From positions 1 through 64,000 of IMG/VR virus record IMGVR_UViG_3300025132_000021: a stretch of DNA of 64,000 bases; one strand, given 5' to 3'. How positions within the stretch are numbered: the stretch's first letter is position 1; every line of letters begins with the position of its first letter. Below the pieces are notes generated by a model. That model did not search any database and was not told the DNA's origin. It saw only the letters and a program-made list of their open reading frames with translations. Below, piece after piece: positions 1 through 64,000 of the stretch. The position numbers and the translations under genes are program-made. Origin of the DNA: a virus.

Positions 1-154
1 TTATGCGACGCTGCTGCTGCTTTTAAGCATAAATAACCCCTTAGACGAACCAAATTGCACCCAGCCTACTTCTGCCTGACCGAGATTTTGCCTGCCTTTT
101 AGTATCCAAGATTCGCCAACAAGTGCATTAGTATGCAGGAGTATTCAAAGTGCG
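1..154. other. intergenic region, nothing firm
   Basis: No convincing gene. Positions 1-6 and 27-32 (TTATGC/GCATAA) form a short inverted repeat. The GC content is unremarkable. It leads into the iteron-like cluster. Confidence 0.5.
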
Positions 155-300
155 GTAAATTGTCGGTCTAAATAGAGGTTTTGTGGTCCGATTTTTTGCC
201 GTTTTACCCTTTTTTTGGTCCGACTTTTGACCGACCCGACCGACTTTGTGCCGACATCCAGACCGACTTTAGACCGAGATAGAGGTCCGAAAACCTGCCG
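155..300. repeat. iteron-like GACCGA/GGTCCGA cluster, candidate origin or operator
   Basis: Within about 145 bp there are at least eight copies of a short GACCGA(C) or GGTCCGA unit in both orientations: near 160, 187, 217, 229, 238, 260, 272 and 285. Several are followed by TTT, as in ACCGACTTT twice, and a T-rich stretch lies at 191-216. This is the architecture of replication iterons or of a multi-site operator. It sits directly before a promoter and a DNA-binding-type protein. The repeats are seen directly. The origin role is inferred. Confidence 0.55.
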
Positions 301-305
301 AACCA

Positions 306-316
306 TTAAGTAGGTG
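306..316 (+). promoter_or_regulatory. TATA-type promoter TTAAGTAGGTG
   Basis: The motif lies 29 nt before the ATG at 335, the spacing seen throughout the window, and so implies a leaderless transcript. It also decides the start against the upstream GTG at 314. Confidence 0.7.
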
Positions 317-334
317 ATACTACATAGATATAGT

Positions 335-1162
335 ATGGACAGTTATACCCATATTGAAAAGGAGTTGAATATGCTTCCACAGTGGGATATGGAGTCAGTT
401 ATTACAGGAGGCGTAGGTAGAGAGGCTTTTATTGACCGTATGGTTAGGAAAGGCATTTCACAAGCACAAGTCGTGGTGTGCTTAGAGCGCATAGTGGCAA
501 AGTCCACAGGCGATATTGAACGACTCCAAGCAATTACTATTGCAGAGCCTAAAGTTGATACTATTATGCACGAAGCATTTGAGCAACATGAAAGAGTTTT
601 GGAATTAGCCAAAGCACATATCATTGAAATGCAAGTGGCATCTGGAAAAAGTTTAGATGATGCTTATGCGTATGAACCCACTAAGGTTGAGCATAATCAA
701 GCCCTAAGAGTTGTGCGTCATAAGCACAATTTGACAACAAATAAACATGAGGTTATGTTAGGCCACATCAATGAAACTTTAGAGAATGCAAAACATATTT
801 ATGGCCGTCCAGATTTGACTAAAACAGAAATCCTCAAAGCGTGTCGTAAGGATAAAGGAGAGTGGAGAAAAGCAGCCAGTCAAGTATTGGTCTTTTTGAC
901 AGGGCGTGGAATGATTATGAAAGTAGGTTCTCGCTATTGCCACACTACCAATAAAATGCGTATGGTTGAAACAGATTTTACCCGTAAGGTTTTTGAATGT
1001 TTATATGCAGGGCCAAAGTCAATCAACGGCATAGTTAAGCACATTGGATATGATAATGTGTATGGCCGAAAGAAGGTTAGACAAACTTTAGATTTCTTAG
1101 TTAAGGAAGGATTAGTCATTACTAACAATTATCGTTGGGCGCAAAATGGAGTAAGTTCATAA
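335..1162 (+). CDS. winged-helix DNA-binding protein, possible replication initiator or regulator
   Basis: 275 aa, no family recognised with certainty. The N-terminal half is helical. The C-terminal half contains two consecutive winged-helix-like segments: about residues 160-205 (LTKTEILKACRKD followed by a hydrophobic recognition-type helix) and about 215-270 (KSINGIVKHIG, then KKVRQTLDFLVKEGLV and a basic wing). The ATG at 335 is chosen because it lies 29 nt from the promoter. An in-frame GTG at 314 would fall inside the promoter. Its position immediately after an iteron cluster makes a Rep-like or partition role plausible. A transcription regulator is equally possible. Confidence 0.6.
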   Translation: MDSYTHIEKELNMLPQWDMESVITGGVGREAFIDRMVRKGISQAQVVVCLERIVAKSTGDIERLQAITIAEPKVDTIMHEAFEQHERVLELAKAHIIEMQVASGKSLDDAYAYEPTKVEHNQALRVVRHKHNLTTNKHEVMLGHINETLENAKHIYGRPDLTKTEILKACRKDKGEWRKAASQVLVFLTGRGMIMKVGSRYCHTTNKMRMVETDFTRKVFECLYAGPKSINGIVKHIGYDNVYGRKKVRQTLDFLVKEGLVITNNYRWAQNGVSS

Positions 1163-1176
1163 GGGTGGTTTAAGGT

Positions 1177-1362
1177 ATGAGTGTTATGGAACTACTGACA
1201 ATTTCCGAAGCAGCAGATATGTTTAAGGTTTCAGAAACGACTGTCCGTAGGAATCTATCTTCAATCCCACACATTAGAATTGGCAACCAGATTCGCATAC
1301 CATTAGACAAACTTAACGAATGGATTGAAGCACAATTAAGAGGAGAGAATAAGCATGAATAA
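1177..1362 (+). CDS. excisionase/MerR-type helix-turn-helix protein
   Basis: 61 aa. It has the HTH_17 layout: LLTISEAADMFKVSETTVRR followed by a short hairpin containing IRIGNQIRIPLDKLNEWI. Such proteins bind DNA as excisionases or small regulators. It starts 14 nt after the previous stop with a purine-rich GGTGG upstream, so it is probably cotranscribed. An internal ATG at 1186 is an alternative start. No integrase lies in this window. Confidence 0.75.
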   Translation: MSVMELLTISEAADMFKVSETTVRRNLSSIPHIRIGNQIRIPLDKLNEWIEAQLRGENKHE

Positions 1363-1729
1363 GCAGATTGTAGCAATATCAATGGGAGATGAAGAATCTC
1401 CATTAGTAAGGAATGAAGTTTATGGTTGGATTCAGCAAAATGGATTTGCCATTGTTGATGAAGATGCAGGATTATTTAGCGACGGCAACGGTTCGTCTTT
1501 TGTGTGTTCTTGTTTTGAAAAGACACAATACATTTTATTCAAAGAAGGCGATGGTGAATTGCCTGAATGCGTCTTTGATTGGGTGATGAATCTTAAAGAC
1601 GATAAGACAGTAATTTCTCTTGGCGACGAAGATGAGTCCCGCTATGATATTGTGCGAACAGACTCGGAGTTCACGCTCAAGAGGTTTAGAAAACTTTGGA
1701 ATGAACCCTACGAAGGAGATGATGAATAA
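1355..1729 (+). CDS. hypothetical acidic protein
   Basis: 124 aa, not recognised. Acidic, with no membrane segment. It overlaps the previous gene by 8 nt (start inside AAGCATGAATAA), preceded by AGGAGAG as ribosome binding site, so it belongs to the same operon. Confidence 0.65.
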   Translation: MNKQIVAISMGDEESPLVRNEVYGWIQQNGFAIVDEDAGLFSDGNGSSFVCSCFEKTQYILFKEGDGELPECVFDWVMNLKDDKTVISLGDEDESRYDIVRTDSEFTLKRFRKLWNEPYEGDDE

Positions 1730-2109
1730 TGCGAACACCTGATTATTGGAAATGTGTAGAAGAAGGATGTCAAGACGACAAGATGTATAATTACAAAGGT
1801 CTTTGTAGGTCTTGCACAGAGTATGATGACGATGGCAAGGTCGTTGAGGCAGTATCCAGAGTTAAAACCACAAAGGAAGGCACAGTAATTGAACAGACTA
1901 CTTCACCCCGTAGAGCCGTAACTCTTCAGGACTTCAAAGATTTCCGTAGGCAGAATCGTCGCTTGACGCATAAGCAAGTGGAAGCCCTCAAAGCAGCCTC
2001 ATCACACGCATTGACTCAAGCACAACAGGATATGCCTGAAGATGTTTCCGATATGCCTATTGATACAGATGTTATGCCTATTGGCGAAAGTTTAGGTGAA
2101 GAAGAGTGA
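1729..2109 (+). CDS. hypothetical zinc-binding protein
   Basis: 126 aa. The N-terminus has four cysteines (C9, C14, then C-x2-C near 26-29) that could hold zinc. The middle is basic and helical, and the tail is acidic with repeated DMPI(D/G)-type segments. It is coupled to the previous gene by a TAATG stop/start overlap. Confidence 0.6.
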   Translation: MRTPDYWKCVEEGCQDDKMYNYKGLCRSCTEYDDDGKVVEAVSRVKTTKEGTVIEQTTSPRRAVTLQDFKDFRRQNRRLTHKQVEALKAASSHALTQAQQDMPEDVSDMPIDTDVMPIGESLGEEE

Positions 2110-2159
2110 AAAACGAATGGAATTGGATGCTTGTTGAAACTTTGGAAGAGGAGGAATGA
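2106..2159 (+). CDS. possible 17-aa translationally coupled ORF
   Basis: A GTG overlapping the preceding stop (GTGA) opens a 17-codon frame ending in EEEE, immediately before the ribosome binding site of the next gene. It may be a coupling leader rather than a functional peptide. Confidence 0.25.
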   Translation: MKNEWNWMLVETLEEEE

Positions 2160-2161
2160 AT

Positions 2162-2320
2162 ATGAAGTTATATCGCCACATCCCAACTAACACTATCGCT
2201 GAATTAGTTGTTGTTCAAGGTCCAAAGGTTAGGACTATGAGAAATCCTTTAGATGGTGTCTTTCAAAATGTTACTGATGAAGAATGGTCTGAATGGGAAC
2301 TTATTGTGGAGGAAGAATAA
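2162..2320 (+). CDS. small hypothetical protein
   Basis: 52 aa, unrecognised, with a basic N-terminus (MKLYRHIP) and an acidic tail ending VEEE. A GAGGAGG ribosome binding site lies a few bases upstream of the ATG. Confidence 0.55.
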   Translation: MKLYRHIPTNTIAELVVVQGPKVRTMRNPLDGVFQNVTDEEWSEWELIVEEE

Positions 2321-2322
2321 CT

Positions 2323-2508
2323 ATGGATTCTGCATCTGTGATAGGACTGGGCATTTTAGTCTTGATGGTAATATCTTTCATATTCAATCAAATTAGCCTC
2401 CGAGAAATCAATACTAAAAACCAACATAATATGAATGGTATTTCTCATGTGTGGGGTATGTTGATGGAACTCAAATTAGACCTAAAACTATTGGAGGAGG
2501 AAGAATAA
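2323..2508 (+). CDS. small one-helix membrane protein
   Basis: 61 aa. A hydrophobic helix at about residues 4-23 is followed by a polar, acidic cytoplasmic-type tail ending EEEE. A GGAGGAAG site precedes the ATG at 2323. The longer upstream frame overlaps the previous gene and is disfavoured. Confidence 0.6.
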   Translation: MDSASVIGLGILVLMVISFIFNQISLREINTKNQHNMNGISHVWGMLMELKLDLKLLEEEE

Positions 2509-2702
2509 TGGGTGATTTAATTATTGGTATAATTGGCATAGTTATGCTCTACGGCTTAGGGCAGTTGCTTTATCGTGAACCACCACATAGACCCATTCAA
2601 CAAGAGGTAATCAAGATGGAGATTCATGGAGAAATGAGGCCATGGCGAAAACACATGGCAGAATGCCGAGAAGAAGATAAAGAGTTAGCACAAGAACAAT
2701 GA
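2508..2702 (+). CDS. small one-helix membrane protein
   Basis: 64 aa. It begins with a strong membrane segment (residues 2-20) and continues as a charged helix. It is coupled to the previous gene by TAATG. The preceding GGAGGAGGAAG is the ribosome binding site. Confidence 0.65.
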   Translation: MGDLIIGIIGIVMLYGLGQLLYREPPHRPIQQEVIKMEIHGEMRPWRKHMAECREEDKELAQEQ

Positions 2703-2711
2703 GGTTTTGAT

Positions 2712-3002
2712 ATGTCGTTTCGTAAGTTTATAGGATATTTTACAACACCCTTCTTTGTCCCACTAAGAAAACTTGTAGTCTGGGGCGATAGAAACTTTGG
2801 AACTTGCGATATGCGACTTACGCTTGAGGAACGCCCTTATGCAGATGAGCATGATAAAGCACAAACCCGCTTAACTGACTTTACAGATATGCCTGATAAG
2901 CATAAACCATCACTACTTGAGGTTAAACTTTCTGAAGACCAGCACGATAAGTTTTTAGATGCTGAAAATAAAATTGGCGACGATGGAGATGTGGGGTGTT
3001 AA
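2712..3002 (+). CDS. hypothetical protein
   Basis: 96 aa, unrecognised. The N-terminal 25 residues are basic and hydrophobic (a possible membrane-surface helix). The rest is charged. It starts 9 nt after the preceding gene. Confidence 0.55.
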   Translation: MSFRKFIGYFTTPFFVPLRKLVVWGDRNFGTCDMRLTLEERPYADEHDKAQTRLTDFTDMPDKHKPSLLEVKLSEDQHDKFLDAENKIGDDGDVGC

Positions 3003-3135
3003 TTTGCTTTGCATCGGGTGTGGATTAGACAAAGGCGTTAAACGCCATTTATGTTTAGATTGTAGGTTGCTGGAAGAAGAAGCCCCACTACCACCTATGG
3101 ATTGGTTGTATGACAACCACGAGGAGGAAGAATAA
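2989..3135 (+). CDS. mini zinc-ribbon protein
   Basis: 48 aa. Two C-x2-C pairs (CIGC near residue 8 and CLDC near 22) make a minimal zinc ribbon. The tail ends EEEE. It overlaps the previous gene by 14 nt in another frame and ends in TAATG overlap with the next. A GAGGAGGAAG run at its 3' end serves the downstream gene. Confidence 0.6.
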   Translation: MWGVNLLCIGCGLDKGVKRHLCLDCRLLEEEAPLPPMDWLYDNHEEEE

Positions 3136-3293
3136 TGCAGAAACATTCTGACCCATCACCTACCTTAGTGGCTTGCCCCGTATGTGGTAAAAAGGGATAT
3201 ACCGATGAACGCCACTATTCTCCAAGCGAAGATGGTTATTTGTGCGCTCGTTGTGCATTACCCACTATTCAATGGACTATTGTAAATAATTAA
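3135..3293 (+). CDS. mini zinc-ribbon protein
   Basis: 52 aa. CPVC and CARC pairs separated by about 20 residues form a single zinc ribbon. It is coupled to the upstream mini-ribbon gene by a TAATG overlap. Confidence 0.6.
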   Translation: MQKHSDPSPTLVACPVCGKKGYTDERHYSPSEDGYLCARCALPTIQWTIVNN

Positions 3294-3294
3294 C

Positions 3295-3306
3295 TTTATG
3301 TGAGTG
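3295..3306 (+). promoter_or_regulatory. TATA-type promoter TTTATGTGAG
   Basis: It lies 30 nt before the ATG at 3325, and so favours that start over the in-frame ATG at 3316. Confidence 0.5.
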
Positions 3307-3324
3307 ATTGTGCTTATGAGTAAT

Positions 3325-3498
3325 ATGGAACTTTCACAGATGGCTATTTTGTTTTGGGCTTTTATTATCACATGGATTTCAATTTCAAATCAATACCGAT
3401 TAAACCTTATTGACGATAGCAAATCTAAATTAAACATTGATGGAGAAGATGAAACGACTCAACAATTGACCCTTAATGATTTTGCAGAGGAAGAGTAG
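3325..3498 (+). CDS. small one-helix membrane protein
   Basis: 57 aa. Membrane helix at residues 5-20, then a polar tail ending AEEE. The start is set by promoter spacing. Its stop overlaps the GTG of the next small membrane protein (TAGTG). Confidence 0.55.
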   Translation: MELSQMAILFWAFIITWISISNQYRLNLIDDSKSKLNIDGEDETTQQLTLNDFAEEE

Positions 3499-3602
3499 TG
3501 TGGGTAGATATTGTCCCCGTAGTCATCGTTTTAACTATATTTGGACTCATCATTGGAAAATTATTTTATGACTCATTTATAGCAAACAGAACACAGGAGT
3601 AA
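3498..3602 (+). CDS. 34-aa membrane peptide
   Basis: A GTG start overlaps the preceding TAG. The peptide is mostly one hydrophobic helix (residues 2-23) with a short polar tail. Its TAA overlaps the ATG at 3602. The stop/start coupling on both sides supports a real gene. Confidence 0.5.
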   Translation: MWVDIVPVVIVLTIFGLIIGKLFYDSFIANRTQE

Positions 3603-3607
3603 TGAAT

Positions 3608-3880
3608 ATGCCATACATCAACCCAGAAGACCGAGAAATCTATGAGCCAATCATCGGTGTCTTAATGAATGACCTTAGCAACTCTCCTAATTGGAAAGGC
3701 GACTTAAACTTTATCATAAGCACAATCCTTAATGATATGCTTAACGCTTATGGAACATCATATTCTATGCTTAATGATATGGTGGGTGTGCTTGAATGTG
3801 CTAAATTAGAACTTTACCGTCGTGTAGCAGCCCCGTATGAAGATGAAAAGATTGAATCTAACGGCGATGTCTATGAGTGA
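3608..3880 (+). CDS. hypothetical protein
   Basis: 90 aa, unrecognised and predicted helical. The ATG at 3608 is preferred because it stands 8 nt after a GGAG site, whereas the ATG at 3602 stands only 2 nt after it. Confidence 0.6.
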   Translation: MPYINPEDREIYEPIIGVLMNDLSNSPNWKGDLNFIISTILNDMLNAYGTSYSMLNDMVGVLECAKLELYRRVAAPYEDEKIESNGDVYE

Positions 3881-3983
3881 GTATGTTCCAGTAGGTGGTC
3901 CATGTCGTCGTCAATGTGATGTAGACAAAGAAACATTAGTTTGCAGAAGTTGTGGACTATCATATAAGAAGGTGGATGAATGA
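3873..3983 (+). CDS. 36-aa DUF1289-like zinc protein
   Basis: The pattern G-P-C-x3-C ... C-x2-C-G-L resembles the DUF1289 fold (PCxxxC ... CxGCGR). It overlaps genes on both sides by 8 and 4 nt (ATGA), so it is translationally coupled to MazG. Confidence 0.5.
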   Translation: MSEYVPVGGPCRRQCDVDKETLVCRSCGLSYKKVDE

Positions 3984-4309
3984 AACTAAATCAATATCAA
4001 AGACACGCCAGAGAAACTGCAATCTACCCAGAGCAAGATGCTCTCATTTATACCGTCCTCGGACTCACAGGAGAGTCAGGAGAAATTGCTGAAAAAGTAA
4101 AGAAACTTCTTCGTGATAACAAAAGTTTAGACATGACTGAAGATGTGCGTAATGAACTTATTTTAGAACTTGGCGATGTGCTTTGGTATGTAGCAAACTT
4201 AGCACATGAACTTGGTGAAACTTTAGAAGATATTGCAGTAGCCAATATCCAGAAATTAGAAAGTCGTAAGATGCGTGGTGTGCTATCAGGTAGCGGAGAT
4301 AATCGCTAA
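3980..4309 (+). CDS. mazG: MazG-like nucleotide pyrophosphohydrolase
   Basis: 109 aa, the size of single-domain MazG-like proteins. The NTP-PPase helices are visible: LTGESGEIAEKVKKL near residues 29-43 (E-x2-E) and ELILELGDVLWYVA near 55-69 (E-x2-E-x2-D type metal site). The family hydrolyses (d)NTPs to monophosphates. Viruses use it in nucleotide pool control or in lowering alarmone-type signals. The ATGA overlap couples it to the small zinc gene. Confidence 0.85.
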   Translation: MKLNQYQRHARETAIYPEQDALIYTVLGLTGESGEIAEKVKKLLRDNKSLDMTEDVRNELILELGDVLWYVANLAHELGETLEDIAVANIQKLESRKMRGVLSGSGDNR

Positions 4310-4311
4310 AC

Positions 4312-4323
4312 TTTAATAGGGTG
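4312..4323 (+). promoter_or_regulatory. TATA-type promoter TTTAATAGGGTG
   Basis: It lies 31 nt before the ATG at 4343. A GGGTGATAACCCC hairpin overlaps its downstream side, which could modulate initiation. Confidence 0.55.
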
Positions 4324-4342
4324 ATAACCCCTATGATAATTT

Positions 4343-4669
4343 ATGACCACCGTAGTTTATGACGCAATTGAAGATATGACCGAAGGACAACTTGACGACC
4401 TACTATCCGCAATCAAGGATAAGTTAGAAGAACTTCGTGGTGAACGCCCTGAAATCAACATTGGAGATGTAGTCCAATTTGATGTGCGTAAGGCCACACT
4501 AACAGGCGTTGTTGAAAAGACCACCGATAAGCGAGCCACAGTAAAACTTTCCACAGTAGAAGGCACATACACCATTGATACCAAGCAAGTAGAAATCATC
4601 TCGGCAGGAGTATCTCTTGAACCTTCTATGACCGCAGAAACTCTTGAAGCATTTGCTACAACAGAGTGA
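4343..4669 (+). CDS. hypothetical protein with SH3/KOW-like barrel
   Basis: 108 aa. A helical N-terminus (EGQLDDLLSAIKDKLEEL) is followed by a beta-rich segment (GDVVQFDVRKATLTGVVEK, then AxVKLxxVEGTYxI) that reads as a small SH3/KOW barrel. Role unknown. Confidence 0.55.
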   Translation: MTTVVYDAIEDMTEGQLDDLLSAIKDKLEELRGERPEINIGDVVQFDVRKATLTGVVEKTTDKRATVKLSTVEGTYTIDTKQVEIISAGVSLEPSMTAETLEAFATTE

Positions 4670-4671
4670 AG

Positions 4672-4683
4672 TGTTAAGTAGGT
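4672..4683 (+). promoter_or_regulatory. TATA-type promoter GTTAAGTAGGTG
   Basis: It predicts a start of transcription near 4703, giving a leader of about 10 nt before the ATG at 4713. Confidence 0.5.
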
Positions 4684-4712
4684 GTATTGCATTATCACCA
4701 GTAGGTAAGATA

Positions 4713-5396
4713 ATGAAAGTCATTGGCTTAGATATTGAAACCCTCAATCTGGACATGGATTCAGAAGGTTTATCATTTGATAATCCAGAAGGTTGGAAAA
4801 CATCATGTGTTTGTATTTATGACCATCACCGTGATTTAACCTATCAATATGTGGAAGACCCAACGCTGGTTAAAGACATTAGTGAAGATGACCTTATCTA
4901 TGGTTGGGAGTTTTTAGCATGGGACTTAGAAGAGTGGTATTATCAAGGCTACACCTTGATTACTAAAAACGGCAATCTTTTTGACATACCTATCATTATG
5001 AAAACCATTGAAGATGGTGGTTGTGGAGTAGAAACGGCTCTTAGATATTTCCTTGATGCCCCACGCACAAAAGAAACAAAATATGGTGAGAAGGAACTTC
5101 CACCTAAGCATATTGATATTTGCGAGTATTTGCGTGAAGCCAGCGAGGGCTATCGCTTTTCGCTGCAAAACTTAATTCAAGGTTGTTTGGGAGAATCAGA
5201 AAGCAAACTTATGGATGCTGCTGATGCACCAAAGACTTGGGCAGAAGGGGACCACAGAACAGTATTAGAATACTGTGCTTCCGATGCCAAATACACCGCA
5301 GACATATTTTTCTTTGGTCGTCGTGAAGGTCGCATCAGAGGTGTTGGCAAAAAAGACGGTGAAGAAAAATTACAAACTGTAAAGGTGATGTGGTAA
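4713..5396 (+). CDS. DnaQ/DEDD-family 3'-5' exonuclease
   Basis: 227 aa. The RNase H-fold exonuclease motifs are present: Exo I GLDIETL near residue 6, Exo II NGxxFDIP near 85-92, and Exo III CASDAKYT near 190, which resembles the YxxxD form. Such enzymes proofread DNA polymerases or trim DNA ends. Being a free-standing protein near replication genes, it could supply proofreading or processing. The upstream in-frame ATG at 4644 lies inside the preceding gene and before the promoter, so 4713 is preferred. Confidence 0.8.
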   Translation: MKVIGLDIETLNLDMDSEGLSFDNPEGWKTSCVCIYDHHRDLTYQYVEDPTLVKDISEDDLIYGWEFLAWDLEEWYYQGYTLITKNGNLFDIPIIMKTIEDGGCGVETALRYFLDAPRTKETKYGEKELPPKHIDICEYLREASEGYRFSLQNLIQGCLGESESKLMDAADAPKTWAEGDHRTVLEYCASDAKYTADIFFFGRREGRIRGVGKKDGEEKLQTVKVMW

Positions 5397-5767
5397 TGAG
5401 CAACAAATTAAATATGACAGAAGCACAAATTGAGCGACAAGGACAAAAGATTATGGATGTTCTTTTTACTGAAATCGTAGCGGAAACTGATTCAGGATAT
5501 ACGGCTGAAATCAACTCAAAAGTTATTGACCTCTTCAAAAGCGAAATCCCATTTAATGAAGCCTTAGAAGAATCTGAACTTGGAGATATTCTTTTGAGAC
5601 TTATCCAAAAGATTTGTGAGTTCGTCAATAATGAAGCCAAAGGAATTAACCAAAAGTTCTTGGCAGCCTATATTTCGGATTTCGTTTCTCAAACATTAAG
5701 TAGTGCATTTTCAATTGAAGAAATGGAAAAGTCTGATGATGATAACAATAGCATGATGTATGGTTAA
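5396..5767 (+). CDS. hypothetical helical protein
   Basis: 123 aa, no recognised domain, entirely helical with an acidic C-terminus. TAATG coupling to the exonuclease gene suggests a partner or simple co-expression. Confidence 0.6.
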   Translation: MSNKLNMTEAQIERQGQKIMDVLFTEIVAETDSGYTAEINSKVIDLFKSEIPFNEALEESELGDILLRLIQKICEFVNNEAKGINQKFLAAYISDFVSQTLSSAFSIEEMEKSDDDNNSMMYG

Positions 5768-5769
5768 TC

Positions 5770-5781
5770 TTTAAGTATCAA
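5770..5781 (+). promoter_or_regulatory. promoter TTTAAGTATCAA
   Basis: TATC-type box 30 nt before the ATG at 5800. Confidence 0.75.
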
Positions 5782-5799
5782 AGACTACCTAATACCCTT

Positions 5800-8514
5800 A
5801 TGGTTAGACGCTATGAGGTTTCAGACCTTGATGTTGAAGACATCATAGTATTTGCCCCTAATGCTCATTTGGATTTAGGTTATACACCTTATCCATCGCT
5901 TTTTGAATTAGAGCAAGAAATCTTAGCAGGCGTTCACACTAATTCATCTGGAGAAATTGGTTGCCCTGCTTGCGGTTGTATTGATTTATTCTTGAAAGAA
6001 AGAACTGCGAAAGGAGTTCGTTATCGTTGTATGTCTTGTATGTATGCTACTGAATCGGAGTTTGAATCTGTTAAATCTCGCAAAGACATAACTTTAGCAC
6101 AATTTGGTTTAGGCTTTGAGTGTGCAATATGCGGTGAGGACATAGATTCTTATAATCACGATACAGTTATGCGTCATGTGCGTAAATGTCGTCAAAAAGA
6201 AAATGAAAACTTTTCTGCGGAAAACATGATGTTAGAATTAGGACAGCAAGACCCAGACGACCCAAACAGAATGTGGGGTCCAGACATTATCAGCCCGATA
6301 TTTCCCTTCAAAGGTTATGAAAGACCCACGGAAGAAGTAAGAGCAGATTTACAAAAACATTTGGTTGGACTGGAAATCAGAATGTATGGTCCTCAAAACG
6401 AATCCGAGGCATTAGGCATTAGACAACCGATGGATTGGTGGAAAGATATTGGTTTCAGTGAGTTTCAACCAGCAGGAACTATGGGAAGAGTCACAGGAGT
6501 TTCCATGTCTAACCCAAACCGACCAAAAATCATTGGAGTATGGGTAACTATCATCAGTGGAGGCACGGCCAAACACCCTGTTGGTTCAAGAGTATGGTTT
6601 CATGTTAAAGATTCCTATTTTCCTGATTCTATGAGGCTTGGTTGGACACACGGAGATTATGTCGGCAATCCCAAGAGAGAAGAATACCTAAGAGGCAAAG
6701 GAATTACTAAAGGTTATGAAGCAGAAGATAAACCAGTAGTCCCTCGTTATGTTTATCATGCCACTCCTCAAGCATATTGGGAACAAATTAAGGAACAAGG
6801 TGGCATGACACCACAAATTGGCTACATGACATATCGGGCATTTTTACCCAGATACAAAAAAGCCCACATTGGTCAAGACATTTCTCCTGAACACTATAAA
6901 CAATGGTTGGTTAAGGAACTTGGAGGTCTGAAAATCTGGGTTACTGGACCAAGCAAGGTATCGGTGTATGCCAGTATGATTGAACCCATGAGTTTCTTAC
7001 GAGACAATGTAGTTTTGAAAATTGATACAGAAGGTTTAGACTTTGAATACTATAATTACGATGAGTTTTTTACGCAAAAACCAATCCCCTTGTCTGCGAT
7101 TGAATTAGAGTGGTTGATGGACGGTGAGCGAAGTGATGAAGAATACCCTGATTATTTGTTGCCTACTCTTGACCCTTCATTAGAATCCCTGTTAGAAGAC
7201 GAACCTGAATTGTTGGAAACTCACCCAGAGTTGTTCCGAGATGAACTTTATGAAAGATTTGTGGCGGCGGCTGAAGATAACCAAAGTGATGATTTAATCT
7301 GGGACGAAGAAGCAGGTTTGTTTTACGATTATGTAGAAGTGCCACAACCCGATGGTGAACTCATTGTGGTTTATTGGATTCTCAACGAAGAATTAGACCA
7401 AGTAGGAAAAGCACAAATAAGCCTATTCAACGATAATTTGGAAATTGACAGTATTTTCATTGAACCTTACTATCAACGCCGAGGAATCGCCACTTCATTT
7501 GTTAATCATGTAGTCAATTATTGGGACAGCGAACTTTTAAGATTTTCTGATGCTGTATCTGATGAGGGCGCAGCATTCATTGATTCATTCGCTGCTGAAG
7601 ATAGTTTAGACTATATGAACTATCTCAATGATTTACGAACTTATCCTGAACTACGAAACTTTACTGATGAGCAACTGCTGGCTATGGGTATTGATTGTTT
7701 AGCATTACAAACTGCCAACCGAGAAAAGTTTGATGCTGAAGATAACTACGATTCTACTTATGGAGTCAAGCAAGCCAAAATCCGCAGACGACTCAAAAAG
7801 AAAATCAAGAAGCAGGCAATTATGGGAACAAAGGCGGGTCAATGGTCGGCTCGTAAATCACAAGAACTTAAGCGACAATATGAGGCAGCGTGTCAGCGAG
7901 CAGGTCTAAAACCATACAAGGGTCAGAAAACCAAAAAGCAACAAGACCTTACGGATTGGTCAGACCAACGCTGGCGCACAGCATCAGGTAAAAAATCATC
8001 TACCACAGGCGAGCCATATTTCCCTGCTAAAGCAGTGGCCGCCCTCAAACAAAAAGGACTTTATTCAAAGGCCAAAAAACAGAAACAAGCCGCCACTAAA
8101 GCAGGCAAACAAAATGCCCGCTATTCCGATGACATTAGAAAAGTTGTTAAACAATATCGTAGTGAAAATATGCTTAATCTAAGCATAAATCCATTTGAAG
8201 ATGTAAAATGGGAAGATGATGAAAGTTTAACAGATAGATTAAGGAGAGAAAATGATTCATGGAGAGAAGATATTCAGTGGAAGGCTTGGGAGTCAAAACC
8301 AAGTAAGTTATCAAAAACTTTTATCTTTGAAGAAGAAGAACCATGGATAGAACTTTGGAATCTGGTGTTCTTTTCTGATGCTTTGGCTGAAGCCTCTGGA
8401 GTAGATATTGAATCAGTTGTCAAACAAAATAAAGTTATCATAACTATTGATAAGACAACCACACCACTTGACTTTGTATTATTAGAATACATCAATGAAT
8501 ATATGAGGTTATAA
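5800..8514 (+). CDS. 904-aa zinc-finger / ADP-ribosyltransferase-like / GNAT / DUF5872 fusion
   Basis: Domains in order: a zinc ribbon (C55, C58, C77, C80); a C2H2-like finger (C108, C111, H126, C130); an unclassified segment (160-300); a domain opening YVYHATP (318-324) that resembles the KptA/DarT-like ADP-ribosyltransferase fold; a GNAT acetyltransferase segment (about 500-580, with the acetyl-CoA loop QRRGIATSF at 559-567); and a lysine-rich DUF5872-like region (about 672-785: TDWSDQRWRTASGKKS, TGEPYFPAKAV, KAGKQNARYS). DUF5872 is typical of large DNA viruses. The ART and GNAT calls rest on motifs only. Five [A/F/Y]xAE[DN] segments (138, 306, 489, 597, 644) sit between domains. It could be a modifier of host protein or nucleic acid, possibly packaged. 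Confidence 0.7.
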   Translation: MVRRYEVSDLDVEDIIVFAPNAHLDLGYTPYPSLFELEQEILAGVHTNSSGEIGCPACGCIDLFLKERTAKGVRYRCMSCMYATESEFESVKSRKDITLAQFGLGFECAICGEDIDSYNHDTVMRHVRKCRQKENENFSAENMMLELGQQDPDDPNRMWGPDIISPIFPFKGYERPTEEVRADLQKHLVGLEIRMYGPQNESEALGIRQPMDWWKDIGFSEFQPAGTMGRVTGVSMSNPNRPKIIGVWVTIISGGTAKHPVGSRVWFHVKDSYFPDSMRLGWTHGDYVGNPKREEYLRGKGITKGYEAEDKPVVPRYVYHATPQAYWEQIKEQGGMTPQIGYMTYRAFLPRYKKAHIGQDISPEHYKQWLVKELGGLKIWVTGPSKVSVYASMIEPMSFLRDNVVLKIDTEGLDFEYYNYDEFFTQKPIPLSAIELEWLMDGERSDEEYPDYLLPTLDPSLESLLEDEPELLETHPELFRDELYERFVAAAEDNQSDDLIWDEEAGLFYDYVEVPQPDGELIVVYWILNEELDQVGKAQISLFNDNLEIDSIFIEPYYQRRGIATSFVNHVVNYWDSELLRFSDAVSDEGAAFIDSFAAEDSLDYMNYLNDLRTYPELRNFTDEQLLAMGIDCLALQTANREKFDAEDNYDSTYGVKQAKIRRRLKKKIKKQAIMGTKAGQWSARKSQELKRQYEAACQRAGLKPYKGQKTKKQQDLTDWSDQRWRTASGKKSSTTGEPYFPAKAVAALKQKGLYSKAKKQKQAATKAGKQNARYSDDIRKVVKQYRSENMLNLSINPFEDVKWEDDESLTDRLRRENDSWREDIQWKAWESKPSKLSKTFIFEEEEPWIELWNLVFFSDALAEASGVDIESVVKQNKVIITIDKTTTPLDFVLLEYINEYMRL

Positions 8515-8516
8515 GC

Positions 8517-9308
8517 ATGAAATCTGCTTCAGTTGTTTTCGTTACCGCCGATAATCTGATAGGTTTAGGACTTCGTGGAAGTGGTTTAGAATCTCCTTTG
8601 ACATGGGCTGCCATAGGAGGACATCAAGATGATTATGAAACATTACATCAAACAGCCCATCGTGAAGTTTGGGAAGAATTAGGAATTAGAGTTCCCAATC
8701 GTTTAGAATACTTAGGTCATGTTGGAGAAAATTATGTTTTTGTTTGTCGTGTTCCAGATACATTTTCGGTGCGTTTGAATTGGGAGAATCTTGACTTTCA
8801 ATGGAAAACTTTATCAGAGTGGCAAAACCATAAACTACACCCAGAACTGCGTCAAGTGATTCATTCACGCACATTCTTGGCAGAACAGGAGTTTGAAGCC
8901 ATGCCTGAAGAAACAGAAGGTTATTATGGATTTCCTAATGAAAAAGGTGAGTTTGCAGACACAGAAAAGTGGCTCAAAGAGAATTACTTTCCCAAAGACC
9001 CAGACAGTTATTACGATTACGAACCCAAGACTCGTGAAGTAGAACTCCCAAGAGGAGGGACTAAAAACTTTCCTATTAACTGGTGGTTCATCTCGCAAAA
9101 CCTTGAGTTCTGGGAGACCATTCTTGGAATCCCATTCACAGGTAAAATCCCCAAAGTTAAGCAAAAGAAGAGAGTCCGTGGTCCGCACGAGTCTTTCAAT
9201 CCATTTGCACCACAAGCAAAAAAGCAACGAACATCAGATTATTTAGATGAAATTATGAGGCAAAGGCAACAACGACTTTATGATGATTTGAGAGAGTGGG
9301 AAAAGTGA
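8517..9308 (+). CDS. Nudix hydrolase with C-terminal extension
   Basis: 263 aa. A complete Nudix box spans residues 35-57 (G-x5-E-x7-REVWEELGI), which binds the metal and hydrolyses nucleoside diphosphate-linked substrates. The Nudix domain ends near residue 120. The rest is an unknown extension beginning FLAEQEFEAM and ending in a basic KQKKRVR region. It starts 2 nt after the 904-aa gene and is cotranscribed with it. The substrate is unknown: nucleotide sanitation, ADP-ribose (which would suit the neighbour) or mRNA cap-like substrates. Confidence 0.85.
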   Translation: MKSASVVFVTADNLIGLGLRGSGLESPLTWAAIGGHQDDYETLHQTAHREVWEELGIRVPNRLEYLGHVGENYVFVCRVPDTFSVRLNWENLDFQWKTLSEWQNHKLHPELRQVIHSRTFLAEQEFEAMPEETEGYYGFPNEKGEFADTEKWLKENYFPKDPDSYYDYEPKTREVELPRGGTKNFPINWWFISQNLEFWETILGIPFTGKIPKVKQKKRVRGPHESFNPFAPQAKKQRTSDYLDEIMRQRQQRLYDDLREWEK

Positions 9309-9907
9309 GTTCGGGACGCTTTATTAACAGTTGGATAACCAGCGCAGAAGTCCCAGACGCTCAAGCAAAGTTTTTTCATGCAGCCTTGAAAAACATACCT
9401 CTGGACATATTGCTCTCAATGTCTAATACAGAAATAGAAACATCTTTGGCTCGCAAATATGCTAATTTTGACCCAGATGAAGATGTCGGTTTTGCAGGAT
9501 TAGGCTCATTGTTTGGCGACCCCAAGCCCCCACCCACCGCAGAATCAGAATATGGAGATTATTCTTATTCAATCCCTTGGATTGATAGTTTGATGGAAAC
9601 ATTTTCTTCTATTCAGCCGTTTTCTAAAGTCCGTCCACTTAATTTTAATGAATATCAAATGCTTCAGATAATAACAGGAACAGATACTCCAGAGATACAG
9701 AAAAAGGTATTCTCTTATTATTGCCCAAAATGTAGAGCCGAGAAAAAAATTAAATACTCAATGGGAACTCGTTATGATGAAGATGCTGAAGAATACCTTA
9801 AACCATTATTCAATACAGGCAAAGGTGTGAATACTGCCTATTACTTTTGTGATACTTGTTATGAGAATGCTGACGGTTTTGCAGGTTTAGGTTCATTATT
9901 TGGTTAA
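9305..9907 (+). CDS. hypothetical zinc protein with duplicated FAGLGSLFG motif
   Basis: 200 aa (203 if the GTG at 9296 is used). The GTG at 9305 overlaps the previous stop. The hydrophobic nonapeptide GFAGLGSLFG occurs near residue 60 and again as the extreme C-terminus. A zinc site is formed by CPKC (about 140) and CDTC (about 185). The duplicated peptide resembles a docking or sorting tag. Function unknown. Confidence 0.6.
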   Translation: MSSGRFINSWITSAEVPDAQAKFFHAALKNIPLDILLSMSNTEIETSLARKYANFDPDEDVGFAGLGSLFGDPKPPPTAESEYGDYSYSIPWIDSLMETFSSIQPFSKVRPLNFNEYQMLQIITGTDTPEIQKKVFSYYCPKCRAEKKIKYSMGTRYDEDAEEYLKPLFNTGKGVNTAYYFCDTCYENADGFAGLGSLFG

Positions 9908-10036
9908 ATCCCAGAAAAACGGGACACTGCGAGCCTGTTTCTGGAAATCTTCTGGAATCTGGAAAATCACAAAAGGGTCTTGAAGCCCAGTAATTTTAGA
10001 AAATCATTTTTTTCTATTATTTAGTAGGCATTTCAC
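9908..10036. terminator. convergent intergenic region
   Basis: A T-rich stretch (TTTTTTTCTATTATT at 10006-10020) and repeated TCTGGAA units lie between convergent genes. T-tracts act as archaeal terminators. No strong hairpin is visible. Confidence 0.4.
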
Positions 10037-10555
10037 TTAGACCAAAACATCAGAGAAAAGTTTTTCAATATCAAACATAGCCTCATCATTGAAAGTCCAA
10101 TCTGTCCTTGGACCATTACCAAAGTTTCTAATAACTTTTACGCAACCATCAGCAGAGCCATCAGAGGCTTCTGCTTTGTCCATAAGTTCTTGGATTCTTT
10201 CTTTAGTGAGCCAACCACGCAATTCCAGATATTCTTTGTTTTCAGGCAGATGCCCCATAACATAAATATCCCATTTAGGCTTTTGACCCCACATACGAGT
10301 ATCAAAAGTTGTTTTCATATCAATAGTTAGTTCATCAAACTTGAAATCAGGGTATCTCCAACCCTGTTTGTTAAACACAATCCATTCATAGTCCAATCCT
10401 AAAGATTTCAAATGTTGGTCTAAAGCCATTTCTCCGAGAAGTCCAATGTAGTTATTGGGTGAGGGAAACTTATTCCAAGTTTTTTGAGCATCAAACTTTG
10501 CTTGTTCTCTTTTGGCTTCTGCAACCATTTCGGGAGTAAGTGGAATCCTTATCAT
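10037..10555 (-). CDS. PD-(D/E)XK nuclease-like protein
   Basis: 172 aa. The fold signature is present: G-E42 in a helix (GLLGEMALDQHL), then YPD70F and TID79MK81TT, giving E...PD...DxK. Such proteins are restriction endonucleases, recombination nucleases or repair endonucleases. It is the last gene of a minus-strand run. Whether it cuts specific sites cannot be told from sequence. Confidence 0.7.
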   Translation of the reverse strand: MIRIPLTPEMVAEAKREQAKFDAQKTWNKFPSPNNYIGLLGEMALDQHLKSLGLDYEWIVFNKQGWRYPDFKFDELTIDMKTTFDTRMWGQKPKWDIYVMGHLPENKEYLELRGWLTKERIQELMDKAEASDGSADGCVKVIRNFGNGPRTDWTFNDEAMFDIEKLFSDVLV

Positions 10556-10606
10556 ACCTTAACATAACAGAGGTAGTATATCATACTTCGGGTCTTGAAG
10601 TCAAGA

Positions 10607-11107
10607 TTAGAAGAGAGGAGAACAGCCGTTCTCATACCATAGTGGTGATTCTTCTTTCCACCGAGGGCCACTTCCACGATTCATATATCCTTTGCCCAGA
10701 TTGTAATAGTTTCGGTAAGACATTACTGGGTCATCTTTGACCTTAAACTTGTCTGGCATACACACTACAAAAGGTTGTAGTTTGCCCGCAGGTATGTATT
10801 TAGCCTTGCTAATACAATGCTCAATTACGGCTTGGCACTTGTGTTCTCGGCCATAGCGACGAGTGTATTCTCGGCACAATTCCATGCCGTGTTTGCCCAG
10901 CCAAAGGAAGTTTTCACGAGTTGCTGAAGCCCATTTAGTGCATGGGTGCGATACATGAGTTGGACCATATTTGGTGCTACGGTATTTGTGGTTTTGTAAA
11001 GCCGTGCATAACATTTGGGCTGTTTCAATTGGCATCTTAACGGTATGCCGATTGCAGAGTTGTCGGGCAGCAGCACGAGGGTCGGAATCTACGATAAAGA
11101 TATTCAT
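10607..11107 (-). CDS. conserved viral protein of unknown function (MNIF... family)
   Basis: 166 aa. The opening MNIFIVDSDPRAAARQL, followed by H-T-VKMPIETAQMLCTAL and later THVSHPCTKWA, is the pattern of a hypothetical protein family common in tailed phages and large DNA viruses. No enzymatic role is established to my knowledge. Conserved His/Cys suggest a metal or catalytic site. An AGGTGATTGA ribosome binding site precedes the start. Confidence 0.65.
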   Translation of the reverse strand: MNIFIVDSDPRAAARQLCNRHTVKMPIETAQMLCTALQNHKYRSTKYGPTHVSHPCTKWASATRENFLWLGKHGMELCREYTRRYGREHKCQAVIEHCISKAKYIPAGKLQPFVVCMPDKFKVKDDPVMSYRNYYNLGKGYMNRGSGPRWKEESPLWYENGCSPLF

Positions 11108-11115
11108 TCAATCAC

Positions 11116-11340
11116 CTACTGTGGGTTATCTACTAACCACTGTATAAAACTTAATACCTCATTTACCATGTTATCATCTAACTGTTTGACCTCACCGAAG
11201 CGATTACGCAAACAAACCCAGATATGGGCGTAGCCATTACGACCATTCGGGTGTCTGGGTGAGAATGGTAGAGTTTTTGTTAAAATATCCCCTGCTACCC
11301 CTACTGTTTGGGTGATTCTTTGCCAATTTTGTTCATTCAT
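11116..11340 (-). CDS. hypothetical protein
   Basis: 74 aa, unrecognised. It lies between the glycosylase and the MNIF-family gene with gaps under 10 nt, so it is part of their operon. Confidence 0.55.
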   Translation of the reverse strand: MNEQNWQRITQTVGVAGDILTKTLPFSPRHPNGRNGYAHIWVCLRNRFGEVKQLDDNMVNEVLSFIQWLVDNPQ

Positions 11341-11346
11341 TGTGCA

Positions 11347-12174
11347 TCAACTCTGATAATCAGGACACCACCAAGTCCTACGGCGGTCTGGAGTTTCCTC
11401 TTGAACAACTTTATGTCCATGTTTAGAAACTCTTTTGGAATAGCATTCAAACTCAAAACGGTAATCACCAGTGCTACCATCAGGCAACACATAATCACGA
11501 ATAGTAGCCCCACGACAGTCATAAGAGGCATTGATTACAAAAAGAGTCTGGTCATAAATGGCTCGTAAATTATCGTCCGTGAGTTCTTCTACACTATGCC
11601 ATGGACTAACCTTAGCACGATAGAGAACTTCTGCTTTGATATAGTTTCCGATGCCTGAAACCACCTTTTGGTCCATTAGTGCTTTGGTGATATTCCAATG
11701 GTTTTTCTTTCGTAGACGCATCACGAACTCATCAAAACTCGGAGGGTCATTAAGCATATCAGGACCAAGCGTAGCCAGTTTCTTATCCAGCGTAGAATTA
11801 TCCTTGTGGAAAATCTTGAAAGTTCCAAACCGTCGTGTATCACGATAGTAAGTCAATTTACCATCTAAGGTTTCTAACTTGAGCATCACATGATTCTTTG
11901 GGTTGTAAGTTCTCCAAGTCCCACTCATACCTAATGTATGCCAAATCTCCCATTCACCACCATTTAGTGTGAACCAGATAAACTTTCCTTTACAGTTGAT
12001 ACCATCAATCTTTAATGGTTTATCATCTAATACTGCCCTCAAATCGTGGATTTGGTCTCGCACCTGTTTAGAGCAATAACTCTCATTCTCAAAATGAATT
12101 GCACGCAATTCTTCCCCCGCCAACCGCTTATTCAAACGCTCAACAATACGCTTTACTTCAGGACCTTCAGGCAT
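11347..12174 (-). CDS. nei: Fpg/Nei-family DNA glycosylase-AP lyase, zincless finger type
   Basis: 275 aa from MPEGPEVKR. P2 and E3 are the catalytic residues exposed after Met removal. The conserved beta-domain lysine (CKGKFIWF) and the helix-two-turn-helix (VSGIGNYIKAEVLYRA) are present. The C-terminal finger has lost the four-cysteine zinc site and reads YSKRVSKHGHKVV...TPDRRRTWWCPDYQ, like the zincless finger of NEIL1 and some viral Nei proteins. It excises oxidised bases and nicks the abasic site. The start at 12174 is required by the N-terminal proline. The 7 residues upstream of it are not coding. Confidence 0.93.
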   Translation of the reverse strand: MPEGPEVKRIVERLNKRLAGEELRAIHFENESYCSKQVRDQIHDLRAVLDDKPLKIDGINCKGKFIWFTLNGGEWEIWHTLGMSGTWRTYNPKNHVMLKLETLDGKLTYYRDTRRFGTFKIFHKDNSTLDKKLATLGPDMLNDPPSFDEFVMRLRKKNHWNITKALMDQKVVSGIGNYIKAEVLYRAKVSPWHSVEELTDDNLRAIYDQTLFVINASYDCRGATIRDYVLPDGSTGDYRFEFECYSKRVSKHGHKVVQEETPDRRRTWWCPDYQS

Positions 12175-12200
12175 ACATAAAGTATGTAATATCACTCTTA

Positions 12201-14495
12201 TTAACTAATGCTGACCGAGTTAGCAAAGTGGTCTGCACTGACCTCATCACCAATACGATACTTAACTAATACTTCATAAGTTCCAGTAGTTAAATCACCG
12301 AAAAGTTCTACATCATCAACATCTAAAACAATTGTTCCATTAGCATAAACATTGTGAACACCATTTTCTTGGAAATCACTAATGTCATAATAAGTTCCAT
12401 TTTGATATAGCGTAATACTTATTTCAATAGCCTCATAACAAGAAGATTCATCAGGACCATCATGCGTAATATCCCATGTTAGTGTCAAGTTATCATCAGC
12501 GTCTTTACCCAGAACCAATGAATTAGAAGTTAGAGTTAGGTTGCTACAATCAACAGGCTCATCTGACTCCGTGATAATTTCTTGATTCAAAGCACTTCGT
12601 TCAATAAATTGTTGAGTTCCATTTCCATCAACCCAAATAGCATACCAATAGAAATCATAGTTAGTAATTTCTTCATCAGTAAAGTTATCTAATTTCAAAA
12701 ATCGGGTATCATCAGTATAGCCTTGAATGTATTGTAAGCCAGTAACATATTTGATAACTTCTTCCTGTGCGACTTCGCCCGCAGGATACACAATAAATTG
12801 AGTGGAAACATTGTATCCTTCTAAATCGTTAGTATTGTATCCACAATCTAAATCATAAAAGAAGAAAGCCTCATGGTTTTCAGTAATGTTGAAGTTCCAA
12901 TCAAATAAGTTGATTTCACAAACTTCTTCAGGTTCTTGGTAATTTACATACACCCACGCATGAGATTCTTCAGCAATATCTTCTTCATTCTGGAAGATGA
13001 TTACTTCAGGTTGCCAATCTCCATTAGGAACATCATTGAAAGTGTAAGCGTAATAATTGCTGGTTTCACTAATGCTATTTTCGTGAGTAATATCTTCTTC
13101 CTCGTTATCATCAACAGGGATTAAGTTTATTTCAATATCCCATGGGTCATTACAATCAGTCCCTTCGGTTTGGGCGATATAAAACATTACAGTTACATCT
13201 GTTTCCGAGACAGTGGCTTGTAGATTATCAATAACCGCTTCACAAGGCACATAATCAGGAATCTCGTCTACGACTTCAGTATTGGTCATCTCACAACAGT
13301 TTTCTTCTTCGCCTTCAATCCACCAACGGAACTCAACTTTCCAATCACCATCTTCTACATCACGCATTAACTCATTATCATCTTGATTGATGTTGAAATA
13401 AGTCATACCTATGTCTTGAACATAATAGTTGTTGTTAGCAATAAAATAATCTTGGTAACCATCATTCTTATACAGGGCTAATTGCATCTGGATAGGAGTA
13501 GGGTCATTACAATCACCGTTGTCTTGATATTCTACATACAAGTTCAAATCATTACCATTAGCAGTTAGGACTAATTCATTGACTACTATATCAGTATTAC
13601 AATCATCATCTGGATTCTCCATAGTTACTAATGCACTTGGACCACTCCAATGGCTTCCATCGGAGTAATAATCTACACGCACGATGTAATCGCCCACAGG
13701 CACATCATACACATGATGACTGATTCTAAACTCATCATGGAACTTTTCATAAGAAGACCAAGTATCATATTCTTGACCATTTTCATCATTGATAACTTTT
13801 ACTTCAAAGAATCCTTGGTCCATGTGTCGGTTGCATCTGTTCCAATCATTAAACAAAACTACTACTTCTATATCATTGTTGTAGCCTTCGCCGTTAGCAT
13901 CCCAATCACGAATTAAAACTTCGTCCCAACGCCAATCTTCATTACAGGGTGGACCAGTGGTATCCCAATAACAAGAACCATCATCATTAGTAGCATCTGG
14001 CATATAATTTTCTGCATCGGGGTCTGTGCAACCCCAAATCTCATAGTATTCATCATCTTCCCAACTGTTTCCACCATCTTCATTATCTAAAAAGAAGTCT
14101 AATCCTACTCCACCAGTTAGTAATAACATCACAGGGGCAATAATAACGATAATTTTACGAAGGTTTTGAGCCTTTCGTTCAACCGAAGCAATAGCACGGT
14201 CTACAATATCTCCTTCAAGAGTAGTTTCTACTGCTACTTCTGTTTTGTTATTGCCACCATTTAATACAGTATTATCAGAAACTTGTTGGTTGATATTTTG
14301 AACAGTAGCAATCAATTCTGCCGCTTCTTTTAATTGTTCTACTAATGAGGCATCCTTTTTTTCCTCATTAGAAAGATTAACTACTCCATCATCTAATAAA
14401 TCTTCAATAATCTTTTGTTCAGAACGACCTGTGGCTTCTGCGATAATTTTTGCTTTTTCTCTTAGTTCATCAGTTACTTCATCATCAGTCATCAT
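12201..14495 (-). CDS. large membrane-anchored surface protein with beta-sandwich repeats
   Basis: 764 aa. Residues 1-113 are charged and helical and probably cytoplasmic. Residues 114-131 form one membrane helix. A GCTDPDAENY...DDGSC motif (155-175) follows, a short Cys/Asp repeat I associate with secreted proteins of marine microbes, Poseidoniales included. The remaining 580 residues are Asn/Asp-rich with about four related beta-sandwich units, each containing VxVxFYI/LxVEY-like strands and paired cysteines (C-N-D-P). This is consistent with an N-in/C-out adhesin, receptor-binding or host-surface protein. Start overlap with the upstream gene is ATGATGA. Confidence 0.75.
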   Translation of the reverse strand: MMTDDEVTDELREKAKIIAEATGRSEQKIIEDLLDDGVVNLSNEEKKDASLVEQLKEAAELIATVQNINQQVSDNTVLNGGNNKTEVAVETTLEGDIVDRAIASVERKAQNLRKIIVIIAPVMLLLTGGVGLDFFLDNEDGGNSWEDDEYYEIWGCTDPDAENYMPDATNDDGSCYWDTTGPPCNEDWRWDEVLIRDWDANGEGYNNDIEVVVLFNDWNRCNRHMDQGFFEVKVINDENGQEYDTWSSYEKFHDEFRISHHVYDVPVGDYIVRVDYYSDGSHWSGPSALVTMENPDDDCNTDIVVNELVLTANGNDLNLYVEYQDNGDCNDPTPIQMQLALYKNDGYQDYFIANNNYYVQDIGMTYFNINQDDNELMRDVEDGDWKVEFRWWIEGEEENCCEMTNTEVVDEIPDYVPCEAVIDNLQATVSETDVTVMFYIAQTEGTDCNDPWDIEINLIPVDDNEEEDITHENSISETSNYYAYTFNDVPNGDWQPEVIIFQNEEDIAEESHAWVYVNYQEPEEVCEINLFDWNFNITENHEAFFFYDLDCGYNTNDLEGYNVSTQFIVYPAGEVAQEEVIKYVTGLQYIQGYTDDTRFLKLDNFTDEEITNYDFYWYAIWVDGNGTQQFIERSALNQEIITESDEPVDCSNLTLTSNSLVLGKDADDNLTLTWDITHDGPDESSCYEAIEISITLYQNGTYYDISDFQENGVHNVYANGTIVLDVDDVELFGDLTTGTYEVLVKYRIGDEVSADHFANSVSIS

Positions 14496-14842
14496 TCTTC
14501 CTCCAACATCACAACAATAGGTTCATCTTCTTCTTGTAATCTGTCTCTGGCTCTCCGAATATCGTTTTCAGTTTTATGTTGTCTACGAATAGACTCTATG
14601 TATTCTTCTTCTTCAGCGTTCCAACGGTCAAAGAATCTTGAAATAGCCATATATGCAGGACCACTTAGAATACCAAGAACTGCGATGTAGGCTTCAATGT
14701 CCTCTCGGACTTCTGGATTTACAAAAGCCGTAGTAATCAATTGATACGATAAAACCATGAAAACAAGGATAAGTGGAAGGGATACTAAAGCCACCATAAT
14801 GTTGTTAAATGTCAATCGGACATCCCATTCAATCTTAGACAT
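14492..14842 (-). CDS. two-helix membrane protein
   Basis: 116 aa. Hydrophobic helices at about residues 12-37 and 48-64 are followed by a charged, coiled C-terminus. It is cotranscribed with, and overlaps, the large surface protein gene, so it may anchor or export it. The promoter TTAAGTATCAAA lies about 30 nt upstream on the minus strand. Confidence 0.65.
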   Translation of the reverse strand: MSKIEWDVRLTFNNIMVALVSLPLILVFMVLSYQLITTAFVNPEVREDIEAYIAVLGILSGPAYMAISRFFDRWNAEEEEYIESIRRQHKTENDIRRARDRLQEEDEPIVVMLEEE

Positions 14843-14861
14843 GGGTTTTAGTGGTCTGTTT

Positions 14862-14874
14862 TGATACTTAAGTT
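14862..14874 (-). promoter_or_regulatory. promoter CTTAAGTATCAAA (minus)
   Basis: TATC-type box about 30 nt before the start at 14842. It drives the minus-strand run down to about 10037. It is divergent to the RNA 1 promoter. Confidence 0.65.
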
Positions 14875-14893
14875 TTACGCTTTAATGCGAAAC

Positions 14894-14905
14894 TTTATAT
14901 CAGTG
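14894..14905 (+). promoter_or_regulatory. promoter TTTATATCAGTG for RNA 1
   Basis: A TTTATATsAGTs box like that of RNA 2. It predicts a transcription start near 14924. Confidence 0.65.
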
Positions 14906-14921
14906 AAAACTCCTATGTAAT

Positions 14922-15205
14922 TTAGACGAAGGAGGTTCTGTAAGGTTAAGGAAGGCCAACCAATCAAGCGAGATGGATTAGCGGGTAGTAGCGAACAGCG
15001 AACCCTGTGAACCAACCTCGTTTGAGGTAGGAGATAACTTAACATATAATGCTCTCACCGCAAGTGGGCGGCTCTTACGCAAATATAAAATAGAAAGTGC
15101 TTTTCCACGAAAGAGGCAAACACTTTCAAAAAAGAAACGAGGTGGTATGCAGCGAAATCGGTTTGCTACTGAAAGTAACTGCGTATCATCTCACCCCATT
15201 CCATT
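14922..15205 (+). ncRNA. structured RNA 1, family not recognised
   Basis: No coding potential, but strong nested pairings. GTAAG (14940-14944) pairs CTTAC (15074-15078), and GTTAAG (14945-14950) pairs CTTAAC (15038-15043). CCTC/GAGG lies at 15016-15027. CTCACC-GCAA-GTGGG has a GNRA loop. GAAAGTG (15093-15099) pairs CACTTTC (15121-15127). A 14-bp stem (15139-15152 with 15179-15192) encloses two small hairpins. That stem contains three G-U pairs that would be A-C mismatches on the other strand, so the RNA is read from +. I could not match it to RNase P RNA, SRP RNA or tRNA. Ends are approximate. Confidence 0.7.
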
Positions 15206-15220
15206 CATTTTCACAAACCA

Positions 15221-15232
15221 TTAAGTAGTAGA
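15221..15232 (+). promoter_or_regulatory. promoter TTAAGTAGTAGA
   Basis: It predicts a start near 15250 and a short leader carrying TAGGAGA before the ATG at 15264. Confidence 0.6.
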
Positions 15233-15263
15233 ATATCTAATGTATTATTAGGAGACACCGGGC

Positions 15264-15584
15264 ATGAACCCACATTTAGAACAAGTTTATGGCGTTATTT
15301 TTGAGCATTGGAATCGTGAAAATAACCAAGTCAAAATCTCTATGCCAGTCCTGTTAATTATTGAAAATCATTTTGGGTCAGATGGAGAAGATTTAATGAT
15401 TAACATTCAAGATTTGACCCTCCGTTATTGGTTATGTCGCAGAGACATTGTAGACCACATAGAACTTTCTATGCCAGATTTGCCTTTGGAAATTATTCCT
15501 AAAGAAGTAGATAAAGTTTTGAAGCGAGTATTAGGTTTAGACGATTATACACGCAGATACATTAGAGATTCATTATCAGGGTGA
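15264..15584 (+). CDS. hypothetical protein
   Basis: 106 aa, unrecognised. A mixed alpha/beta protein with a C-terminal helix-rich segment (EVDKVLKRVLGLDDYTRRYIRDSL). It sits upstream of a zinc-ribbon gene and TBP and may be part of a regulatory group. Confidence 0.55.
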   Translation: MNPHLEQVYGVIFEHWNRENNQVKISMPVLLIIENHFGSDGEDLMINIQDLTLRYWLCRRDIVDHIELSMPDLPLEIIPKEVDKVLKRVLGLDDYTRRYIRDSLSG

Positions 15585-15588
15585 ACGA

Positions 15589-15771
15589 ATGAAGAATCAA
15601 CAACCGTCTAAACGCAACAAAGCGTGGCGTGAGCATCGTCAGCCAAAGCATGAAGAAACCGACATTGATGAACTCAATTTAGAAATCCTTGGGCTTTGGA
15701 GATGTCCCGATTGTGAACTCATGCAACCATTAGCCCATTATGAATGTCAAAAGTGCGGTTTTGTGCGTTAG
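15589..15771 (+). CDS. zinc-ribbon protein
   Basis: 60 aa. A basic N-terminus (KRNKAWREHRQPKH) and one C-terminal zinc ribbon (CPDC ... CQKCGF). It resembles a nucleic-acid-binding or TFB-like ribbon, but has no cyclin domain, so it is not a TFB. It starts 4 nt after the preceding stop and is directly upstream of the TBP gene. Confidence 0.6.
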   Translation: MKNQQPSKRNKAWREHRQPKHEETDIDELNLEILGLWRCPDCELMQPLAHYECQKCGFVR

Positions 15772-15783
15772 TTTATATGGGTC
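15772..15783 (+). promoter_or_regulatory. promoter TTTATATGGGTC for TBP
   Basis: It lies 31 nt before the ATG at 15803. The gene itself begins right after a second box-like TTTAAGTATG, which could allow self-binding by TBP near its own start codon. Confidence 0.6.
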
Positions 15784-15802
15784 ATCGGACTTATGTTTAA
15801 GT

Positions 15803-16381
15803 ATGAGCCGTAAAATTGTGAACATGGTAGCCAGCACCAGACTAACCGACACCATTGATTTGTATGATGTCGCAAACACCCTTGACCTTGATTTTGAGGC
15901 CGAACAATTCCCGGGCATGGTCTATCGTGTCGGAGAAGATACTCACGGAGAAGGCGCACCTAAAGTTTGTTTGCTACTCTTTGGTTCTGGTCGTGTAGTT
16001 GCCACAGGAGCCAAGTCTTATGATGATGTAGTTATCGCTATGAATCACATTGTTGATGACCTCAAGAACCATGAGTTTGAACTCTGGGATTTTGATGAGG
16101 ACGACATTCAAGTGCAAAACATTGTTATGACTTATGATTACGGACACACACTTCACCTGCACAATCTTGTGCTGGCACTTCCGTTTGAGCGAAGCGAATA
16201 CGAACCAGAGCAATTCCCCGGATTGATTTTCCGCCTTGAGGAAACTTCAGGAGTCTGTCTGATTTTCTCATCAGGCAAGTGTGTTATCACAGGAACTAAC
16301 TCTCCTGACGAAGCAGAAGAAGCCATTGAGGAACTCAAGATGGAACTTGACGCTGTGCGTAGTGTTTCTTCTATTGTTTGA
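15803..16381 (+). CDS. tbp: divergent TATA-binding protein
   Basis: 192 aa, normal archaeal TBP length, with the two-fold saddle repeat. Repeat 1: KIVNMVASTRL, EAEQFPGMVYRV, PKVCLLLFGSGRVVATGAKS. Repeat 2: QVQNIVMTY, EYEPEQFPGLIFRL, GVCLIFSSGKCVITGTNS. Both FPG stirrups carrying the DNA-kinking Phe and both SSGK/GSGR strands are present. It recognises the TATA box and recruits TFB and RNA polymerase. The start is fixed by promoter spacing. The upstream frame from 15740 overlaps the preceding gene. An element-encoded TBP with a uniform promoter set suggests control of its own transcription. Confidence 0.92.
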   Translation: MSRKIVNMVASTRLTDTIDLYDVANTLDLDFEAEQFPGMVYRVGEDTHGEGAPKVCLLLFGSGRVVATGAKSYDDVVIAMNHIVDDLKNHEFELWDFDEDDIQVQNIVMTYDYGHTLHLHNLVLALPFERSEYEPEQFPGLIFRLEETSGVCLIFSSGKCVITGTNSPDEAEEAIEELKMELDAVRSVSSIV

Positions 16382-16389
16382 TACTAACT

Positions 16390-16401
16390 TTTAAGTAGCA
16401 G
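16390..16401 (+). promoter_or_regulatory. promoter TTTAAGTAGCAG
   Basis: It lies 31 nt before the ATG at 16421. Confidence 0.7.
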
Positions 16402-16420
16402 CGTCGTTGAATTATCACTC

Positions 16421-17128
16421 ATGCCAGATATTTCTGTGGTTTATTTCAATTCAGCCAATATGTTCCGTTTCAACAAATTGGCTGTGGCTATGAAAGTTCT
16501 TAAACATGGTCTTCTCCGCCGCCAAGGTGGCACGATTCCATACGAAGTAGATTATTACATTAAACGCAGAACACAATTTGAACGCATAGACTGGTTAAAA
16601 ATGGCTTCTCACGGTAAGCGTGATGTTGAGATTCCTATGCCAAGTCATAGCGGCGATAAGGATGTTAAATCAATAAATGAAATTATTATCAATCTTTTGA
16701 AAATCATAGCGAACTCATCCCTGACACATATTATCACAGATGACCTTTTCACTTTAGAGATTTTAGATTATACTTTGAGTATGATAAAAGCAACTGAAAC
16801 AGAGTATGGAAGCATTCGGATTTCTTATCTGGGCAGTAAAGAAGGATTGAACAACGAAGAAGTTTTCAAAATGGAGCATTGGTTTGACTTAATAGACATG
16901 GAGTATTCACCACCTGCACCTATGACTGGGGCGAGGATGACATCATGTATTTTTAACATAGAATTGGACTACTACATTTGTGATTCTAAATTACAACTCT
17001 CGTCAGATAGGTTAATGAACTTGTCTTCTGATATATCAGAAGATGTTAGTAGTCAAGTGTCCAAACTTTATATGGACATAGAAAGGTTAAGGACAAGCAG
17101 GACATCACGCACTTTCAAGACTAAGTGA
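16421..17128 (+). CDS. hypothetical protein
   Basis: 235 aa, unrecognised. A soluble alpha/beta protein with no signal peptide, and a basic C-terminus (RLRTSRTSRTFKTK). It directly follows TBP but has its own promoter. Confidence 0.6.
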   Translation: MPDISVVYFNSANMFRFNKLAVAMKVLKHGLLRRQGGTIPYEVDYYIKRRTQFERIDWLKMASHGKRDVEIPMPSHSGDKDVKSINEIIINLLKIIANSSLTHIITDDLFTLEILDYTLSMIKATETEYGSIRISYLGSKEGLNNEEVFKMEHWFDLIDMEYSPPAPMTGARMTSCIFNIELDYYICDSKLQLSSDRLMNLSSDISEDVSSQVSKLYMDIERLRTSRTSRTFKTK

Positions 17129-17137
17129 TAGCAAATC

Positions 17138-17149
17138 TTTAAGTATCAG
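17138..17149 (+). promoter_or_regulatory. promoter TTTAAGTATCAG
   Basis: It lies 30 nt before the ATG at 17168. Confidence 0.75.
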
Positions 17150-17167
17150 TTCAGACCACCAACTATT

Positions 17168-17629
17168 ATGTTGGTAGCACTAACAGGCACAATGATTGGA
17201 TTTGGAGCCTTCGGATATTCTATTGTTAAACTTAAAGACCGTCAATGGCGTGAAGCCGCAATCGCTATGGTTGGCGGTGCTGCTGTGCTTTCCATTGTAG
17301 GTTGGAATCTTAATCGTTTGAAGGACGATGCAACGAAAGTTTTCGGTGCAGACTACATGAAGCGTAATGAAGTTGAAAAAGTTCTTGATGAATCTGCTGG
17401 CAAAATTGTCGGTGTAACTTTCATTAAGAAAGATGGTTCAGAGCGCACACTTGTTGGCAGGATTGGCAAGAGATACTCCCCAACGGGAACTGACCCGTTA
17501 GGTGGCAAAGCCGCCCGCCGAGGTCGTGGACTATTCACAATTTATGATATGCAAAAGCAAGCCTTCCGCATGGTAAATATGGATACAGTTATCAGCATTC
17601 GTGCTGGTGGAAAGACCTACCGTGCGTGA
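17168..17629 (+). CDS. N-terminally membrane-anchored protein
   Basis: 153 aa. Two hydrophobic segments (about residues 2-22 and 30-47) precede a basic beta-rich soluble domain (FIKKDGSERTLVGRIGKRYS ... FTIYDMQKQAFRMVNMDTVISI). Not recognised. It heads a short operon with the next membrane protein. Confidence 0.6.
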   Translation: MLVALTGTMIGFGAFGYSIVKLKDRQWREAAIAMVGGAAVLSIVGWNLNRLKDDATKVFGADYMKRNEVEKVLDESAGKIVGVTFIKKDGSERTLVGRIGKRYSPTGTDPLGGKAARRGRGLFTIYDMQKQAFRMVNMDTVISIRAGGKTYRA

Positions 17630-17633
17630 TAGC

Positions 17634-17837
17634 ATGAGTTTTTACACAAATCCAATAGTTTTCACGGCATTAGCGATTACTTCTTATGGATTTTATCGTT
17701 CAATTAAAATTGGGCTTGCTACTGCTATGGATAAATCAGTAAGTGATAGAGAGTATTGGTTATCTATGCTTCCCGGATATGCTTTAGTTGCCTTTGGTAT
17801 TGGAATCATGGCTTCAATGTATCCTTTTAAGAATTAA
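17634..17837 (+). CDS. small two-helix membrane protein
   Basis: 67 aa, with hydrophobic segments near residues 5-22 and 42-62. The ATG at 17634 lies 4 nt after the previous stop. The longer frame starting inside the upstream gene is disfavoured. Confidence 0.55.
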   Translation: MSFYTNPIVFTALAITSYGFYRSIKIGLATAMDKSVSDREYWLSMLPGYALVAFGIGIMASMYPFKN

Positions 17838-17838
17838 A
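17825..17838 (+). promoter_or_regulatory. promoter TTTAAGAATTAAAC
   Basis: It lies 29 nt before the ATG at 17854 and overlaps the end of the upstream gene. Confidence 0.5.
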
Positions 17839-17853
17839 CATAGTTGTGATTGA

Positions 17854-18225
17854 ATGTATGATATTTTAGTAGCCAATAATGCTGCCATGGTTGATTACCG
17901 AGGTGACCTTGCACTTACTTTAATGAATATCATGTATGATTATCACGGCAACCGACTTTACAAAAACATTTTTTCAACTAATGACGGTATGCTAAAAGAC
18001 CAAAGTTGGTTAGAAAAATCCCTATTACAAATCCGCTACATTGTTGGTAGCATTGATGGTATGAACGGCATTGGAAGTTTGGATGAATCCGAGTTTATTA
18101 GAAAAGTGATGAGGGAGGGTCTTGATACATTTAACACCATTTTAGTAGTTGAACCTCACGCTTACGAAGATTATGTAAATAACGATTATGTAAAGTATTT
18201 CAAAGACATAATTATCATTAGTTGA
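17854..18225 (+). CDS. hypothetical protein
   Basis: 123 aa, unrecognised and soluble. Converges with the minus-strand zinc/wHTH gene, with only 1 nt between the two stops. Confidence 0.6.
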   Translation: MYDILVANNAAMVDYRGDLALTLMNIMYDYHGNRLYKNIFSTNDGMLKDQSWLEKSLLQIRYIVGSIDGMNGIGSLDESEFIRKVMREGLDTFNTILVVEPHAYEDYVNNDYVKYFKDIIIIS

Positions 18226-18226
18226 A

Positions 18227-18703
18227 TTAAACATAGTCTTCAAACGGAAGTGTTGTGTTAAGTTTATACGAAACCACAGTATCTTTACTACGACTAATTA
18301 CCCCTCTTTTAACATACAAATTACAGCAAGCAGATACGCTGGCCGTTGAACACCTGTAAGGAGTAGTTTGTTCAATCCAAACAGATATTTCTCGTGCAGA
18401 ACTTTCACCTAAAATCCTAAGACCTTTGAGAATGTTATATTTAACTTTACTTTTTCTTCCAAACAATCTACCACTTTTTTTCTGACAATCCTTGCTACAC
18501 ATCCAAGCGTATTTCCAATTAGACACTCCATCAATACACATAGTATTGCCGCAGATTAAACACGCCACATCAATTTTACCGTTAGCAGGTTTTATACCCT
18601 TAGCAATCTCATAACAATAACGAGAACATTGTTCCTTAAGAAAGGTAGTTCTTGCACCTTCACGGTTGTAATAACCATCACCACAAACACTACAATTGGG
18701 CAT
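18227..18703 (-). CDS. zinc-knuckle plus winged-helix protein
   Basis: 158 aa from MPNCSVCG. Two Cys-rich units occur: CSVC ... CSRYC, and CLIC ... CSKDC (an FCS/MYND-like spacing). A C-terminal winged helix follows (NILKGLRILGESSAREISVWIEQ, then VSACCNLYVKRGVISR). The same architecture occurs at 21077-21547 on the other strand. It is probably a DNA-binding regulator. The start at 18703 lies 30 nt from a TTTATATCAGTG box. The upstream in-frame ATG at 18724 lies between them. Confidence 0.7.
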   Translation of the reverse strand: MPNCSVCGDGYYNREGARTTFLKEQCSRYCYEIAKGIKPANGKIDVACLICGNTMCIDGVSNWKYAWMCSKDCQKKSGRLFGRKSKVKYNILKGLRILGESSAREISVWIEQTTPYRCSTASVSACCNLYVKRGVISRSKDTVVSYKLNTTLPFEDYV

Positions 18704-18721
18704 AACCCATATACAACGAAT

Positions 18722-18733
18722 CACTGATATAAA
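18722..18733 (-). promoter_or_regulatory. promoter TTTATATCAGTG (minus)
   Basis: 30 nt before the start at 18703. Divergent to the RNA 2 promoter at 18762, with about 30 bp between them, so the two may share control. Confidence 0.65.
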
Positions 18734-18761
18734 ATCTTACATTTATTTAACTTACCAAAAC

Positions 18762-18773
18762 TTTATATGAGTC
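18762..18773 (+). promoter_or_regulatory. promoter TTTATATGAGTC for RNA 2
   Basis: It predicts a transcription start near 18792, exactly at the 5' hairpin of RNA 2. Confidence 0.7.
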
Positions 18774-18791
18774 ATTCGTCTTAGGAGAATT

Positions 18792-18998
18792 GTTGGCGGG
18801 GATACCTGCCAATGGAGATGGCTGAATGTCCCTTCGTGGGGGATAAGGCACTGCTCTCGTAGGAACACGATTCCTGCCGTGGACGGCCAAGTGGCATAGA
18901 AGCGAGCCTGTAAATGGGCGGTTAGTAGGTTGGAGTCGTGAACGCAACGGAAACTGCGACGGCTGCATGGAGGTATGTCCAAGTCCTCCTCTCACCCT
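18792..18998 (+). ncRNA. structured RNA 2, family not recognised
   Basis: About 205 nt and noncoding. At the predicted 5' end, TTGGCGGG (18793-18800) pairs CCTGCCAA across a GATA loop. Further hairpins: TCCC-TTCG-type at 18829-18843, AGGAA/TTCCT at 18861-18875, AGTCG/CGGCT with inner CGCA/TGCG at 18934-18964 (asymmetric internal loop TGAA/A, possibly kink-turn-like), and terminal GGAGG/CCTCC at 18969-18989 followed by CTCTCACCC and a T-rich run. G-U pairs again favour the + strand. I found no match to RNase P, SRP or guide-RNA consensus by eye. This fills the 329-bp gap between genes. Confidence 0.7.
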
Positions 18999-19002
18999 TT
19001 AC

Positions 19003-19014
19003 TTCATATAGGTG
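19003..19014 (+). promoter_or_regulatory. promoter TTCATATAGGTG
   Basis: It lies 30 nt before the ATG at 19033. Confidence 0.6.
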
Positions 19015-19032
19015 CTACTCTTTAGTAGTAGT

Positions 19033-19248
19033 ATGGACTCATTTTGGATAGCACAAATGCAACAGTATGCCAGTAGATATGCACAATTCGTAGAAATCTT
19101 AACTACTAAGGTTCACATGACTACTGAAGATATTTTACCACTTTGGCTTCATCTTAATGAACTTGTTTGTGATTGCGAAGGATGTCGTGAAGAAACAGAT
19201 TGCATAATTCATATTGATTTTGATTTTGATGATGAAGACGAGGATTGA
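19033..19248 (+). CDS. small acidic protein
   Basis: 71 aa. Contains C-x4-C-x4-C (CDCEGCREETDC) and an acidic DFDFDDEDED tail. Unrecognised. It ends 5 nt before the PolD small-subunit start, so the two are cotranscribed. Confidence 0.55.
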   Translation: MDSFWIAQMQQYASRYAQFVEILTTKVHMTTEDILPLWLHLNELVCDCEGCREETDCIIHIDFDFDDEDED

Positions 19249-19253
19249 TTACT

Positions 19254-20588
19254 ATGCGAGAAATTAGAGGTTGGAATCCCACCCGCATTCACGAGGAACT
19301 CAAATTAGAGCCTCGTCAAATTGCTGATGCGTGGTCTGCCAAAGCCTCGGATTATGCTTATGAACTTTCCACAGGTGTTTCCGTTGGTGAAACCGACCAA
19401 ACAGGAAAGATGGAAGATATTATCAATTTATTTCAGAATCGTTTAGAGGTTATTGAAAAGATTCTCAAGAATGAACATGGATTTCATAAGTTTGGAGACA
19501 TTCGTGAAGTAGACCGCAACCGAAGAAAGTTTATTCGCCATCAAGTAGCCGTAATTGGTATTGTAACTGATATTAGGCGAAGCCGAAGCGGAGGTCGTAT
19601 CGTAGAATTAGAAGACCGCACAGGCACAATGACAATTTTTATTCGCAAAGATGACCCCGCAGCAGGCACATTAGTTAATGATGATGTTATCGGAGTAGTT
19701 GGTAATTTTGCAGACAAAGGAGATATGTTCTTTGCTAATCGGGTTCAATATCCCGAAGTATTGCCCACACATCAAAATCGTGGAGGTTTAGATTTTGACC
19801 CAGTATCAGTGGCTTTTGCTTCCGACATCCACATGGGTTCTAAAAAGTTTCTGGAAAAAGATTGGGACAAGATGATGAAATGGATGAACTCAACTGATGA
19901 AACAGCCCAGAATATCAAATACTTTGTTTTATCAGGAGATGTAGTAGATGGAGTAGGCGTTTATCCCGGACACGATAGAAACTTGTCTATGAATGATGTT
20001 TATGACCAATACGAGTATTGCGCTCGCAAATTAGATGAATTGCCAGACCACATCACACCAGTAATCCTTCCGGGAAATCACGATGCTGTCCGACCTGCTG
20101 AACCCCAACCTATGCTTGAACCACTAATTCAACAAAGGTTTAATTCCACAGTTCACACAGGCAATCCTGCTCGCATCTATCTAAATCATGGTCAAGAATC
20201 AGACCCATTTGAAATACTAAGTTATCACGGCAAAGGCATTGACGACATGGTTCCAAGAATGGCTCATGTGACTTATGAAGCCCCAGCCGAAGCCATGAAA
20301 GAAATGATGAAGAAACGACATTTGGCTCCAATGTGGGGTGAACGCAACGCTCTAAGTCCCGAAGTAGAAGACCAAATGATTATTCGTGATGCACCAGATT
20401 TATTCGTTACAGGTCATACCCATGCTCATCAAGTTGAGTGGTATCGTGGCACACCCTTAGTAGTATCATCTACTTTCCAAGGCGAAACAGATTTCATGCA
20501 AATGCTGGGTTATCAGCCCAAGAAATCTTTGCTTTCAGTGTATAATTTACAGTCCCGAAGTAGCCGAGTTATCTCTTTTGAGTCCTAA
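19254..20588 (+). CDS. polB: DNA polymerase D small subunit (DP1)-like phosphodiesterase
   Basis: 444 aa. An N-terminal helical part is followed by an OB-fold (VAVIGIVTDIRRSRSGGRIV, TGTMTIFI, about residues 88-150). The Mre11-like metallophosphoesterase domain has ASDIHMGS near 189, LSGDVVDGVGVYPG near 225, ILPGNHDAVRPAEPQP near 271 and VTGHTHAHQVEW near 386. All metal ligands appear intact, so 3'-5' exonuclease activity is likely. In euryarchaea this subunit pairs with the large catalytic subunit DP2, which is not in this window. It may work with a host or distant DP2. The ATG at 19254 is preferred to the TTG at 19245. Confidence 0.92.
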   Translation: MREIRGWNPTRIHEELKLEPRQIADAWSAKASDYAYELSTGVSVGETDQTGKMEDIINLFQNRLEVIEKILKNEHGFHKFGDIREVDRNRRKFIRHQVAVIGIVTDIRRSRSGGRIVELEDRTGTMTIFIRKDDPAAGTLVNDDVIGVVGNFADKGDMFFANRVQYPEVLPTHQNRGGLDFDPVSVAFASDIHMGSKKFLEKDWDKMMKWMNSTDETAQNIKYFVLSGDVVDGVGVYPGHDRNLSMNDVYDQYEYCARKLDELPDHITPVILPGNHDAVRPAEPQPMLEPLIQQRFNSTVHTGNPARIYLNHGQESDPFEILSYHGKGIDDMVPRMAHVTYEAPAEAMKEMMKKRHLAPMWGERNALSPEVEDQMIIRDAPDLFVTGHTHAHQVEWYRGTPLVVSSTFQGETDFMQMLGYQPKKSLLSVYNLQSRSSRVISFES

Positions 20589-20611
20589 AAACGGCCTACC
20601 GAGAGACAACC

Positions 20612-20623
20612 TTTAAGTAGTAG
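20612..20623 (+). promoter_or_regulatory. promoter TTTAAGTAGTAG
   Basis: It predicts a leader of about 30 nt before the ATG at 20672, with GAGGAGGAAAG as a Shine-Dalgarno. This is one of the few leadered genes here. Confidence 0.65.
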
Positions 20624-20671
20624 CAACATAGATTACCCTTATTCCGAGTCATAGACGAGGAGGAAAGTGCC

Positions 20672-20857
20672 ATGAGTTTAACCCTAATCCAATACACCGA
20701 GTTTGATAATTTGATGCAAAATCTTAATTGGAATCAACCCAACCCATGCTGGCTTAGTTCACAGGCTTGCGCCTTTGAACATCTCCGCCGCATTGGTATT
20801 ACTAAACTTCCAATTCTCAACCGACGCTTGAAATGGTTAAAAGAAAATCAAGCATAG
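20672..20857 (+). CDS. small hypothetical protein
   Basis: 61 aa, unrecognised, with a helical basic C-terminus. The strong ribosome binding site and leader suggest high translation. Confidence 0.55.
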   Translation: MSLTLIQYTEFDNLMQNLNWNQPNPCWLSSQACAFEHLRRIGITKLPILNRRLKWLKENQA

Positions 20858-20858
20858 T

Positions 20859-20870
20859 TTTATATCACTC
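20859..20870 (+). promoter_or_regulatory. promoter TTTATATCACTC
   Basis: It lies 30 nt before the ATG at 20889. Confidence 0.65.
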
Positions 20871-20888
20871 CTACATGATATGTAGAAT

Positions 20889-21077
20889 ATGACTGTGGCA
20901 CTTAGATGTTTTAAGTGTGCAGAATGGGTTTATCGTCCCAAAAAGGGATTGGCTAAATGTCCTTGTAAATCCTTGACAATGTTTTCATCTCAAAAAGTAT
21001 CTGGACTTTATTCCGAGTTTTGGAATGAAGATACTGAAAAACACATTGTTTATGATGAACCCAGAGGCGTTGAATAA
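20889..21077 (+). CDS. small zinc protein
   Basis: 62 aa. CFKC and CPC provide a zinc knuckle. The last base overlaps the ATG of the next gene (TAATG), so it is coupled to the zinc/wHTH protein. Confidence 0.6.
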   Translation: MTVALRCFKCAEWVYRPKKGLAKCPCKSLTMFSSQKVSGLYSEFWNEDTEKHIVYDEPRGVE

Positions 21078-21547
21078 TGATTAAAGTTTGCTCTTGTGGC
21101 TCAACTATTAAACGACCCCTTCACGACGACAAGTATTGTTCCCGATATTGTCGCACATGGTATGGAGAAAAAGGAAATACTTCATTACCTGCTACCCGAA
21201 AGAGTGCTTTAGAGGTTAAATGTGCATGGTGTGGAACACATCACGAAATCACCTTTGGACAAAGATACGATAAAGTTTATTGTTCCTTTGAGTGTTCTAC
21301 TGAAGCCCAAGCCCGTGATAACTGGCTTTGGTTCAATTACTGTCGTGTGTTATCACACCACCCTGCGGGATTAACAGCCCCCGCAATTGCTCGTTATCTT
21401 GATGAGTATGCCTTTAATCAAACACCGAACAAAGTTTCCAGCAAAATGCGAAAGTTAGTTCGCTTGGGCATCGTTGCCAAAGAAGACCGACTTTATCGGT
21501 TGCTTCACCCACAAGCCTGTGGTAAGGTGTGGTTATCATGTCTTTGA
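21077..21547 (+). CDS. zinc-knuckle plus winged-helix protein
   Basis: 156 aa. Two Cys units (CSCG ... CSRYC and CAWC ... CSFEC) precede a winged helix (YCRVLSHHPAGLTAPAIARYLDE, then VSSKMRKLVRLGIVAKEDRLYRL). It parallels the minus-strand gene at 18227-18703 in layout and size. It is probably a regulator binding element promoters. Confidence 0.7.
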   Translation: MIKVCSCGSTIKRPLHDDKYCSRYCRTWYGEKGNTSLPATRKSALEVKCAWCGTHHEITFGQRYDKVYCSFECSTEAQARDNWLWFNYCRVLSHHPAGLTAPAIARYLDEYAFNQTPNKVSSKMRKLVRLGIVAKEDRLYRLLHPQACGKVWLSCL

Positions 21548-21744
21548 AAAGTGTAATCCGACCTTGGTTTGGGTTGTTAGCCTTACAACCCTTAATTTTA
21601 ATTTGGTGTGCCTTGTATGGAATGTCCTACTGGGAAAATATGGGTCCATTTAGTTTAATCACTACTGCTTACCTTATGCCTGTTTATCATTACTATGAAA
21701 AATGGTATCCCAAATCTTTAAGTATCAAAGATGATTTATCTTAA
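21538..21744 (+). CDS. small two-helix membrane protein
   Basis: 68 aa. Hydrophobic segments at about residues 11-30 and 40-52. It overlaps the preceding gene by 10 nt. The promoter of the next gene lies inside its 3' end. Confidence 0.55.
   Translation: MSLKSVIRPWFGLLALQPLILIWCALYGMSYWENMGPFSLITTAYLMPVYHYYEKWYPKSLSIKDDLS
21717..21728 (+). promoter_or_regulatory. promoter TTTAAGTATCAA
   Basis: It lies 30 nt before the ATG at 21747. Confidence 0.75.
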
Positions 21745-21746
21745 GT

Positions 21747-23291
21747 ATGGCAGGATTTATCGTCAGCAATTCGTTTGGCAGATTCAATGCTAAAAAGAAA
21801 GTTTTCAATGCTACAATCACAGACATACCCGGAGTCCCCACCACAGTTCCATTTAAGCAGATAGTTCAAGGATTACCTCAAGACACAAACGGATATGCAG
21901 GCAATAATGGTTGGGCTTACAAAAAGCAGTTGGGTAAAAATAGTGGTGAAAGCACAAATGGCAGTGGCCGATTAACACAAGCCCAAGCCGACAAGTATTT
22001 CCAGTGGTCTGGTGGTAGTCCTACTAATGAAAATACCATGAATCTTTACGCTGGTGATGCTTACCATTTTAGACCAGCCCCCGGAACAATTGCTAAGTTC
22101 CAGTTCAAATATGTCACCAACAAGGGCAGTTCAAATCAATACCCTTATGATTATGTAGTTAATATCAAAAAATCAGGATTAAGCATTCCGAGCGCAGCAA
22201 CTTCCGCATCATATCCTTCAATTACCAATTACACAAGGGTAGATACCACATCAAGTGCTTCAGGCTATGTTAAGTTCACAGTAGAGTTTGATGGAGATGA
22301 TTCCAGCAATTACTTTTCTATTGATATGGGAGACCCCCAAGTAGGCGGTATTGCTGCGTGCAAGTTTTACACTCCTGACGGATTCTTTACCAGAGACCAA
22401 TACCCTTCTGATAAAGACATTGACCGAGTAGAGATTCATCTTTGGAGTATCAAAAAGAAACCTGTTTCTGGTTGCACAGACCCACAAGCCGACAATCACA
22501 ATGTTAATGCAACGGTTAGCGATAACAGTTGTTCATACACGACCGCAACGATTAGCACATTTAGCACATCACCAACCACAATTACTCAAGGAGGAAGTTC
22601 TACAATTACTTGGACTCTATCTGATGGAAACTTTTCTGAAGTTAAACTTTTAGAAAATGGAACTAACATCATGCCTACCAATAAAAAGCAGGCTCAATCA
22701 TCATCACTTGTAGTTAGCCCTGCAACTGTTGGAAACAACACTTATCAATTACAAGTAGATTGGACTAAGCCAAATACTGAAACAAGAAATAGTGCGGTGC
22801 AAACAATAAATGTGAATGCACCAACTTCTTATATCCCATGCACTGACCCGAACAGAGACACCGATGGTAATGGAGAATGTGCAAGTTGTAAATCAGGATA
22901 TTATCTTGGTTCAGATGGTCTTTGCACCCAATGTTCTGACCCAAACCGAGAATATGATACTGACGGTCGCTGTGGTGATTGTGTTTCTGGATATGCTTTG
23001 GGAACAAACGGACTTTGCCAAAAGTCAGGATGTATGGATGAAGACGATGCCAATTATGACCCAGATGCAGTAATTGATGATTCATCTGCTTGCTATGGCG
23101 ACGATGATGACGATGACGGAACTGACGGAACTGGCGGAGATGGTGATGATGATGATGATGACGACACTGGAACGACCATCACCACACAAACAACTACAAC
23201 GACCACAACTGAAGAAGAATCTCCGAATCTTTTAGTTCCAATTCTACTTGGCGGTGCAATTCTCGGTGGAGTATTACTATTAAGGAAGTGA
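21747..23291 (+). CDS. Cys-rich surface protein with C-terminal membrane anchor
   Basis: 514 aa. No signal peptide is visible. The order is: a beta-rich N-terminal domain; a GCTDPQADNHN...DNSC motif near 249; an Ig-like domain (ITQGGSSTITWTLSDG); two EGF-like Cys units (CASCKSGYYLGSDGLC, CGDCVSGYALGTNGLC); another GCMDEDDANYDPDA motif; an Asp-rich then Thr-rich stalk; and a terminal helix LLVPILLGGAILGGVLLL ending RK. The stalk plus anchor reads like a cell or virion surface protein. Absence of a leader with extracellular-type domains is unusual and could mean tail-anchored insertion. Confidence 0.75.
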   Translation: MAGFIVSNSFGRFNAKKKVFNATITDIPGVPTTVPFKQIVQGLPQDTNGYAGNNGWAYKKQLGKNSGESTNGSGRLTQAQADKYFQWSGGSPTNENTMNLYAGDAYHFRPAPGTIAKFQFKYVTNKGSSNQYPYDYVVNIKKSGLSIPSAATSASYPSITNYTRVDTTSSASGYVKFTVEFDGDDSSNYFSIDMGDPQVGGIAACKFYTPDGFFTRDQYPSDKDIDRVEIHLWSIKKKPVSGCTDPQADNHNVNATVSDNSCSYTTATISTFSTSPTTITQGGSSTITWTLSDGNFSEVKLLENGTNIMPTNKKQAQSSSLVVSPATVGNNTYQLQVDWTKPNTETRNSAVQTINVNAPTSYIPCTDPNRDTDGNGECASCKSGYYLGSDGLCTQCSDPNREYDTDGRCGDCVSGYALGTNGLCQKSGCMDEDDANYDPDAVIDDSSACYGDDDDDDGTDGTGGDGDDDDDDDTGTTITTQTTTTTTTEEESPNLLVPILLGGAILGGVLLLRK

Positions 23292-23295
23292 AATT

Positions 23296-23538
23296 ATGGC
23301 AGTTATTAGCGAAGCACAAAATTACCAAGATTATATGATTCCTCACACATGGGCAACTGAAGAAGAAACCCAACCTCAAATCACACCTGAAGCACAAAAC
23401 ATTGATGGTTTAGTAGTTGAACCCACTAAGCCTACGGTCATGGAAATGATTACTAAGATTGCATTTTCACCCATTGGATTAACTGTTCTTGGATTAGTCG
23501 GACTTGGATTAGTCGTATCAGGCTTCAAGAAAGAGTAA
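23296..23538 (+). CDS. small tail-anchored-type protein
   Basis: 80 aa. A polar Glu/Gln/Thr-rich N-terminus is followed by one C-terminal membrane helix (GLTVLGLVGLGLVVSG) ending FKKE. It is cotranscribed with the preceding surface protein (4-nt gap). Confidence 0.65.
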   Translation: MAVISEAQNYQDYMIPHTWATEEETQPQITPEAQNIDGLVVEPTKPTVMEMITKIAFSPIGLTVLGLVGLGLVVSGFKKE

Positions 23539-23570
23539 AGTTAATAACGGTGTTGCATAGTATCCCTGCT

Positions 23571-24104
23571 ATGAACAGATTAGGTAATCTCCGTTGTTAT
23601 CTTGCAGGTCCTATTGATTATGCAGAAGATGACGGAGTTGGATGGCGGAAAGATATGACCGCTTGGCTACAAGAACGAAATGTGCAAGTGCTTGACCCTT
23701 GTGATAAACCCATCAAAGATGTTCGCTACAAAGAAATAGAAGGTGAAAAGGTTCAGATGTTTGAACTCAAAAACACTGGACGCTATTTTGAACTTACGCA
23801 ACGCATGAAAGAGATTGTCCACATGGACTTAAGAATGGTAGATGTTTCTGATTTCGTTATTGTTTATCTTGATATGGATGCCCGACCTTTCGGCACAGTC
23901 CATGAATTGATTCTTTCTCTTAATCAACGCAAACCAACCTTAGTGGTAATTGAAGGAGGTCGTGTCAATGCCAGCAATTGGTTATTCGGTATTATGGATT
24001 ACAACTTTATGTTTGACAACTTTGACGAGTTGCAGGTTTTCTTAGACCAAATTGATAGTGGCAATACCATTGGCGACCTATCTCGTTGGGTTTTCTTTGA
24101 ATAA
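23571..24104 (+). CDS. nucleoside 2-deoxyribosyltransferase-like protein
   Basis: 177 aa. YLAGPID at the first strand, then DVSDFVIVYLDMDARPFGTVHEL with the catalytic-type Glu in GTxxEL, match the NDT superfamily, which swaps or hydrolyses nucleobases of (deoxy)nucleosides or nucleotides. The ATG at 23571 is chosen from spacing to a TTAATAACGG box about 31 nt upstream. It may serve nucleotide salvage or base modification. Confidence 0.75.
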   Translation: MNRLGNLRCYLAGPIDYAEDDGVGWRKDMTAWLQERNVQVLDPCDKPIKDVRYKEIEGEKVQMFELKNTGRYFELTQRMKEIVHMDLRMVDVSDFVIVYLDMDARPFGTVHELILSLNQRKPTLVVIEGGRVNASNWLFGIMDYNFMFDNFDELQVFLDQIDSGNTIGDLSRWVFFE

Positions 24105-24106
24105 TC

Positions 24107-24118
24107 TTTAAGTATCAG
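24107..24118 (+). promoter_or_regulatory. promoter TTTAAGTATCAG
   Basis: It lies 30 nt before the ATG at 24137. Confidence 0.75.
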
Positions 24119-24136
24119 GGTTGCATAAGTAATCCT

Positions 24137-24343
24137 ATGAGAGACCCAATCACAGTTACCAAAGAAGCAGTTGTAGTGGGTGCAAGCCTCTTAGTTGTCG
24201 GTAGTTTATTGATGCTACCCAATTTTTCATGGAAAAATCACCCCGCTTGGCCGTATGTAGGCACATTTATTGCAGGATTCTCAACCCATTGGATTTATGA
24301 AGCCATTGGAGCCAACGAATGGTTTTGTAATCAAATTGTCTAA
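24137..24343 (+). CDS. small two-helix membrane protein
   Basis: 68 aa. Hydrophobic helices at about residues 11-27 and 37-55 with a short linker. Unrecognised. It has its own promoter in the surface/virion-like block. Confidence 0.6.
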   Translation: MRDPITVTKEAVVVGASLLVVGSLLMLPNFSWKNHPAWPYVGTFIAGFSTHWIYEAIGANEWFCNQIV

Positions 24344-24354
24344 TAAGAGCAATC

Positions 24355-24366
24355 TTTAAGTAGTCG
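24355..24366 (+). promoter_or_regulatory. promoter TTTAAGTAGTCG
   Basis: It lies 30 nt before the ATG at 24385 and probably serves the three-gene operon to 27205. Confidence 0.75.
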
Positions 24367-24384
24367 TGGCACTAACCAAGAGTT

Positions 24385-25212
24385 ATGGGCTGGACAGTCG
24401 TAGAACCTTTATCACCGGGTCTATTCCAAATTGACCCCGCTATTTATGATGCTGAAACGCAAGTTTTTGAAGTTGCAGTTCTCGGCCAAACAATTAAGAA
24501 GATTGTTAAAGCCATTCAGGAAAAGATTGGCAAACAAGTTGCCGAAAAGGTTCAAAAGCAAGTTGCTGAAAAAGTTGGTAAAGAAGTTTCCCAAGAAGCA
24601 GCCGACCAAGCCACACAAGAGGTTATGGAAGAAGCCTATGAACAGGCTATGAAAAAGAATAATCCAGATTTCTGGGCTTGGAAAGAAGGTGGAGAAGTAG
24701 GCACAAGACCTGCACTTAAAGTTTCAGGAAATGCTTTAGATAACGCAGTTGCTAAAGAAGCCACAGAATTAGCCAGCCAAAAACTTACTAAAGAATTAGG
24801 AGGAGAAGTTGGCGAAGATGTAATCGGTGAAGTTGGAGAGAAAACGGTTAAAGAAATGACTCCTCAACAATTAGCACTCAAAGATTCCGTAGACCGATTA
24901 GCAGGAAAAGGTGTTTTCGCAGGTGCTTTTGGATTAACTGCATTTGCGATTCTAAGTCCAATTTCCGAGGCATTTGGAGAGGGTTTCAGCGACATTATTG
25001 CAGCCTTAAGTGGAGAAGATTGCGAAGATATTGAAGTAGAAGAAGATAAACAGCGATGTCAAGACCGTGCTGACCAGAAACTTTTACTATTCGGTGCAGG
25101 CAGTTTAACCTTAGTGGGACTACTTGGTGCATTTGTCATCGCTCGTTTAATTCCTAAGAAACAGCCAGAGGAAGAAGAAGAAGAAGAAGAAGAAGAACAA
25201 GCCGAGGAGTAA
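24385..25212 (+). CDS. coiled-coil protein with C-terminal membrane anchor
   Basis: 275 aa. Residues 28-90 form a long amphipathic helix of KxVAEKVxKQVAEKV repeats. Then comes a hydrophobic helix near 173-190. An acidic loop with C-x7-C follows, then the main membrane helix (KLLLFGAGSLTLVGLLGAFVIARL, about 232-255) and a tail of glutamates. No signal peptide. The build suggests an oligomeric membrane protein of a virion or vesicle. Confidence 0.65.
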   Translation: MGWTVVEPLSPGLFQIDPAIYDAETQVFEVAVLGQTIKKIVKAIQEKIGKQVAEKVQKQVAEKVGKEVSQEAADQATQEVMEEAYEQAMKKNNPDFWAWKEGGEVGTRPALKVSGNALDNAVAKEATELASQKLTKELGGEVGEDVIGEVGEKTVKEMTPQQLALKDSVDRLAGKGVFAGAFGLTAFAILSPISEAFGEGFSDIIAALSGEDCEDIEVEEDKQRCQDRADQKLLLFGAGSLTLVGLLGAFVIARLIPKKQPEEEEEEEEEEQAEE

Positions 25213-25214
25213 GT

Positions 25215-26219
25215 ATGGCTGAACTCAAAGGCTGGACTTCAGTAGGAGACAAAGTTTTCGGAACTTATGGTTCTGGAACTACTTCTGATAAAACTAACTT
25301 TGAATCAAAAGTTTTCCTCAAGCGTGCAGGAAAGAATCAAGCATCTAAAAAAGTTTCAGGTTCAGAAGGTGGAACATCTATTGTTTGGCAAGATGCAAAA
25401 CATGATGATGAACTCCATTGGACAGCCAAGACCCTTTGTGATAATGACCCAACAGCAGATAGAGTAAATGTTGTTTTAAGTTATTACGACCCAACCTACC
25501 TCGGTCAATTATCGGACCAAATTATCAAAACTTTGAACGATAGTGAGTTAGAACAAGTAATGGTTGGAGATAGTTCAGTTATTGAAAAGAAATTAGAAAC
25601 TATGTTGGACATCAACCGTGCTTTGAAACAAGTTTATTCAACCACCGTAGTCACTGATAAAGATGGTATCGCAGAAGGCGTTATACCATTACCTGCCGAT
25701 TATCCTTATTCTGAATACACATTAACCATGCACTACGGTTATTCTGGACTCGCAGAAAGAACAGATTCCGATAAAGCATGGGATTTTTGGTTAAATGAAG
25801 TAGGTATTATGGTATTAGAAATAGTTTTAATCATTATTGCTACCGCCCTAACAGGAGGGGCTGCTTTAGCATTTGGAATAGCAGCCACAGTAGTAGGTGT
25901 GGCCGACCTTGCACTTATGGCAAGCCAATATACATCTAATGGATTTGGTGCGATTGATGAAAACAACCGTGGTTGTTTATTCCCAGCAACAGGTTGGAAT
26001 CATAGTTATGCCATAGTTCTAAACGAACCTGTTCCTGAAGAAGAGGGAGGTGGCAACGAAATTAGTAATGAAATCTTTGAGCAAATTAGTGTTCCTGAAG
26101 CCACTCAAGAAAAAGCAAAGCAAATTATGAGTGATTATTCCTTTGCTCAAATTGCTATCGTAGGCTCTGCTACTTTGGCAGCCATTATGCTACTTTTATT
26201 TGGAGGGCGTAAGAAATGA
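25215..26219 (+). CDS. membrane protein, putative structural
   Basis: 334 aa. An N-terminal beta-rich domain, a central hydrophobic region of about 35 residues (IMVLEIVLIIIATALTGGAA and onward), and a C-terminal helix (IAIVGSATLAAIMLLLFGG) ending RKK. It starts 2 nt after the preceding gene and overlaps the next by 4 nt. Not recognised. Its context suggests a complex with its neighbours. Confidence 0.65.
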   Translation: MAELKGWTSVGDKVFGTYGSGTTSDKTNFESKVFLKRAGKNQASKKVSGSEGGTSIVWQDAKHDDELHWTAKTLCDNDPTADRVNVVLSYYDPTYLGQLSDQIIKTLNDSELEQVMVGDSSVIEKKLETMLDINRALKQVYSTTVVTDKDGIAEGVIPLPADYPYSEYTLTMHYGYSGLAERTDSDKAWDFWLNEVGIMVLEIVLIIIATALTGGAALAFGIAATVVGVADLALMASQYTSNGFGAIDENNRGCLFPATGWNHSYAIVLNEPVPEEEGGGNEISNEIFEQISVPEATQEKAKQIMSDYSFAQIAIVGSATLAAIMLLLFGGRKK

Positions 26220-27205
26220 TGAATAATCCTTTTCAAATGCCTTTGCTTAATTCCAAGGCTCAAAAGTTTATTGCTGAAGAAACTTTACCGGGTTTCAATA
26301 ATAAAATTGAATTATTAGAAGATAAAACCAAAGAGCGAGACCCTAAGAAACTTTGTGGTTCTAAACACGCAGTTTGGGTCGGGATTGAGCCACCAGCCAA
26401 GCCTAACAAGATTATTCCATTTAAGAACAACATTGTGATAGCATTTTGGGCTAACGATACCTCTGGAGGCGGTATTCTTGACCCGGGTGCAGTTATTGGA
26501 GGCATTACAACTTTAGTCACTGACCCTGAAGAATACAAAGACACTATTGATGCAGGATTACAAGCAGTTTGGGAAAGAGATAATGACTCTTTCGGTGATT
26601 ACGCTGAAGCATGGGGCTATACTATTCTTTACAAAGGAATTGGTGAACCATTTAGCAATACATCAAAGGCTGTGAATGCAGGTTGGGATTATGTTTCAGA
26701 TTGCGACGAGCGTTGGTATTGTGCCGAAAGTTATGAAACAGACACAGATTTCCTCGGTTTTGATTATCACAACAAAGTGGCTAATGCACATACAATTTCT
26801 ATCAAGATTACCAATGAATACGAAGGTGTGCTACGCACAGTTCACGACACCACTTTAGCAGGAACAACAGAAGTTTATGGTTCAGCCCAAAACCCGATGC
26901 CAGCCCTTGCTTATTTCACAATTGATTCTCCCGGTGTTTGGAGAGTCAGAGTCAAATCTAAAGCATCAGGTTCTTGTGCAGACCCACGATTAGACATTAA
27001 CGAAAGATTTACTGTTCCCACTCCAACTGGCTGGGGACAAACCGACTCTCCTGCGGAGAGTCAGATTACACCCGCCGCACCTGTGGAAATTACCACTCAA
27101 ACCAGCACCGTAGAAGTCGCTGAAAAAACTGGCACGACTCCTTTAGTTTTATTAGGTGCGACAATCGGTGTAGGCGGATTGTTAGCCTATGCTTTGCTTA
27201 GGTAG
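26216..27205 (+). CDS. putative structural protein with C-terminal anchor
   Basis: 329 aa. No signal peptide. It has FIAEETLPGF near the N-terminus, a large beta-rich body with four paired cysteines, and two W/R-rich strands near the end (GVWRVRVKSKASGSC). A Thr-rich stalk is followed by a terminal helix (PLVLLGATIGVGGLLAYALL) ending R. ATGA overlap with the preceding gene. It has the same terminal-anchor plan as the 514-aa protein. Confidence 0.65.
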   Translation: MMNNPFQMPLLNSKAQKFIAEETLPGFNNKIELLEDKTKERDPKKLCGSKHAVWVGIEPPAKPNKIIPFKNNIVIAFWANDTSGGGILDPGAVIGGITTLVTDPEEYKDTIDAGLQAVWERDNDSFGDYAEAWGYTILYKGIGEPFSNTSKAVNAGWDYVSDCDERWYCAESYETDTDFLGFDYHNKVANAHTISIKITNEYEGVLRTVHDTTLAGTTEVYGSAQNPMPALAYFTIDSPGVWRVRVKSKASGSCADPRLDINERFTVPTPTGWGQTDSPAESQITPAAPVEITTQTSTVEVAEKTGTTPLVLLGATIGVGGLLAYALLR

Positions 27206-27206
27206 T

Positions 27207-27218
27207 TTTATATGAGTG
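27207..27218 (+). promoter_or_regulatory. promoter TTTATATGAGTG
   Basis: It lies 31 nt before the ATG at 27238. Same TTTATATsAGTs subtype as RNA 1 and RNA 2. Confidence 0.65.
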
Positions 27219-27237
27219 AGCGCATATAGTTAAACTT

Positions 27238-27444
27238 ATGAACTGTCCTTTGTGCGGTTGGAAAGTCAAGCAAAAGCAAGAGTGGGAAGCCCACGGCTTG
27301 CTTTGTGGTATTTGGAGTTGTTCTGATTGTGAAACTACAATCACAGCACAAACTCCGCTACATAAGGTCAAAGAGTTTAATAAACGCTATCAAAAAGACA
27401 AAGGAGGTAAGAAAAGTGGGAAAACAAAGACTGGTTCTGATTGA
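27238..27444 (+). CDS. small zinc-finger protein
   Basis: 68 aa. CPLC, then a His/Cys pair (H19, C23) and CSDC give one or two zinc sites. The basic C-terminus (KDKGGKKSGKTK) suggests nucleic acid binding. It overlaps the FEN-like gene by 29 nt in another frame. Confidence 0.65.
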   Translation: MNCPLCGWKVKQKQEWEAHGLLCGIWSCSDCETTITAQTPLHKVKEFNKRYQKDKGGKKSGKTKTGSD

Positions 27445-28486
27445 TGCTGGATGGTTTGTGGGTCGCAACGCCCGCCATTGGAGTCGTAAAGGCTCAATGC
27501 GACGAGCGCATTACAAGTGGATTGTCAAACCTGCCAAGCCTAATGCCTATATGTTTGTTAAAGCCTGTCGTAAAACTGTCTTTAATGATTTTCAGTATCT
27601 TGATTTGAGAATGAGCCAATTGCGTGTATCACCCAAATATGGAAACGCCGAAGTTTTAGTTTGCTATGATGGTATTAAAGCCCGCCAGCGTCGTGGCTTA
27701 GTTCAAAGTTCTTACAAAGGAAACCGTGCTATCCTCACAGACACCAGTGTTTATGATGCTGAATCTTATGAGATTCACGACTTGCGAGAAGATTTTGCTA
27801 AGTGGAGTATCAATCCCATGCACCCCCGAAAAGGCTGGACAGGAGTTTATGATGATTACAAAGAAGCAGATGACTTGATTGCTGAAAAAGTTTTAGAAGC
27901 ATTTGAAGATGAAGAAGTAGAAGATATTGTTATCTTTACTGGTGATTCAGATTTACACCAAATCTATGCTTGGGATGTTCCCGAAGGTAAAACTTTGCGT
28001 ATTTCTAATGTTCAAGAAGTAATTAGTCCAGATTCAATAGAAGAATCAACAGGAGTAGAGTTGGCACAATTTGTAGATTGGAAATCTCTTAATGGAGATA
28101 CCAGCGACAACATTTCTGGAATCCCCGGTTTAGGTCCAGTCAAGGCAACTAAACTTATCACTGAATATGGCACATTAGATGCTATGCCCGAACATGAGTT
28201 TATTCGTTATGAAGTTATGGATTCACAATCTGTTTGCGATACGCTTAAAGAGTATCGTGAAGATAATGGCTTAAGCAATTATCGTGTAGAAAAGGACTAT
28301 GGTTATTTTTGGAAATCATTAGAAACTATGAAGCGTAAGTATCTGACTTACGATGAATACGCTTCCATTCAATCTTTGATTGACCCTTCTGATTTTGAGG
28401 AACGGAATTATCATTCTCTAATTCTAAGCAATCGTCATTTGATTCGCCTTCCATTTGAAATGTCGGAAACCCTAACGCTTGATTAA
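27416..28486 (+). CDS. FEN-like 5'-3' exonuclease / flap endonuclease
   Basis: 356 aa from a GTG preceded by GGAGGT. The PIN-like nuclease motifs are in order: LVLIDAGWF (residue 6), VLVCYDG (about 80), YKEADDLIAEKV (about 148), IVIFTGDSDLHQIY (about 175). A helix-three-turn-helix follows (LNGDTSDNISGIPGLGPVKATKLI, about 226). All carboxylate positions appear intact. It would remove 5' flaps or RNA primers in replication. The size and motif wording resemble phage RNase H/T5-type enzymes as much as archaeal FEN1. Its last 161 bp overlap a convergent nuclease gene. Confidence 0.88.
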   Translation: MGKQRLVLIDAGWFVGRNARHWSRKGSMRRAHYKWIVKPAKPNAYMFVKACRKTVFNDFQYLDLRMSQLRVSPKYGNAEVLVCYDGIKARQRRGLVQSSYKGNRAILTDTSVYDAESYEIHDLREDFAKWSINPMHPRKGWTGVYDDYKEADDLIAEKVLEAFEDEEVEDIVIFTGDSDLHQIYAWDVPEGKTLRISNVQEVISPDSIEESTGVELAQFVDWKSLNGDTSDNISGIPGLGPVKATKLITEYGTLDAMPEHEFIRYEVMDSQSVCDTLKEYREDNGLSNYRVEKDYGYFWKSLETMKRKYLTYDEYASIQSLIDPSDFEERNYHSLILSNRHLIRLPFEMSETLTLD

Positions 28487-28895
28487 GCAAAGTGGGCAAC
28501 CAGTATTCTAAATCATTACAATCGTCAGGCGAAAGTCCGATATAGTAGTAATCTTCCATTTCTAAATAAGCATCTTCTTTCATGTTCTTTCGTTTCTGAT
28601 ATTTTGGGGCAGCATCTTTTACCCAGCCAGAAACCTGTTTCATTTGGCTGGGGGAGTAATCCAACCCCCAGTATTCAATAATGATGCTTTTATCAATACC
28701 AAGTTCAGGAGTGGGTAAGATAACCCAATCAGGCACGATGCGTTTTTCACCCAACCAAAAAACAGGTTCATAAACATAATTTAACTTTTGCTTAAAGAAC
28801 CAATTATCAATTTTGGCTTCGGAATAACTTTGCACCCAATATCCTGCTTTTGTTTTAGTTCTTTTTGATTGGTTTTTTCGGTGGCGTTTCGCCAT
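28326..28895 (-). CDS. PD-(D/E)XK nuclease-like protein
   Basis: 189 aa. The core reads SYSEAKIDNWFFKQ (E), then KRIVPDWVILP (PD), then SIIIEYWGL, with E/Y at the usual E-x-K position followed by later lysines. This pattern resembles small PD-(D/E)XK endonucleases. The C-terminal third is encoded antisense to the 3' end of the FEN-like gene. A TTAAATAGTCG box stands about 29 nt before the start. The catalytic lysine is not at the textbook position, so activity is uncertain. Confidence 0.65.
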   Translation of the reverse strand: MAKRHRKNQSKRTKTKAGYWVQSYSEAKIDNWFFKQKLNYVYEPVFWLGEKRIVPDWVILPTPELGIDKSIIIEYWGLDYSPSQMKQVSGWVKDAAPKYQKRKNMKEDAYLEMEDYYYIGLSPDDCNDLEYWLPTLLNQALGFPTFQMEGESNDDCLELENDNSVPQNQKGQSKIEWKRIHRKSDTYAS

Positions 28896-28913
28896 AATCC
28901 TACTTAGTTTGCA

Positions 28914-28926
28914 CGACTATTTAATC
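28914..28926 (-). promoter_or_regulatory. promoter TTAAATAGTCG (minus)
   Basis: About 29 nt before the start at 28895. TTAAATAG subtype. Confidence 0.55.
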
Positions 28927-28959
28927 TCTTTGGCTTTCAGTATTGCCCTTAGCCAAAAC

Positions 28960-28971
28960 TTTAAGTATCGG
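28960..28971 (+). promoter_or_regulatory. promoter TTTAAGTATCGG
   Basis: It lies 31 nt before the ATG at 28991. Confidence 0.7.
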
Positions 28972-28990
28972 CTCAACCAATGTTATATTT

Positions 28991-29437
28991 ATGCGTCGTA
29001 GGATTCTTGTTCCCATCCGAGATGACCCAGAGCCTACCGAAGACGAAGCCCGTTTAGGATTATTAAATTGGTTGTCTCAACCCAGAGTGATTTCTTCACC
29101 AGAAGACACCCAATTACTTAGTATTTTTGCCGCCCGCAATATAGCCCCTAATGGCCGAGCCAGCATGGTTCATCCTTACAAAACCTGTTATGCTAATGTA
29201 GATGAGGCTAAATCTGAATTAGTAGTCCTTTTTTATGATTATTTTACCAAATATCTTTCCGAACTGGGTGCTACACTTGAAGATTTTTCATGGAGTTATG
29301 ATTCATCAGGTAATTTGCAGTTAAAATACGAAGAAGACACACCCGGAAACTCGGTCTTAGCAGCAATTCAATTACAAGACGCAGAAGTTTCTTTTGAATC
29401 AGTTATGGAAGCCATCACAGAATCTTTGATTCCTTGA
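28991..29437 (+). CDS. hypothetical protein
   Basis: 148 aa, unrecognised and soluble, with a basic first ten residues (MRRRILVPIRDD) then an acidic body. The start is chosen from promoter spacing. Confidence 0.6.
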   Translation: MRRRILVPIRDDPEPTEDEARLGLLNWLSQPRVISSPEDTQLLSIFAARNIAPNGRASMVHPYKTCYANVDEAKSELVVLFYDYFTKYLSELGATLEDFSWSYDSSGNLQLKYEEDTPGNSVLAAIQLQDAEVSFESVMEAITESLIP

Positions 29438-29442
29438 AATCT

Positions 29443-29455
29443 TTTAAGTAGGTCG
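29443..29455 (+). promoter_or_regulatory. promoter TTTAAGTAGGTCG
   Basis: It lies 31 nt before the ATG at 29474. Confidence 0.65.
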
Positions 29456-29473
29456 TCCGTATTAGGTGATATT

Positions 29474-29794
29474 ATGAAGAGTTTTGAGATTTCAGAAGAA
29501 GATTTACAAAATTGTATTGATTTAGTAGGACCGCAAGGTGAAGGACTACGAATGCCGTATCATATTTTAACCCAAATGCTTCAGATGGGGCAACAACACC
29601 GAGACTCATGGAGAGTTATTTTACATAATGGCGACCATGAAGCAGAAGTTTCGGAAACTTATGCAGATTATTTAGACCGCAAAGCCTGTGGCGAAGAAGT
29701 TTGGTTTGACCCAGATGCCAACGGCGGAGAGGGCGAAGTTTTGTTTGAGAAACCAGAAGTTGATAACCATGAACCCACCAGCGAAGAAAATTGA
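29474..29794 (+). CDS. acidic hypothetical protein
   Basis: 106 aa, unrecognised and strongly acidic. Overlaps the following zinc-knuckle gene by 26 nt. Confidence 0.6.
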   Translation: MKSFEISEEDLQNCIDLVGPQGEGLRMPYHILTQMLQMGQQHRDSWRVILHNGDHEAEVSETYADYLDRKACGEEVWFDPDANGGEGEVLFEKPEVDNHEPTSEEN

Positions 29795-29909
29795 TTGCCC
29801 TGCCTGTTCGTCGCCTTACAACCGATATTCTTTGGTTCTAAGAGAAGACCGAAATGGACATTTTTATGAATGCAATTGTGGTTATTGTGTTATCTTGCGT
29901 AAGTCTTAA
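29769..29909 (+). CDS. mini zinc-ribbon protein
   Basis: 46 aa. CPAC ... CNCGYC forms one zinc ribbon. The ATG at 29769 inside the upstream gene is the only good start giving the intact ribbon. Confidence 0.6.
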   Translation: MNPPAKKIDCPACSSPYNRYSLVLREDRNGHFYECNCGYCVILRKS

Positions 29910-29949
29910 ACTTAATAACAGTATTGTTGCTTAGGTAAATTGACCCGCC

Positions 29950-30339
29950 ATGAAATACACACGCTTGGCAAGGCGGGCTGCTGCGAAGTCCGATTGTTAT
30001 ATTGGAATGTCAGCCATTTTGGTTCGTGGAGGTCGTATCATAGCCCTTGGCAATAATACCGTGGGTTATCGTGGTGCATCACTTCATGCCGAGCGAGATG
30101 CTTTGCGACAAGTTCAACGACAGAAAAACCGAGCCGAAGGTGCGGATATGTATGTGTTCCGATTTGGTGCAGACGGCCACAATCGTCATTCCAAACCCTG
30201 TCGTCATTGTTATGATGCCATGCAAGAAGCAGGAGTTTCCAGAGTTTTCTATTACGATGAGCAAGGTTCACAAAAAGTTATTAAACTTCGTGATGCAGAC
30301 CCCGATGAGTTTTATCTTACTGCCCGAAACTTGCCTTAA
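29950..30339 (+). CDS. cytidine/deoxycytidylate deaminase-like enzyme
   Basis: 129 aa. Zinc motifs HAERDAL (HAE, near residue 47) and SKPCRHCYDAM (PCxxC, near 84) are both present with the usual strand order, GALVVR-like SAILVRGG before them. The family removes the amino group of cytosine in nucleosides, dCMP or nucleic acids. A dCMP-type role would feed dTTP synthesis alongside the RNR nearby. The sequence is too short to decide the substrate. Confidence 0.82.
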   Translation: MKYTRLARRAAAKSDCYIGMSAILVRGGRIIALGNNTVGYRGASLHAERDALRQVQRQKNRAEGADMYVFRFGADGHNRHSKPCRHCYDAMQEAGVSRVFYYDEQGSQKVIKLRDADPDEFYLTARNLP

Positions 30340-30351
30340 CTTCAAATAGGT
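30340..30351 (+). promoter_or_regulatory. promoter TTCAAATAGGTG
   Basis: TTAAATAGGTG subtype, 31 nt before the ATG at 30371. It sets that start against the earlier in-frame codon at 30350. Confidence 0.6.
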
Positions 30352-30370
30352 GCTAACACTTATTCTAACT

Positions 30371-31075
30371 ATGGCGAGAGTTATTGTAGATGCTCACGAG
30401 CATGGTCGGATTAAGGCTATGGCCGAGATGATACTAAATGCAGAAGTAGAACCCTTAGCAGTGGGAGATTTTAGAGTAGAGGGTCAAGGCTTTGAAGAAC
30501 AACCAATTGCAGTAGTAGTTGAGCGTAAAACATGGTCAGACGCTTATGGAAGTTTTAATTCTAAGCGACTTCAAAATCAAATCTCTCGTTTAATTGAGGC
30601 AGCCGTTGATTCTAATGTTCGGCCAGTTTTACTGGTAGAAGGTTCAACCAGAGATATTTATGGAGTCAATGCTGACCGTATTCGTTCACTTCAACAACAC
30701 CTTAACCGTCTTTCAGTAGAATCTGTTCCCGTAGTCTACACAGAATCTATTGATGAAACTTTCCGTTATCTCAACTCGGTAGTTCACCGAGTCAAGTCTA
30801 AAGAGTTTGGTTCATTAGTTAGACCAGTCACAGTAGTCACTTCTTCTCGCAACAAACATCATGCTATGTTAGAACAAATGCCTAAAGTTGGACGCACAAT
30901 GGGTAAGAAAATCTATGATGAATATGCTTCATTAGTAGATTTTGTGAATCGTTTTGAATCTGACCCCGTAATTGGTTCTCATACCAAAGCCTATCAAGCC
31001 ATTGTTGATTTCCTCAACACAGAATGGGGAGAATCTAAATCTGAAACCATTACTAAATTGGAGGCGAGTGAATGA
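30371..31075 (+). CDS. XPF/Hef-type ERCC4 structure-specific nuclease
   Basis: 234 aa: the nuclease plus a helix-hairpin-helix module without the helicase part of Hef. ARVIVDAHEHG opens the fold. VVVERKTWSDAYGSF carries the ERKxxxD active site near residue 48. MPKVGRTMGKKIYDEYASL near 178 is the HhH2 region. It cuts branched or flap DNA. ATGA overlap with the PCNA-like clamp gene is telling, because archaeal XPF acts as a PCNA partner. Confidence 0.9.
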   Translation: MARVIVDAHEHGRIKAMAEMILNAEVEPLAVGDFRVEGQGFEEQPIAVVVERKTWSDAYGSFNSKRLQNQISRLIEAAVDSNVRPVLLVEGSTRDIYGVNADRIRSLQQHLNRLSVESVPVVYTESIDETFRYLNSVVHRVKSKEFGSLVRPVTVVTSSRNKHHAMLEQMPKVGRTMGKKIYDEYASLVDFVNRFESDPVIGSHTKAYQAIVDFLNTEWGESKSETITKLEASE

Positions 31076-31809
31076 AATTAGAAGCCCGTCTATCAGTGCC
31101 AGTCATTAAAAACTTAATTTCTACTTTAGAGAAAATTGCTGAAGAAGCAGTGTTTCGTTTTTCACCTGCTGGACTCAAAGTAAATATAGTGTGCGCTAAC
31201 CGTTTCAAAATGGTTGATGCGTGGCTTCAACCCGCCGCTTTTGCCTCGTATGATTGCGAAGGAGATATTGAACTCGGAGTAGTTATTGACCGTATCAAAG
31301 ATATTACCAAAACTTTGACTACTAAAGATGAACTTTTGATTACTTATGAAGATGGTAAGTTTTGTTTAGTGGCTAATGGCATTCGCCGTGTCATCAAATT
31401 ACTTCGTTTAGAATACATGAACAAATTAACAGGAGTTCCTGATTTTGATTACACTTACACTTTGAATACCAGTTCCAAAGAGGTTAGAGATTACTTGAAA
31501 ACATTAGGCAAGACAGTTGCCTTTGATAGTATAGTCCGAAAAAATACCGACCTTGAGATTGTTTGGTTATCTAAAAATGATGAAGAACCGATTGAATGGA
31601 AACCTGATTTAACTTCCGAAGATAGAACTGCTACTTTTAGTGATGTATCAGTAACTACCTTTACGACTGATGAAGTGTTATCATCTGTCGCCGCTACTAT
31701 TCGCTCGCAACCTATTTTGATACAAGGAGGCCAAGAGATACCTATGCGTTTTGATTGGCAACCTTATGACGGTGTTAGGATAATTAGTATTGTAGCGAAC
31801 CGAAGGTGA
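31072..31809 (+). CDS. pcn: PCNA-like DNA sliding clamp
   Basis: 245 aa, the normal PCNA length. The N-terminal half matches the clamp pattern: IKNLISTLEKIAEEAVFRFSPAGLKVNIVCANRFKMVDAWL. The domain linker lies near residue 120 and a second repeat ends DGVRIISIVANRR. It encircles DNA and tethers polymerase, FEN and XPF. It is divergent, so it may be dedicated to element enzymes. It is cotranscribed with the ERCC4 nuclease. Confidence 0.82.
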   Translation: MKLEARLSVPVIKNLISTLEKIAEEAVFRFSPAGLKVNIVCANRFKMVDAWLQPAAFASYDCEGDIELGVVIDRIKDITKTLTTKDELLITYEDGKFCLVANGIRRVIKLLRLEYMNKLTGVPDFDYTYTLNTSSKEVRDYLKTLGKTVAFDSIVRKNTDLEIVWLSKNDEEPIEWKPDLTSEDRTATFSDVSVTTFTTDEVLSSVAATIRSQPILIQGGQEIPMRFDWQPYDGVRIISIVANRR

Positions 31810-32030
31810 TGAGAATGACACGAACAAAACCAACCAATTATGAAGCCGCTAAACGCATGGTTTCAGTAGGCGAGAAAGTAACGGCAGAAAACATGGTCAC
31901 GAGATTGATTGAATCTCGTCGTAGAGAAATCCCAACCAAGCGAAGTTTGTCGGCAAAAATGAAGAAAGACCCTGATTTTGTAACTATCGGTGCAAACCGA
32001 GGACCTACAATCTTTCAGAGGATTTCGTGA
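31809..32030 (+). CDS. small basic protein
   Basis: 73 aa, Arg/Lys-rich and unrecognised. The start overlaps the clamp stop (TGATG). Possibly a nucleic-acid-binding accessory. Confidence 0.55.
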   Translation: MRMTRTKPTNYEAAKRMVSVGEKVTAENMVTRLIESRRREIPTKRSLSAKMKKDPDFVTIGANRGPTIFQRIS

Positions 32031-32076
32031 TTGTGCGTAGCCTCGCACAAGACCAAAAATAGACCGCAGCAAAGCA

Positions 32077-32088
32077 TTAAGTAGTAGA
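32077..32088 (+). promoter_or_regulatory. promoter TTAAGTAGTAGA
   Basis: It predicts a start near 32106 and an 18-nt leader with GGAGG at 32111-32115 before the RNR ATG. Confidence 0.65.
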
Positions 32089-32122
32089 GTTAATCATGCA
32101 ATAAATTGTTGGAGGAATCATT

Positions 32123-34153
32123 ATGACAAATACAAACACAGATACAAATAGATTTACACTTTCAGATAATTTCGTAACTAAATACAAGAGGAAAAAAGCA
32201 CCTTTTGGATTCAACGGATTAGGAGAGTTAGTTTATCATAGAACCTATTCTCGTATGAAGCCAGATGGTAAAAACGAACAATGGTGGGAAACAGTTCAAC
32301 GAGTTGTAGAAGGCACATTCAATATGCAAAAGCGACACATTGATGCACATGGTTTGGGTTGGAATGCTTGGAAAGCCCAACACTCGGCACAACAAATGTA
32401 TGACCGTATCTTTAACATGAAGTTCCTTCCACCGGGTCGTGGACTATGGGCTATGGGAACACCAATCACTGAAGAAAAGAAACTTTTCGCAGCCCTGAAC
32501 AACTGTGCTTTCGTATCTACTGAAAACTTCAAAGGTGAGTTCTCCTCGCCTTTTTGTTTCTTGATGGATGCTTCTATGCTGGGTGTTGGAGTAGGTTTTG
32601 ATACCAAAGGTGCTGGCACTTTAATTCTCAAAGGTCCAAACGAACAACGCCGTAGTGAACTATATGAAATCCCTGACACTCGTGAAGGCTGGGTAGAGTC
32701 CCTCCGACTATTGTTAGATTCCTATGCTCAAGGCACAGGAGAAATTGAGTTTGACTATTCAGCAATCCGTCCAATGGGAGTTCCTATTCGTGGATTCGGT
32801 GGTGAATCATCAGGACCAGAACCCTTGATTGAACTGCACCAAACAGTTCGTTCTATTCTTCTTCACGAAATTGGCAAACCAATTTCACTCACTGCTATTG
32901 TAGACATTATGAATCTAATTGGCAAGTGCGTAGTTGCTGGAAATGTGCGACGCACAGCAGAAATTGTCTTTGGAGAGCCAGATTCAGAAGAATACCTTGA
33001 CCTTAAGAATTATGAGGTCAATCCCCACCGAGCCGAATATGGTTGGACTTCTAACAACTCTATTTTCGCAGAGGTTGGAATGAATTATGAACCTGCTGCC
33101 GAGCGTGTTCGCTACAATGGTGAACCCGGTTTTGCATGGCTTCACAATATGAAAGCCTATGGCCGAATGGCAGATGCCCCAAATTGGAAAGACCGCCGAG
33201 CCACAGGTGGTAATCCTTGTTTGGAACAAACTTTAGAATCCTATGAACTTTGTTGTTTGGTAGAAACTTTCCCTAACAACCACGATTCAGTAGAAGATTA
33301 TTTGGAAACTTTGAAATATGCTTATCTTTATGCTAAGACCGTAACTTTGGGGCAAACCCATTGGCCTGAAACCAACCGAGTTATGCTTAGAAATCGTAGA
33401 ATTGGTTGTTCCATGTCAGGTATTGCCCAATTTGTTGCTAACAAAGGATTAGGAGAACTACAAGCATGGATGGATAAAGGCTATGCCCACATTCAAAAAC
33501 TTGATGAAAACTATTCTGATTGGATGGCTATTCCTCGTTCTATCAAAACTACTTCTATCAAACCATCAGGAACAGTTTCTCTTTTGGCAGGTGCTACACC
33601 GGGTATTCACTTCCCCGAATCCAGATACTACATTCGTCGTATGAGATTGGGCGTAGGTTCAAATCTCGTTCCAGCCCTTGAGAAAGCAGGATACAAACTT
33701 GAACCTGCTTTTGGTTCAGAAGAAACTACTTTGGTAGTTGAAATCCCTGTTGATGTAGGAGAAGGTGTTAAAACTCTTGATAATGTTTCTATGTGGGAAC
33801 AACTTGGTATGGCATCTTTGGCACAACGCTATTGGGCAGATAATCAAGTATCTTGCACCGTAACTTTTGACCCAGAATCAGAAGGCTCTCAAATTGCGGC
33901 GGCTCTTGACCAATTCCAATATCAACTCAAAGGTATTTCTTTCTTGCCCCGATTAGACTTGGGTGCATATCCACAAATGCCTTATGAATCTATTGATGAA
34001 TCTACTTACCATGAAATGAAAGCACAACTTGGAAAACTTTCTTTTGGTCGTATCAAGGGTGAAGAAATCGTCGTAGAGCGTTTCTGCGATAATGATGTTT
34101 GCGAAATTGATTTTAACCCCGTAGATAATGAAGAAGTTAATGCTCAACTATAA
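32123..34153 (+). CDS. nrdJ: adenosylcobalamin-dependent ribonucleoside-triphosphate reductase (class II)
   Basis: 676 aa, close to monomeric RTPR length. Visible signatures: MKFLPPGRGLWAMG; NNCAFVST (first redox Cys); GVGVGFD; GNPCLEQTLE near 370 (radical Cys with Asn and Glu partners) followed by ELCCLVETFP; PSGTVSLLAGATPGIHFPES; and C-terminal FCDNDVCEID with two Cys five apart for re-reduction, as in RTPR. It makes dNTPs without oxygen, using B12. Leadered and with a strong ribosome binding site. B12 must come from the host. Confidence 0.95.
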   Translation: MTNTNTDTNRFTLSDNFVTKYKRKKAPFGFNGLGELVYHRTYSRMKPDGKNEQWWETVQRVVEGTFNMQKRHIDAHGLGWNAWKAQHSAQQMYDRIFNMKFLPPGRGLWAMGTPITEEKKLFAALNNCAFVSTENFKGEFSSPFCFLMDASMLGVGVGFDTKGAGTLILKGPNEQRRSELYEIPDTREGWVESLRLLLDSYAQGTGEIEFDYSAIRPMGVPIRGFGGESSGPEPLIELHQTVRSILLHEIGKPISLTAIVDIMNLIGKCVVAGNVRRTAEIVFGEPDSEEYLDLKNYEVNPHRAEYGWTSNNSIFAEVGMNYEPAAERVRYNGEPGFAWLHNMKAYGRMADAPNWKDRRATGGNPCLEQTLESYELCCLVETFPNNHDSVEDYLETLKYAYLYAKTVTLGQTHWPETNRVMLRNRRIGCSMSGIAQFVANKGLGELQAWMDKGYAHIQKLDENYSDWMAIPRSIKTTSIKPSGTVSLLAGATPGIHFPESRYYIRRMRLGVGSNLVPALEKAGYKLEPAFGSEETTLVVEIPVDVGEGVKTLDNVSMWEQLGMASLAQRYWADNQVSCTVTFDPESEGSQIAAALDQFQYQLKGISFLPRLDLGAYPQMPYESIDESTYHEMKAQLGKLSFGRIKGEEIVVERFCDNDVCEIDFNPVDNEEVNAQL

Positions 34154-34160
34154 GTAGTTG
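34149..34160 (+). promoter_or_regulatory. promoter TATAAGTAGTTG for RNA 3
   Basis: It overlaps the RNR stop. It predicts a transcription start at about 34179, the first base of the RNA 3 closing stem. Confidence 0.55.
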
Positions 34161-34178
34161 AAGCATACTAATACTAAT

Positions 34179-34262
34179 TGGAGCCAACATCAAACACTAA
34201 CCGTTCTCGCCTTCCTCACCAACGGTTCTTCCCTCACCTCTCTTGGTGTCTGGCTCCACCAT
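34179..34262 (+). ncRNA. small structured RNA 3 with tRNA-acceptor-like ends
   Basis: About 83 nt. TGGAGCCA (34179-34186) pairs perfectly with TGGCTCCA (34251-34258), followed by CCA. Inside, AACCGTT (34199-34205) pairs AACGGTT (34221-34227) and CACC (34235-34238) pairs GGTG (34245-34248), giving a three-way junction with pyrimidine-rich loops. The outer seven pairs plus A plus CCA mimic a tRNA acceptor end, but there is no D arm, T arm or TTCRA loop, so it is not a normal tRNA. Confidence 0.6.
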
Positions 34263-34292
34263 CTATTCCAATAAGCCTAAGCCTTGCCAATC

Positions 34293-34304
34293 TTTAAGTA
34301 TCAG
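34293..34304 (+). promoter_or_regulatory. promoter TTTAAGTATCAG
   Basis: It lies 30 nt before the ATG at 34323. Confidence 0.75.
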
Positions 34305-34322
34305 TTCTGCATTAGACTATTT

Positions 34323-35000
34323 ATGGTGCTTGAGTTTTATCCCATAGAGTTTGATGATGACTCGGTAGGATTCGTAGCAGTAGAGTCAGAGTTTGAACCT
34401 TGGTTAATTGCAGCCGTAGGTGTTGGTTTTGAAGATATGAGTTATTCTGTTCTTGAAGAAGACGATGATGGCTTAGTAGAATTGATTATTGACGGGGACG
34501 ATTTTGACAACCTTCAAGATTTGTATGCAGAATATCAAACCTATGGTTGGGCAGTTATTGATGACGATGATTATGCAGAATGGGCTGAAGCCTTTTCAGC
34601 CGAACAAATGAGTGATGAAGATTATCTCTTAATGATTATAGAGTTTGATGAGAAAAATCCACAACCTGCGAAACCTTATCATATAAAGTCAAGTCTTTAC
34701 GAAGATGGCACAGTCCCTTCAATGGCATTCTTTTTGGGTGGGAAAACGGTCAATCCAAAAGTAATGCTCAAAGCAATTAGAGAAGGCAGAGTTGCTCGCC
34801 TCAATCGTAATGCCGACACCAAAGGCTACTATCGTGGAATCAATCTTGACCGCTTTTCTGGTAATAAATCTAACCGCCGAAACTTTTCACAAACTCGTCG
34901 TAATCTTAAGAAAGATATGTTCGGTTCAGTATCCCTCGGCAGCATCCTCACAGGTGTTGCAGCCCTCGGAACAATTTTGTATCTGGTTAATAGGAAGTGA
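34323..35000 (+). CDS. acidic protein with C-terminal membrane anchor
   Basis: 225 aa. An acidic alpha/beta first half is followed by FSAEQMSDED, a basic region (KAIREGRVARLNRN...) and a terminal hydrophobic helix (SLGSILTGVAALGTILYLV) ending NRK. No signal peptide. Same tail-anchor plan as the 21.7-27.2 kb proteins. Unrecognised. Confidence 0.65.
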   Translation: MVLEFYPIEFDDDSVGFVAVESEFEPWLIAAVGVGFEDMSYSVLEEDDDGLVELIIDGDDFDNLQDLYAEYQTYGWAVIDDDDYAEWAEAFSAEQMSDEDYLLMIIEFDEKNPQPAKPYHIKSSLYEDGTVPSMAFFLGGKTVNPKVMLKAIREGRVARLNRNADTKGYYRGINLDRFSGNKSNRRNFSQTRRNLKKDMFGSVSLGSILTGVAALGTILYLVNRK

Positions 35001-35004
35001 ATAA

Positions 35005-35142
35005 ATGCAACATTTGGAAATCTTACTGAACTCCGCCCATCAACGCACCTCACACATTAACTTTTTAATGAATCATACTTCTGAAAAATTAACTCATTTA
35101 CAATCTAAGGCACAAGCCTTGATTGCACACTTAACCCAGTAA
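35005..35142 (+). CDS. small coiled-coil protein
   Basis: 45 aa, helical, His/Leu-rich. It starts 4 nt after the previous stop. Coding is likely but not certain. Confidence 0.4.
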   Translation: MQHLEILLNSAHQRTSHINFLMNHTSEKLTHLQSKAQALIAHLTQ

Positions 35143-35144
35143 GT

Positions 35145-35156
35145 TTTAAGTATCAA
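35145..35156 (+). promoter_or_regulatory. promoter TTTAAGTATCAA
   Basis: It lies 30 nt before the ATG at 35175. Confidence 0.75.
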
Positions 35157-35174
35157 TAGTGTTTATGTTATTAC

Positions 35175-35486
35175 ATGGACAAAGATTTAGAATCCTTTAC
35201 TAAGGATTTGATGTTGTTAATCAACGCTTTCATTACCGATACAGGAGAGATGAAAGAAGTCTTAGCCAGACTCACAGAACAAATGGATACTTTAGAAAAA
35301 GATGTTGGCTACATGAACAAAGTGGTTCGTGATGGCAACGGTCGTCCACCACTAATGACTCGGTTAGAAGTTTTAGAAGAAAAGATTAACACCCTCAAAG
35401 AAACCACTAATCGTTGGTGGCAAGTTTGGGTAGCCGCAGTTCCCGGTTTGTTAGCCTTGCTTACAACTGGTGCAGTGGTGATGTGA
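35175..35486 (+). CDS. coiled-coil protein with C-terminal membrane helix
   Basis: 103 aa. A long helix with heptads (about 10-75) leads to WWQVWVAAVPGLLALLTTGA at the end. This resembles a short tail-anchored or holin-like protein. A holin role is possible but not supported by neighbours. Confidence 0.6.
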   Translation: MDKDLESFTKDLMLLINAFITDTGEMKEVLARLTEQMDTLEKDVGYMNKVVRDGNGRPPLMTRLEVLEEKINTLKETTNRWWQVWVAAVPGLLALLTTGAVVM

Positions 35487-35487
35487 T

Positions 35488-35682
35488 GTGGAACCATGCC
35501 CTTGTGAGCGTGGATTTATCAAAGGACGCTTACGAGGTGTAGATTTACAAATCCTCCCCGCACCCCTCCTTGATTGTGCCGCCTGTGAAGGAAATTATGA
35601 TTTCAAATTAGTGATGTGCCGAGACCCATGGGAAGGCAACTATTGGTATGAATGGCGGCTAATTCCTGCGCCCGGGACTTGA
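35488..35682 (+). CDS. small zinc protein
   Basis: 64 aa with a GTG start. CPC near the N-terminus and CAAC near 31 give a zinc site. Unrecognised. One base separates it from the preceding stop. Confidence 0.55.
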   Translation: MEPCPCERGFIKGRLRGVDLQILPAPLLDCAACEGNYDFKLVMCRDPWEGNYWYEWRLIPAPGT

Positions 35683-35690
35683 AGACAAGT

Positions 35691-35702
35691 TTTAAGTATC
35701 AG
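35691..35702 (+). promoter_or_regulatory. promoter TTTAAGTATCAG
   Basis: It lies 30 nt before the ATG at 35721. Confidence 0.75.
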
Positions 35703-35720
35703 AACAGTCAAGGATAGTAT

Positions 35721-36170
35721 ATGCCTTATTCCGACCCTGCTAAGAAAAAAGCCTATCAAGATGCTTACAATAAAAGATATTATGAAACTTACAAAGATGC
35801 GAAGAATCTGGTTGGCAAAGCCACTGATTCTAAATCACAACTACGCCAAAAGAAAAAACTTTGGTTAATTCATAAGTTAGGAAACAAATGTGAACTTTGT
35901 GGCATTCAAGAGCCAGAAGTATTACAAGTTAAAACCACCAATAAAACACCTGTGCAAAAGTGGAATAATAACTATTACAAATCTATTTATGATTATTCTT
36001 GGGACAATTTGGAAACTTTACATCATTCTCTTAAGATTACTTGTGATGTTTGCTTACAAAAGAACCTCAAATCTACTAAGAAAACTTTGCAGACATTGTT
36101 TGAAGAAACAGAAGACCTTCCCAGAGGTTATTCCCTTGATGAAGATTTAGAACCAGAGACTAATCTTTAA
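35721..36170 (+). CDS. degenerate HNH-type zinc protein
   Basis: 149 aa. The N-terminus (DPAKKKAYQDAYNKRYYE) is the helical lead-in common in phage HNH proteins. CELCG and CDVC make the zinc site. The catalytic His position between them is replaced (LQVKTTNK), although HHS occurs further on. Probably a DNA-binding relic or a variant HNH nuclease. Activity is doubtful. Confidence 0.55.
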   Translation: MPYSDPAKKKAYQDAYNKRYYETYKDAKNLVGKATDSKSQLRQKKKLWLIHKLGNKCELCGIQEPEVLQVKTTNKTPVQKWNNNYYKSIYDYSWDNLETLHHSLKITCDVCLQKNLKSTKKTLQTLFEETEDLPRGYSLDEDLEPETNL

Positions 36171-36177
36171 GTATCAG
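36166..36177 (+). promoter_or_regulatory. promoter TTTAAGTATCAG
   Basis: It lies 31 nt before the ATG at 36197 and overlaps the upstream stop codon. Confidence 0.75.
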
Positions 36178-36196
36178 AGCAAACTAAGTGATAATA

Positions 36197-37912
36197 ATGC
36201 CTGTCTTTTTGATTACTGGATATGATGGCGAGGATGCCATCTTTTACAGAGAAACTCCTCACCATAATGGAGTTGGGCCGTTGTTAAATCAAGCAATTCG
36301 TGAACTATCTCAACTCCCTAATTCAATGATTATTATTGAAAGTTTGCATGAAGATTCACCCGAAACTCAAATGGAAAAGCATATTCCTTTTGCAGATTAT
36401 GAAGAGTTTTATGTAGATGAGTGGGACGCAGAATCTACTAAAAAGTCAGGTAAAGTAATTACCATGTCTGGCAAACCACACAAACCTCGTAAGTTGAAGC
36501 AAGACCAAGGCATTAGCCCAGAAGAAGCAATTCAAAGAATAGCATTTCGTAGTGAAACAAGTGATTGGGTAATTGAAGAAGTTAGTATTTATGATTCTAC
36601 TTATGGCAGTAAGGCTGATGGTTCACTTTACAATCCAGATTCTAATGAACGCATAGAGTTTGAAGAAGCAGATGTTCGCATGGATTATTACATCCCACCA
36701 ATGGAAAACATTTATGTAGATTATGACGAAGACGAGGACGAAGACGAAGATGTTGAGGCGGTTGTAGAAGAATCCATGATGGAAGCCGAAGGATTCTATG
36801 ACGAGGATGGCATAGGTCCTAAGTTTATGGCGGAAGGAAAAAAGAACTGTGGCTGTGGTCAAGACCCATGTAAGACTTACGGTGCAGAAACTTTTGAAGC
36901 ACCCAAAACCATGACCAAAACTCAAGCCAAGAAGAAGTTTATTGCTTTGGCTCAACCCTACTGGATAAAAGCACTAACTAAATTGAAGGAAGGCTATATC
37001 CAAGAGAAAAAGGATGACGACAAACGGAGAGGCGGTGAATCTGAATACTTTGAACAGTATGATTATGATATTGAAGACACAAACACCTATCTCAAGATTG
37101 CTAAATCTCAATCCAAGATTATGAACATCATTGGTTGTGATGATGGAGATACAGTCCTTAGAGAAATGATTCCTGACGGATTTTACCACCTTATCAACTA
37201 TCCACGAGAAGATTATGATACTTGGGAAACCACAATGGCTTATTTTGAAGGACCCAAAACAATTAAAAAACAATTGAAAGCCTTGTTGCCTTTTATTGAG
37301 GGCAAAGTTACGGTCAAGCCAAAGTCAAAGGCTAAGAAACCTAAATACTATCTTCATTTTGGTGAGGGTTTTACTGCTGATAAATGTGTTTATACTGGTA
37401 AAAAGTATGCTATGAACACAATTCGTTCCGCCAAAGCATTAGCAAATCAGATGTGGAATCTCGGACCTATGCCCGGTATGAATCGTGGATATGCAGATTT
37501 TACCATCAACGGTGAACATTATGGCAATATAGTAACATGGGAAACAGAAATTATAGATGCCGACACGGGAGAAGTGGTGGATTATTGGACACCATCAAAA
37601 GAACAAAAAGCCGCATATAAAAAGAAGGCTAATGCTATCAAAAAGGCTGCTAAACCTGCGGCAAAGAAACCCAAGCCCAAGCCACGGGCAAAAGCCTCTG
37701 CTAAGAAATCTAAGGCTAAGGCTAAAGCCAAGACTGGCCGCAAAGCACCTACAATTTCAGCCACCAAGCGAAAGATTGGAACTCGGATGCGAGGCAACGA
37801 TGGTAAAATGTGGGAAGTCAAGAAATCTGGAAAATCACAACGATGGATGGCTGGTGCAGAAACTCAAGAGTTTCGTTCACCATTAGATGACTCTTTTGAT
37901 GAAATACTATGA
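36197..37912 (+). CDS. multidomain protein with histone H1-like lysine-rich tail
   Basis: 571 aa. An acidic first third (a DEDEDEDE run near 178) is followed by CGCGQDPC, then by a helical domain flagged by YGAETFEAPKTMTK. A WGR-like segment comes next (YLHFGEGFTADKCVYTGKKYAM). Then a Lys/Ala/Pro tract resembling histone H1 tails (about 470-530), and a terminal GTRMRGNDGKMWEVKKSG...RWM motif seen in many large-virus proteins. Probably binds nucleic acid, possibly a packaged DNA-condensing protein. The WGR and GNDGxxW readings are by eye. Confidence 0.6.
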   Translation: MPVFLITGYDGEDAIFYRETPHHNGVGPLLNQAIRELSQLPNSMIIIESLHEDSPETQMEKHIPFADYEEFYVDEWDAESTKKSGKVITMSGKPHKPRKLKQDQGISPEEAIQRIAFRSETSDWVIEEVSIYDSTYGSKADGSLYNPDSNERIEFEEADVRMDYYIPPMENIYVDYDEDEDEDEDVEAVVEESMMEAEGFYDEDGIGPKFMAEGKKNCGCGQDPCKTYGAETFEAPKTMTKTQAKKKFIALAQPYWIKALTKLKEGYIQEKKDDDKRRGGESEYFEQYDYDIEDTNTYLKIAKSQSKIMNIIGCDDGDTVLREMIPDGFYHLINYPREDYDTWETTMAYFEGPKTIKKQLKALLPFIEGKVTVKPKSKAKKPKYYLHFGEGFTADKCVYTGKKYAMNTIRSAKALANQMWNLGPMPGMNRGYADFTINGEHYGNIVTWETEIIDADTGEVVDYWTPSKEQKAAYKKKANAIKKAAKPAAKKPKPKPRAKASAKKSKAKAKAKTGRKAPTISATKRKIGTRMRGNDGKMWEVKKSGKSQRWMAGAETQEFRSPLDDSFDEIL

Positions 37913-37921
37913 GGAATTATT

Positions 37922-38008
37922 ATGCACCCAAATACAATAGAAGCAGTTCGCAAATACCTACGAAACAAAGCATTAGATGAAACATATTCTTATTTCGGAG
38001 TAGATTAA
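37922..38008 (+). CDS. 28-aa ORF
   Basis: Short peptide MHPNTIEAVRKYL... starting 9 nt after the previous stop with GAGGA upstream, and followed 2 nt later by the next small gene. Plausible but weak. Confidence 0.35.
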   Translation: MHPNTIEAVRKYLRNKALDETYSYFGVD

Positions 38009-38010
38009 CT

Positions 38011-38145
38011 ATGATTTATCATTGTTTGCATTGTAATCAACCTATAATGCCCGGAGAATCCTCCATTAGATTACATGGTTCATCACCAGTTCACTTGACT
38101 TGTCAAAACAATAATACCTTTACTGCACCATGGGAACATAGATAA
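38011..38145 (+). CDS. mini zinc protein
   Basis: 44 aa. CLHC, H and C (CLHCNQPI ... HLTC) make one zinc knuckle. Its stop lies 1 nt before the next promoter. Confidence 0.5.
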   Translation: MIYHCLHCNQPIMPGESSIRLHGSSPVHLTCQNNNTFTAPWEHR

Positions 38146-38146
38146 G

Positions 38147-38158
38147 TTTATATTGGTC
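38147..38158 (+). promoter_or_regulatory. promoter TTTATATTGGTC
   Basis: It lies 30 nt before the ATG at 38177. Confidence 0.65.
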
Positions 38159-38176
38159 ATTACATATAGTATTACT

Positions 38177-38557
38177 ATGACTAATTTTTGGGAAGACTTT
38201 TTCCGAGACATGATGAACAATTCTACGAATCCATATTCAGGATATAATACCAGCCATTATAGTAATCATTATATTCCTCGTAATCAAAAGCAAGGTGGAA
38301 TTGGCCGTTTGGCAAAAACACTTAAAGAAATCAAAGAACTGGTTGAAGCCCTTTTGAACAATCAATTAGAAACCAGCCACATTGTAGAAGAAAAGTTAGC
38401 AATTGATGATAACAAGTTTGAACTTAATTTAGTTGTAGAGAAGGAGATTGCAGGCGAAACCCGCCGATTCAACATCAATGTAGAAGAAGTTTTTGTGGAA
38501 GAGTCAGACGATGAAGAAGAGTCTGATGAAGATACCACCAATTATTTTACTGAATGA
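38177..38557 (+). CDS. hypothetical protein
   Basis: 126 aa. A helical middle part (RLAKTLKEIKELVEALLNN), then a beta-rich part, then an acidic tail (EESDDEEESDEDTTN). Unrecognised. Confidence 0.6.
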   Translation: MTNFWEDFFRDMMNNSTNPYSGYNTSHYSNHYIPRNQKQGGIGRLAKTLKEIKELVEALLNNQLETSHIVEEKLAIDDNKFELNLVVEKEIAGETRRFNINVEEVFVEESDDEEESDEDTTNYFTE

Positions 38558-38573
38558 GCATCACGCCCCAAAC

Positions 38574-38585
38574 TTTAAGTAGTTG
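38574..38585 (+). promoter_or_regulatory. promoter TTTAAGTAGTTG
   Basis: It predicts a start near 38604 and therefore an unusually long leader of about 48 nt before the ATG at 38653. Confidence 0.65.
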
Positions 38586-38603
38586 ATAAGACCTATTGTT
38601 TAG

Positions 38604-38652
38604 TAGAGGAAACAGTGGGTTTCCTATGAACGACAAATAAAAGGTAATTTTA
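38604..38652 (+). promoter_or_regulatory. 5' leader with hairpin and 4-codon uORF
   Basis: GGAAAC/GTTTCC forms a 6-bp hairpin around 38608-38624. ATGAACGACAAATAA (4 codons) follows, then AAAGGT before the main ATG. Most genes here have no leader, so this may be a translational control element. Confidence 0.45.
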
Positions 38653-40365
38653 ATGAACAAAGAAAATAAACTAAAGAAGACATTTTTAACGATTTTAACA
38701 GCAATTATGCTTGCTATGAGTGCAGGTGTAGTTACTGGTGAAGGTTCCGACCCTCTTGACCCATCAGACGGTGGCGCAGATTGGGATGGCGACGGTTTGA
38801 CTAACAAAGAAGAACAAGACGCTGGAACTAATATGAACAACCCAGATTCAGACGGTGATGGACTCCCAGATGGTTGGGAAGTTGCTAACGGCCTAAATCC
38901 AACTAACGGTGGCGATGCTAACGGCGACCCAGATGGAGATGGTCTAACCAACTCTCAAGAATATGCACAGGGAACTAACCCAAACAATGCCGATACTGAC
39001 GGCGATGGCAAACCTGATAACACAGATGCCTTCCCTAACGACCCTAACGATGGAGAATACTCCGACTCCGATGGAGATGGAATCCCAGACGCATACGACC
39101 CAGATTATCAAGAGTCCCAAGCGGGTTCTGGTAATGGAGGCACAGAAGGCGGTGGCGAGTCTGAAGACAATGGACAAGGCGAAGGCCAAGGTCAGGGTCA
39201 AGGACAGGGACAAGGACAAGGACAGGGGCAAGGCCAAGGCCAAGGTCAGGGTCAAGGTCAGGGTCAGGGTCAAGGACAGGGCCAAGGTCAAGGACAAGGA
39301 CAAGGGCAGGGCCAAGGACAAGGGCAAGGCCAAGGTCAAGGTCAAGGACAGGGACAGGGCCAAGGCCAAGGTCAGGGTCAAGGACAAGGCCAACAACAAG
39401 GTCAAGGTCAAAGTCAAGGACAAGGACAACAAGGACAACAAGGCCAGCAAGGAAACCAAGGACAACAAGGACAGGCTGGACAACAAGGCCAACAATCTGG
39501 ACAACAAGGTAACCAAGGTCAGCAAGGCCAACAAGGGCAACAAGGTCAGCAACAAGATAACGGGCAAGGCCAGCAACAACAAGGAGGTCAGCAAGGCGGT
39601 CAGCAATCTGAACAACAAGCAGAAGAACAGAACGGCCAAAACCAAAATGGTGCTAACCAACAACAGCAAGGTCAAACCCAGAATGGTCAGCAAGGCCAGC
39701 AAGGTCAGCAAAATGACCAGCAACAAGGCCAACAGTTGGATAATCAAGACCAAAATGGAGATAACGACAATGATGGCGACGGTATTCCTGATGACTTAGA
39801 CAATGATGATGATAACGATGGAATCCCAGATACTATGGATGATTCACCTCAAGACCATGATAACGACGGCATTGATGATGCTGAAGATAATGATGATGAC
39901 GGAGATGGAATCAACGATAATGAAGAAGTCAATGATGGCAACGACAACACAGATATTTATGACCACGACAATGACGGTATAGAAGACCGTTTTGACTTTG
40001 ACATTGATAATGACGGAATTGACAACTGGAATGACCTGTATGAAAACGGGTCAGATGCCAGCCGAGACCACGACAATGATGGTATGGACGATGGTGTAGA
40101 CACAGACGACGATAACGACAACATTCTTGATGTTGATGAAATCGGCGGTGCTTGGTCTTCCTATCGCTACGACCATGATAACGACAACATTTGGGATGCA
40201 ACAGACCTTGATGATGATAACGATGGTCTATCAGACTGGTTTGAGAACAATGATGGCAACGATATGACAGGTCAATTTGACCATGACAACGATGGCGTTA
40301 GTGATTACTTAGACCTTGACGATGATGGCGACGGTATTCTGGACGAGTTTGAAAACGGCGTTTGA
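38653..40365 (+). CDS. secreted Ca-binding repeat protein with GQ-repeat linker
   Basis: 570 aa. The Sec signal peptide is residues 1-28 (KKTFLTILTAIMLAMSAGVV). Then come thrombospondin type 3-like DxDGDGLxDxxE repeats (about 30-155), a GQ dipeptide tract (about 174-255) continuing into Q/G-rich sequence to about 365, and a second long run of DxDNDGIxD repeats to the end. There is no membrane anchor. DxDxDG loops bind calcium, so the ends would be rigid and the middle flexible. Likely a secreted matrix, fibre or cell-surface protein. The C-terminus may be bound by another surface protein. Confidence 0.85.
   Translation: MNKENKLKKTFLTILTAIMLAMSAGVVTGEGSDPLDPSDGGADWDGDGLTNKEEQDAGTNMNNPDSDGDGLPDGWEVANGLNPTNGGDANGDPDGDGLTNSQEYAQGTNPNNADTDGDGKPDNTDAFPNDPNDGEYSDSDGDGIPDAYDPDYQESQAGSGNGGTEGGGESEDNGQGEGQGQGQGQGQGQGQGQGQGQGQGQGQGQGQGQGQGQGQGQGQGQGQGQGQGQGQGQGQGQGQGQGQGQGQQQGQGQSQGQGQQGQQGQQGNQGQQGQAGQQGQQSGQQGNQGQQGQQGQQGQQQDNGQGQQQQGGQQGGQQSEQQAEEQNGQNQNGANQQQQGQTQNGQQGQQGQQNDQQQGQQLDNQDQNGDNDNDGDGIPDDLDNDDDNDGIPDTMDDSPQDHDNDGIDDAEDNDDDGDGINDNEEVNDGNDNTDIYDHDNDGIEDRFDFDIDNDGIDNWNDLYENGSDASRDHDNDGMDDGVDTDDDNDNILDVDEIGGAWSSYRYDHDNDNIWDATDLDDDNDGLSDWFENNDGNDMTGQFDHDNDGVSDYLDLDDDGDGILDEFENGV
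39172..39405 (+). repeat. degenerate GGNCAR tandem repeat
   Basis: About 40 successive Gly-Gln codon pairs with drifting third positions. The protein repeat is perfect while the DNA is not, indicating selection for the peptide after expansion. Confidence 0.9.
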
Positions 40366-40387
40366 AGTCTATAATTTAACTTGTTAT

Positions 40388-40413
40388 GACGGACGAGATT
40401 TCATTACGAAATC
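40388..40413. terminator. hairpin between genes
   Basis: GATTTC-attac-GAAATC stem-loop about 25 nt after the stop of the secreted protein. Possible transcript 3' end or processing signal. Confidence 0.45.
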
Positions 40414-40440
40414 TTCTCTTGAACTCGTTAAAGAGTAGTG

Positions 40441-40451
40441 TTAAATAGGTG
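40441..40451 (+). promoter_or_regulatory. promoter TTAAATAGGTG
   Basis: It lies 29 nt before the ATG at 40470. TTAAATAGGTG subtype. Confidence 0.65.
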
Positions 40452-40469
40452 AAACCACCTACACTAATT

Positions 40470-40703
40470 ATGAACCCCGCCAAACTTACACCCGTTCAAA
40501 TGCGTGTCCTTTGTAGCCGAAATGAGTTAGAAACATTTGTCAAGCGTAGACTTTCTACCTTAAACAAAAGAAGTGCTGATTCATGGAATAAGCGAAACCA
40601 AAAAGTTCAGCGTTCAGAAGTTAATTTTTCTAATATCAATAAAGAAACATTGGTGTTCATGGCTTCGGCTTTGAGCAAGTGTGAGCGTAAAGACAATCTT
40701 TAA
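40470..40703 (+). CDS. small basic protein
   Basis: 77 aa, Arg/Lys-rich and helical, unrecognised. The next promoter lies inside its 3' end. Confidence 0.55.
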   Translation: MNPAKLTPVQMRVLCSRNELETFVKRRLSTLNKRSADSWNKRNQKVQRSEVNFSNINKETLVFMASALSKCERKDNL

Positions 40704-40710
40704 GTATCAA
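40699..40710 (+). promoter_or_regulatory. promoter TTTAAGTATCAA
   Basis: It lies 30 nt before the ATG at 40729 and overlaps the previous stop. Confidence 0.75.
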
Positions 40711-40728
40711 AGAATACCATTAAACTTC

Positions 40729-40935
40729 ATGCGTAGTCGTGAAGATGTCTATGGAATGCTTAGAGAAGCAGTAGATTTGCAGGAAACATGGCGTTATGCC
40801 TATGACCAAGCCAAAGCGCAAGGCAACAAGGAACAAATGAGGATTTGTGTTCGCAATCATAAAGCATTAGAAGGAGTTATCAAAACCCTTCGGTGGACAC
40901 TTGAATATGCAGGTATTAGTAGTCCCTTAATGTAA
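40729..40935 (+). CDS. small helical protein, paralog of the next gene
   Basis: 68 aa. It shares the ending CVRNHKALEGVIKTLRWTL and the overall length with the gene at 40976, so the two arose by tandem duplication. Three predicted helices. Function unknown. Confidence 0.65.
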   Translation: MRSREDVYGMLREAVDLQETWRYAYDQAKAQGNKEQMRICVRNHKALEGVIKTLRWTLEYAGISSPLM

Positions 40936-40975
40936 ATCTTTATTAAGGTGCTTCAACAAACGAGGGTTGAAAACT

Positions 40976-41227
40976 ATGGCTGAAATGAGCGACCATCAAG
41001 ATACGAACCATTTTACTTATGACCGTAATTGGGACGAAATTGAAAATATGTTAGATGCTGCCGAGCGCATGATGAACAAATGGGTTAATCGTTTTTACGA
41101 GGCTCAAGTCAAAGGCGACCGTAGAACTATGAAAGATTGCGCTCGTAATAAAAAAGCCTTAGAAGGTGTTATCAAAACACTCCGATGGACATTGGGCGAT
41201 AAGAACATAGAACATCCATTAAATTAA
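40976..41227 (+). CDS. small helical protein, tandem paralog
   Basis: 83 aa. It is aligned with the preceding gene over about 65 residues (CARNKKALEGVIKTLRWTL conserved), with a longer N-terminus. Own upstream A/T-rich box TATTAAGGTG. Function unknown. Confidence 0.65.
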   Translation: MAEMSDHQDTNHFTYDRNWDEIENMLDAAERMMNKWVNRFYEAQVKGDRRTMKDCARNKKALEGVIKTLRWTLGDKNIEHPLN

Positions 41228-41239
41228 ACTTAGCAAATC

Positions 41240-41251
41240 TTTAAGTATCAG
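41240..41251 (+). promoter_or_regulatory. promoter TTTAAGTATCAG
   Basis: It lies 31 nt before the ATG at 41271. Confidence 0.75.
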
Positions 41252-41270
41252 AACCGCCAAAGTCCTTATC

Positions 41271-42203
41271 ATGGACGCAAGAACAATCGCAGGCGCAGGA
41301 CTACTCATTGGTGGTGGTCTTGTCGGCTACAAGGCTATGAAAGATTTGGCAGGACTTGGTTGCTATGGACCAGCCGCTTACCTAACACTCGGACTCACTG
41401 GAATTGGCGCAGGATTATTCCTGTTTGGCAAACTACGAACAGACGCAGTTAAGCAAAGAGTTGCTGATGTAAAAGAAGAAGTTTCCGCAGTAATGAACTC
41501 TGAATACTACCCTTGGCTACCTGAAGGTATGGATGCTGGCGATGTAGTAGTTCCTAACTCCTATGGAGACACTTCCTCTGCTGCTGGTATGCCTGATGGC
41601 TCTGGTCGTGGAGTTCCACAATGGTATGGAAGCGCAGAAGGCCGAAAATACGGCAAGCGTGACCGATACACAGACCGTTGGGGCAACGCTCGCTACTTTA
41701 CTCGTCGCAAGGACGGTTCAATCGTAACTTCAGTCAATATCGCTGGAAAGCGTGGTGCTGTTGCTAACGACCGCCGACAAGGTGCTAAGACTTACAAGCC
41801 TTCTGGCTACCGTCAGATGGGTGATGCAAAGCCAGTCGGACAACTTGAGAGAGCCATGAAGAATATGTTCGGTGCAGATACCGAAGCAGGACTTCCAGTT
41901 ATCCCAGATTCCTACGGAACAAACTCTGCTCTGGATTCAGGACAAGGAGTTCCAGTTTGGTATGGTTCCGCAGAATCCAAGTATGGCAAACGCCAACGCT
42001 TTGACCATATCAAAGGCAACAGCCGATATGTCGCTCGTGATACTAAGGGAAGATTTATCTCCAATGTATCAGTAGCAGGTAAGCGAGGTTCAATCGCACA
42101 GGACAAGCGTAAGATGGCAAAGTCCTACAAGCCTGCTGGCTACCGCCAGATGGGTGATGGAAAGCGTGTTCCACAATCGGCTCGTGCTTCCAAGAATGTG
42201 TGA
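41271..42203 (+). CDS. membrane protein with duplicated basic domain
   Basis: 310 aa. Two hydrophobic segments (about residues 5-22 and 31-52) precede two copies of a basic module of about 95 residues. Each reads SYG...G(R/Q)GVPxWYGSAE, then KYGKRxR, then (I/V)(S/N)VAGKRG, then YKPxGYRQMGD. A linker with FGADTEAGLP separates them. Pattern and charge suggest a membrane-bound DNA- or polyanion-binding structural protein. C-ending codons are more frequent than in neighbours, as in highly expressed genes. Confidence 0.65.
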   Translation: MDARTIAGAGLLIGGGLVGYKAMKDLAGLGCYGPAAYLTLGLTGIGAGLFLFGKLRTDAVKQRVADVKEEVSAVMNSEYYPWLPEGMDAGDVVVPNSYGDTSSAAGMPDGSGRGVPQWYGSAEGRKYGKRDRYTDRWGNARYFTRRKDGSIVTSVNIAGKRGAVANDRRQGAKTYKPSGYRQMGDAKPVGQLERAMKNMFGADTEAGLPVIPDSYGTNSALDSGQGVPVWYGSAESKYGKRQRFDHIKGNSRYVARDTKGRFISNVSVAGKRGSIAQDKRKMAKSYKPAGYRQMGDGKRVPQSARASKNV

Positions 42204-42207
42204 AGAC

Positions 42208-42219
42208 TTAAGTAGTTGA
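42208..42219 (+). promoter_or_regulatory. promoter TTAAGTAGTTGA
   Basis: It lies 29 nt before the ATG at 42237. It drives the three-gene operon to 45948. Confidence 0.65.
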
Positions 42220-42236
42220 ACTTACCATGATTATTC

Positions 42237-42581
42237 ATGGACTGGGACGCTTTGCTCAAGGCAGAAGCCAAGAAAGAAGAGTTGCGTCGTAAGACTATGG
42301 GAGAGCGTAGCACACTACATTCTCGTAAGCGTCGTTCAGACCCACACCGTTATGCTAAAGTTCCCGATATTCCAGTAGTTCCTATTCAGAAGCAATCACC
42401 AGATTGGACTCAACAGATTAAAGATACCTCCCTCCCCGACACCCCTCCCTCTGTGGATAGAGCAATTCAAACGCAACATACCTCTGGTTTGAATAAAACT
42501 AATTTGAAGCGTAATGCTGAACAACAATTAGAAGATTTACGCAAACAATTGCGAAAAGCCTATGGATTAGGGGGTATTTAG
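42237..42581 (+). CDS. basic hypothetical protein
   Basis: 114 aa, Lys/Arg-rich with helical ends (LLKAEAKKEELRRK, NAEQQLEDLRKQLRKAYGL). Its stop is one base before the GTG of the next gene. Unrecognised. Confidence 0.6.
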   Translation: MDWDALLKAEAKKEELRRKTMGERSTLHSRKRRSDPHRYAKVPDIPVVPIQKQSPDWTQQIKDTSLPDTPPSVDRAIQTQHTSGLNKTNLKRNAEQQLEDLRKQLRKAYGLGGI

Positions 42582-43082
42582 GTGTCAATTCGTCGGCAAG
42601 GCTGGGAATGGGCTGTGGCAGACCTTGGAAACTTACCTGCCAAGGTTAAACAACTTGAAGTTCGCCCACAATCAGTTTTTTATTCAGGAATTGGTGATGC
42701 TACACAGGTAAATCGTAATCGCACAGGTGATGATGAGTATATCGTTCTACAATATGTTGGTTCTACACCGGGTAATTGGGGCGGTTTATTTAACAAAGGT
42801 CGTGATTGGAAACCCGGTGGTTTCGTCAATATCCGTATCGGCACAACAGCCTATTATCAAACTTTAGATGGTAGAGATTCACAAGGACTAACTGGCACAG
42901 CCGCACCCTATCCTATCTCATCTTCTGCTTCACCAGTTTTGAAAAACTGGATTCCAATTCAAATCCCGCCCGGAACGGATTGGGACATTACTTATTTCTT
43001 AGGCAACGCTTTAGTTCCACTTACGGAGGAGTTTCCACAGTTGCCGATTTCAACATTTACAATTACTGAAGTTCCACCATGA
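42582..43082 (+). CDS. beta-rich putative structural protein
   Basis: 166 aa with a GTG start. Gly/Pro/aromatic-rich beta pattern (YIVLQYVGSTPGNWGGLF, FVNIRIGTTAYYQTLDG). No membrane segment. It lies between a basic protein and the 951-aa protein in one operon, which suggests a particle or fibre component. Confidence 0.55.
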   Translation: MSIRRQGWEWAVADLGNLPAKVKQLEVRPQSVFYSGIGDATQVNRNRTGDDEYIVLQYVGSTPGNWGGLFNKGRDWKPGGFVNIRIGTTAYYQTLDGRDSQGLTGTAAPYPISSSASPVLKNWIPIQIPPGTDWDITYFLGNALVPLTEEFPQLPISTFTITEVPP

Positions 43083-43092
43083 GGTTTTTATT

Positions 43093-45948
43093 ATGGGATT
43101 AGTCTACGATATTAACACCGTTGCTTTGCCATGGCAAAGTAATACCAAAAATTGGTTTGAGTCCTTTGCTAATTTTGATGGCACTGCTGAGTTCCAAGGC
43201 GCACTCACAGAATCCATGCAAGGTATAGAACAATTTGACCCCGGAGGTAATCTTGTGACTGATTGGATTATTCGTGGACAAACTTATGTGAATGATTATT
43301 ACATTTGGTATGGGTCTTACCGAGCCTATTTCATGGACTTATATGCTGCCAATACTGGAGGAATTGCATGGGATGGTTTCATTTGTGTTGCGAGAGCCTA
43401 CAATGCTGTAAAGGGAGGACGGTATGACCCAGATGCAGGAGTTCCATTTCCTCCTAATGCCCCATTTGCCGAAGGACCGTTTGAGGTTCCATTTCGCTCG
43501 GTTTATATGATTCCCATGAGGTTGCCTTATCAATTACCACCGGGCGTTGTGGGTGATGCGGTCAAGATTGCCGCCGATAGTGAACCCGGTGTTTATGGTG
43601 TAAATATCGCCACAGGATTAGGCTCATTATATGGGTCAGAAGTAGTAGGAACTTCTTTTGCTAACAAAGATTATGCAGTTATGGATTCACGCCGAACACC
43701 TAAAATTGGTATTGGCGTAGTAGGAACTCAAAGAACTTATACAGGTAATAGCACACCCACTGGCATTTCTTATGTAGGTTTTGGAAACATTTTTAACATT
43801 GATTATAACCCCGCAAGTTATGAACAAGGAAACCTTTTAGACCCACAGATGCAAGGTTCACCCATGGCTCTTATTTGGGCAGAAGCATGGGGTTGGAAAA
43901 AAGAAAGTTTTTACAATAATGGTGGAGTGGGTGTGCCAAATCTTACTCAATTTGTTCCGTTGGATGATGGAATTATCAATATGGAATCTAATACAACTCG
44001 TTGGGTTTTCCCCGGTGATGTTGCAGATGCCGACCAAGCCAATGCTTTACTATACAGTGGAGGAGATGGACACATCATTACTAAAGTTTATGATTTGAAA
44101 TGGTCTGCTGACACAGTTAATCTAAATAATCCCAAAGGAACTGGTATTGGACTACTGTGTGGACAAGTAGCCGAGTTCGCAGGAGGAGTTTTACAAAACT
44201 TTCAACCATTCTTTGCAGGTTGGAAATCGGTTTGGACGGGAGACTTGCCCTCCTATACTTATGCAAAATATGGTTCTACCAGTGGACATCCCGATGGAAG
44301 ACCTTGTAATATCAAAGTTGGTGTAGCCTCTCGTAGTGGGACTACTGCTAATTTCATCATGCCTACTGATGTTACTATTGACCTTACGAGTGGAGCCTTT
44401 GCTAACACCATAACTCAAGCATTACCAGATAATACAGTAGAGACTTATTTGAATACATTTTTAGTTGGTATAAATTATGCAGTTATAGGTGGTGTTAAAC
44501 AATGTGTTGTTTATTCAGCCAATTCACCAGATATTATTTATGGTAATGGATTTGAGGCTGCAACCAGAAGTTATTGTTTGGCTCCTTTGGCGTATGCAGG
44601 AGGTTCGTTTGTGACTGAAACAGGTTTAGAGATGCCTTCAACCGCAGGAGGAACACCAATTTGGACAGGTTCGGTTTTTCAAAATCAAACATTAGATTTA
44701 GAATACGAAGAACGCTCAACAGGTAAATCAGATTTCCAGAATGCGGCAGCGTTGATAGCACTTGGAGGTGCGCCAACTTATGTCATAGATGATGATTTAG
44801 TAGAATCCAATAATAAGGATTTCACCGTCCCTCCTGAAGAGAAAGCAGCCCTCGCTTTAGCAGGAGTTGGTCTTGGTAATGCAGGAAATTGTTATATTCC
44901 CGGAGTGAATCAAGAAACTCCAAGCCCAACTAATCCTTATGCAAACTTAGCCAATGGTTTATTAGCCTACCAACCGGGTGCAGGACCTTATGCTTTAATT
45001 TATGATTTTGGCAGTATTAGTGCCAACCCAGTAGCATTTAGTAATCCATTACAAATTACCAGCACAGGTTCAGGAACTCAACAAGGAGGAGAAATGAACA
45101 AAGAGTTTATCACAGGACCAAACTCTACCACTCGCTATGCTACTTGTGGTTCTTGGGATAATGACAGAGACCAATGGATTTTTACATTCTGCGACCCTGT
45201 AAATGGTGCAGGAATCATGTCAGTCAATTCGGCTTTTGGATTAGCCAGCAAAGTTCAACAAACTTTCTTAGACCAGACTGTAAATCTACCCGGACCTCCA
45301 AAAAATAGTTTCACCCCACAATGTTCTATTTATACCAGTCGTCAAATGACTACTCAATTAGATGGACTCGTGATTTCAGGGGCAGAAAATAACCTACAAG
45401 GCACAGATGCAGACGGACAAGTTTCAGGAGGTCGTTTGGCATTAAAGGGTGCGCCCTTAGCAGGAGTTCCTGCTGCTCAAGCCTTTACGGTATTTGGAAT
45501 CGGAGTAATCACAGGAACAACAGGCAGAACTGCTCGTGTTTGGGTAGATTATCTGTTATTTGATGGTCCTGAGTCCTTAATTGCAGTGGAACTTGAAAAG
45601 TTAGGACTCCGTGTAACCGTAGAAAATGTAGAATGGTATAAAGCCAAGATTCTTAAAGCAGGAAAATTGGGTCTTACTTTAGAAGAAATTGAAGACTGGG
45701 TTCGTATGCAACAAGATGAATACCGAGCCACTTTGAAACAAAAAGAGCGTGCAGGTCGTATGCGTAGCAAACGCCGACAAGTTGCTGTCTGGAGAGAAGG
45801 ATTAGAAGATACCTTAGAAGGAGACTTTATGGACAAAGGAGGATTTGAAACTCTCAAGGACTTAGATACTGCTGCTCAAGAGTATGTCCCTGCCCCTTCA
45901 GAAACTACCAAAAATACCAAAAACACGAAATTAGATTCCGATAAATGA
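43093..45948 (+). CDS. 951-aa putative structural/fibre protein
   Basis: No domain recognised. About 800 residues of Gly/Asn/Tyr-rich beta structure with no signal peptide and no membrane helix, then a charged helical tail (about 830-951) with EKLGLRVTVENVEWYKAKIL and an Arg/Lys-rich coil (LKQKERAGRMRSKRRQ). Such composition is typical of virion fibres and large appendage proteins. Without a leader it would need release by lysis or a particle route. GAGGT precedes the ATG. Confidence 0.6.
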   Translation: MGLVYDINTVALPWQSNTKNWFESFANFDGTAEFQGALTESMQGIEQFDPGGNLVTDWIIRGQTYVNDYYIWYGSYRAYFMDLYAANTGGIAWDGFICVARAYNAVKGGRYDPDAGVPFPPNAPFAEGPFEVPFRSVYMIPMRLPYQLPPGVVGDAVKIAADSEPGVYGVNIATGLGSLYGSEVVGTSFANKDYAVMDSRRTPKIGIGVVGTQRTYTGNSTPTGISYVGFGNIFNIDYNPASYEQGNLLDPQMQGSPMALIWAEAWGWKKESFYNNGGVGVPNLTQFVPLDDGIINMESNTTRWVFPGDVADADQANALLYSGGDGHIITKVYDLKWSADTVNLNNPKGTGIGLLCGQVAEFAGGVLQNFQPFFAGWKSVWTGDLPSYTYAKYGSTSGHPDGRPCNIKVGVASRSGTTANFIMPTDVTIDLTSGAFANTITQALPDNTVETYLNTFLVGINYAVIGGVKQCVVYSANSPDIIYGNGFEAATRSYCLAPLAYAGGSFVTETGLEMPSTAGGTPIWTGSVFQNQTLDLEYEERSTGKSDFQNAAALIALGGAPTYVIDDDLVESNNKDFTVPPEEKAALALAGVGLGNAGNCYIPGVNQETPSPTNPYANLANGLLAYQPGAGPYALIYDFGSISANPVAFSNPLQITSTGSGTQQGGEMNKEFITGPNSTTRYATCGSWDNDRDQWIFTFCDPVNGAGIMSVNSAFGLASKVQQTFLDQTVNLPGPPKNSFTPQCSIYTSRQMTTQLDGLVISGAENNLQGTDADGQVSGGRLALKGAPLAGVPAAQAFTVFGIGVITGTTGRTARVWVDYLLFDGPESLIAVELEKLGLRVTVENVEWYKAKILKAGKLGLTLEEIEDWVRMQQDEYRATLKQKERAGRMRSKRRQVAVWREGLEDTLEGDFMDKGGFETLKDLDTAAQEYVPAPSETTKNTKNTKLDSDK

Positions 45949-45986
45949 TAGTCTGCGAGCCTATATGCACACAAACTTACTCAAAC

Positions 45987-45998
45987 TTTAAGTAGTAG
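45987..45998 (+). promoter_or_regulatory. promoter TTTAAGTAGTAG
   Basis: It lies 29 nt before the ATG at 46016. Confidence 0.75.
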
Positions 45999-46015
45999 TA
46001 AATCAAAATAATACT

Positions 46016-46438
46016 ATGACCAACCAATTTATTGGTGTCATTGACATCCCTTTGAACCCCGAAATAGTAAGTTTAGCCACATTAGGTATTCCTAAAAATA
46101 TCTGTTTGGACACGATTTCTATTCCGTCCAATGGTATTTCTTATATTTCGGAATTAGAGTTCACATTTCTTTTAGATGGTGAACAAATATGGCAAGGACG
46201 AGGTAAAAGTTCGGGCATTGAGTTTGGTATTCCCGACGAGTTTGCATTCTCGGAAACAGGACGCAGTTTATTGATTTTAGTTTCACCGTCTTTGATGTTA
46301 TCATTACCCTCTATGGAACTTTCTACTACTGAACTCACAATTGCTATCAAAGGACACGAAGGAGAATGCCCCATTACCGTAGAAATTGAAGAAGATTTGC
46401 ATGAGTTTGACTATGATTTCAAAATAGAATGGGTGTGA
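46016..46438 (+). CDS. beta-rich hypothetical protein
   Basis: 140 aa, all-beta pattern, acidic, no membrane segment. Unrecognised. It is directly upstream of the Get3-like gene but separately promoted. Confidence 0.6.
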   Translation: MTNQFIGVIDIPLNPEIVSLATLGIPKNICLDTISIPSNGISYISELEFTFLLDGEQIWQGRGKSSGIEFGIPDEFAFSETGRSLLILVSPSLMLSLPSMELSTTELTIAIKGHEGECPITVEIEEDLHEFDYDFKIEWV

Positions 46439-46442
46439 ACAG

Positions 46443-46453
46443 TTAAATAGGTG
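46443..46453 (+). promoter_or_regulatory. promoter TTAAATAGGTG
   Basis: It lies 30 nt before the ATG at 46473. Confidence 0.7.
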
Positions 46454-46472
46454 CTACTCCCATAGTATCCTC

Positions 46473-47618
46473 ATGGCTTATCTGCTCTTGTTCACTGGCA
46501 AAGGCGGAGTTGGCAAATCAACGATTTCGGCATCTACGGCAGTTTATCATGCTTCACAAGGATTAAGAACTCTTTTGGTTTCCTCTGACCCCGCACATAG
46601 CACCGATGACACTCTTGGCATCAAAGTAGGTTCTGAAGACACACCTATTTCTGAAAACTTATGGGCGAAAAATCTTAATGCCGAATCTCTTGCCGCCGAT
46701 TTTTTCGGTCAATTACAAGGTTATATGGAATCATCGTTTGGAACACTCCCCGGTTTTGATTCATCTATGTTAGCCGACTTAAGTAATTTTCCCGGTATGG
46801 ACGAAGCCTTTGCTATGGAAGAAATGTCTCGTTTGTGCCATTCTTCAGACTATGATTTAATCGTTTATGACACCGCACCTACTGGACACACACTCAAAGC
46901 CTTGTCTGCACCTGATTATCTTAACACATTTTTACTCAAAGTTTTGCGTATGAAAGCCAAGATTGAGAATCTCAAAGGATTCTTTATCAAGAAAGGAAAT
47001 ACCTCTAAACTTGTAAATCTTTTAGAAGATTTCATCGCTCGTATTGAGAAACTTAAAGTTTTGTTGCGAGACCCGAACTTTGTTAGCATGAACTTGGTTT
47101 CTATTCCTACTGAAGCAGGATTCGCAGAATGCAACCGCACAGTTCGTTATTTAGAAACCATGAAGATTCCTGTTCAGCATCTTGTAGTTAATCAAATTAT
47201 CCCGCCATTTACTCCTGAAGTTTGGGCAGATGCAGAGTCCAATCCTGCTGTGGCTCTTTTGAAAACCGAGTTTGATATTCAACAACCTTACTTACAAAGA
47301 TTTAAGGAACTAACCTCCACCTCAAACTTGCGTTTGGTTGGAATTACTCGCTTGCCTTTTGAGCCTCGCTCACACCGCCTCGTGGATGTTGCTCACACAC
47401 TTTGGGGAGAGCGAGGACTTCAATTCCAAATCGCACCCTCATTGGAATTGAACGAAGATGATAAGAAGTTGCGAGTTCATGTTCCTCAAATTGCTGAAGC
47501 GACATGGGCTAAAGATAATCTAAGTTATCGTTTTGGAAATCATGTTTATCTATTGCCCCTCACTGGTAAAGTTAAGCGTCGTAAGAAAGGCGATAGCGTA
47601 GAACTCACATGGGAGTGA
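46473..47618 (+). CDS. get3: Get3/ArsA-family ATPase
   Basis: 381 aa. Deviant Walker A FTGKGGVGKSTIS (residues 7-19), switch I VSSDPAHSTDDTLG (about 37-50), and switch II YDTAPTGHTLKAL (about 131-143), a string characteristic of Get3 rather than MinD. Adenine-site LVVNQIIPP comes later. The helical client-binding subdomain lies between, and the C-terminal extension is beta-rich and basic. Get3 captures C-terminal membrane helices and delivers tail-anchored proteins. The ArsA alternative (arsenite pump) is less likely, as there is no ArsB and no Cys triad. It is followed by a small membrane-protein gene. Confidence 0.88.
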   Translation: MAYLLLFTGKGGVGKSTISASTAVYHASQGLRTLLVSSDPAHSTDDTLGIKVGSEDTPISENLWAKNLNAESLAADFFGQLQGYMESSFGTLPGFDSSMLADLSNFPGMDEAFAMEEMSRLCHSSDYDLIVYDTAPTGHTLKALSAPDYLNTFLLKVLRMKAKIENLKGFFIKKGNTSKLVNLLEDFIARIEKLKVLLRDPNFVSMNLVSIPTEAGFAECNRTVRYLETMKIPVQHLVVNQIIPPFTPEVWADAESNPAVALLKTEFDIQQPYLQRFKELTSTSNLRLVGITRLPFEPRSHRLVDVAHTLWGERGLQFQIAPSLELNEDDKKLRVHVPQIAEATWAKDNLSYRFGNHVYLLPLTGKVKRRKKGDSVELTWE

Positions 47619-47622
47619 TAAC

Positions 47623-47799
47623 ATGGATTGGGAATGGTTCTGGATTGTGGCTTTGACTATGGTAGTAGTCATGCACGGTTTTTTAGATATTTTCTTTGTG
47701 CGATGGGTTTTATGGCGCAACAAATTGCTCACAGAATTGGCCGTTAAATCTATTAAAAAAGAATCAGAAACTTTAAGTAGTCGTGATGAGTCAGAATAA
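47623..47799 (+). CDS. 58-aa membrane protein
   Basis: Trp-rich hydrophobic helix (residues 3-30) then a charged tail. It starts 4 nt after the Get3-like gene, so it is cotranscribed and may be a membrane partner or client. The next promoter (47772) is embedded in its 3' end. Confidence 0.6.
   Translation: MDWEWFWIVALTMVVVMHGFLDIFFVRWVLWRNKLLTELAVKSIKKESETLSSRDESE
47772..47783 (+). promoter_or_regulatory. promoter TTTAAGTAGTCG
   Basis: It lies 30 nt before the ATG at 47802, inside the upstream coding region. Confidence 0.7.
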
Positions 47800-47801
47800 T
47801 C

Positions 47802-48722
47802 ATGCAGCCTCAAGTGATTGGCATTTTAGCAGCCGTCGTAACCGCAGGTATTGGATACCATGTCCTTACCAAAGACAAAGAAGAAGAAACTACTACGGTA
47901 GTTGCTGGCGGAGTGCCAACTCAAACAGATGATTCCACATCTTGTAGCGATGATTTAGGTTGTGCGGCTGATGAACCTTATTGTGTAGATGGAAAATGTT
48001 CTGATACATTCCCAATCGCCACTCATTTTACCAAAAAATCTGGTTCTTTGTATCCAAAGATTGGTCAGTCTAACCTTTATCGTAACTTAAGTGATAAATC
48101 TAATGAACCCAGAGGGCAATACAAAACTTTGTCTGAAGCAGCAAAGGCTTGTAATGATGACCCAGATTGTGTCGGTTTCACCTATTGGCCTGAAAGATAT
48201 ACTTTAGACAATCCTAAAGATGCTGATGAGAGTTGTAGTTCCGATTCGGATTGTTCCACAGGAAAGTGTTGGGAAGGTAAATGTCGTTCAGCACAATATG
48301 GATTGAGTTATTTCTGGAGTAATACATCAGCACCACAGATTCCGGGAGACTATGATGGAGACACATGGAAATCCGCTAAAGGCGGTTTGACTCTTTCTCA
48401 AGGAGTAGGACCTTCTAATGAATACCTTGATACTCGCCGTCCTCGTAATGTAGCAGCAAATCATGTAGATGGAGATTTAACCAAATCTTGGAAATACGAA
48501 CAACACATGAAGCAAGTAGGAATTACCTATCTCAAGAAAGGTATGGAAGATTTCAAGTATTCAGACAGTTTTGAGGATGATGGCACAGCCAAGACCCAAA
48601 CCAGTTCGGCGGAATCTGATAACTCTATGCACATGACAGATACAGGAAATCCTTTCACCCACCCAGCCAGCAACCCAACAGGTTCAGGCTTTGTGATTTC
48701 TGACAAGTCTACAAAAGTTTAA
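47802..48722 (+). CDS. N-terminally anchored Cys-rich extracellular protein
   Basis: 306 aa. An uncleaved signal-anchor (about residues 5-23) is followed by Cys-rich segments of the form CxxDxxC...CxxGKC (near 48-65 and 148-165) and a PAN/apple-like piece (EAAKACNDDPDCVGFTYWP near 112). The rest is polar. Likely exposed on the cell or particle surface for adhesion. Confidence 0.65.
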   Translation: MQPQVIGILAAVVTAGIGYHVLTKDKEEETTTVVAGGVPTQTDDSTSCSDDLGCAADEPYCVDGKCSDTFPIATHFTKKSGSLYPKIGQSNLYRNLSDKSNEPRGQYKTLSEAAKACNDDPDCVGFTYWPERYTLDNPKDADESCSSDSDCSTGKCWEGKCRSAQYGLSYFWSNTSAPQIPGDYDGDTWKSAKGGLTLSQGVGPSNEYLDTRRPRNVAANHVDGDLTKSWKYEQHMKQVGITYLKKGMEDFKYSDSFEDDGTAKTQTSSAESDNSMHMTDTGNPFTHPASNPTGSGFVISDKSTKV

Positions 48723-48729
48723 GTAAGAC
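48718..48729 (+). promoter_or_regulatory. promoter TTTAAGTAAGAC
   Basis: It lies 31 nt before the ATG at 48749 and overlaps the preceding stop. Confidence 0.6.
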
Positions 48730-48748
48730 TTACGCTTTATTGATTAGT

Positions 48749-49135
48749 ATGGTCGGCTTAACATTTGACTGGGATGATGTTTGTATTCAAGATACAAAGG
48801 TTCAAGCAGCCTTGAACAATTTAGATGAGGACTTTCCCTCCAAAGTTTGGTATCGTATCAGTTCCAGTGGAACTGGTCTTCATGTTATGATTGGTGAATT
48901 ATCTTATGATACTTTGTTTGGCATGGTTTTTAGTCCTATTGAAATGAAACAAGATACACAATTTGTCTATCGTAAAAAGTTTTCTGAAGAACCATGGAGT
49001 TTAGAATGTCAAGGCCGTATGTTTTCTGACCAAGTTCGCTCTGCTGAAGGATTTAGAACCAGTCGTGTTTTCAAAAGTAAAAATGGCAACCAATCTTCAT
49101 CGTGGATTCATTGGGCAGGTGAACTGCATGAGTGA
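48749..49135 (+). CDS. small protein with primase (AEP)-like motifs
   Basis: 128 aa. LTFDWDDV near residue 4 and YRISSSGTGLHVMI near 35 resemble motifs I (DxD) and II (sxH) of archaeo-eukaryotic primase/polymerases. A clear motif III is not visible and the protein is much shorter than known AEPs, so it may be a minimal or decayed primase-like fold, or unrelated. The start is fixed by promoter spacing. Confidence 0.4.
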   Translation: MVGLTFDWDDVCIQDTKVQAALNNLDEDFPSKVWYRISSSGTGLHVMIGELSYDTLFGMVFSPIEMKQDTQFVYRKKFSEEPWSLECQGRMFSDQVRSAEGFRTSRVFKSKNGNQSSSWIHWAGELHE

Positions 49136-49286
49136 TGAATACCATGAATTAGAACTTTTAGTTCAAGTGGCTATGGCATCAGGAGAAGAATACTATTTAG
49201 ATGGCGACAAGACCACTGATTACAAGGCCGTAGCCAAAGCCTTGCTTGATGGAACTAATCATGTTTATTCTATCCGAAAAAACTGA
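49128..49286 (+). CDS. small acidic protein
   Basis: 52 aa from MSDEYHELELL. It overlaps the preceding gene by 8 nt and ends just before the next promoter. Unrecognised. Confidence 0.5.
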   Translation: MSDEYHELELLVQVAMASGEEYYLDGDKTTDYKAVAKALLDGTNHVYSIRKN

Positions 49287-49289
49287 AGT

Positions 49290-49301
49290 TTTAAGTAGGT
49301 G
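49290..49301 (+). promoter_or_regulatory. promoter TTTAAGTAGGTG
   Basis: It lies 30 nt before the ATG at 49320. Confidence 0.7.
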
Positions 49302-49319
49302 TGCTGACTTAGGAGTATT

Positions 49320-49721
49320 ATGACCGAAATTAGGTATTGGCCCAGAATTGGAATGCGAGTAGAAAGAAAAGCGGCTGAACAATTTGTTGATAAGTTAATT
49401 ACGAACACTATGGAAGCAGGTTCACGCCTTGATGACGACATTGAGGAGTTCGTTCAAATCCAGACTTTGACTCCGCAAGAACTTCAACAAGAAATTGAAG
49501 AACTCTTTGAAAATCCACCAGACCTTGAAGCACCTGCTTTTGATGAGTTTAATCAAGCCATCATGGATTTGATGGATTTTGAGAGCAATCGTAAAAAGTT
49601 TATCTTAGAAAAGAAAGCCGAAGGTATGACCCTTGATGAAGCCAAGCAAGCCTATGATTTTGCTAAGGCGGCTATGGTTCGCACACACCTTGACCTCCCA
49701 GAACCGTCCGAAGAAGAGTAA
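49320..49721 (+). CDS. helical hypothetical protein
   Basis: 133 aa, acidic, with long helices (RKKFILEKKAEGMTLDEAKQ). Unrecognised. Followed by a wHTH gene 12 nt later. Confidence 0.6.
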   Translation: MTEIRYWPRIGMRVERKAAEQFVDKLITNTMEAGSRLDDDIEEFVQIQTLTPQELQQEIEELFENPPDLEAPAFDEFNQAIMDLMDFESNRKKFILEKKAEGMTLDEAKQAYDFAKAAMVRTHLDLPEPSEEE

Positions 49722-49733
49722 GGCGGGTCTTAA

Positions 49734-50213
49734 ATGAGCGAACCACCTAAGAAACCACGACCATTACCGTTGGTAGAAACTTTAGTATTTGATATTGTCA
49801 ATTATATGTTAGACAATGAGGGCTATGGTTTTTCTACCGATATTGCTCAAGAAATGCTTACTCTAAAGCCCAAAAGATATACCTCCCGTGAGGTTATTGG
49901 CATTCTACGAAACCGACCCATGTTCCGCCATGCTCAATCCAAAGAGCGTCGTGGTGGAATCCGATGGAGACTTGATGTATTATCTCTCAAAAGATATTTG
50001 ATTCAAAAGGGCTATGAAGACCGTGCAGATGCTCGTAATCTTTATTCCAAAATCCGTAATCTAAAATGGAGACAGATGATGAATACACTTCATGGTCTTA
50101 ATGATTTAATCTCTCACTTAAGTTTGATTCAAGCAGAAGCAGATGCAGAATCTACGGTGTCAGAGGAAACTTTAGACACTTGTTATGAACATTTGGCTAA
50201 CATTTGGTCTTGA
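49734..50213 (+). CDS. winged-helix-like protein
   Basis: 159 aa. Residues 14-75 read as a winged helix (VFDIVNYMLDNEGYGFSTDIAQEML, then TSREVIGILRNR, then RRGGIRWRL). The remainder is helical. Probably DNA-binding. Cotranscribed with the preceding gene. Confidence 0.55.
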   Translation: MSEPPKKPRPLPLVETLVFDIVNYMLDNEGYGFSTDIAQEMLTLKPKRYTSREVIGILRNRPMFRHAQSKERRGGIRWRLDVLSLKRYLIQKGYEDRADARNLYSKIRNLKWRQMMNTLHGLNDLISHLSLIQAEADAESTVSEETLDTCYEHLANIWS

Positions 50214-50243
50214 TTCGGATTGAAACATCCGAAAAAGAGAACC

Positions 50244-50255
50244 TTTAAGTAGTCG
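50244..50255 (+). promoter_or_regulatory. promoter TTTAAGTAGTCG
   Basis: It lies 29 nt before the ATG at 50273. Confidence 0.75.
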
Positions 50256-50272
50256 TTCCATAATGTAAGAGT

Positions 50273-51016
50273 ATGACATTCTTTGTGCGTCGTTATCAAA
50301 AGGGCATCAAGAACTCAGGCACACAAGACATCTTAACATCGGATGATGAAATCTCCTTAACTGATTTTGTCTCAATGGCACATAAAACAGGCCCGGGAAA
50401 GTATCTGTTAGGAGAGCGTGGTCGGGGTATCAGAGGTTTCCGTAAAATCACAGATTGTATCGTTGAACCCACACAAGTATTTGCTGCCGAGACTGTTCAA
50501 GTTCGTAAAACTCTTAAACTTCAAGACATGAATGATTCAGAACTTATGGAACTTTTAGGTAGCATGAGCCGAACAGAACTTAACTCACCAGAAGAATTGA
50601 CTACTTTTCAAGAAGATTTGAATAACATTCATCGTGAATTGGCTCGTCGTAGTGGTGGCTCAACATCTGTTTCCAAATCAGCAGAAGGTTCAACCCCCAG
50701 CCCCGCTATCGCTTCGGCTGGATTTGCCGTCGGCAATAAATCCGCCGCCGCTATGGGAGTCGTAGCAGGATTAGTTATCGGTGCTTTGGGAACATCATGG
50801 TATTACAAGAGTAAGATTGATGACCTACAAGCCACAATTGACCGTTTTGACACTAAATTATCTGAAGCCGAATCTTACATGAAGAAAGCAGAAGAAAGAG
50901 AAACTAAGCGTGCTGCTGCTGAACACGCAAAGGCTCGTTATGACGCATCTATGCAAAATGGAGTTGGAGGATTATTCCTCTCGGATTACAACCGCCGTAA
51001 TGGTCCGCATTATTGA
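50273..51016 (+). CDS. membrane protein with coiled coil
   Basis: 247 aa. A soluble first half containing VFAAETVQVRKTL, then one membrane helix (about 156-175, AAMGVVAGLVIGALGTSWYY), then a coiled coil (KIDDLQATIDRFDTKLSEAESYM) and a Gly/Arg-rich end. Unrecognised. GAGGTGATTAA at its end serves the next gene. Confidence 0.6.
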   Translation: MTFFVRRYQKGIKNSGTQDILTSDDEISLTDFVSMAHKTGPGKYLLGERGRGIRGFRKITDCIVEPTQVFAAETVQVRKTLKLQDMNDSELMELLGSMSRTELNSPEELTTFQEDLNNIHRELARRSGGSTSVSKSAEGSTPSPAIASAGFAVGNKSAAAMGVVAGLVIGALGTSWYYKSKIDDLQATIDRFDTKLSEAESYMKKAEERETKRAAAEHAKARYDASMQNGVGGLFLSDYNRRNGPHY

Positions 51017-51025
51017 GGTGATTAA

Positions 51026-51535
51026 GTGGACATCTCAAACTTAGTGGCAGATTTGTCCACCTTCAAAGAATCATTAACACAATTCCAATCTCATTTAGAA
51101 TCTCAAAGAGCCGCTACTATCAAAGGCCAGTTCAGAGAGTTCTCACAATCATTAGGAATTGTGGCCGATGCTGAAACGATTAACAATTTGTTTGAAAGTT
51201 TTGAATCTATTTCTTCAACTATTGACAACAATGACTTAAAATTGAGAGACCGTATTCTTAAAACTTTAGATTCGCAATTTGTCGCACAGATTTTAACTCT
51301 TAAAACAGCAGCCCGTGAATCAGAACTTCGGAGAATGACTTCGGACTTATCTGATTTTATCCGAGATATTCCTGCGAGCAGTAGTGATAAACAATTCATT
51401 CAAAACTTAATGGCTAAATCTTTGAAAACTCTTTCCTCTGAAGTTTCACTTCAGAAAAACTTAGGAGAAACCTACAATGAGGCTTGGATTCAATCTTTAC
51501 AAGTGCAAGCAGAAGAGATTTTTAAGAACTTTTAA
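51026..51535 (+). CDS. coiled-coil protein
   Basis: 169 aa with a GTG start after a GAGGTGATT ribosome binding site. Almost wholly helical with heptads. Likely a partner of the preceding membrane coiled-coil protein. The following promoter overlaps its stop. Confidence 0.65.
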   Translation: MDISNLVADLSTFKESLTQFQSHLESQRAATIKGQFREFSQSLGIVADAETINNLFESFESISSTIDNNDLKLRDRILKTLDSQFVAQILTLKTAARESELRRMTSDLSDFIRDIPASSSDKQFIQNLMAKSLKTLSSEVSLQKNLGETYNEAWIQSLQVQAEEIFKNF

Positions 51536-51542
51536 GTAGTAT
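51531..51542 (+). promoter_or_regulatory. promoter TTTAAGTAGTAT
   Basis: It lies 30 nt before the ATG at 51561. Confidence 0.7.
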
Positions 51543-51560
51543 TAACAACATAGTGATTGT

Positions 51561-52691
51561 ATGAGCGACTTCGGCGGCTTAGTTCGGGACGACACTTCGG
51601 AAGATAAATCCGAAGCCAAGACCCCTGAATCCAAAGCAAAATCTTCCTCCAAATCTAATGCAAGTTTAGCATCCGTATTGGGTGCTGATGATGTAGCCAG
51701 TTTGACCAGAAAATATGACCTTGACCCAGAACTCGGAGAGCGTGTTCTTGTTCCTTTGGTTAATTTCTTAGATAAATATGGCGTGGGCGATGCAGTTAAT
51801 GAATCACCAACTGTTTCAGGTATTATGAGTTTGGCAGAGTTCTGGAATGATATTGCCCCTGTTGTCAAAAACGCTGCTGATTATTTCGGAGGTCGTCAAA
51901 AGACTCTAAGCGAAGATGACCGAGAGTTCTTAGAAAGAATCCGACAGGCTCAAGAAGAATCCGCAGATTTAAGTTTGTTTCAAGATTCGGAAACCACATC
52001 TATTGGTGAATCTATTGTAGAAGAACCACCAGAACCTATTGAAATTGTAGATGACCCATTTACCAGCAACAAACCTATTGATTGGTCTCAAATGTTGGGT
52101 GCAGGCAAAACCCAAAGCAACCATTATGAAACTTCTTCCACACTTCAGAAGCAAGAAACTCAATTTGGCATCAGTGGATTAGAACAATTAGCCAGAGAAG
52201 CAGGATTGAGCATAGAAGAAGTTCAAGCCAAAGATGGTCAAAACAAAATCAACGGTGCAGACGCATCTAAAACAGGAGTAGATTATCTCGCTGAAGATAA
52301 TAATTTAGGAAGCGTTATTGATTCTGGAACTTCCAAGATTCAAGCAGCCATGAAAACTCAAGCCGAGCATTATGAGCGCACATCTCAAGCCCAATTTGAC
52401 CAAATGGAAACTCCTGAGTCGGCTCTAAAATATGACCCATTATCAGTAGCAGGTTTAGAACCCCCTGCTGCATTAGAAGGCGGTGGCTTAGAAAGTATGG
52501 AATCTTTGATGGCGAAAGCAGGAGTTTCTGCTGACGATATTAAAACCCAAAGTCCTGCTGATACTGTATTACCTACTGACACCGACGACCAAGTAGATAA
52601 CTACGAAGAAGTTGTTTTGCCTGAAGACCCCGGTATCGCACCTGCTGAAACTTTTATGGTAGACTTTTCTGACTATGAAGTTTTGGAGTAG
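51561..52691 (+). CDS. acidic scaffold-like protein
   Basis: 376 aa, acidic, Ser/Ala-rich, low complexity, largely disordered with short helices. The segment Q-x3-HYE(T/R)TS-x2-Q occurs twice (near residues 192 and 271). No membrane segment. It looks like an assembly or scaffolding protein, but this is inference. Confidence 0.55.
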   Translation: MSDFGGLVRDDTSEDKSEAKTPESKAKSSSKSNASLASVLGADDVASLTRKYDLDPELGERVLVPLVNFLDKYGVGDAVNESPTVSGIMSLAEFWNDIAPVVKNAADYFGGRQKTLSEDDREFLERIRQAQEESADLSLFQDSETTSIGESIVEEPPEPIEIVDDPFTSNKPIDWSQMLGAGKTQSNHYETSSTLQKQETQFGISGLEQLAREAGLSIEEVQAKDGQNKINGADASKTGVDYLAEDNNLGSVIDSGTSKIQAAMKTQAEHYERTSQAQFDQMETPESALKYDPLSVAGLEPPAALEGGGLESMESLMAKAGVSADDIKTQSPADTVLPTDTDDQVDNYEEVVLPEDPGIAPAETFMVDFSDYEVLE

Positions 52692-52697
52692 TTAGTT

Positions 52698-53108
52698 ATG
52701 AATCCTATTTGGACACACTTTTGCAGCCATAAAATGGAAGATTGGCTAAGTTGGCTACGCACTATTCATATCAATTCTTATTTAGAACTAACTGAAAGAT
52801 TTATTGCTACTCACCCCTACTTTGTCCCTTCGGAAACTCATTTTGATGACCGACAGAATCAATTATTTCAAAAGTTGATTGTAGATTGGGATTTTATCAA
52901 CACCTTGAGTGATAAAGGATTGCTGGTTTGGGCTAATTCTAATTTTTTAGATTTCATAGAAGCCTTAGAACCTTATGGGATTAAATATCCTGATATTCGT
53001 AGACTCACTACCTTTTTGCGTCTGCATTTAGAATGGTTCACCAGAGTTTATCAATTTACCCGTGCTGACTTAATTTTAGAACTTAGGGAATCTGGTCGGA
53101 ATCTTTAA
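52698..53108 (+). CDS. hypothetical protein
   Basis: 136 aa, helical, aromatic-rich, unrecognised. It starts 6 nt after the preceding gene. Its stop overlaps the next promoter. Confidence 0.6.
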   Translation: MNPIWTHFCSHKMEDWLSWLRTIHINSYLELTERFIATHPYFVPSETHFDDRQNQLFQKLIVDWDFINTLSDKGLLVWANSNFLDFIEALEPYGIKYPDIRRLTTFLRLHLEWFTRVYQFTRADLILELRESGRNL

Positions 53109-53115
53109 GTAGTTG
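53104..53115 (+). promoter_or_regulatory. promoter TTTAAGTAGTTG
   Basis: It lies 30 nt before the ATG at 53134 and sets that start over an earlier in-frame codon. Confidence 0.75.
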
Positions 53116-53133
53116 GACTGTGTGATTCTAAGT

Positions 53134-55230
53134 ATGGTTCGTGTTAGCGACACAGCAGTAGATTACATCTTGGCATATTTCTGGCTACAAGGTGGCAAAG
53201 CAGGCAGGATTCGTAAAATTGGTCCAGATATGGCTGATTACTTGATTTCTAAAGGACACACATTTTCCCCTCGTGCAGAAAAGAAACTACGCACAGTTCC
53301 TTCTGCTTCTTTTTCTACTTCAGTATCTACTCCATGGACCAGCAACGCTGGTTGGATTGCTGCGACTTTCGGAGAATCCGCTTACAACATTGACGCATAC
53401 TATACTCGTAACCTACCCACAGGCCGTAGTATTGAATTAGGCACAGACCCTATGGGAAGCCCCGGTGGTGGAAAGGGTCGTGCTTGGAAAGCACAATCCT
53501 TTAATCAAACTGGTTGGGATGTTATCAACATTGAATCTATTGTAAATACTAATAAACCAGACCCTCGGTGGATTGCACTTTTGAACAATGTAGCCGTTTC
53601 TGGTGGTGCAAGTTTTACTGCTGATTTCCCAGTAACTAATCCTCGCTACGAAATTGGAAGTGGACTCATGCGCTATGCAGGAACACCACCAGCAATTTCT
53701 GGCGCACCGACTCCAACCACAGGTGCAACACCTCCTCCTCCACCAACACCTGCTGTTGAACCAGTAGTAGAACCAGAACCAGTAGTAGAAACAGTTGATG
53801 TAAGTTTTGATGATTTCAAAGACAATCTTTCTCTTGATGATTTGTCTGTCTTTGTTGTCAATGGGGCAAGCACTCCAACTATTAAGCCTTCAGACCGAAA
53901 GATTTCTTCTAAAGCCTTTGTTGCCAACGCAGGAAAGTTTTCAGTAGAGTCTGGACAGATTTCTATTACTATGAGAACACCAGATGCAGCCAAATTATCC
54001 AATGATTTAGAAGTGGCTTGGATTACTGGTGAACAAGACCCGTCAAAACTTGTTGATATGGAAGGAGATATGGTCACTATTACGGACGAAGAAGGTGAAG
54101 AATATGAAGTTCCAGCACCACCAAAGGTAAAGTTTATTGTTGATTGCGATGAAAAGAAAGTTTTCATTAGTGTTAATGGAGAAATGATTCAAGCCATCAA
54201 AGATGAGTCTGAATATGCTTTTGCTAAGTGTGAAATAACCGTAGAAGAACCCGCTAAAGGCGGTAAGATTACTTCATTATTCCTTGATGGAAGCCCTATT
54301 GAGTTCGGTAAAAAGACAGGGGCTATTTATGATTATGGATTCCCTATTCGTGGAGTCATGGGACTTCCTGAAAATTGTTATGCTGATGCTTATGATGCAG
54401 GAGAAGTTACCGCAGGAAAAGACCCAACAACTCAAATGTTCGCAGCCCGTGGAAAGTTTTATGCACTGGGCGGTCGTTTAATTCAATTTGGAACTCCTCA
54501 ATCTTACACTTATGATATGAGCCAAATGGACGAAAAGGTTCTTCAACCATTAGCACTTAACTTTGATACAGAACTGGATTTAGATAAGCAAGGAATCTTC
54601 TTTACCTTGTTATACCAGAACGCACTTACTGATGGCTCAAATCTTTTCCCCGGTTTTGACATCAACTCTACCGTAGATGCTAACATGGAAAATCTTTTAT
54701 TCCCTAATGATGTTCGTAATCTTCGTCCTAAGACAGAAGATAACAAGGTCATGCTACAAAAAGCAGGTGCTATACGCCGAGCAGGAGAAGGTATTGAAAA
54801 GATTGAGATTGATAGCAGCAATCTTCAAAGCACAGGTGAATTAGAAATCGGAGGTAAAACTTACACAACTGAAGTTTATTCTCAAGTTCAAGTAACTTTT
54901 GATGGAGGAGATACTATGTTGATTCCAGATGGAGATGACCGTTTCCGTGCTATTGACAATTCTGACTCCGAAATTATGGGAACAATTAGTGTAGATGAAA
55001 GCACAGAACGCCCACAAATACAGATTGTTTCAGGAGATTTAGATGATATTTATGAATCATTAGAAGCCTCTCGTCGTTCCAACCGTTTGTCCAAGAGATT
55101 TAATCGTGAAAGCAAAGGAGAAATTGTTAGCCAAACAGGTATGGTAAAGCAAGGAGATTCCTACTACATTATTATGGGTGTTGGTTCACAAACAGTAGTT
55201 GTTGAATTAGATATGGAACAAAAGGTGTGA
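53134..55230 (+). CDS. large hypothetical protein with proline-rich linker
   Basis: 698 aa. It begins with a helical segment of about 60 residues and a beta-rich domain. A Pro/Thr/Glu linker (about 195-225, PTTGATPPPPPTPAVEPVV) separates it from a long beta-rich body with repeated VDCDEKKVFISVNGE- and SLFLDGSPIEFG-like strands. No membrane helix. It directly precedes and is cotranscribed with the MoxR-type ATPase, so it may be a substrate or partner. Confidence 0.6.
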   Translation: MVRVSDTAVDYILAYFWLQGGKAGRIRKIGPDMADYLISKGHTFSPRAEKKLRTVPSASFSTSVSTPWTSNAGWIAATFGESAYNIDAYYTRNLPTGRSIELGTDPMGSPGGGKGRAWKAQSFNQTGWDVINIESIVNTNKPDPRWIALLNNVAVSGGASFTADFPVTNPRYEIGSGLMRYAGTPPAISGAPTPTTGATPPPPPTPAVEPVVEPEPVVETVDVSFDDFKDNLSLDDLSVFVVNGASTPTIKPSDRKISSKAFVANAGKFSVESGQISITMRTPDAAKLSNDLEVAWITGEQDPSKLVDMEGDMVTITDEEGEEYEVPAPPKVKFIVDCDEKKVFISVNGEMIQAIKDESEYAFAKCEITVEEPAKGGKITSLFLDGSPIEFGKKTGAIYDYGFPIRGVMGLPENCYADAYDAGEVTAGKDPTTQMFAARGKFYALGGRLIQFGTPQSYTYDMSQMDEKVLQPLALNFDTELDLDKQGIFFTLLYQNALTDGSNLFPGFDINSTVDANMENLLFPNDVRNLRPKTEDNKVMLQKAGAIRRAGEGIEKIEIDSSNLQSTGELEIGGKTYTTEVYSQVQVTFDGGDTMLIPDGDDRFRAIDNSDSEIMGTISVDESTERPQIQIVSGDLDDIYESLEASRRSNRLSKRFNRESKGEIVSQTGMVKQGDSYYIIMGVGSQTVVVELDMEQKV

Positions 55231-55235
55231 TTAGA

Positions 55236-64000: not shown

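Follow-up and report, generated by a model that had tools for sequence, protein, structure and literature searches.

Get3 is the cellular carrier for proteins that are held in a membrane by their last few residues. To our knowledge, the clients of archaeal Get3 are largely unknown. Archaeal Get3/TRC40 proteins, represented by those of M. jannaschii (3ug7), M. thermautotrophicus (3zq6), and T. kodakarensis (TkGet3), are single-domain proteins with a P-loop, switch I, switch II, and a helical client region; TkGet3 binds tail-anchored proteins though it has no CXXC motif (PMC11170914). Get3d, described as AtGet3d and NosGet3d, combines a Get3 core without CXXC with a C-terminal alpha-crystallin domain; it binds tail-anchored proteins, and the alpha-crystallin domain is not needed for this binding (PMC10248533).

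Among viruses, the closest described systems are SH1 and HHIV-2 (sphaerolipovirus, Helvetiavirae), which have genomes of ~31 kb, 0–1 C-anchored proteins by the rule used below, and no annotated Get3. Where the membrane of a virion lies beneath the capsid, its side toward the capsid corresponds to the cytosol, and hence anchored proteins need no signal peptide. Virion proteins with a C-terminal transmembrane (TM) segment have been reported in the SH1/HHIV-2 group, and in HCIV-1/HHIV-2 the C-terminal TM helices of VP10 and VP13 lie beneath the capsid (PMC6414509). No report of a virus-encoded Get3 was found in a literature search, and no Get3 from an archaeal virus was present in INPHARED. Here, we describe a Get3-type ATPase in a virus group that differs from SH1/HHIV-2 in its genome size of 123–166 kb and its genes for PolD, TBP, and TFB.

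Genome content and host

The window, i.e., the whole stretch of DNA analysed, comprises bases 1–64000 of a 160,342-base IMG/VR virus record (this virus is termed G000). Two archaeal information-processing genes were identified in the window:

15740-16381 of the window, TBP
19245-20588 of the window, DP1-like small subunit of PolD, with a DNA_pol_E_B match

PCNA, an XPF-like nuclease, and a class II ribonucleotide reductase are also encoded on the record, as are PolD DP2, TFB, and UvdE beyond the window. From these archaeal information-processing genes, we concluded that the element is an archaeal virus. In a search confined to Thermoplasmatota, the best matches of TBP and DP2 were 44–48% identical, and TBP was matched less well by rhodopsin-bearing (Poseidoniales-like) genomes. 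With TBP, TFB, and the DP1-like and DP2 subunits of PolD, the virus has an archaeal information-processing set of a completeness that is unusual for a virus; the loci of this set are the two listed above, L004:4624-8190 (minus strand), and L005:18124-19107 (minus strand). Three similar tandem ORFs at 148617-151278 (minus strand) of the record resemble C5-type DNA methyltransferases by eye from the sequence.

Identification of a Get3-type ATPase

The initial annotation had proposed a Get3 homologue at 46473-47618, and this was borne out at exactly these coordinates. The gene and its elements are as follows:

46473..47618, plus strand, Get3/ArsA-family ATPase, 381 aa, without internal stop
46497..46520, plus strand, P-loop GKGGVGKS (aa 9-16), both lysines present
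46587..46604, plus strand, switch I DPAHST (aa 39-44), inside SSDPAHST
46869..46895, plus strand, switch II DTAPTGHTL (aa 133-141), invariant in the four viral proteins
46932..47012, plus strand, helical region (aa 154-180, FLLKxLRMKAKI..KGF..K) aligned with the client-binding (TRC40-insert) region of Get3
47442..47612, plus strand, C-terminal alpha-crystallin-like beta-sandwich (aa 324-380), six strands in the AF2 model

The protein matched the ArsA/Get3 family profiles Pfam PF02374 (E 3.5e-61) and NCBIfam TIGR00345 GET3_arsA_TRC40 (202 bits, cut-off 135). The deviant Walker A motif GKGGVGK(S/T), switch I DPAHS, and switch II DTAPTGHT were all intact, and the P-loop up to K15 was invariant in all 35 rows of a broad ArsA/Get3 alignment and in the four viruses described below. 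The zinc-binding CXXC motif was found in none of the Get3 sequences of the four viruses, as in TkGet3. Judged by its motifs, the viral ATPase is a complete and catalytically intact protein of the Get3 type. Membership of an arsenite or cofactor family, which had been named as the finding that would overturn this assignment, was not supported: scores were far below all the equivalog cut-offs of ArsA, NosAFP, and Bag, and these readings were rejected, whereas the tree and the architecture fit Get3. A ParA reading was also rejected on cut-offs, architecture, and tree.

The AF2 model of the viral ATPase had a pLDDT of 84 and a pTM of 0.79. Foldseek against the PDB gave MjGet3 and MtGet3 as the top matches, and NosGet3d was aligned over 399 columns. 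The client-binding region has no counterpart in the half of bacterial ArsA (9nbl) that was aligned and is longer in MtGet3 and MjGet3 than in the virus; its helix (aa 154-180) is among the most conserved parts across the viral proteins. A Pfam scan detected no domain in the C-terminal part, and the alpha-crystallin-type identification therefore rests on the model and on alignment of the beta-sandwich with the alpha-crystallin domains of cellular homologues, including Thermoplasmatota Get3s.

Thus, the viral protein shares with archaeal Get3/TRC40 the single domain, P-loop, switches, helical client region, best fold match, and side of the tree, but it is virus-encoded and has an extra C-terminal beta domain, a shortened client-region loop, and a long stem branch. 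The Thermoplasmatota Get3s (e.g., in G017 and in rhodopsin-bearing genomes like G022) have the same domain architecture and SSDPAHST sequence, but they are cellular proteins, and the beta domain of the virus has diverged strongly from theirs. The overall design of Get3d is also similar; however, the viral match to it was only 39–44 bits, compared with 146–150 for archaeal Get3, and the viral active site is complete.

Among the viral proteins, dN was 0.22–0.43 in the catalytic part versus 0.73–1.14 in the C-terminal domain, which is the fastest-evolving part (approximately three times faster than the catalytic part). For the two closest viruses, dN and dS of the catalytic part were ~0.22 and ~1.8, respectively. 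By these estimates, the catalytic part is under purifying selection.

Phylogeny of the viral Get3

Two trees were taken without AtGet3d and NosGet3d, and in both the viral Get3 proteins formed one clade (100/100) on a long stem branch. In the second tree, a 100/100 branch separated viral and archaeal Get3 from the bacterial alpha-crystallin-bearing family, on whose side some archaeal members of that family were also placed; in the first tree, the ArsA half lay across a weak branch from the viral Get3. The nearest cellular rows by tree path were Thermoplasmatota Get3s with the alpha-crystallin-type domain. Among 123 cellular matches, SSDPAHST was present only in seven Thermoplasmatota Get3s, in addition to the four viral proteins, and it was present in all 29 further Thermoplasmatota loci listed. 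A tree forced to unite all SSDPAHST rows was not rejected (AU p 0.52), and a joint clade is compatible with the data but not proven.

The best cellular match, G017 (Thermoplasmatota), gave a full-length profile alignment with 31% identity, and none scored higher in 390 Thermoplasmatota genomes. A recent host copy was ruled out, as no cellular homologue exceeded ~35% identity among the genome-contig matches. These sequence relationships are explained most economically by capture from a Thermoplasmatota-like archaeon; such a capture would be old, because identities are about 30%.

Gene neighborhood in related viruses

IMG/VR searches detected the Get3 gene in three related virus contigs of 166, 150, and 123 kb, which together with G000 make up the four-virus set (the relatives include G001, G002, and G004). 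An additional 84-kb contig with a Get3 gene appears to derive from the virus of the 150-kb contig. Upstream of Get3 in G000, G001, and G002 are genes for a 951-aa protein and a 140–150-aa protein; downstream, three soluble proteins and one single-TM protein are encoded in all four viruses. The following neighbors were recognized in G000:

43093..45948, plus strand, presumed structural protein, 951 aa, upstream neighbor of the Get3 cluster, partly related to the capsid candidates
47623..47799, plus strand, N-anchored protein, 58 aa, directly downstream of Get3
47802..48722, plus strand, N-anchored, Cys-containing protein, 306 aa, in the slot of C-anchored proteins in G002
50273..51016, plus strand, single-TM protein with a charged helical region past the TM, kept in all four viruses

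By this gene order, Get3 sits among virion genes in four viruses. The product of 50273..51016 had no informative Pfam match; speculatively, it is a candidate docking protein for Get3. No Get1/EMC3-type receptor was recognized by Pfam among ten viral membrane proteins.

Get3 had been described as lying next to genes for C-anchored proteins. This holds only loosely in G000, where the nearest C-anchored genes, 35175 and 64730 (the latter beyond the window), are 11 kb upstream and 17 kb downstream, respectively, whereas in G002 three C-anchored genes closely follow Get3 (L010 9670-12314). The slot after Get3 is thus occupied by N-anchored or C-anchored proteins depending on the virus. Each detected relative has both Get3 and C-anchored proteins. 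No relative without Get3 was found among the virus records matched by Get3, packaging-ATPase, and broad ArsA/Get3 profiles; these profiles recovered only the same virus records and distant ArsA-like matches.

Other proteins of this region were also inspected. A 1325-aa protein at window 55227-59204, beside presumed structural genes, has an AAA lid match (PF17863) and resembles a MoxR-type ATPase. A 570-aa protein at window 38653-40365, kept in relatives, has a hydrophobic leader at its N-terminus and carries Asp-rich repeats (DNDGIPD type) as well as a long tract of GQ repeats. The motif [FY][GSA]A[ED] (FGAE, FGAD) occurs 21–32 times per virus, compared with 5–7 in shuffled proteins, mostly in presumed structural or membrane proteins (e.g., window 17168-17629, 41271-42203, and 50273-51016), and is possibly a maturation-protease site. 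The product of window 59238-60575, which had no Pfam match, contains an HEIGH (HExxH-type) motif; this candidate metalloprotease conceivably acts on the FGA[ED] sites.

C-anchored proteins

About a dozen C-anchored proteins are encoded by this virus, with TM segments called by hydropathy alone and ORFs called mechanically in the four viruses only. Those in the window and one three-TM protein are listed below:

21747..23291, plus strand, C-anchored, 514 aa, with Cys-rich repeats and a Thr-rich linker; TM 494-512, 2-residue tail; C-anchored relatives in G001 and G004
23296..23538, plus strand, C-anchored, 80 aa; TM 55-73; C-anchored orthologue in G001
25215..26219, plus strand, three-TM protein with a C-terminal helix; segments 196-214, 218-236, and 313-331; same in the G001 and G002 orthologues
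26216..27205, plus strand, C-anchored, 329 aa; TM 310-328, 1-residue tail; C-anchored orthologues in G001 and G002
34284..35000, plus strand, C-anchored, 225 aa from ATG 34323 or 238 aa from TTG 34284; TM 204-222 of 225
35175..35486, plus strand, C-anchored, 103 aa, with a hydrophilic, helical-looking body and no tail; TM called at 84-102; C-anchored orthologues in G001 and G002
17601..17837, plus strand, short ORF, 78 aa, with a C-terminal TM; weak candidate, no orthologue found in relatives

Six proteins had initially been named as tail-anchored. Five of them (21747, 23296, 26216, 34323, and 35175) have one hydrophobic segment each, at the C-terminus and followed by 0–7 residues, but 25215 has three helices and falls outside the definition of a tail-anchored protein. 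The accompanying claim that signal peptides are lacking was upheld for most C-anchored proteins, which have no N-terminal hydrophobic h-region, and no Tat-like motif was found in any; however, short N-terminal hydrophobic stretches are present in 35175 and 34284. Where a C-anchored family of G000 has relatives in the other viruses, these in most cases retain the anchor at the C-terminus, and two larger paralogous families (74163 and 90734) are a mix of anchored and unanchored members.

The short tails are slightly basic (mean 1.45 K+R and 0.4 D+E), which by the positive-inside rule suggests a C-in orientation for some of the proteins. Overall, the flanking charges do not fix topology. Several C-anchored proteins are Cys-rich and surface-exposed in appearance, and such bodies suggest extracytoplasmic domains. 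Proteins of this kind would fit tail-anchoring only if the virion membrane is inside the capsid.

Using the same ORF caller (ORFs >=75 aa) and TM rule across the compared genomes, single C-anchors were counted in 53 of 721 proteins (7.4%) in the four viruses, compared with 1/221 in the tailed archaeal virus HGTV-1 (p 6e-6) and 3/213 in the Thermoplasmatota genome G022 (p 3e-4), the p-values treating related viruses as independent. The abundance of C-anchored proteins suspected from the window alone is hence beyond chance. Single C-anchors are also found in internal-membrane viruses, namely in 3 of the 15 ORFs of PM2 and 2 of the 27 of STIV, and Get3 is not annotated in these short genomes; hence, a virus with tail anchors need not encode Get3. 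P23-77 also has C-anchored proteins and no annotated Get3.

Packaging ATPase and capsid candidates

Two genes bear on the architecture of the virion:

64730-65914 of the record, beyond the window, packaging-ATPase homologue, with a C-terminal TM in all four viruses
42582..43082, plus strand, candidate single-jelly-roll capsid protein, with paralogues in all four viruses

SH1 was the only INPHARED match of the packaging ATPase (E 6e-3), which also matched PHROG 2666 (E 5e-13). Because its ATPase domain must face DNA, i.e., the cytosol, this protein would have tail-anchored topology by function, and it is the clearest predicted client of Get3. A packaging-ATPase-like protein likewise ending near a C-terminal TM is encoded on a Thermoplasmatota contig (G020, C103:18590-19822). 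This contig was considered as a provirus and rejected, as it looks cellular across the 40 kb read.

Five capsid-candidate paralogues of 166–256 aa are encoded in G000 (42582-43082, 81460, 82094, 98320, and 99024). A modelled paralogue (pLDDT 71) gave weak matches to SPV1 (prob 0.98) and HHIV-2 (prob 0.92), with a best E of 4e-3. From this model, the five paralogues may be the single-jelly-roll capsid proteins of a group of membrane-containing archaeal viruses of 123–166 kb. The anchored proteins and the packaging ATPase suggest that the virion probably has an internal membrane, which they support but do not prove.

Discussion

We propose, with about even confidence, that an archaeal, probably membrane-containing virus captured Get3 as its own carrier for C-anchored virion proteins. 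In the scheme that we infer, which extends to dimerization, client binding, delivery, insertion, virion architecture, and the topology of most anchored proteins, a large archaeal dsDNA virus, probably with a membrane beneath a jelly-roll capsid, would have acquired an archaeal Get3 that bears an alpha-crystallin-type domain at its C-terminus. A dimer of the viral ATPase would shield the C-terminal helix of each newly made virion protein, and the complex would go to the host cytoplasmic membrane, the site of capsid assembly, where the client would be released upon ATP hydrolysis with use of a host insertase. The N-terminal domains would remain cytosolic, on the side of the internal membrane that later faces the capsid, and no signal peptide would be needed. 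The absent CXXC and the extra domain do not disprove such a carrier, since TkGet3 and Get3d bind tail anchors. Counting against it are the C-anchored proteins of PM2 and STIV, in which no Get3 is annotated, the N-anchored neighbors of Get3 in G000, the Cys-rich bodies, the basic tails, the weak capsid-fold match, the lack of a recognized receptor, and the lack of a Get3-free relative for contrast among the records found.

Several of these points bear on an alternative that we consider unlikely but the strongest of its kind: the C-anchored proteins insert via host routes (Sec, an Oxa1/EMC-type insertase, or spontaneously), and the viral Get3 has another role, e.g., for one or two clients or in a host process, its co-occurrence with C-anchors reflecting a large, membrane-containing virus with many genes. 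The C-anchored proteins of PM2, STIV, and P23-77, which have no annotated Get3, are consistent with this, as are the N-anchored genes adjacent to Get3 in G000 and the variable slot among the viruses. However, all four viruses keep Get3 among virion genes and have far more C-anchored proteins than the tailed virus, and the client-region helix is among the best-conserved parts of the protein.

It is improbable that the viral ATPase is instead a general, ATP-regulated holdase for virion proteins, in which the alpha-crystallin-type domain is a client arm and tail anchors are one client class. The alignment of the beta-sandwich with alpha-crystallin domains fits this role, its rapid divergence could mirror varied clients, and a general chaperone role has been raised for Get3d (PMC10248533); yet that study found the domain dispensable for tail-anchor binding, and in the viral proteins it is the catalytic part and client-region helices, not the beta domain, that are conserved. 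Still more doubtful is a viral copy that takes over or jams the host tail-anchored pathway: related Get3s in Thermoplasmatota genomes are a plausible source for it, but four viruses preserve all the catalytic motifs and have the gene in the neighborhood of virion genes. That the protein is the ATPase of a pump for arsenite or another anion, or a partition ATPase of the ParA type, is scarcely credible despite the shared superfamily and a weak PHROG 164 match (E 2e-10), as it is single-domain rather than a fusion of two ATPase halves as in ArsA, reaches 98 bits against the ArsA equivalog cut-off of 650, has no ArsB among its neighbor genes in the viruses, retains the helical region missing from ArsA, and groups with archaeal Get3.

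If Get3 is indeed the carrier for C-anchored virion proteins, this would account for the way in which many proteins without signal peptides reach the membrane of a membrane-containing virion. The virus family gives a short and concrete list of candidate Get3 clients on the same genome, of which the packaging ATPase is the clearest test. We suggest tentatively, as the fuller form of this proposal, that these viruses are a lineage with a dedicated Get pathway, in which the virus-encoded Get3 assembles a virion membrane made up mostly of tail-anchored proteins, the packaging ATPase among them; if so, they would provide the first set of natural clients for a Get3 of the archaeal type.
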